Shown here: in pieces, positions 1 to 25,819 of the stretch
Layout of the letters: every line of letters starts with the position of its first letter
How positions within the stretch are numbered: the stretch's first letter is position 1
Origin: a virus
IMG/VR virus record: IMGVR_UViG_3300000242_000005
Location: 1 to 25,819 of that record
Length of the DNA: 25,819 nucleotides
Reading direction: 5' to 3' (one strand)
Notes under the pieces: model-generated
Databases searched by the model: none
What the model was told of the DNA's origin: nothing
The model's input: only the letters and a program-made list of their open reading frames with translations
Translations under genes and position numbers: made by a program

Positions 1-3000
1 GAAACCTCAACCTCAGGAGTAGCTTCAACAGTCTCTTCAACTAAATTTCCGTTCTCATCTACAACAAGCTGAGTAGATGTAGATGGTGAAGCGATAGCCT
101 CCTCTGTTGTGTCTAAAGAGGCCATCTTCTCGTCTAATATAGCTCCTGTCTCCTCATCGTTATCTACAAAAATAGATGCCCTTAAAAGCCTTCTATTGCT
201 CATCTTATCTAACTTGGCAAGAAACCCTTCCTGTGTATACTGCTTTCCGTTAATCATATACTTACTCAGCCCCTCACGTAGGTCATTCTTATTTCTCTGT
301 GTGTTGGTAGGACTTGGCACTCCCTGTCCCTCTAAGACTGTTTGTTGTTCTAGGGGTCTTAAAGATTTTGTTGATACGATATCATTAATCTCAGCGTTAA
401 TGTCTTTTATTTTTTTACTAAATACTTGCCTTCTATTTGTTGTAGACTCTAACGCATTTCTTGCGGCTAGTAACACAGTTAGCCTAGCCTCTATCGAAGG
501 GTCTACCACCTGATTCTTAGATGTGTCAACAACCTTAGTGTCACCAACACTCATCAGGTCACGAGCCTCTCTTCTTAGTCCTATGTTTTCTTGTATCCTT
601 TGGTTCTGCTCTTTACTTATATGGCCTAGCTTCTTCATTTTGTTTGACCAATTAGTAATCCTTTTATCGCTGACATCTAATAGAGCTATATAGTTCAAGT
701 CAGTAAGATTGTTTGCAAGTTCAAAATCAATCTTTGCCTTACTGTCGATATACGTATTTATCAACATATTAGGGGCTTTACTACCAAGTGCCCCAATCAT
801 TTCAGCCGCAATCTCTTTACCGTCAATTCCTTGACCTGCTGACATCTGTGCTGCTAATTCTCCTAGCCCTTCCATAGCAGGGTCAAAAACAAGACGTTCA
901 GATAGTCCATAAGCCATTCTTCTACCCACGGTTGCAAAAGCTCCCGGCTTAAACATTCTACCTGCCATACCTGTTGAAATAAAATCCATAAAAGCGATAG
1001 GTATACCACGCTTAAGTCCTATCTCAAATCCTTCGTCCCACACTTCTTGTTTCTGCAAGGCTTTTGCCATTGACTGCTCGTCCATAGGTTCGTACCCTTG
1101 GTTTCTAACCGCATCCATAACCGCAGTTGTATACTCCATAGCTAATGACGTTGCCGCCATACCCGCTCTTGTACCATAACTAAAACCTGACAATGCTCCT
1201 GCTGTTGTAGTTACTATACCACCCGGCCCTGTAACTAAACCTGTTGCTCCAACACCTGCACCTATTGCTATACCTGATGCCGCTCCTGCTCCCATTAGTT
1301 TCCATCCGTACGGAAGCATCATAGTTAGAGAGTTCATAGCCATACTTGCCATTAATTCTGCAGGGTCATTTTTAAAAGCGTTCCAAGACTCCTGAAATCC
1401 TCTAGCCTGATGCCATCTGTACTCAGCACGACCCTGTAAGCCTGTTTCACCTTTTTTTAGGTATTCAACTATTAGTCTAGCTGAATCTTTAACCTCACCA
1501 CCGTCCTGAAGGTTTCTTATTCCAAGAGCGTTCTCTAGAATTACATTACCAATGTGACCTGTTGCAAAGCCTTTCTCATATGCGTTTACAACAGAAGCAT
1601 AGTTAGAAACAAAGTCATCTCTAATTCCTTTATCTAACTTAGAATCAAACCAAGTTTCAGAAGTATTATATTTATTTACTGCTAACTCTGCATATCTCTC
1701 TACCTCACTTAGCTGAGTTATTAGCTCGTCATATATTTCTATTTGTTGTTGGGTTTTAGGTACGAAGTCGACTAACTCATCGGCACTTATCCCAAGGTTT
1801 TTTATAGCAGCATCGTTAAGAATAGAAGCCGCTTCCTTTGTTGCCTTATATTGAGTGGCTGCTTCTTGTGATATCTTACTAATTTTTTTTTGTATGTAAA
1901 CATCAAAGTCTTCTTGTAACTCCTGAAGGTCAGTATCTTGAACAACGTCTCTTAGGTTGTTGGCTTCGTCTGTTAGTTCTTGCTTTATCTTACCTGCATC
2001 TGACCTTCTAACACCATTCACGTAGAAGTGTTCGTAAGTCTCTTTCTCTTTTTCGTTTAGATATTTTTGTTTATACGGAGATTCTGATAAGAAAAACAAC
2101 TCCTCTCTAACTTCCTGAAGCCTGTCATATGCTTTTTTATATGAGTCATAGTCTTGGCCGTTCTCTCTAAAGAAATTGTATCTCTCAGCGTCTAATGTGT
2201 CAACCTCTTTCCAAGAGCCCTCAGCAAATTCTTGAGCATCCTCTTCGTTTTCAAAAGTTATAACCTCACCTCTTTTTTTAGCTTCATTAAAAGCGTCCAT
2301 ACCTGACTTCTCTTCCCACCAATATTCAGAACTACCATAATCAGTAGTCCCATCATTGTCACGAGGGAATAGTGTAGGGTACACAACAAACTTTCCATCT
2401 ACCTCACCTGATGCTAATAATACGGTTGACTCTGTTCCGTCTTTATTTATACGTGCATCTGTACGCATACTCCGAACCTTTATTGCACGATTCATTTCAG
2501 TCATCTCTGTGTCGGCTATTGCCTCTTCAGGTGTCTTTGCGTTGTTACTAAGAAATAATTTTAATTTTTCAGCTTCTGATTCGTCAGAGAAAAAAGTGTC
2601 AAGGTCAACCTCTAATGGCTCTTCATTATATGGGGAGTATACCATCATAGCGTCACCTACTCCTGACTTTGTAAATATAAAACCATACTTCGCATACAAA
2701 CTAGTGAAGTAAGGAATAGCATTATCCTCGTCTTGGTTTATAGCGTTAGCATTTGTTTGCTCTAAGGCTAACTTAAACTCTTCGTTATTAGCAAATACAT
2801 TACTGCTCTCTACAGTCTGACGATATTCCTCTTGTTCTTTTTGTTCCTGCTCTTCTTGTATTCTTACATCAAGCTCAGCTTGGTTATCAATAGCATCTTG
2901 AGCAACTTGCTCTCTTGTGCTAATACCTCTAGCAGCTTTTTCACTTTCTATTTTATCAAACTCTGCTTCTACAACTCTCTGATTATCACTAGCAAGTGCT

Positions 3001-3326
3001 CTGAAATTAGGGGAGTATGGCTCAGGTTCTACCTCAAATTCAGGTTCAACAATCTCAGGTACAATGTTAGTATCTGATTGCTCCAATCCACCACCTTCCG
3101 ATGCTGAAGCCAAAGTAATATCGTTTGGGTTTTTTTTTTCAACAACAGGTACATACATACCCTTAAACTCTTCAAATGTTTTATCGAAAAGACCATCTCT
3201 AGTTACAACGTCAAAAACTTTTGTTTGATATTCTTCGTCTTGAAACTGAACTTGAAACTCTTCAAATGACTTGTCATAATATCCATCTCTAGTTATAACG
3301 TCAAATAGTTTTTTAATTTTATCCAT
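1..3326 (-). CDS. Giant internal virion / ejection protein, C-terminus beyond the window
   Basis: An open frame of 1108 codons starts at ATG 3326 and is still open at base 1, so at least 1108 residues are present and the end is missing. Residues 8-58 hold two copies of a 30-residue repeat with the pattern FDVxTRDGxxDKxFEEF. A glutamate-rich linker and helical, charged sequence follow. Residues about 669-730 form a long Gly/Ala-rich hydrophobic stretch that could enter a membrane. Around residue 818 there is a segment beginning EGLGELAAQMSAGQ, of a kind I associate with large internal proteins of environmental phages. The visible end is acidic. It starts 10 bases after the 622-aa gene and is the third and largest of three successive putative virion-internal genes, the place of T7 gp16. 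I see no lytic transglycosylase or polymerase motif in the visible part. In crAss-like phages giant proteins in this region can carry a virion RNA polymerase, which cannot be judged here. The role is inferred from size, position and composition. Confidence 0.75.
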   Translation of the reverse strand, partial: MDKIKKLFDVITRDGYYDKSFEEFQVQFQDEEYQTKVFDVVTRDGLFDKTFEEFKGMYVPVVEKKNPNDITLASASEGGGLEQSDTNIVPEIVEPEFEVEPEPYSPNFRALASDNQRVVEAEFDKIESEKAARGISTREQVAQDAIDNQAELDVRIQEEQEQKEQEEYRQTVESSNVFANNEEFKLALEQTNANAINQDEDNAIPYFTSLYAKYGFIFTKSGVGDAMMVYSPYNEEPLEVDLDTFFSDESEAEKLKLFLSNNAKTPEEAIADTEMTEMNRAIKVRSMRTDARINKDGTESTVLLASGEVDGKFVVYPTLFPRDNDGTTDYGSSEYWWEEKSGMDAFNEAKKRGEVITFENEEDAQEFAEGSWKEVDTLDAERYNFFRENGQDYDSYKKAYDRLQEVREELFFLSESPYKQKYLNEKEKETYEHFYVNGVRRSDAGKIKQELTDEANNLRDVVQDTDLQELQEDFDVYIQKKISKISQEAATQYKATKEAASILNDAAIKNLGISADELVDFVPKTQQQIEIYDELITQLSEVERYAELAVNKYNTSETWFDSKLDKGIRDDFVSNYASVVNAYEKGFATGHIGNVILENALGIRNLQDGGEVKDSARLIVEYLKKGETGLQGRAEYRWHQARGFQESWNAFKNDPAELMASMAMNSLTMMLPYGWKLMGAGAASGIAIGAGVGATGLVTGPGGIVTTTAGALSGFSYGTRAGMAATSLAMEYTTAVMDAVRNQGYEPMDEQSMAKALQKQEVWDEGFEIGLKRGIPIAFMDFISTGMAGRMFKPGAFATVGRRMAYGLSERLVFDPAMEGLGELAAQMSAGQGIDGKEIAAEMIGALGSKAPNMLINTYIDSKAKIDFELANNLTDLNYIALLDVSDKRITNWSNKMKKLGHISKEQNQRIQENIGLRREARDLMSVGDTKVVDTSKNQVVDPSIEARLTVLLAARNALESTTNRRQVFSKKIKDINAEINDIVSTKSLRPLEQQTVLEGQGVPSPTNTQRNKNDLREGLSKYMINGKQYTQEGFLAKLDKMSNRRLLRASIFVDNDEETGAILDEKMASLDTTEEAIASPSTSTQLVVDENGNLVEETVEATPEVEV
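3153..3305 (-). repeat. Two tandem copies of a 30-aa (90-bp) repeat at the start of the giant protein
   Basis: Residues 8-37 and 38-58 share the pattern FDVxTRDGxxDKxFEEF at a spacing of exactly 30 residues. The DNA is also alike: two nearly identical 23-base stretches, differing at one base, lie 90 bp apart near 3283-3305 and 3193-3215. The second copy is incomplete. I recall similar short motifs at the N-termini of large Bacteroidota phage virion proteins, where they may be docking or packaging modules. No function can be read from the sequence. Confidence 0.85.
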
Positions 3327-3336
3327 AATTGATTTT

Positions 3337-5205
3337 CTAATCGTTTAATTCTAATGAAGAAGTACTATTTGTTTGGTTTAATATTTGTAACTTTCCGTCC
3401 GTTATGTCAAATATATCTTCCCGACTTTGAGTTTTTCTAGACATATTTAAAATTTTATTATACAATAATTCAGCTTTGTTTGCATCTAGATTTTCCAAGT
3501 CAATTTCCATAACAATTTTATCATCCTCATTTAGTATTTGCCCCTTTTGATTCATTGAATAATTTTCCAAGCCCGGCTGTTGCCTTATCATCTCGTTAAT
3601 ATTCGCACTTTTTTTACCTTGCACTACAAATTTATCAGGAGTGTATCCATACTTTTTGTTGGACTCTTTCCGTAACCTGTTATAAGCCTGAATATTAGTC
3701 TCAAATTCAGGTTCATCTTGTATATTATCTCCTATAGTATTTGAGGAAGGAGTACCATCTACCAATTTAAGTTCAATTAAAGCATCATCGAAATTTTCAA
3801 ATTGTTCCGTAACCCCTAAAAACCTGTTTGAATATGATTTAAGGAATTGAGTTTGGCTCATTTTACTCAGGTTTTCAATATTATAAGAAGGAGTTTCATC
3901 TATATAATTAATTATAATTCCGTCAGCAGTACGTGTTATATTTTTTATATTCGTTCCCGGCCTTGTTGATAATACGTTTATTGCCGTATTTAACTGTTCC
4001 TCATCACCGTTCCAAATATAGTTTATATTTTTTAATACATTAACCTCACTATTAAATTTATTATCTTCTTCTTTTTTGATTTTATCAGAAGCTGTCCTGT
4101 CTTTCCAATCGTTTACAGAAGCCACCTCTTTAGTTATGTTTGTTTTATTCCTAATGTCATTACGCATATAAGCCTTTACAGCTTCTTTTTGGTCTTCTGA
4201 AAAATTCATAACATATTTATCTCCCTGTCTTTCCACATAAATCAGTTCCGGGTTTTTTTTATAATCCGGTTTGTCAAATGTAAAGGTATAATTCTTACCT
4301 TTTCCTGTCGTGACAACATTTTCTGTGAGTATAGATGAGATATTATATTGGTTACCAAACACGGAATTTATAGCAGCATTTTCTGCTTCAAGATAATAAT
4401 TAATTGATTCTCTATCAGCCTCGCTAATACCTAAATCTTTAGCAATTTCAGCATCTAGTTTTTTTGTGAATGGGTTTAAAGACTTAATAAGCTGTCCTGC
4501 TTTTTCTCGTGTGCCTACTATTTTTTCAATTTGCGTCCAAGCTCCTGTCTCAGAAATAAACTTAGATGTCACAGCACCCACATCAAACTCATCATACTCA
4601 CCAAGTATCTGACCCTGCAATGAGCTTACAGCTACAAACTGATTAGGGTCTTTGGTTAGCTCTCTTAAACCTCCCTTAGAATATCTCATCATAGCTGCAG
4701 TAACCTTTCCTGTCTCAGGATTAATGGCAAGCTCGCTGTTATTAAAGTTTGCATATCCTTCCGCATTCTCCATTAAAAATGTCTCAAAACTCTGAGATGA
4801 TGTAGCTATATCTTGTGATTTCATACGCTCCATCTTTTTTGCGTATACCTCTTGGTAGTGTTCCATTAATGAGAAAGCTTGGTTTGTTCCGTCAACTAGG
4901 TTCTGACGCATTAATGTGTAGTCGTTTGGATTAAGCATACCGCTTTTTAAAAGTTGGTCTTGCATCATCATTTGTTTCTGAGCTTTGTCGCCAAACTTTA
5001 ATCCCCACTCTCTTATAGAGGTGCTCTCGCCTTGTGGCTGATTGTTCAGTTGGTTTTGGTATACACGACTTGCCTCATCAAAAGCTGCTTTTTTTTGATT
5101 TCTAAAATCCACCTCATCCTGAATAACCGCTGTAAGGTTACTTGCCGCTTCTGTCCAATTTATCTGTACCTGTGGGTCACGAGGTTTGTATTTATAGTAA
5201 CTCAT
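3337..5205 (-). CDS. Putative internal virion / ejection protein (622 aa)
   Basis: This 622-residue protein starts at ATG 5205, four bases after the stop of the 321-aa gene. It has no signal peptide or clear membrane segment. The first 150 residues are helical and rich in Gln, Lys and Asp, suggesting coiled coils. The rest is a mixed, polar sequence with many Asn and Lys residues. I recognise no catalytic motif. It is the middle member of a run of three genes (321, 622 and more than 1108 aa) downstream of the tail nozzle, which is where T7 places gp14, gp15 and gp16 and where crAss-like phages place cargo proteins. A structural role inside the virion is therefore the best inference. A solitary tail component is an alternative. 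Confidence 0.7.
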   Translation of the reverse strand: MSYYKYKPRDPQVQINWTEAASNLTAVIQDEVDFRNQKKAAFDEASRVYQNQLNNQPQGESTSIREWGLKFGDKAQKQMMMQDQLLKSGMLNPNDYTLMRQNLVDGTNQAFSLMEHYQEVYAKKMERMKSQDIATSSQSFETFLMENAEGYANFNNSELAINPETGKVTAAMMRYSKGGLRELTKDPNQFVAVSSLQGQILGEYDEFDVGAVTSKFISETGAWTQIEKIVGTREKAGQLIKSLNPFTKKLDAEIAKDLGISEADRESINYYLEAENAAINSVFGNQYNISSILTENVVTTGKGKNYTFTFDKPDYKKNPELIYVERQGDKYVMNFSEDQKEAVKAYMRNDIRNKTNITKEVASVNDWKDRTASDKIKKEEDNKFNSEVNVLKNINYIWNGDEEQLNTAINVLSTRPGTNIKNITRTADGIIINYIDETPSYNIENLSKMSQTQFLKSYSNRFLGVTEQFENFDDALIELKLVDGTPSSNTIGDNIQDEPEFETNIQAYNRLRKESNKKYGYTPDKFVVQGKKSANINEMIRQQPGLENYSMNQKGQILNEDDKIVMEIDLENLDANKAELLYNKILNMSRKTQSREDIFDITDGKLQILNQTNSTSSLELND

Positions 5206-5209
5206 AGTG

Positions 5210-6175
5210 TTAGTTAAAAGGGTTCATATAATCTATTGCCTGACCTGCTCTTGTTTCAATTCCTAATGCCTTTCTAAAATCTCGTGCCCACTTGGGGTCT
5301 TGTTTTGACATAAAAACATTAAACTGTTGTGTGGTTGGGTTGTCTATTATTTCAGTAATATCTACACCATCATATATATTAGTAGCGGGTAAAAAATCAG
5401 AAGTTGGCTCGTCATACAAAACTTCAGCGGTTGGAGCAACATAACCTGCCTTGCCTTTAACACCTAAACCTGATGTTGCTGCAGTCTTAATATCACCTTT
5501 ATTAAATCCTTCCTTATTAGTTTTATTATCTAGTTTTAATCCACTAATACTTTTATTTACGTTAGCTTGTCCGCCACCCTGTCTGTTAATTATTGCTGCC
5601 TGTCTAGCTCCTCCACTTTTAGCGTACAACGGAGCTGCTGAGGCTATTGCTCCTACTGTGTTTACAGCACCTTGAATCCCTTGGTTTGTCATCATAGCCG
5701 CCTCTTCTGCTGATGCCGCTGCTGCCTCTTGTGCTCCTGCAACCTCACCTAAGTCTAACTGAATACCTATATCTCTAAGCCTTGAATCCTCTTCAGCTTG
5801 TGCAGCCTCAAGGTCAAAAAGTCTATCGCTCTGTACGTCACGAACCTGACCCTGTGCCTCGTTCTGTGCGGCTAGAAGTCTACCTGCAACAGCACCTCCA
5901 CCTCTTTCGCTTTCAATACCTGCCTCAAGAGCCTGTGCCCCTGCTGATAATAAAGCCTCACGCTGTCTTTCAAACGGCTCTTTGTTAACAGATAAGACAT
6001 CCATATAATTTGTCTCTAGCTTCTTACGGGCTTCTGACATTTTATTTTTAACTTCGTTCTCTGCATCCTGTTGAGCTTTTTTAGCTTTGTTTGCTGAACT
6101 AAAAGACATTGCTGTCCCTGCTGCTGCTGCTGTTATTGATGCTACCGCTAATATTGATGTTAATGCTGCTGCCAT
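5210..6175 (-). CDS. Ala-rich internal virion protein with N-terminal membrane segment (T7 gp14-like by layout)
   Basis: The product is 321 residues and starts at ATG 6175, two bases after the cupin-like gene. Residues 4-24 are almost entirely Ala, Ile, Leu, Val, Ser and Thr and would form a membrane helix. Residues 28-150 are a charged, Ala-rich region of likely long helices or coiled coil. A second Ala-rich hydrophobic patch lies near residues 160-188. The C-terminal 130 residues are Gly/Asn/Asp-rich and less ordered. An N-terminal membrane helix followed by Ala-rich helices, next to two larger putative ejection proteins, is the arrangement of T7 gp14, which forms the outer-membrane part of the DNA ejection channel. 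Sequence homology to gp14 is not claimed. This rests on layout and composition. Confidence 0.7.
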   Translation of the reverse strand: MAAALTSILAVASITAAAAGTAMSFSSANKAKKAQQDAENEVKNKMSEARKKLETNYMDVLSVNKEPFERQREALLSAGAQALEAGIESERGGGAVAGRLLAAQNEAQGQVRDVQSDRLFDLEAAQAEEDSRLRDIGIQLDLGEVAGAQEAAAASAEEAAMMTNQGIQGAVNTVGAIASAAPLYAKSGGARQAAIINRQGGGQANVNKSISGLKLDNKTNKEGFNKGDIKTAATSGLGVKGKAGYVAPTAEVLYDEPTSDFLPATNIYDGVDITEIIDNPTTQQFNVFMSKQDPKWARDFRKALGIETRAGQAIDYMNPFN

Positions 6176-6177
6176 AA

Positions 6178-6675
6178 CTACTGTATTATTTTGTGTTTGT
6201 TAATTAGGTGTTCAGGAAGTTCTCTGAAATTCTCTGTGTACAACTCTTTTTCTGCCTCTTCAACTGTTTCTGAATCTGTCCTGTATACACACGCCCATAC
6301 ACAGTCCTCGTGCATATAAGCTATTCTCTGTGTGCCCATTTCAGTCTGTAAAACCATTGGTGCTTTTATTCTTTTTACCTCTGCTTTATCTGTAATAATA
6401 GACATCTCTCCACTCATAAAAAATGATGGATGATTTGTCTTGTGTATAAAACTTATAACCACCATACCCTTTGGCATAAATATTTCCCTTGTGTATACAC
6501 CATCTTTTATATGATGCTTTAGAGGCATTGACTCATCCATCTCAGGTGTGTGATGCTCTAGTGCTCCCGGAATTTCTTGTATTTGTTTTCTAAAATTAGC
6601 AATTCTTTCCCATAACATACCTGTATGTGAGCTTACATCTTCAAGTATTTTTATACCTTGGTCTTCTTCTAGCAT
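6178..6675 (-). CDS. Cupin-like conserved phage protein
   Basis: I place the start at ATG 6675, giving 165 residues. A TTG five codons upstream is possible, but the codons between are part of a promoter-like box. Residues about 55-135 have the pattern of a single cupin-type beta barrel: HHIKDGVYTREIFMPKG, then IHKTNHPSFFMSGEMSI, then a GTQRIAYMHEDCVWACVY segment. This matches a family I know from many tailed phages (REIxIPKGxxxxxxIHKxxHxxxxxxGxxxV, later EDxxW), usually annotated as hypothetical or cupin. The His residues in IHKTNH and MHED are candidate metal or ligand contacts, but no enzyme activity is established. It sits between tail and ejection genes, so a minor virion role is possible. 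The fold call is fairly secure and the function unknown. Confidence 0.75.
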   Translation of the reverse strand: MLEEDQGIKILEDVSSHTGMLWERIANFRKQIQEIPGALEHHTPEMDESMPLKHHIKDGVYTREIFMPKGMVVISFIHKTNHPSFFMSGEMSIITDKAEVKRIKAPMVLQTEMGTQRIAYMHEDCVWACVYRTDSETVEEAEKELYTENFRELPEHLINKHKIIQ

Positions 6676-6679
6676 ATAG

Positions 6680-6687
6680 CAAAGGTA
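6680..6687 (-). promoter_or_regulatory. Possible Bacteroidota -7 box TACCTTTG before the cupin-like gene
   Basis: On the minus strand TACCTTTG matches the Bacteroidota -7 consensus TAnnTTTG. It ends only four bases before the ATG at 6675, so transcription would begin at or beside the start codon and give a leaderless message. No TTG lies at the expected -33 distance. The short gap after the previous stop (6694) fits a local promoter, but a chance match in AT-rich DNA is possible. Confidence 0.3.
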
Positions 6688-6693
6688 CAAATT

Positions 6694-7497
6694 TTAAGGA
6701 TAACTTTTCATTACTTCGCTTTCTACTGCAAATAAATTTATTTTTTCTGTGGATGTGTTTACAATATCAAAAACACAGTAGTGACCTAAGACTCCGTGAG
6801 ACTCTGCAATTGAGTTCTTAATATAAAAAAAGAAAAGCTCTTGTCCTGAAATAGTAGTACTTCCTGTAATTGTAGTATCTATTACAACCTGATTAACACC
6901 TTGCTTTAAGTTTACATTTATCTCTTCTATCTGTCCTGCAAGTAATGGTGTGTTGCTTAGACTATTAATATAGTACATCATATCACCAACTGACATCATA
7001 GTGTCTAGCTCGATATCTATAGAGAAATTAATAATGTCTGCTGTACCTGTAATGGTTTCGCTACTTCCAATACCATTTAAAGAACGCAACGCATACTCGC
7101 TAGACTGTGCAGGAACAGTACCTGAGTTTCTTACAAAGGCATAGAATGATGCCTCCTTTTCGTCAAACCAACCTGCCTCAATAAATCCTGAGTCTTGTAT
7201 ATCAGTCTTCAACGTAACACCCCAAGCTGAATCTCCCTCTATGTTAATGGTTTTAAATAGTTTATTTTCAAGAGGCCCGTCATTAAACACAGACTGTACC
7301 GTACTTGTATACTGAACTCCGTAGAAATTGTTTCGAACCTCGTTGGTATTATGACGGTAAAGATTACCCCCGTTAAACGTATAGAAGTAATTATTCATAC
7401 CAATCATCCAATCAGGAAAGTAAGAATAAAACGAAGGCCACCCTTTAGCTCCTTCGTCATAAGTCAATGTATTGTTTGTATTTGTTGGTAAAGACAT
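6694..7497 (-). CDS. Conserved Bacteroidota-phage tail protein
   Basis: The gene encodes 267 residues from ATG 7497, preceded by the A/T-only leader typical of this window. The N-terminus contains DEGAKGWPSFYSYFPDW followed by MNNYFYTFNGGNLYRHN. I recall this pattern (KGWxSFxxYxPDxxxGMNNxFYTFxxGxLYxHN) in tail nozzle or stabilisation-type proteins of Bacteroidota phages, often near the end of a beta-propeller. Here it stands as a separate gene. The remaining 200 residues are beta-rich, with regular Thr/Ser/Ile strands and no catalytic motif. It lies two genes downstream of the 1616-aa nozzle, so it may be a tail-tip component that complements it. Precise function unknown. Confidence 0.7.
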   Translation of the reverse strand: MSLPTNTNNTLTYDEGAKGWPSFYSYFPDWMIGMNNYFYTFNGGNLYRHNTNEVRNNFYGVQYTSTVQSVFNDGPLENKLFKTINIEGDSAWGVTLKTDIQDSGFIEAGWFDEKEASFYAFVRNSGTVPAQSSEYALRSLNGIGSSETITGTADIINFSIDIELDTMMSVGDMMYYINSLSNTPLLAGQIEEINVNLKQGVNQVVIDTTITGSTTISGQELFFFYIKNSIAESHGVLGHYCVFDIVNTSTEKINLFAVESEVMKSYP

Positions 7498-7509
7498 ATT
7501 TTTATTTTT

Positions 7510-7683
7510 TTATGATGGACAAGATGGGCATACTTCTTCGTTAAGTAAAACACAATTAATCTGTCGTCTAACAGTAACACCATCAGAGTAATAACCATCT
7601 GACTCGCAAATAGTTAAATCCGCATCAGCGTATATTGCTGTTGAATTTGATAATGTTGTTCCGTCTAAATAATATATTGCCAT
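7510..7683 (-). CDS. Small 57-aa protein with C-terminal CPSC motif
   Basis: An ATG at 7683 opens a 57-codon frame ending at TAA 7510-7512. It fills the space between the nozzle and the 267-aa gene, with a 13-base A/T-rich leader. The order is: a strand-like YYLDGTTL start, an AIYADADLTICESDGYYSDG middle, then RRQINCVLL and a terminal VCPSCPS. I recall this layout (YxLxGxxLxxxTxxYxDxxLTxxxxDGxYSxGxxxRxxxxxVLLxxxxCPxC) as a short module found at the ends of Bacteroidota phage structural proteins. The good packing, the leader and the recognisable module support a real gene. A metal-binding or disulfide role for the three C-terminal Cys residues is only inference. Confidence 0.75.
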   Translation of the reverse strand: MAIYYLDGTTLSNSTAIYADADLTICESDGYYSDGVTVRRQINCVLLNEEVCPSCPS

Positions 7684-7696
7684 AGTTTATTTTATT

Positions 7697-10600
7697 TTAA
7701 AATTCACAATCTCCGTCAACAGACAGGTTATTGCTCCCGGGGTCTACTGAGCCTGTTAAAGCACAGAATGTGTCTGAATCATATCCGCTTGAGCCTCCTA
7801 TACCTTCAGTCCTAAATACTCCGTTGCAATCTGTATAAGAGTACTGTTGTGCTGAGCTTGCGTATGTAGACACAGTATATTGTAAGCAATTAACAGTAGA
7901 ATCAAAATTACAATTTGAAACATCACCACAGGTTTGAGTTTCATTAGAGTATAAGGTTGCGTTTGCGGTAACACCAAAGTTAATAATACGACCACAGTAA
8001 ACAAATGTCCCTGCACCTGCTCCTACTCCTTGAACATACTGAACAACTGAGTTAATTCCTATTCCGTTTTGGTATGTATCTTCAATAGTAAATTGTGCTC
8101 CTGACTCACAGTCTTCAAGTAAAAATATAGAACCACTTGCAGGGCAATTACAACAAGCTCCATTAGTACTACCGCTGTCGTAACATAAATCTATTGGTGT
8201 ACTATCCCTATAATCCCAAATAAGATATAAATACTGACCTGTAGTTGGCATATTAAAACTAGCAGTATACGCAGTATTTCCTCCTGTAGGAATAGTTATT
8301 GGTGTCGGTACTGTGCTTGCTAAAAGTAATGACTTTATCTGCGTGGTTGTATTAGCGTATAATATATTAGTTCTTATGTATCTAAAGTTATCTGAGTTAA
8401 TATTAAAATCATACGTATCAGTACTTCTCTTATTTGAACCTATTGTTATTGTTGCATTATTTGATGGAATAATGCCACCGCCTTGAGGCCCTTCAATTGT
8501 TTCATACAAAGAAACTATAGGACTTGGCCCTGATAAAAAAGTAACGCTAGATGAATGTAATGGAGACTGAAATGTTGAGTCTGTCCATCGGTATTCGTTG
8601 TGTATTGTCTTACCTCCGTCAGCATCATTATTAATGCTTACTAAAACAATAGTAATGGTTTCTCCTACAGGACAATCTACAGTTAGACTTACATCTATAT
8701 TATTTGTTGGTATTATACTAATTAAAACCTCGTCTACTAATACCTCATCTTTTGTGAATGTTAATACCCCACTTGTACTAACACTACCTGTAGTAGTAAC
8801 AACCCCATTATAAAGAGCTATAACCTCAAACGTTCCTGTCACAGGAAGCTCTACGGTGTAGTTAACATCAACCGTTCCAACCAATTCTCCTACATTATAA
8901 CAGTACTGATATCCAACATCTTTAATTACAAACGACTCTGTTATGCCACAGTTCTTGCATAAGTCAACTGTAGGTTTTTTAATTCTATTAGACGACAATA
9001 CAAACTCGTTCATATATGGGTCAAACGCACCTAGTTTCTGCGTTGTAAAAGTTTCATTAAACAAGTCCCTAAACCAAGTACGCATACCACTTGATGATAT
9101 TACCTGTAGCTGCTCGTTCTGAGCACTTGAGCCTCTTAAGTTTACAACAACACCTCTCTTGGCATCCGTAAAATATTTATCTGCACCCCACTCAGTAAAA
9201 CTTTCAGCATTGTTTGATATCCCAAACTCCTCTATCCTTGCAATCTGAGTTCCTAAAACTTCAGGTACTGATGTTAAAGCATTTCCTCCTGCTGCATCAG
9301 ACAATAAATTCTTACCTGCTAGTACATAAGATATCTTATCTTCTTGTAGCGATAATACATCAGTCTCTCTTGCAAATAATTTTCTAATAGGGCCAAACGA
9401 TGTCTCTAATTTTTTAAAGTTAAGTAGTCCACTATTAAATTCATTTAGTTTATTTATGTTTGACTCAGGGTTAAAAACTCCACTATAAGTAATGTCGGAA
9501 AACCTTCTTTCCTCTCCATATACTTTAGAGTCTGTTGTTGTAGCTCTGTTTCCTAGCACAAGTTCTTTGCCAACTATAGAGTCTTGAATCTTAAAACTTT
9601 CCGCACCATTACCAAACGCATAACAATTAAAAAAATCTGTCCTAATAATAGCAGGTAAGTTTGTAGAAATTTTTTGGTTTTGAAAATTACCTTGGTGTTC
9701 ACCCAATGAATTGATAGGATAAGACTCAGAAGACTCGTACCATAAATCAGGTGACGCATCTTGAGGGTCTGACTCAAAAATAATTGTACTGTCAGCAAGA
9801 GTTATAGATATCTCTACTTGTAAATTAGTTCGTCTTTTTTTTGATTTGTAACCTTTACTTCCATCAACTCTTAAAACAGGTCTACTATTCAAAGTCTGAA
9901 AATAAATGTTAATCAAAGCATCCTTACACTCTATTAGTGTTCCGGGTATTGTTATATATTCAAACTCAAAGTCATTAGGTTCTTTATTTGTTGCTTGTTC
10001 TCTTAAAGAATCTGAAATGTTATCACTATTAAACCAATTTTGAAAAGTAGAGTAAGTATCATTTGAAGTAAAATTAGCATCAACCTCCCAACTCCTATTC
10101 TGAACTTGAGATAAACTTGATGAGTTACCAATCCTTAGATTATTAATTTTTATATTTATCTTTGAGCCTGCAGGTATAACTATATCTTCGTATGTTACAA
10201 CTCCCGCATTATCTACAACTTTTCTATCTACAGGGTAGTTAACAGTAGGGCATTCTCCTGCTCCTGAATCTGTTTTAGCAGATAATTCTCCGGGTGCTAT
10301 TACTGAGCCGGGCTTTAATTCTGTAGAAAAATTATTTGCTTGAAGTTTCATATAAACACCTGCGGGAACAGATAATTCGTTACCCTCACTATCTTGTGGT
10401 GGGGGGTCTAAAAAATCTTGTGTCTGTGCCTTTTTTTCTAATACTGTAGTCCAAGTACAATTATTTCTAGCACCCTGTGTATCTGTTTTTACAATTAACT
10501 CATCTCCTAATTCTATTTTTGTTGAGTTCTGACCTTCAATCAAAAAGTAATCCCCTCCCGAAGTTGGGTCTCTAAAAAAGAAATTAGAGTAAATAACATT

Positions 10601-12547
10601 ATAACCTTGTTTGTCAGGTTTAATAACAAACTTGTAACGTGTTGCCCAATAAGGTGCTATCTGAGAAGTTGGTATATTTACTTGTATATTATTTTGAGTT
10701 ACTGAGGCAGAGCAAGGTATTTGTACTGTGTTTTGTTCGCTAACCAATGCAGTAGTCATACGGTTAAACTCATCCATATATACTATGCCAATCTCATAAC
10801 CCCTGTTGCTATGTAAACTTTTTGGGTTTCCAACCTCTTGAAAAGAAACTAAAGCTAAGTCTATACCATAGTATTCATAAAATCTTTTAGTTATTGCATT
10901 CCCTGTTGGGTCGTCCACATATTCCATTGCAGGAATTTGAAAACTTAATACATTAGAGCCTATTGCAGAAATAATTCGTATAGGTTCATTTGCTGAGTTA
11001 ATACCACTACTGTACTTAAATGCAGAGCCACCTGAAACTGTTACTTCATTTGAAACTGAACAATTAAAAAAATCTGTAAAGGTGCTTCCATCACAAGAAG
11101 CAGCTACAGTCTGTATAGTAGACGCTTCACCTATTCTTTCTACAAAATCCGGGAAAATAGAAAGCTCATAAATATTATTAAAATCACTCGTTAGTGTATA
11201 ACTAAACTCTATATCTGTAGCCGCTAATGTATCAGTAGGGCTTGGAGAATCTCCACCCCAACTAGAATTAGAAAACCTTAGTGATATATTGATAACTGAA
11301 CCTATTTTAAGTTCTATTCCTTGAAAATTTATTTGAAGTATAGAATTGTTAACACTTGTATTAGGTGTTGAAAAATTATATACACCTGTACCTAAAGCAT
11401 AAGCAAGTTCACTTCTACCAATATCTTTAGAATCAAAGGTTGTAACATACTCCAACTTAGTAGTATTTCCATTTAAGTCTTTTAAATTATATCCCTCTAA
11501 ATAGTTTCCGTACATAAGCCTGTTTCCCATAAGAGTCTGAGAGTCAGCTAGTCTAGGTACGTTGTCAAAAAGCCTTAATATTTCTGAAGATGGGAGTACT
11601 GTAAATATTTTGCTGTTATCAAAAATAAATTTTTCATCGGTATTGTCAGATATTCCTTTCTCTTTCTTGTTTATTTTTTCTATAATTTTAATTACAGAAG
11701 AGTTCATATCCTTAAATAAAAGGTCAATAGATTTTACAAGTGGCCCTCCTGTATTATAAGTTACATTAACTGCGTTCCTAGTGTTCAACATACCTTCGTT
11801 TAATGCAGTTGAGGTGTCGTAATTAAATACCCCCGGTATAAATGAAGGTTCACTAAACTGAGATGTTGCAGAGTATTCTCCATCCTCATACCTATACCTA
11901 TATGCAAAACAAATAAACCTGTCCTCTAAAAAATTACTTGTAGTACTACTTACAACAGGCTCAATAGTAGGAGATGTTGTGGGAGGTTTTTTAATAACAA
12001 GCAATGACTCTAAAGAAAAAGTATCAACACCTGATTCAGGATTGGTATAATTTTTTGTTACATTTATTTGTTTTGGGTCTGTATAGTTGTCTGTAAAATA
12101 TAATAATTCTTCTATTTTATTTACCCCTGTTATAAGGTATTTTGAATTAAAATTTAATGTCGTGTTTCCATCACCCAACCCATTATTTACAGAAATAATG
12201 TGATACACAGTACTATTTGTTTTAGTGTCAAAAGAAACTATTAAATCAATTTTACCTGTAGATGAAGAAGTAAAGTTACTGTCGTGTATAAACCAATACA
12301 AGGTTTCATTTGCACCATCCTCATAAGCACCAATACATCTAGCTGATGAGCTTAAAGGATTTCCTTCAAAAGAAATACTTGTTAAAAGCTCATTACCTTT
12401 TGTGTTTTCTATAACACCAACCTCTGAACCTTCAGTAGAACCCATACGAACATTCAACGCATCAACATATTGTCCGTTAGGAATAATTCGCTCATCTAGC
12501 GACTTGTTCATTATACCCTTAATAAAATTTCTAGATGTGTTTGCCAT
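7697..12547 (-). CDS. Tail nozzle / muzzle protein (T7 gp12 / P22 gp10 type), giant form
   Basis: At 1616 residues this is the largest complete gene. It starts at ATG 12547, one base after the adaptor gene's stop. The N-terminus has FIKGIMNKSLDERIIPNGQY, then NVRMGSTEGSEVG and IENTKGNELL, a signature I know from crAss-like and related Bacteroidota phage stabilisation (muzzle) proteins. Around residue 1175, AFDPYMNEFVLSSN matches the YDPYxxEYVLS strand of the nozzle beta-propeller. The body is beta-rich with no transmembrane segment. After about residue 1230 the sequence changes to short Thr/Ser-rich beta modules. The last 165 residues hold twelve Cys, including ACCNC. T7 gp12 is 794 residues and P22 gp10 472, so the extra length suggests added domains, possibly receptor-binding. 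The nozzle assignment is strong. The role of the C-terminus is inferred. Confidence 0.85.
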   Translation of the reverse strand: MANTSRNFIKGIMNKSLDERIIPNGQYVDALNVRMGSTEGSEVGVIENTKGNELLTSISFEGNPLSSSARCIGAYEDGANETLYWFIHDSNFTSSSTGKIDLIVSFDTKTNSTVYHIISVNNGLGDGNTTLNFNSKYLITGVNKIEELLYFTDNYTDPKQINVTKNYTNPESGVDTFSLESLLVIKKPPTTSPTIEPVVSSTTSNFLEDRFICFAYRYRYEDGEYSATSQFSEPSFIPGVFNYDTSTALNEGMLNTRNAVNVTYNTGGPLVKSIDLLFKDMNSSVIKIIEKINKKEKGISDNTDEKFIFDNSKIFTVLPSSEILRLFDNVPRLADSQTLMGNRLMYGNYLEGYNLKDLNGNTTKLEYVTTFDSKDIGRSELAYALGTGVYNFSTPNTSVNNSILQINFQGIELKIGSVINISLRFSNSSWGGDSPSPTDTLAATDIEFSYTLTSDFNNIYELSIFPDFVERIGEASTIQTVAASCDGSTFTDFFNCSVSNEVTVSGGSAFKYSSGINSANEPIRIISAIGSNVLSFQIPAMEYVDDPTGNAITKRFYEYYGIDLALVSFQEVGNPKSLHSNRGYEIGIVYMDEFNRMTTALVSEQNTVQIPCSASVTQNNIQVNIPTSQIAPYWATRYKFVIKPDKQGYNVIYSNFFFRDPTSGGDYFLIEGQNSTKIELGDELIVKTDTQGARNNCTWTTVLEKKAQTQDFLDPPPQDSEGNELSVPAGVYMKLQANNFSTELKPGSVIAPGELSAKTDSGAGECPTVNYPVDRKVVDNAGVVTYEDIVIPAGSKINIKINNLRIGNSSSLSQVQNRSWEVDANFTSNDTYSTFQNWFNSDNISDSLREQATNKEPNDFEFEYITIPGTLIECKDALINIYFQTLNSRPVLRVDGSKGYKSKKRRTNLQVEISITLADSTIIFESDPQDASPDLWYESSESYPINSLGEHQGNFQNQKISTNLPAIIRTDFFNCYAFGNGAESFKIQDSIVGKELVLGNRATTTDSKVYGEERRFSDITYSGVFNPESNINKLNEFNSGLLNFKKLETSFGPIRKLFARETDVLSLQEDKISYVLAGKNLLSDAAGGNALTSVPEVLGTQIARIEEFGISNNAESFTEWGADKYFTDAKRGVVVNLRGSSAQNEQLQVISSSGMRTWFRDLFNETFTTQKLGAFDPYMNEFVLSSNRIKKPTVDLCKNCGITESFVIKDVGYQYCYNVGELVGTVDVNYTVELPVTGTFEVIALYNGVVTTTGSVSTSGVLTFTKDEVLVDEVLISIIPTNNIDVSLTVDCPVGETITIVLVSINNDADGGKTIHNEYRWTDSTFQSPLHSSSVTFLSGPSPIVSLYETIEGPQGGGIIPSNNATITIGSNKRSTDTYDFNINSDNFRYIRTNILYANTTTQIKSLLLASTVPTPITIPTGGNTAYTASFNMPTTGQYLYLIWDYRDSTPIDLCYDSGSTNGACCNCPASGSIFLLEDCESGAQFTIEDTYQNGIGINSVVQYVQGVGAGAGTFVYCGRIINFGVTANATLYSNETQTCGDVSNCNFDSTVNCLQYTVSTYASSAQQYSYTDCNGVFRTEGIGGSSGYDSDTFCALTGSVDPGSNNLSVDGDCEF

Positions 12548-12548
12548 A

Positions 12549-13475
12549 TTACTTAATCCACTTATCCTGACCTCTCAGGTTCATTAATAATCTACCCGGA
12601 TGTATATCACTAATTCTTATTTTTGCGTTCCTTAGAAGTGCTCCCTTGCGTTTTCTAGCTCTTGTTATAATATACTCCTGAACATTAAGCTTAGAGTTTA
12701 GTATTGAGAACTCAATAAATGCGTAAACATATTCCTCAAATAGCTTGTTAACATTAACCCTAGAGTCATCCCCACCTTCCATTCCATCTGAAACGTACTC
12801 AAGGACAGCTACTTGATTAGCCATACTTGAACTAAAGTTTATTACACCTGCCGCTTTATCAATATTAAATGTTGGGTTTGCATTTGCAGTTTCTGTATTT
12901 AATCCAAAATCTGCTCCGATACCAAACTCAAAATACCAATTCCCATCACAGTTATATCCCGGAAGTCCATTGAATTGTCCATTGTTTTGGTCTAGGTATA
13001 TACTCTGACCCATACCTACAATTCTATCGTAATCAAGATTAGAAAACTCAGGTCTTAGTATATTACCTTCTATGTCAAATAAAATCTTTCCTGTATTATC
13101 TTGAAGATATGCAGCAGAAGACTGTGTTTGAATGTTTTGACTTAAAGGAAATAATACTCCGTTTCTATACTGAGATATCCTAACCCAATTAACATAATCC
13201 TGAGGAAGTACAAACCTAAGTTGATTGTCTACGTTTAGTTCTAATATTTTTATTTCTTTAAAGGCATCATAGTTTAACTCTTGAATTGCACGTTTTGCGT
13301 GAAACAATACTCTATATCTCTCTTCGTTATTAACTAGGTTATGATTCCCTGAGTACATCAACATAAAATTGTTAACTATATCGTATAAAGATATATACTG
13401 ATACGAACCCCAATTGTTATCTATTGGTGCTACTCCTCCATTTTCGTAATACTGATACTCTGATATATATGCCAT
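12549..13475 (-). CDS. Tail adaptor / ring protein (T7 gp11 / P22 gp4-type)
   Basis: This 308-residue protein starts at ATG 13475, which shares one base with the previous stop (TAATG), so translation is probably coupled. Residues 28-100 carry the signature of the adaptor family in Bacteroidota phages: a helix SLYDIVNNFMLMYSG, then RYRVLFHAKRAIQELNYD, then LELNVDNQLRFVLPQDYVNW. Such proteins form a twelve-fold ring under the portal. The last 40 residues are basic (ITRARKRKGALLRNAKIR, ending in LRGQDKWIK) and could contact DNA or the next ring. It lies directly before the nozzle gene, as in T7 (11 then 12). The family call is firm. Which ring of the collar it forms cannot be decided here. Confidence 0.85.
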   Translation of the reverse strand: MAYISEYQYYENGGVAPIDNNWGSYQYISLYDIVNNFMLMYSGNHNLVNNEERYRVLFHAKRAIQELNYDAFKEIKILELNVDNQLRFVLPQDYVNWVRISQYRNGVLFPLSQNIQTQSSAAYLQDNTGKILFDIEGNILRPEFSNLDYDRIVGMGQSIYLDQNNGQFNGLPGYNCDGNWYFEFGIGADFGLNTETANANPTFNIDKAAGVINFSSSMANQVAVLEYVSDGMEGGDDSRVNVNKLFEEYVYAFIEFSILNSKLNVQEYIITRARKRKGALLRNAKIRISDIHPGRLLMNLRGQDKWIK

Positions 13476-14434
13476 TATGATTCTTCTTGATTATCTTGTT
13501 GTTCTTCTGATTGTCCAAACGTATATACATCTCCCTCTCTAATAGAGATTCCTGCGTACTGAAGTATCTTTAAAACTAAATTAACCTCATCGTCTAATGG
13601 TATCTCAAAGTCTTGATAGTCAGCAGCTGATGCATTAAATGCCGGCTCACCATTTAGTAAGTCTATGTAAGTCCATTTTGGAGTTTTAGGATATCTTATA
13701 TACTGCGATTTAATCTGCCCAACTGCTTTTATAGTATTAGGATATACTGTTAAGTTTACATCTTCTGTTGTATATGCAGGGAATGTTGTTGTTGGTGCGG
13801 TATATATAGAGTTAGAAAGCATAGTAATCTTACTATGAGAAACCTGTTCTGCTTCTTCTAGCTTGCTCCCTTTTTTAAAGATAGAATACTTCAACCCGGT
13901 TGCATTAAAAGTACCTGCTCCACCTGTCGTTGAAATCGTTGTTGCGTTATCTACCAAGGTGACTACAACATACTTAATACCATTGTTATCTACCGCTACT
14001 ATATCACCTACGTTTATGTCTACCGTAAAATTGGCTTGACTGTCAATTAATTTATCAGCACCTCCACTAGTTGCTGTTGTAGTTCCCTCATCTAAAAGAC
14101 CTTGGTATACTAAAACTTTATTTATTAAATAGTAATCACTCCCTGTTGTAGTTATGGAGGGTGCAAAATATATACTTTCAAAGTTTTGATTTAATCCTTC
14201 TGTAACTGAAAACAAATCAATAGCCTCCTCTATACTTTTTGTAATATCAGCGTATCCATCTCCTGACTGACGAGCATTTTCTTTGTTTATTTGATAGTTG
14301 TATTCGTAAAAGTAATTCTCGAATATATCTAACTGAGCCTGTTTTGCAAACAAATTGAAATCTGACGGAGATAAATATCCGTAATTATTTTTATTTAACA
14401 CAGACAATACTGTGTTTCTTACTGCGTTTATCAT
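13475..14434 (-). CDS. Neck / collar protein with an inserted small beta domain
   Basis: I start this gene at ATG 14434, giving 319 residues. A GTG at 14476 extends the frame by 14 codons, but it lies inside the terminator hairpin and those codons read through the T-run, so they are unlikely to be translated. The first 70 residues are helical (NTVLSVLNKNNYGYLSPSDF, then FAKQAQLDIFENYFYEYN), a pattern I recall from crAss-like and related phages beside the adaptor gene. Residues about 118-188 form a Gly/Thr-rich beta module with NVGDIVAVDNNGIKYVVVTL, probably an insertion. The tail is acidic (SEEQQDNQEES). It is the first gene after the terminator and overlaps the 308-aa adaptor by one base. 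A connector or ring role is inferred from neighbours. Confidence 0.8.
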   Translation of the reverse strand: MINAVRNTVLSVLNKNNYGYLSPSDFNLFAKQAQLDIFENYFYEYNYQINKENARQSGDGYADITKSIEEAIDLFSVTEGLNQNFESIYFAPSITTTGSDYYLINKVLVYQGLLDEGTTTATSGGADKLIDSQANFTVDINVGDIVAVDNNGIKYVVVTLVDNATTISTTGGAGTFNATGLKYSIFKKGSKLEEAEQVSHSKITMLSNSIYTAPTTTFPAYTTEDVNLTVYPNTIKAVGQIKSQYIRYPKTPKWTYIDLLNGEPAFNASAADYQDFEIPLDDEVNLVLKILQYAGISIREGDVYTFGQSEEQQDNQEES

Positions 14435-14448
14435 CGTAAACTTTTTTA

Positions 14449-14456
14449 CAAAGATA
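14449..14456 (-). promoter_or_regulatory. Candidate Bacteroidota promoter -7 box TATCTTTG for the tail operon
   Basis: TATCTTTG on the minus strand is an exact match to TAnnTTTG. It comes directly after the T-run of the terminator and 14 bases before the ATG at 14434, so it could restart transcription of the tail genes with a very short leader. The 13 bases TATCTTTGTAAAA also occur at the candidate promoter near 25370. No TTG is present at the -33 spacing, which weakens the call. Confidence 0.45.
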
Positions 14457-14460
14457 AGGA

Positions 14461-14489
14461 AAAAAAAAGAGGTCACATTTTGTGACCTC
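14461..14489 (-). terminator. Intrinsic terminator after the 250-aa gene
   Basis: On the minus strand a perfect 9-bp stem, GAGGTCACA paired with TGTGACCTC, closes a 3-base AAA loop and is followed by eight T. It lies 25 bases after the stop of the 250-aa gene. This is a textbook rho-independent terminator on this strand. The other strand lacks a T-run. Confidence 0.9.
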
Positions 14490-14514
14490 CTATTCTATCT
14501 TATAATATTTATTA

Positions 14515-15267
14515 CTAAGACTCTAAAATACTTTCAAGTAATTTTAATGAATCTAATCCTTCGTCACTTGCTAAATAAGAAGCAACAATAAACATTGCAT
14601 CCTCTCCATAAGGAACTACTAACATTCTAGTTTTATTACTTGAAGTATTGAACCACACCTCTTTTCTATTTTTTCTAAAAGTAAGTAATTTTTTGTCAAA
14701 GAATAATGCAACATTACCTTGTAGTTTTAACATAGGGTCTCCAAGAATATTTATAAACTCTTGGGGTTCTCTCTTTGCAAAAATTAAAATATCACGTTTT
14801 AGTTCTGAAGTTGAAACTTTAGAGGAGTCTATTCCAAATAACACTCGGCTAACGTTCTCTATCATTTCTGTAGAAAGTTGTCTTGCTTCAATTAAAGCAT
14901 CGACCTCTAGGTTTAGTATCTCAACAATAGCTGCCGCATCTTTAGCTTCATTTACTTCAATAAATTTTTTACCGTTTAATGGATGGTAGTGTAAAAACTC
15001 TTGTAATACCTGATTGTTTTTTGGTACGTTTAAAAACCCATCTTCAAAAATAACAGGCTCTAATATAGCATTTCCATCCTGCTCATCCTCAAAAGGAGAA
15101 GCCTGATTACGTGCATACCTAAGAGCACGGTTTGTACCTGTCACATCATCAAAGTGTAATAATGGAAACCTTCTTGAGTTTCTAGTTGGCAGCATAAAAG
15201 AAAGAGGAACTGCATCTCTTGTTAATTTATAAGTTTTGTCTACGAATTGTTTTTTGCTTTTTTTCAT
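14515..15267 (-). CDS. Conserved phage head-region protein of unknown function (250 aa)
   Basis: The product is 250 residues from ATG 15267, with a basic start (MKKSKKQF). The best-marked part is residues 12-80: LTRDAVPLSFMLPTRNSRR, then FPLLHFDDVTGTNRALRYAR, then SPFEDEQDGNAILEPVIFED. I recall this conserved start from proteins beside the capsid gene in environmental phages, without a known function. The middle is an acidic helical region. The C-terminal third (VWFNTSSNKTRMLVVPYGED) looks beta-stranded. It lies between the major capsid gene and the neck genes, with an intrinsic terminator on each side and no visible promoter of its own, so its level may depend on read-through. Head decoration, head completion or assembly chaperone are all possible. 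Confidence 0.8.
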   Translation of the reverse strand: MKKSKKQFVDKTYKLTRDAVPLSFMLPTRNSRRFPLLHFDDVTGTNRALRYARNQASPFEDEQDGNAILEPVIFEDGFLNVPKNNQVLQEFLHYHPLNGKKFIEVNEAKDAAAIVEILNLEVDALIEARQLSTEMIENVSRVLFGIDSSKVSTSELKRDILIFAKREPQEFINILGDPMLKLQGNVALFFDKKLLTFRKNRKEVWFNTSSNKTRMLVVPYGEDAMFIVASYLASDEGLDSLKLLESILES

Positions 15268-15291
15268 TTGATATAATTTAAAGTTTATAAT

Positions 15292-15323
15292 AAAAAGGAT
15301 GGTGTCCTTGAAGACACCATCCT
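15292..15323 (-). terminator. Intrinsic terminator after the major capsid gene
   Basis: On the minus strand an 11-bp perfect stem, AGGATGGTGTC paired with GACACCATCCT, closes a 6-base loop (TTCAAG) and is followed by TTTTTATT. It begins 14 bases after the capsid stop codon. Placement straight after the most highly needed gene is common in phages and would limit expression of the genes beyond. Confidence 0.9.
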
Positions 15324-15336
15324 ATATTTAATCTAC

Positions 15337-16788
15337 TTAATCTTGGAAGATAAAGAAGTTATTTGCACCTAAAGTACATACTGCTCTTTCAGACAAGAAG
15401 TTTACCTCCATTGCATCAAGGTCAGAGTTTTGTGCTCCACCTGCTGAACCTGTAATCCAAGTCTTGTAACGTCTGTCTTCAGTTTCTGAAGCTCTGTAAC
15501 GAACGTGTAAGAAAGGACGCTTTGCATTCTTTCCTAAGATTTGGTCATAAACAGAAGTAGAACCTGCAGGAACTAATAATCCGCTTACTTTACCTGAACC
15601 TGCACCTGTTGCAAGACCACCACGCATTGTTGGGTCATTCAAGTATTTCCAATCAGACTTGTAGAAATCGTAACCTCTACGGAATCCTGAGAATCCTAAG
15701 TTCAATGCCATTTCAGTATCGTTGTCAAACAAACCGAAAGACGCTGAGTTAGAAGAACCACCTGAAACATAACCGTTAAGTTGAGCTAACATATCATCAA
15801 TGTCAAAAGAGAAATCTCTGTCAACGAATAATACGTTCTCTTCAATAGCACCCTGCTTATCTAAACGACTAACAATAGTATCAAACTCTGCTAATGTAGT
15901 TGGGTTTCCTCCACCCCATACGTTACCTCTGTTGGCAACAACGTGGAATATACCTTCTGAACCTTTGTTACCTACATCACCTGTAGCTGCAATTGCACCT
16001 GAACCTACTTCAGCAGGAACAGCTTCAATCATTGCAGTCTCTAAGTAATCATCAAAACGTAAACGAGTTTCGTGCTCAGACTTCAAATACCATAAGTATC
16101 CTGAAGCTCCATTCTCAGTAGTAACCTCAATCCATCCAATTTGAGCCATATCAGAACCTGATACAGAGTACTTATCTTTTATGATAATTGGAGAGTTTTC
16201 AAAGATTACGTCTTCAGCCTCTAAAGACCCTTGCATTCCGTTTGTTCCTTTCTTGAACTCTGAACCATAAATAAATACAGTACAAACCTCTGCAGCTCCA
16301 AACGCTTGTCCTCCTGCTTCGTAATAAGCTACATCAAAAGTATCTGCCGCTGTATTAACTGCAGTTACAATTGCTTTGTTAGAACCGCCACCTGCGTTTC
16401 CAATAACCATTACAGTCTGTCCAACACGTACCGCAATTTGCGATGCCTGTCCTGCTGCTTGGTTTGCCGGTACTAAAGTGTCATTTACTCCAATAGTAGC
16501 AGTATCATCTGCTGCTGCTCCTGTAGATAAACAGTTTACATACTTCGTGTGTAATCTTCCTTGTTCTGCCCATTTAATAAGGTCAGAGTTAGAAGGCATC
16601 TCAGCACCTACCATACGTAGGAAAGATGAGATTGTTCTGTTACCATAACGTTCAAATTCTTTTTCATAAGTATCAGGAAGATACTGATTTAAGAAATCAA
16701 AGTTGGTAATATAATTTGTGGATAACGGTACTTGCGATGCACTTGGCTGCAAATCGAATCCGGGCGTTGCATTTACTTGTCCTGCCAT
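15337..16788 (-). CDS. Major capsid protein (HK97 fold)
   Basis: This 483-residue protein starts at ATG 16788 after a leader of only A, T and one G. It follows terminase, portal and scaffold, the standard place for the capsid gene. Residues 28-80 carry NFDFLNQYLPDTYEKEFERY, then GNRTISSFLRMVGAEMP, then IKWAEQGRL, which I recognise from capsid proteins of crAss-like and related Bacteroidota phages. Residues about 90-178 are Ala/Gly-rich with a RVGQTVMVIG strand and look like an inserted beta domain. The C-terminal part (PFLHVRYRASETEDRRYKTW) fits the A/P-domain region. The length is close to that of crAss-like capsid proteins, about 500 residues. A strong terminator follows. I do not see a cleavable N-terminal delta domain. 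Confidence 0.9.
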   Translation of the reverse strand: MAGQVNATPGFDLQPSASQVPLSTNYITNFDFLNQYLPDTYEKEFERYGNRTISSFLRMVGAEMPSNSDLIKWAEQGRLHTKYVNCLSTGAAADDTATIGVNDTLVPANQAAGQASQIAVRVGQTVMVIGNAGGGSNKAIVTAVNTAADTFDVAYYEAGGQAFGAAEVCTVFIYGSEFKKGTNGMQGSLEAEDVIFENSPIIIKDKYSVSGSDMAQIGWIEVTTENGASGYLWYLKSEHETRLRFDDYLETAMIEAVPAEVGSGAIAATGDVGNKGSEGIFHVVANRGNVWGGGNPTTLAEFDTIVSRLDKQGAIEENVLFVDRDFSFDIDDMLAQLNGYVSGGSSNSASFGLFDNDTEMALNLGFSGFRRGYDFYKSDWKYLNDPTMRGGLATGAGSGKVSGLLVPAGSTSVYDQILGKNAKRPFLHVRYRASETEDRRYKTWITGSAGGAQNSDLDAMEVNFLSERAVCTLGANNFFIFQD

Positions 16789-16806
16789 TTTTTCTAATTT
16801 TTAATA

Positions 16807-17907
16807 TTAATTATTTCTCTTGTTACTCCTTATCTTTAAGCCACGTCCGGAGTCAGGATTGACGGCTCTAATTTGCGTTCCCCCTTGTGATGAGAATTCA
16901 GGTGTATTTCTTGAAGACATATTCACGTTCTTAGTCTGCTTCATTACATCATCCTTCCCCTCAGCTTTACCTTGCTCATAAAAGAACTTAGCAAACTTGT
17001 CAGGGTTCATTGCCACGGCTAATGACTTGTGGTATCCAACCGAATCGTTAAGCATACCATCCTCATCTAAGTATTTATTTACAAAATTTTGAGGTGATTG
17101 ATGTTTATTTAACAACTCACTTGTTTCCCCCGGCTTGAAATTAACTTTTTTGTCTCCATCAACAGTAAACTCAAAACCTTTGAACTCACCTCCGAAAACT
17201 TCTGAAGTCTTTTGCTTATACCAATCGGCTTTACGCAATATTTCTTCTTCCTTAGTCTTAGCCTCACTAACATACTGCTTATAATCCTTTAACTCTTCTT
17301 GTTCGTTCGAAGAAAGGGATAACCCACTTGACTCAAGGGATGTTCCATATTTTTCTTTTTCAGCTTCAAAATAATCTTTGGCCTTAGCAATAGTTTTCTT
17401 TTTTAAAAGTTTAACCTTTCTAACATCAGACTCCTCGTCAAGGTCTTCATCGTAGAAGTAATCTTCCATCATTGAATCAATATCCTCTGCGTCTAGTCCT
17501 TTTTCTGTAGCGGTTAAATACTCTCTTAATAATTTATCAGGGTCTTTTGCATCAAAGTCTTCGTTTAACTTAACAAAGTCTTTTATGCCTCTACCTGTTT
17601 CTTTTTTATATTTATAATAAGCGGCTACGTCTTCAGGTAGCTCACTATTTTCTTCTCTTGCTTGAGTTAGGTCGTCAAGAGAATTAATCTCATTTCCGTA
17701 CCTGTTTCTCATAAAAGAAAGAACCTCCTCTTCTTTTAATCCACTATCAACAGACTCTGACTCAATAGGCTGTTTTTCAACAGATTCTATATCATTAGGT
17801 TGTGTGTCGTCAAGTTTCTGTTCGTGTTTATTAAGTAATTCTCCTTCAACTTGTTGTACCGACTTCTCTTCAGCGTCAGAAACAATTTTTACATTTGTGT
17901 ATTCCAT
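16807..17907 (-). CDS. Capsid scaffold protein (acidic, helical)
   Basis: The gene encodes 366 residues from ATG 17907 and sits between portal and capsid genes, the place of T7 gene 9. It is strongly acidic and helical for most of its length, with runs such as DSMMEDYFYDEDLDEESD followed by basic KVKLLKKKTIAKAKDYFEAE. The last 30 residues turn basic and glycine-rich (IRAVNPDSGRGLKIRSNKRN). A charged helical body with a basic C-terminal tail that binds the capsid protein is the known design of P22 and T7-type scaffolds. No protease motif is visible, so a protease-scaffold fusion is unlikely. Function is assigned by position and composition. Confidence 0.8.
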   Translation of the reverse strand: MEYTNVKIVSDAEEKSVQQVEGELLNKHEQKLDDTQPNDIESVEKQPIESESVDSGLKEEEVLSFMRNRYGNEINSLDDLTQAREENSELPEDVAAYYKYKKETGRGIKDFVKLNEDFDAKDPDKLLREYLTATEKGLDAEDIDSMMEDYFYDEDLDEESDVRKVKLLKKKTIAKAKDYFEAEKEKYGTSLESSGLSLSSNEQEELKDYKQYVSEAKTKEEEILRKADWYKQKTSEVFGGEFKGFEFTVDGDKKVNFKPGETSELLNKHQSPQNFVNKYLDEDGMLNDSVGYHKSLAVAMNPDKFAKFFYEQGKAEGKDDVMKQTKNVNMSSRNTPEFSSQGGTQIRAVNPDSGRGLKIRSNKRNN

Positions 17908-17926
17908 ATTTAATTTAATTTATAAT

Positions 17927-20362
17927 TTATCTTGGATTGAATTCTGCTAAATCAAATCCATCTAAACTATCCTCGTTTGATTCAAAATTCATTGGAGGTA
18001 AGTTATTTTTTCTTTGATTTATCATTTCACTTTGCTCTGTATTTTGCTGACTAATCCTACTAGCCTTAGCATCTTCTCGTTGGTCTTCTCTAGCTGATAT
18101 ACTTTCCATTTCCATAGTTCTCAACTGCATATTTAAATTAAACTCCTTATCCATAAGCACACCTTTTAATTCAGCCTCTTTTTGAAGTTTCATTATTTGA
18201 CCTTGTATGAGACTTTCATTTATTTGCATTTTAGCTTGAGACTCCATTTGAATACCTTGAGCTTCAATTTGAGCTTGAGCCTGTTGCTGTTGCATTGCTT
18301 GTTGAGCCTGCATTGCCTGTTGCTCTGCTACTAATCTATCTTCACGCTCTTGCTTTGATTTTCTTTTTAATTTTAAAAGTTGGTTTGCAGTCTTAATGTT
18401 TCTAAGCTCTCTTATGTCAATAGCATCCTCTAGGTCTATTCCCCCCTTAGATAGAGCCACTTGAATATTTTGCTCTAACTGAGCTTTTTGTTCTTCATCA
18501 GGTGCAACCTCTATAAATATACCAAAGTCATAAATATATAGGTCAGATATCTCTCCTAAGATACTTACATTATATTTTCCAATTTGGTTTATAAACTCAT
18601 CCTTAAAATCAGCATACTCTAAAATATCTGATATCCTATAAGTTAATGCCTGAGCAAATGCTCTGTACATATATAAACTTCCTTCAAGTATATGTCTTGT
18701 AGCTGTGTTTGAATTTAATGCCGCTAACTTCTGAACACCAACCAAAGCATTAGGGTCAGGAGAACTTCCGTCTCTAGCTTCATTTAAGCCTGTTACAGAG
18801 CGAATCATCCCTAAGTAATGATTATAGTTACCTATAAGCATTTGTGTCTTAGAAGCTCCCGAACTGCTTGTAAGTTGTGTAATAGGTACTTTACCTTGAT
18901 TGTAGTCGCCATCTTGAGTGTAGCTCCTACCAACAACACTACCTGTTTGGAAGTATAATCGTAAAGCATCTGCAGGATTATAAGCATTACCTGTACCCAA
19001 GTCTACTTCATTTAATCCATCGGCATCAATAAACACACCATCAGGAACAACCTTAGATATAACCTGCTGAAGTTTTAAATGAGTAATCTGAATAAGGTCA
19101 GCGAATGGTATCATTCGTCTAACCAAAGATTCAATAACACCCTTGTACATACGAGGTGCTACCGCTACATAATTTGGTATAGCGTGCTGAGATGCTGACT
19201 TAGGTCTAACCATATTTTCAGCCATCTCCCACTTCAATAATATGTTTGTACCCATAACCATTATACCCTCATACCATACATCAATTGTTTTAGATACCTT
19301 TTCAAAGTTTCCTTCGTTAAGCATATCTTCGGGTGGATTAAATGTGTCATCCTTTTGAACCATTTTTATTGCACCGGAATCATTTATCTTTTTCTTATAA
19401 GTAAACGTGTTTGTTGTTTTGTAGTTGAAGTACATTAAAGTACAAGTGTCTCTATAAAATATATCATTATCGTAATACTGTGCTGTATTGTAATAATCCA
19501 TCCACCCCTGTGAGCTTTTAGAAATTATTTCTAAATCCTCATTAGTCAAAGATTGGTCAATTTTCATTAAATCTGTAATAGGAACTGTCTTAACCTCTCC
19601 CCAATAAAAACAATCTTTAAAGTGTGGGTCTTCAGTATAACTGTATACTACATTTGCAGGGTCTACATAACTAATCTTAACTCCTGAACCGGGAAGAAAC
19701 TCGTGCTTACCTACAGAGATACCTATAACTGTTTGGTCATAGTCAAATCTTTTTCTAGTGTCTACATAATGATTGTCTTCAAAAATAGTATTAACAGCTT
19801 GCTCTTCCGCAATCTCAATTGCAGGCTTGTAATTTAACTGCATATACAAAGCCAACTCCTCATCTGATTCAGGTAATTCTTCAGGCGAAGTAACAAAAGG
19901 ATTTGCTCCTGTTTTTTTTTGAATTGTTTCTAGAATAGGTTTAGCAACCATCTGTCCTTCAATAAGGTCTTGATACTTGCTTCGTTTTTGCTGAGACATT
20001 GCGTCCTGTGCAAAGGCTTTAACTTTAAATAATCTGTCAGACATCCCATTAACTACGATATCTACGAATTTAGGAAGTATAGGAACAGGTGTCCAATCTA
20101 GGTTAAGATAACTTAAGTCCCCATCTATTGCTAATTCGTTTTTATATTTACCAACAGGTTGCTCCCCCCTTGCGTAAAGTCTAAGCCTATGGAAAGTTCT
20201 CCATTGGTCATAGAATCTACATTGAGTCCCGTCTTTCTTAAACCATTCGTACTGAATAGCCTGACCGACTTGTAAGCCAAACACATCAGTCTTCTTCTCA
20301 GAATCAGATACAAATTGACTTGGAAAACCTGTCGATGTTATGTTTACATTAACATCTCTCAT
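17927..20362 (-). CDS. Portal protein
   Basis: This 811-residue protein starts at ATG 20362, overlapping the terminase stop by four bases (ATGA), so the two are probably translated together. The N-terminal region has RFYDQWRTFHRLRLYARGEQ and LDWTPVPILPKFVDIVVNGM, which I associate with portals of crAss-like and related phages. The middle third is the mixed helical stem and wing region (NAYNPADALRLYFQTGSV). Residues about 670-760 form a long Gln/Ala-rich helix with many QAQQ runs, which fits a C-terminal barrel or crown reaching into the capsid. The usual size in crAss-like phages is near 800 residues. Twelve copies would form the DNA gate at one vertex. The call is supported by order (terminase, portal, scaffold, capsid) and sequence. 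Confidence 0.9.
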   Translation of the reverse strand: MRDVNVNITSTGFPSQFVSDSEKKTDVFGLQVGQAIQYEWFKKDGTQCRFYDQWRTFHRLRLYARGEQPVGKYKNELAIDGDLSYLNLDWTPVPILPKFVDIVVNGMSDRLFKVKAFAQDAMSQQKRSKYQDLIEGQMVAKPILETIQKKTGANPFVTSPEELPESDEELALYMQLNYKPAIEIAEEQAVNTIFEDNHYVDTRKRFDYDQTVIGISVGKHEFLPGSGVKISYVDPANVVYSYTEDPHFKDCFYWGEVKTVPITDLMKIDQSLTNEDLEIISKSSQGWMDYYNTAQYYDNDIFYRDTCTLMYFNYKTTNTFTYKKKINDSGAIKMVQKDDTFNPPEDMLNEGNFEKVSKTIDVWYEGIMVMGTNILLKWEMAENMVRPKSASQHAIPNYVAVAPRMYKGVIESLVRRMIPFADLIQITHLKLQQVISKVVPDGVFIDADGLNEVDLGTGNAYNPADALRLYFQTGSVVGRSYTQDGDYNQGKVPITQLTSSSGASKTQMLIGNYNHYLGMIRSVTGLNEARDGSSPDPNALVGVQKLAALNSNTATRHILEGSLYMYRAFAQALTYRISDILEYADFKDEFINQIGKYNVSILGEISDLYIYDFGIFIEVAPDEEQKAQLEQNIQVALSKGGIDLEDAIDIRELRNIKTANQLLKLKRKSKQEREDRLVAEQQAMQAQQAMQQQQAQAQIEAQGIQMESQAKMQINESLIQGQIMKLQKEAELKGVLMDKEFNLNMQLRTMEMESISAREDQREDAKASRISQQNTEQSEMINQRKNNLPPMNFESNEDSLDGFDLAEFNPR

Positions 20363-22608
20363 TGAATATATTCGCTTATTGTTCCCTTGTTATTATATCT
20401 CGCAAAGTTAATGATTATTTTCGACTCTTTTTTAGTAGGTTGATATAGGTGTTTTTGACAGGCCATTATTGCCAATCCTGAAGATATACTAGCATCAAAA
20501 TTAGTTCTATTACTAATATCAAACCTAGACCAATCATTAAGAGTTCTAATAAAAGGCATTGAGCCAATGTCATCTTCATCTCTATTACCAACCTCAGAAC
20601 CAAAGCCTATATATTTTTCAATGTAAGACTCAATTGCGGATGCGTGTGCCTGCTTTATATCTTCACTTGAGTTAGGTATTCCTCCTAATTCTTTTTCTGT
20701 TTTAGAAAGTTTATTAAACACCTTATCAGGTCTATTCATACTATATCCCCTATAACCTCTATTCTTAAAGTGATACAAAAGTCTTGGTTTATTATTCTCA
20801 CAAAGTATAGGCATACCATAAAAAACACAAGCCATTAAAACATCCTCGAAGAATATCTCTGCTGTTTGAGGTCTTGATATATACTCTAAAAAAAATTCAT
20901 TACTAGGTGCGTCTTCCATACTAAACTTAGTAAGTCCGTGTAATGCTCCATTAGAACCACCCCCTCCAACTACTCCTGAAATGTCATAACTATCACAACC
21001 AAAAGCACCAATATGCTCGTTACCGGGCCACTTCTTTCCATTCCTAGTTTCTATTCTGTTTTGCAAAGTTCCACTAGGAGTCCAACTTACAAGAAATCTA
21101 CCGTTCTTATTAGGACTCCAAACAACCTTAGTATCTTTTACACCATCTTTCCAAGAAAATGAGCCACGAGTAACGTGATGCTCTGTTATTAAACTATCAT
21201 TATAATCAATTTGTTGGTATATCTTTGTTAGATTAAACAATGACTGCTTACTTTCATCTCTAAAAGCGTGAGATTCTGTTCTAGGAAACTGTCTATAAAA
21301 TTCATTCAATGCATCGGCATCGTCTTTTAAAGAGTCTACTTCTGCCTGCCAATAGTCAATTGCTCCTTGAGTAATCATCTCATTGTCAATACCTAATACA
21401 GGTTTATCAGGATTATATAATACAGGAAACCCAAACCTATCAATGAATCCTTCCATATTCCATTCCATTGGAATAAAAAGCGAATACATACCGCTTTTGG
21501 TTTGACCGTTTCTGTTACGGCTATTAATATCTGAGTCCTCATATAACTTCTTAAAGTTGCCACCACCCTTGCTTAATGCATTTGAGGTTGAACCCATCAT
21601 ACACTTACCTATAATCTTGCTACCCAAACGTAAACAAGTTTTTGTAACTCGCCAATTGTTTAATATATTATTAGGCTTAACCCACTTACCACTCTCATCG
21701 TGTACTAATAATAATAGTTTTTCACCATCATAAGAGTTGTCATCCGTATTCTTCCAATCGATTGTTGTGTCAAGACCTTCCATATCATCATTAAGAACCG
21801 TAAACATATTTTTCTTTGTAATCTTTGATGCAGGTATTCTAAACGCCAACTCAGTCTTTGGCTTATCCATACCATCCATAATAGGTTTAAAGAAAAAAGG
21901 AAGCCTACTATTTATAGGGACAACCTTGTCTGTAAACATTTTCTTAGAGTCACTACCTGTCTTAGATAGTATACCAACCCTTGAGTCTCTTGCTAAAGTA
22001 CCTACATTTATACACTCAGAAGACCCCATAAAAGAAAACCCTGAACGCCTTATCTTTAAATAATCCATTCCAAAACTTCTTTTGTCAGCCCTACAAGCTT
22101 CCCAATAAATCCAAAAAATTCTATTTGCTTCCCTAAAGTCAGGATAACCTACATCTATTGATGTCCATTGTAGATACATATAATGAGAGCCTGTTATATA
22201 AGAAGATGTGCCATTATTTTTAAAAAACATCCCACTCTCCCTGTAATCAAACTCCTGCTCAATGTAGTCAACGTGCCTGTCTTTAAAGTCTGATGGTAAC
22301 TCATTCCATTGGAATATAGATTTAATTTTAGACAGCTCTTTAGGTAACTCCTGCCTTTCCCAATACTGCTCCTCTTTTTTCTTAGACCTTGACCAACAAG
22401 ACTTTGGAGAAGCCGGAAGTCCAATTACTAGACCACGAATGCTTACTACATCTCCAAGAGTTCCATCCTTTGATATGACAATAAAGTTATACTTTATATT
22501 ATAGCCATACTCCCACGACTTACCTTTGTTTTTATTGGTAAGCACAGACTTCGGAATAAAGTCTTTTATTACGATATATAAGTTATCCTCTTGACCTTCG
22601 TTCTGCAA
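20359..22608 (-). CDS. terL: Terminase large subunit (packaging ATPase-nuclease)
   Basis: The protein has 749 residues. The ATPase half shows a Walker A-like KIRRSGFSFMGSSE (185-198), a Walker B hydrophobic run ending in LLLLVHDE (298-305) and a coupling-type motif KCMMGSTSNALSKGGG (335-350). The RNase H-type nuclease half shows IGAFGCDSYD (Asp539), ILCENNKPR (Glu604) and NRTNFDASISSGL (Asp705) as the likely metal ligands. It cuts concatemers and drives DNA through the portal. The frame has no ATG before codon 127, which is already inside conserved sequence. I therefore use TTG at 22608, 26 bases inside the preceding 94-aa gene. An in-frame TAG a short way upstream limits the alternatives to CTG or ATA codons, or to a frameshift from the preceding gene. 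The size fits crAss-like terminases. Confidence 0.9.
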   Translation of the reverse strand: MQNEGQEDNLYIVIKDFIPKSVLTNKNKGKSWEYGYNIKYNFIVISKDGTLGDVVSIRGLVIGLPASPKSCWSRSKKKEEQYWERQELPKELSKIKSIFQWNELPSDFKDRHVDYIEQEFDYRESGMFFKNNGTSSYITGSHYMYLQWTSIDVGYPDFREANRIFWIYWEACRADKRSFGMDYLKIRRSGFSFMGSSECINVGTLARDSRVGILSKTGSDSKKMFTDKVVPINSRLPFFFKPIMDGMDKPKTELAFRIPASKITKKNMFTVLNDDMEGLDTTIDWKNTDDNSYDGEKLLLLVHDESGKWVKPNNILNNWRVTKTCLRLGSKIIGKCMMGSTSNALSKGGGNFKKLYEDSDINSRNRNGQTKSGMYSLFIPMEWNMEGFIDRFGFPVLYNPDKPVLGIDNEMITQGAIDYWQAEVDSLKDDADALNEFYRQFPRTESHAFRDESKQSLFNLTKIYQQIDYNDSLITEHHVTRGSFSWKDGVKDTKVVWSPNKNGRFLVSWTPSGTLQNRIETRNGKKWPGNEHIGAFGCDSYDISGVVGGGGSNGALHGLTKFSMEDAPSNEFFLEYISRPQTAEIFFEDVLMACVFYGMPILCENNKPRLLYHFKNRGYRGYSMNRPDKVFNKLSKTEKELGGIPNSSEDIKQAHASAIESYIEKYIGFGSEVGNRDEDDIGSMPFIRTLNDWSRFDISNRTNFDASISSGLAIMACQKHLYQPTKKESKIIINFARYNNKGTISEYIQ

Positions 22609-22867
22609 ATCCTTGTTTAGTATCAGTTTTACTTGCCCCTTTTTCAGAAACTTCTATTTCTTTTTGTTCTTCTTCTATTCTTTTTAGAATTTCAAACGCA
22701 TCAAATATTGCCAACTTTTTAGTAGCAGCTGCATTTTTTAATCTATCCGCAGACAGAGCGTCTTCAGGGTCGTGCTTAATAATCTTCTCTTCAGCTACCT
22801 TTATTAATTGCTCCACCGCCTTGTGCCCTGCCTTTATTATCTTTAGCTTTGTTTCTTTTGATGTCAT
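22583..22867 (-). CDS. Small helical protein before terminase, candidate small terminase subunit
   Basis: This gene encodes 94 residues from ATG 22867, with AAAGG seven bases upstream, one of the few Shine-Dalgarno-like sites here. It is helical and charged: LKIIKAGHKAVEQLIKVAEE, then DPEDALSADRLKNAAATKKL, then EILKRIEEEQKEIE. The end overlaps the terminase start by 26 bases and the start overlaps the 58-aa gene by 77 bases. A short helical protein immediately before the large terminase is where small terminase subunits usually lie. I cannot see a clear helix-turn-helix, and the protein is short for that role, so the functional call is tentative. The gene itself is well supported by tight overlaps and conserved-looking sequence. 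Confidence 0.7.
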   Translation of the reverse strand: MTSKETKLKIIKAGHKAVEQLIKVAEEKIIKHDPEDALSADRLKNAAATKKLAIFDAFEILKRIEEEQKEIEVSEKGASKTDTKQGFAERRSRG

Positions 22868-22967
22868 CTTTAATCCTTTTAGATTTTCTTAATTTATGAC
22901 CAAAGAAATCAAAATCTTCGTCATCCTTTATTTCATCGTATAGAATATCTTGCCAATCTTTTCTCAT
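22791..22967 (-). CDS. Small 58-aa acidic/basic protein, overlapping both neighbours
   Basis: ATG 22967 shares an ATGA with the stop of the GroES-like gene and opens a 58-codon frame to TGA 22791-22793. The N-terminal half is acidic and aromatic (MRKDWQDILYDEIKDDEDFD), followed by FFGHKLRKSKRIKDDIKRNK. The end is Lys/Gly-rich. The last 77 bases are read in another frame as the start of the 94-aa gene. The ATGA junction and the fact that it fills the space otherwise left between the two genes support it. Function unknown. DNA binding or packaging regulation would fit the charge pattern but is only a guess. Confidence 0.65.
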   Translation of the reverse strand: MRKDWQDILYDEIKDDEDFDFFGHKLRKSKRIKDDIKRNKAKDNKGRAQGGGAINKGS

Positions 22968-23527
22968 AATATTACAGTTATTTGATGGTCATACATACGG
23001 TATAACTTTTCGCCATCAACCTCAAACTCATATTCGCTGTCAGGCTGAAAGCAAACCTTATCACCTTTATTAACACCTTTACTAATCAAGTATTTATTAG
23101 GATACTTAACTAATCCAACTAGGGGTTCTTCTTTTGTGTTCTTATAAAGATACGAATCTTCTTTTGGTATAGGTTTAATAAAACAATACCTATCATATGT
23201 ATTCCATTTTTTTCCATCGTTATATAAAAAAAATTGGTCAGGCTCTATAAAAAACAAGTTGTCCTTAAAAAAACTTCTACCGCTTTTTCTAGCACCCTTA
23301 ATGTCGTTGTAAAATTTAAATACGTTGTGGTGTACAAGAAGCTTATAACCTTTTTTTATTGGGCCGTCATACCCTAGTGGGACTTCCATAACTATAGCCT
23401 CTCGATTAGAGAACTTATGGTCTTCTTCGGATGTGCTTGTTATAAACTCAATCCCACCAATATCTTTGGTGTTATTGTATCGTCTACCTTTAGAAGGAGT
23501 AACTATAAAAAAAAACGGTGATTTCAT
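22964..23527 (-). CDS. GroES-like (co-chaperonin-type) phage protein
   Basis: This 187-residue protein starts at ATG 23527, 14 bases after the 75-aa gene. Two regions resemble the GroES barrel. Residues 42-101 run REAIVMEVPLG, then IKKGYKLLVHHNVF, then a FFIEPDQFFLY strand. Residues 136-187 run PLVGLVKYPNK, then VNKGDKVCFQPDSEYEFEVD and a closing HQITVIL. Both follow the GroES plan of a GxVxxxP strand, a KxGDxVxF strand and a terminal DQI-type strand. I recall similar proteins in environmental phages. T4 gp31 is the established case of a phage GroES substitute needed to fold its capsid protein. The duplicated layout and lack of an obvious IVL-type mobile loop make an actual role with GroEL uncertain. 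The fold is inference. Confidence 0.6.
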   Translation of the reverse strand: MKSPFFFIVTPSKGRRYNNTKDIGGIEFITSTSEEDHKFSNREAIVMEVPLGYDGPIKKGYKLLVHHNVFKFYNDIKGARKSGRSFFKDNLFFIEPDQFFLYNDGKKWNTYDRYCFIKPIPKEDSYLYKNTKEEPLVGLVKYPNKYLISKGVNKGDKVCFQPDSEYEFEVDGEKLYRMYDHQITVIL

Positions 23528-23541
23528 TATTTAATTTGATT

Positions 23542-23769
23542 CTAAAAATTCACATTGAACTCTATAGACACAGGCATATTTACAAACCTTTTCCATAAAA
23601 TAACTTCGTGTTTATCTTTTGATTTAATCCAAATCTCAAAAGAATCCGATGATTCATTATATTTTATAAGATGAATAACTGATGTGCTACCTAAAACTTC
23701 TTGACCTGCTATATAATGCATTGCTCCTGACTTGTAATCAGGGCCAACGGCTATTTTTCTTATATCCAT
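23542..23769 (-). CDS. Conserved small phage protein of unknown function (75 aa)
   Basis: The gene encodes 75 residues from ATG 23769, three bases after the stop of the fibre gene. It begins MDIRKIAVGPDYKSGAMHYI and contains VIHLIKYNESSDSFEIWIK and a final MPVSIEFNVNF. The alternating hydrophobic pattern suggests a small all-beta protein. I recall close relatives in environmental Bacteroidota phages in the same place, always without a function. It has no membrane segment, Cys pair or catalytic motif. Tight packing between fibre and GroES-like genes shows that it belongs to the same operon. Confidence 0.75.
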   Translation of the reverse strand: MDIRKIAVGPDYKSGAMHYIAGQEVLGSTSVIHLIKYNESSDSFEIWIKSKDKHEVILWKRFVNMPVSIEFNVNF

Positions 23770-23772
23770 TTA

Positions 23773-25074
23773 TTATGATATTTCTTGGATTACCCTCCAA
23801 TTTGAACCATCAGACCAAACTAATATACCACTATATGTTTTATTTAGTATTACAGAAGATGCTCCATTTATAGTCTGTCCAAATACAGGAGTTAATAAAA
23901 TTCTCATAGTAGTGTTTATAAAAGTTCCGTCAGTAATTACTCTAATACTTCTGTAAGAATCTGTTGTTGCAGATGGCAATGTAAGAGTGTAGTCACCATT
24001 ACCTCCTGACCAAGTACCTGAATACATATTTACTGTAGCCCCTGTTGAAAGTGCCGTAGGAATAGACGAACTACCTCCTGATGATGCACTTACAACTGTA
24101 GGTGCTCCTGTGTTATATGAATTTAAATAAGGTATATTTAAGTTAGCTCCTATAAGACTAGCAGCACCTGAGCCACCTGTTGTTACAGTAACCTGTCTTT
24201 GATACTGAGGAACGTTTAATACGTTTCCTGTAAGGGTAGCCAAACCGGTTGTACCTAATGTTGTTAAGCTAATAGACTCGTAAGGTATGTTTAGATTAGC
24301 TCCTACTAAACTAGCCGCACCCGAACCACCTGTTGTCACAGTTACCGCTCTTTGGTATGCAGGAACGTTTAATACATTTCCTGTAAATGTAGCCAAACCG
24401 CTGTTGCCTAATGTTGTTATAGATATAGTTTCAAGAGGTATGTTTAAGTTAGCACCTATAAGACTAGCCGCACCTGAGCCATTTGTTGTTACAGTAATAG
24501 CCCTCTGATACTGAGGAACGTTTAATACGTTTCCTGTAAATGTAGCCAAACCGCTATTGCCTAATGTCGTTAGAGATATAGACTCGTAAGGTATGTTTAA
24601 GTTAGCACCTATAAGACTAGCCGCACCCGAACCACTTGTTGTTACAGTAATAGCCCTCTGATACTGAGGAACGTTTAATACTCCTGCTACTAATGTAGAA
24701 GACCCACTATTGCCTAATGTAGTTAGACTTGAAAATTGTCCTGCTCCATAGTTAGGAATATTTAATACTCCTGCTGTTAAGTCAGCATCTCCTGAAGTTC
24801 CATTTGTGGTTAAGCTACTTATGCTTCCTGCATTACTTCCATCAATAGATATAACACTACCTGTCTCAGTAACCGTAATACCACCTAAACCATTTATAGT
24901 AACAACTCCCGTTAAAGTGTTTAGCGACTGAACACTAAGACTTCCTCCGGGAATTAATGCTATAATATCTTTAAGCAAATAGTTTTTAGTCACATCCAAG
25001 TTGTCCGCATCCGAGCCTATTAAAATATCATTAAGAGTTGGTTGTGATGTAGGGTATGTGCTAATTTTTGCCAT
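23773..25074 (-). CDS. Virion fibre protein with tandem beta repeats
   Basis: This 433-residue protein starts at ATG 25074, four bases after the 84-aa gene. The N-terminal 40 residues (MAKISTYPTSQPTLNDILIG, then VTKNYLLKDIIALI) match an anchor region I recall from Bacteroidota phage fibres. Residues about 75-315 are repeats of two alternating units, LTTLGNSGLATFTGNVLNVP and ITVTTNGSGAASLIGANLNI, with a full period of 51 residues. The C-terminal 115 residues are a non-repetitive Ser/Thr/Gly-rich beta domain ending KTYSGILVWSDGSNWRVIQE. This plan of anchor, repetitive shaft and globular tip is typical of trimeric fibres. It could be a head or a tail fibre. Its place before the terminase, away from the nozzle, does not decide which. 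Confidence 0.8.
   Translation of the reverse strand: MAKISTYPTSQPTLNDILIGSDADNLDVTKNYLLKDIIALIPGGSLSVQSLNTLTGVVTINGLGGITVTETGSVISIDGSNAGSISSLTTNGTSGDADLTAGVLNIPNYGAGQFSSLTTLGNSGSSTLVAGVLNVPQYQRAITVTTSGSGAASLIGANLNIPYESISLTTLGNSGLATFTGNVLNVPQYQRAITVTTNGSGAASLIGANLNIPLETISITTLGNSGLATFTGNVLNVPAYQRAVTVTTGGSGAASLVGANLNIPYESISLTTLGTTGLATLTGNVLNVPQYQRQVTVTTGGSGAASLIGANLNIPYLNSYNTGAPTVVSASSGGSSSIPTALSTGATVNMYSGTWSGGNGDYTLTLPSATTDSYRSIRVITDGTFINTTMRILLTPVFGQTINGASSVILNKTYSGILVWSDGSNWRVIQEIS
24131..24743 (-). repeat. Four tandem 153-bp repeats in the fibre gene
   Basis: Near-identical blocks begin at 24131, 24284, 24437 and 24590, each starting with GGTAT and spaced exactly 153 bp. Each encodes one 51-residue shaft unit made of two half-units. 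Less regular half-copies continue to about 24800. The copies differ at scattered, mostly silent positions, so they are not a recent assembly artefact. Confidence 0.9.
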
Positions 25075-25078
25075 TATA

Positions 25079-25333
25079 TTATACTTTTGTTAGTTCTTCT
25101 TTTTCTTCAGCCTTAGAAATTACTCCTGTCTCAATATTTATTACAGAATCTGCTCCGTATTTTTTTATTAAAGACTGCTCTTGTTTACCGTAAGAAACTT
25201 TAAGTTCTTCTACTTGTTTTATCAAAGTAGCTTGAGATATTACTGTATCTCCAAGTTTAATTTTTGCTTGATTAAACTCGTTTACTAATCCTTGAATTGT
25301 TTCTAATTCTTTTTTTGTTAATTTTTTTGACAT
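25079..25333 (-). CDS. Small coiled-coil protein (84 aa)
   Basis: The gene encodes 84 residues from ATG 25333, after a leader made only of A and T. Residues 3-60 are a charged heptad-like helix (LTKKELETIQGLVNEFNQAK, then LIKQVEELKVSYGKQEQSLI), followed by KKYGADSVINIETGVIS and an acidic end. I recall this layout, including the YGADSVIN segment, from small proteins of Bacteroidota phages, with no known function. It is the first gene after a candidate promoter at 25363-25370 and lies four bases before the fibre gene, so a role as fibre chaperone or accessory is possible but unproved. Confidence 0.75.
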   Translation of the reverse strand: MSKKLTKKELETIQGLVNEFNQAKIKLGDTVISQATLIKQVEELKVSYGKQEQSLIKKYGADSVINIETGVISKAEEKEELTKV

Positions 25334-25362
25334 TTTATTTAATTTAAATTATTAATATTTTA

Positions 25363-25370
25363 CAAAGATA
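25363..25370 (-). promoter_or_regulatory. Candidate Bacteroidota promoter -7 box TATCTTTG for the packaging/head operon
   Basis: TATCTTTG on the minus strand matches TAnnTTTG exactly and lies in a 71-base gene-free gap, 29 bases before the ATG at 25333. Transcription would start near 25356 and give a leader of about 23 bases. The 13-base string TATCTTTGTAAAA is shared with the candidate at 14449-14456. A clear TTG at -33 is missing, but the spacing to the gene is good. Confidence 0.5.
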
Positions 25371-25404
25371 TGAAAAATATAACTACTAATAATAATTTTT
25401 ACCA

Positions 25405-25770
25405 CTAGTTTGGTGGTGGTATAGGTTGACCTATTATTAAAGATAAAGAAGTTGGGTTAACCTGTTCCTCTATCGTATTAAAAATACCTAGTTCCAACGC
25501 AGCTACCGCTTCCGTACCCATTGCAGTTATAACCCAATTAGTAACTATCTCGTTAGTTAAATCCTCAAAAGGAATAAACTCAGTTATAGTTGAGGTATCT
25601 AAAATTTGTGTCCCAACCGTTGAGGCTTGATAAGGTTGGCCATTAGGCATAATATCCTCGTTACTAGCCCCTAAAATACTCCAATGTACCTTGTAAACCA
25701 CATCAGGGTTTTCATTTTCAATAGGGTAAGCGTCTACCCTTGTGCAATTCCATAAATAACTTACTGTCAT
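25405..25770 (-). CDS. Small conserved environmental-phage protein (121 aa)
   Basis: This 121-residue protein starts at ATG 25770. It has a strand-rich start (MTVSYLWNCTRVDAYPIENE, then VVYKVHWSILGASN). A middle segment, ITEFIPFEDLTNEIVTNWVI, is followed by a helix with MGTEAVAALELGIFNTIEEQ. The end, VNPTSLSLIIGQPIPPPN, is proline-rich. The pattern of a small beta sheet, a PFEDLTEExVxxWV motif and a C-terminal helix with a short Pro-rich tail resembles a family of unknown function common in marine phages (I believe DUF7936). Such genes often lie near fibre or structural genes. No enzyme or membrane feature is seen. Confidence 0.7.
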   Translation of the reverse strand: MTVSYLWNCTRVDAYPIENENPDVVYKVHWSILGASNEDIMPNGQPYQASTVGTQILDTSTITEFIPFEDLTNEIVTNWVITAMGTEAVAALELGIFNTIEEQVNPTSLSLIIGQPIPPPN

Positions 25771-25781
25771 AATTTTTGTTT

Positions 25782-25819
25782 TTAATCTTTAAATATATCA
25801 ACCCAAACATCATCTCCTA
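25782..25819 (-). CDS. C-terminal end of an upstream gene (partial)
   Basis: Only eleven codons and a TAA (25782-25784) are visible, reading GDDVWVDIFKD on the minus strand. The other two frames are less protein-like. The 11-base gap to the next ATG fits the tight packing of the module. Identity cannot be judged from so little sequence. Confidence 0.4.
   Translation of the reverse strand, partial: GDDVWVDIFKD

Follow-up and report, generated by a model that had tools for sequence, protein, structure and literature searches.

A probable DNA-ejection cassette with a polyvalent-type giant protein in a flavobacterial podovirus related to Crassvirales

In the Schitoviridae phage N4, three consecutive genes encode a small, a medium and a giant protein, namely gp52, gp51 and gp50 (150, 644 and 3500 aa), and the giant gp50 has a predicted membrane-spanning N-terminal domain followed by a multi-domain remainder (PMC12633501). 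Phage T7 encodes a set of three proteins, gp14, gp15 and gp16, of 196, 747 and 1318 aa. In crAss001, a polymerase cargo is encoded after the muzzle gene and two cargo genes (PMC10172136). Another group of large proteins, the polyvalent proteins, consists of multi-domain chains which are encoded beside virion genes and which a zincin was proposed to process (Iyer et al. 2017, PMC5512222).

The stretch of DNA analysed here (the window, 25,819 bases) is a linear fragment of a marine phage whose base 1 is the contig end. At its left end it encodes three proteins, named A, B and C below, which are taken, with a probability of about 0.75, to form the DNA-ejection cassette of a crAss-related podovirus of flavobacteria in which the giant C is a polyvalent-type carrier.

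The three-gene set and its genomic surroundings

The genes considered are the following:

5210-6175, minus strand: protein A, 321 aa, an open reading frame whose product has long helices behind a hydrophobic Gly/Ala N-terminus; putative small ejection protein
3337-5205, minus strand: protein B, 622 aa, an open reading frame; putative medium ejection protein
3-3326, minus strand: protein C, first 1108 aa of a giant, an open reading frame open at the window edge; putative polyvalent-type carrier
6694-7497: 267-aa protein with a crassvirus muzzle C-terminal domain (crAss_MUZ_C, PF25729, E 2.6e-17)
7697-12547: 1616-aa protein (phrog_14478)
17927-20362, same strand as A, B and C: portal
20359-22608, same strand as A, B and C: terminase

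According to the ORF coordinates, the genes of A, B and C are separated by 4 and 10 bases on the minus strand, in agreement with the first-pass annotation, which had described three consecutive genes of 321, 622 and over 1108 aa with gaps of 4-10 bases. Since the contig ends at base 1, the gene of C is truncated there and does not terminate there. A, B, C and their order are kept across dozens of unrelated contigs, which indicates that these are real genes and not chance ORFs. Protein A carries an N-terminal hydrophobic 19-mer that is also found in 34 of 38 homologues, and protein B is predicted to be mostly helical, with beta segments at low confidence. The AlphaFold models of B and C (pLDDT 43 and 38, respectively) are too low in confidence for fold comparison. 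Pfam and PHROG scans run directly on window C gave zero matches, PDB sequence searches with C, the C-terminal block of the giants and family A gave nothing meaningful, and promoter- and terminator-like sites in window positions 1-13000 were not above chance.

The cassette directly follows the muzzle genes and shares its strand with the portal and terminase genes. In the phage collection, the terminase and portal have relatives in MW202828 (73-75% identity), in the Flavobacterium elemo phages, in Maribacter phage Panino and in podoviruses of Cellulophaga and Tenacibaculum, and no Crassvirales records were found among the terminase and portal matches. Judged from its terminase, its portal, the 1616-aa protein and the muzzle C-terminal domain, the phage is a podovirus related to Crassvirales but outside it. 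As the terminase and portal relatives are flavobacterial phages, its host very probably belongs to the Flavobacteriia.

Several other features of the genome can be mentioned. The crassvirus-type muzzle seems to be split into the 1616-aa and 267-aa genes; it is likewise split in MW202828, with a 183-aa gene in between. A gene coding for a GroES-like co-chaperonin (phrog_13932, 22964-23527) adjoins the terminase gene, as in elemo, phi38:1 and Panino, and GroEL is additionally carried by elemo and MW202828. A tandem repeat (24128-24727; 153 nt x 3.9, 84% matches) lies inside a 433-aa ORF (23773-25074) of no clear family.

Architecture of the giant protein

Complete relatives indicate what could lie beyond base 1. 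Indeed, MW202828 (60,850 bp, circular) encodes A, B and C in the same order (302, 644 and 3859 aa), and its giant aligns to residues 1-1000 of window C (E 2e-78). A scan with the front block only, in which the C-terminus was not used as a condition, gave 45 non-redundant complete giants of 2,751-3,671 aa from the best 80 of 169 loci; within this sample, a C-terminal block of ~1,400 aa is present in all 45 giants, and homologues of A and B are encoded upstream of all 42 giants with enough upstream sequence. From a scan with the C-terminal block, 48 non-redundant complete giants were obtained, 43 of them with room upstream, and both A and B were found by BLAST in 37 of these 43 loci, with a spacing of -4 to +68 nt. 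Across sets, complete giants measure about 2,350-3,975 aa. By comparison with these sequences, window C is expected to be the N-terminal part, about one third, of a giant of about 2,800-3,700 aa whose C-terminus is missing, and the missing portion would follow the plan of the relatives, i.e. a middle, a zincin and a tail. In a simple scan of viral contigs with the last 133 residues of window C, no encoded relative was found. The only near-identical contig (L001) also stops inside the giant gene, which is broken there by a stop or a frameshift.

The front block comprises about 1,050 residues, in which the following features are distinguished:

3147-3326, minus strand: C residues 1-30 and 31-60, two tandem 30-aa repeats in a register common to most relatives
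2205-2456, minus strand: C residues 291-374, a domain of ~85 aa that is optional in the family and absent from several giants
627-1376, minus strand: C residues 651-900, the best-conserved part of the front block, retained even where giants have lost most of the remaining block
1137-1322, minus strand: C residues 669-730, a Gly/Ala-rich hydrophobic stretch, candidate membrane-inserting segment
3-326, minus strand: C residues 1001-1108, where the front block ends and the variable middle begins, from the alignment to relatives

The 30-aa repeats which the first-pass annotation had seen at the start of C are indeed there as two tandem copies; at the nucleotide level they appear as 58 nt with 81% identity, 90 nt apart, in exactly two copies, and the protein has a self-match score of 75, while 200 shuffles reach 41 at most. 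They had been called unusual, but they prove to be a conserved hallmark of the giant family. Indeed, 44 of 50 giants (the window, MW202828 and 48 others) have a self-match in their first 110 residues that exceeds all 200 shuffles, the commonest period being exactly 30 residues, and in a second, partly overlapping set, that of the front-block scan (best 80 of 169 loci), a repeat self-match is found in 34 of 45 giants, with periods of 30-33 or 47. Matches to the profile of the 30-aa repeat lie exclusively at the start of giants or, where these are truncated or split, at the start of the front part. Most giants have this 30-aa 'GYxKSxEEF' type, and others have an unrelated 47-51-aa 'TPNG' repeat instead, likewise in two copies. 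That the duplication is kept while the sequence type of the repeat changes suggests that this duplicated N-terminal tag is an address or docking signal.

The hydrophobic Gly/Ala stretch reported earlier at residues 669-730 was also recovered, with 44% Gly+Ala (16% for the entire C) and 2 charged residues out of 62; residues 680-698 are the only hydrophobic 19-mer over threshold in window C. The ~85-aa domain matches the stand-alone gp26 of the Schitoviridae phage Littlefix (E 3e-6), a protein of 147 aa (L027, 11809-12252) encoded between N4 gp69-like and gp68-like genes. Residues 921-1085 align to the nearest giants, for example to L041 at 45%; an apparent drop in conservation past residue 1000 was rejected as an artefact of the sequence cut points. 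In L059, L090 and L081, the giants are broken into at least two ORFs inside the front block or close to it, by either a sequencing error or a true gene split.

The giants consist of conserved ends and a variable middle. Alignability was computed pairwise among 31 giants whose front block is complete, using segment limits from own profiles; the border between front and middle is approximate, the nearest relatives still aligning up to window residue 1085. On average, two giants can be aligned over a fraction of 0.78 of their front (median length 1,039 aa) and 0.84 of their tail (median length 1,439 aa). For the middle (258-1,226 aa) this mean fraction is 0.19, and 56% of ordered pairs share nothing there at E 1e-3. 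In brief, the domains recognised in the middles include: (i) a GNAT domain above the Pfam cut-off in L091, L078 and L179, (ii) an LPD23 domain in L158 (29.1 bits for a cut-off of 27), (iii) an ART-PolyVal match in L087 that stays below the cut-off (28.5 bits versus 31.2), (iv) a DUF3293 domain in L073 and in the elemo phage, and (v) a DUF7178 domain in L096 (E 4.5e-34). For many of the middles, Pfam gives no match. The middle of L012 was read as kinase-like by inspection only, and this reading is not claimed.

Furthermore, a zincin motif, HE[FMV]GH, is present at the start of the C-terminal block in 41 of the 45 complete giants from the best 80 of 169 loci. Among the 48 giants of the C-terminal-block scan, the zincin H, E, H and a downstream Glu (third zinc ligand) are invariant (48/48); the HEFGH count is biased in this set because the motif was among the search patterns, and the downstream Glu lay outside the selection. 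On the basis of the HExGH...E motif, the giants of relatives are predicted to carry a zincin metallopeptidase. The suggestion that the giant might hide an enzyme other than a polymerase is thus supported for relatives, which have a zincin, GNAT and ART-like domains. A relative of the zincin region is also encoded in a Bacteroidota genome, that of Spirosoma fluviale (L111, 8001-8660; 26%, E 1e-13).

Comparison with ejection sets and polyvalent proteins

That A, B and C could work as an ejection set is proposed because of the anatomy they share with the sets of N4 (PMC12633501), T7 and crAss001 (PMC10172136). N4 gp52-gp51-gp50 is a closer anatomical match than T7 gp14-gp15-gp16. Indeed, N4 also has three consecutive genes in the order small, medium and giant, and its gp50 contains one HExxH motif, resembling the giants of the window family; in contrast, the N4 giant bears the virion polymerase, and no N4-type polymerase was found in the window-family giants compared. 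No phmmer match was found for gp50, and the deep profiles of A, B and C gave no hhalign match to gp50, gp51 or gp52. The crAss001 proteins gp45, gp46 and gp47 resemble A, B and C by their position after the muzzle gene, and gp47 has a C-terminal HExxH (HEAFH); they differ by the absence of profile homology and by the polymerase genes gp49 and gp50, which have no counterpart here. A homology to crAss gp45, gp46 and gp47 seen by eye was rejected by profile comparison, initially with thin profiles and later with deep ones, the latter giving less than 1% for all three pairs. Proteins B and C have no sequence homology to the proven ejection proteins of T7, N4, P22 and crAss001, and the comparisons gave no clear sign of descent from the T7, N4 or crAss set.

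It is unlikely that the genes encode a classical T7-type core, in which C would be a gp16-like protein that forms the channel, cuts peptidoglycan and carries no effector payload. The T7 set does have the same gene order, similar relative sizes and a hydrophobic N-terminus in its smallest protein, as in the small proteins here, and family A matches T7_gp14 more often than any other Pfam model (4 of 43 members, best 6.2e-5), with 18.4 bits on window A for a cut-off of 27. However, the giants of the window family (about 2,350-3,975 aa) are two to three times larger than that of T7 and have a zincin and enzyme domains, and neither window C nor the complete relatives gave a Pfam match to a lytic transglycosylase. 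Moreover, hhalign of T7 gp14 with the deep A profile is negative, as are the comparisons of gp15 and gp16 with the deep profiles of B and C, and phmmer with T7 gp14, gp15 and gp16 finds nothing. The echo of T7 gp14-15-16 heard in the first-pass annotation holds for order and size; in sequence, it is limited to the sub-threshold Pfam match of A.

Less probable still is that C is a tail fibre, an adhesin or another external structural giant. Tail-fibre and muzzle genes neighbour the cassette, and long repetitive proteins are often fibres, but C has no fibre domains and contains the hydrophobic Gly/Ala segment, and its relatives have a zincin inside the chain and enzymes of an intracellular type (GNAT, ART-like), which make no sense outside the cell and thus argue against an external fibre. 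Least probable of all is an N4- or crAss-type set whose giant would have a virion RNA polymerase beyond base 1, as first proposed for its end: in N4, the last gene of a small-medium-giant series encodes a 3,500-aa virion polymerase, and in crAss001 the muzzle gene and two cargo genes are followed by a polymerase cargo, but no N4 or crAss RNAP homologue is encoded in the loci compared, the N4 polymerase region has no match in the giants from the C-terminal-block scan, MW202828 and the isolates, complete giants have no conserved DxDxD and hold GNAT, ART-like or DUF domains in their middles instead, and the complete relative MW202828 has no recognisable N4- or crAss-type polymerase.

The reading of C as a polyvalent-type carrier draws on several traits shared with polyvalent proteins (PMC5512222). 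Like these, the giants are multi-domain proteins of variable architecture encoded among virion genes, here directly after the muzzle genes; complete relatives unite disparate activities in a single chain (GNAT, ART-like, DUF3293 and LPD23 domains, together with a zincin recognised by its motif), and LPD23 in L158 is a curated polyvalent-associated Pfam domain above cut-off. They differ from polyvalent proteins by a fixed front of ~1,050 aa with a two-copy repeat and a fixed tail of ~1,400 aa, neither of which is recognised by the Pfam models searched, and, unlike polyvalent proteins, they are firmly tied to two small ejection-type genes.

Proposed mechanism and evidence from virions

In the mechanism proposed for the cassette, A, B and C would be packaged together in the virion. 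After adsorption, A would insert into the cell envelope and B would lengthen the conduit with it, as N4 gp52/gp51 and T7 gp14/gp15 do, and C would then be threaded through the A/B conduit. The front block of C, with its repeats and its Gly/Ala segment, could be involved in packaging and in passage or membrane anchoring. The zincin metallopeptidase, by self-processing, probably cleaves the C chain into working parts, after which the middle, with its exchangeable host-modifying enzyme domains, would act on the host; the conserved helical tail would close C. More tentatively, the giants might serve as a delivery chassis, much like a polymorphic toxin system, in which a fixed front (duplicated tag and membrane segment) and a fixed tail (zincin and helical domain) would bring an exchangeable middle of host-targeting enzymes into the cell, the repeats being the packaging or ejection address.

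If the proposed mechanism is right, a large and mostly uncultured group of aquatic flavobacterial podoviruses uses an N4-like injector of three proteins to deliver swappable effectors rather than a polymerase. The testable handles would then be the binding partner of the duplicated N-terminal tag, the release of the payload by the zincin after entry, and the effect of the exchanged acetyltransferases and ADP-ribosyltransferase-like domains on the host in the first minutes of infection.

Virion proteins have been detected by MS/MS in two related phages, according to GenBank notes: gp099, gp100 and gp101 of Cellulophaga phage phi40:1, and gp120, gp121 and gp123 of Cellulophaga phage phi18:3, which occupy the positions of A, B and C in these phages. 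The deep profile of A matches a Cellulophaga/elemo/Panino family that includes phi40:1 gp099 (96.6%, E 5e-10), and that of B matches the family that includes phi40:1 gp100 (91.6%, E 8e-7). The giant profile is linked to the elemo giant via the zincin region only (76%, E 2e-5), and the front block of window C has no detectable profile link to phi40:1 gp101. A, B and C are thus very probably packed in the phage particle, as seen in relatives and, for the giant, mainly from its position, and they would be the first to be injected into the host. The first-pass annotation had also treated the three genes as one set, and they do form a conserved cassette adjoining the muzzle genes, with related Cellulophaga triads that are virion-borne.

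The triads of phi40:1, phi18:3, elemo and Panino resemble that of the window by the profile homology of A and B and by the same order after the muzzle. They differ by their giants, which are mostly shorter (about 1,690-1,935 aa) and unalignable to the window front block; the elemo giant (3,694 aa) matches the window family in the zincin region. The Panino giant (L008, 16229-21718) is annotated as a 'tRNA methyltransferase', a domain that the Pfam scan does not find in it. Finally, the phi38:1 record (L006, NC_021796) cites 'phi18:1_gp100/gp101', but just 65 features are annotated for phi18:1; the proteins meant are probably phi40:1 gp100 and gp101, which were detected by MS/MS.
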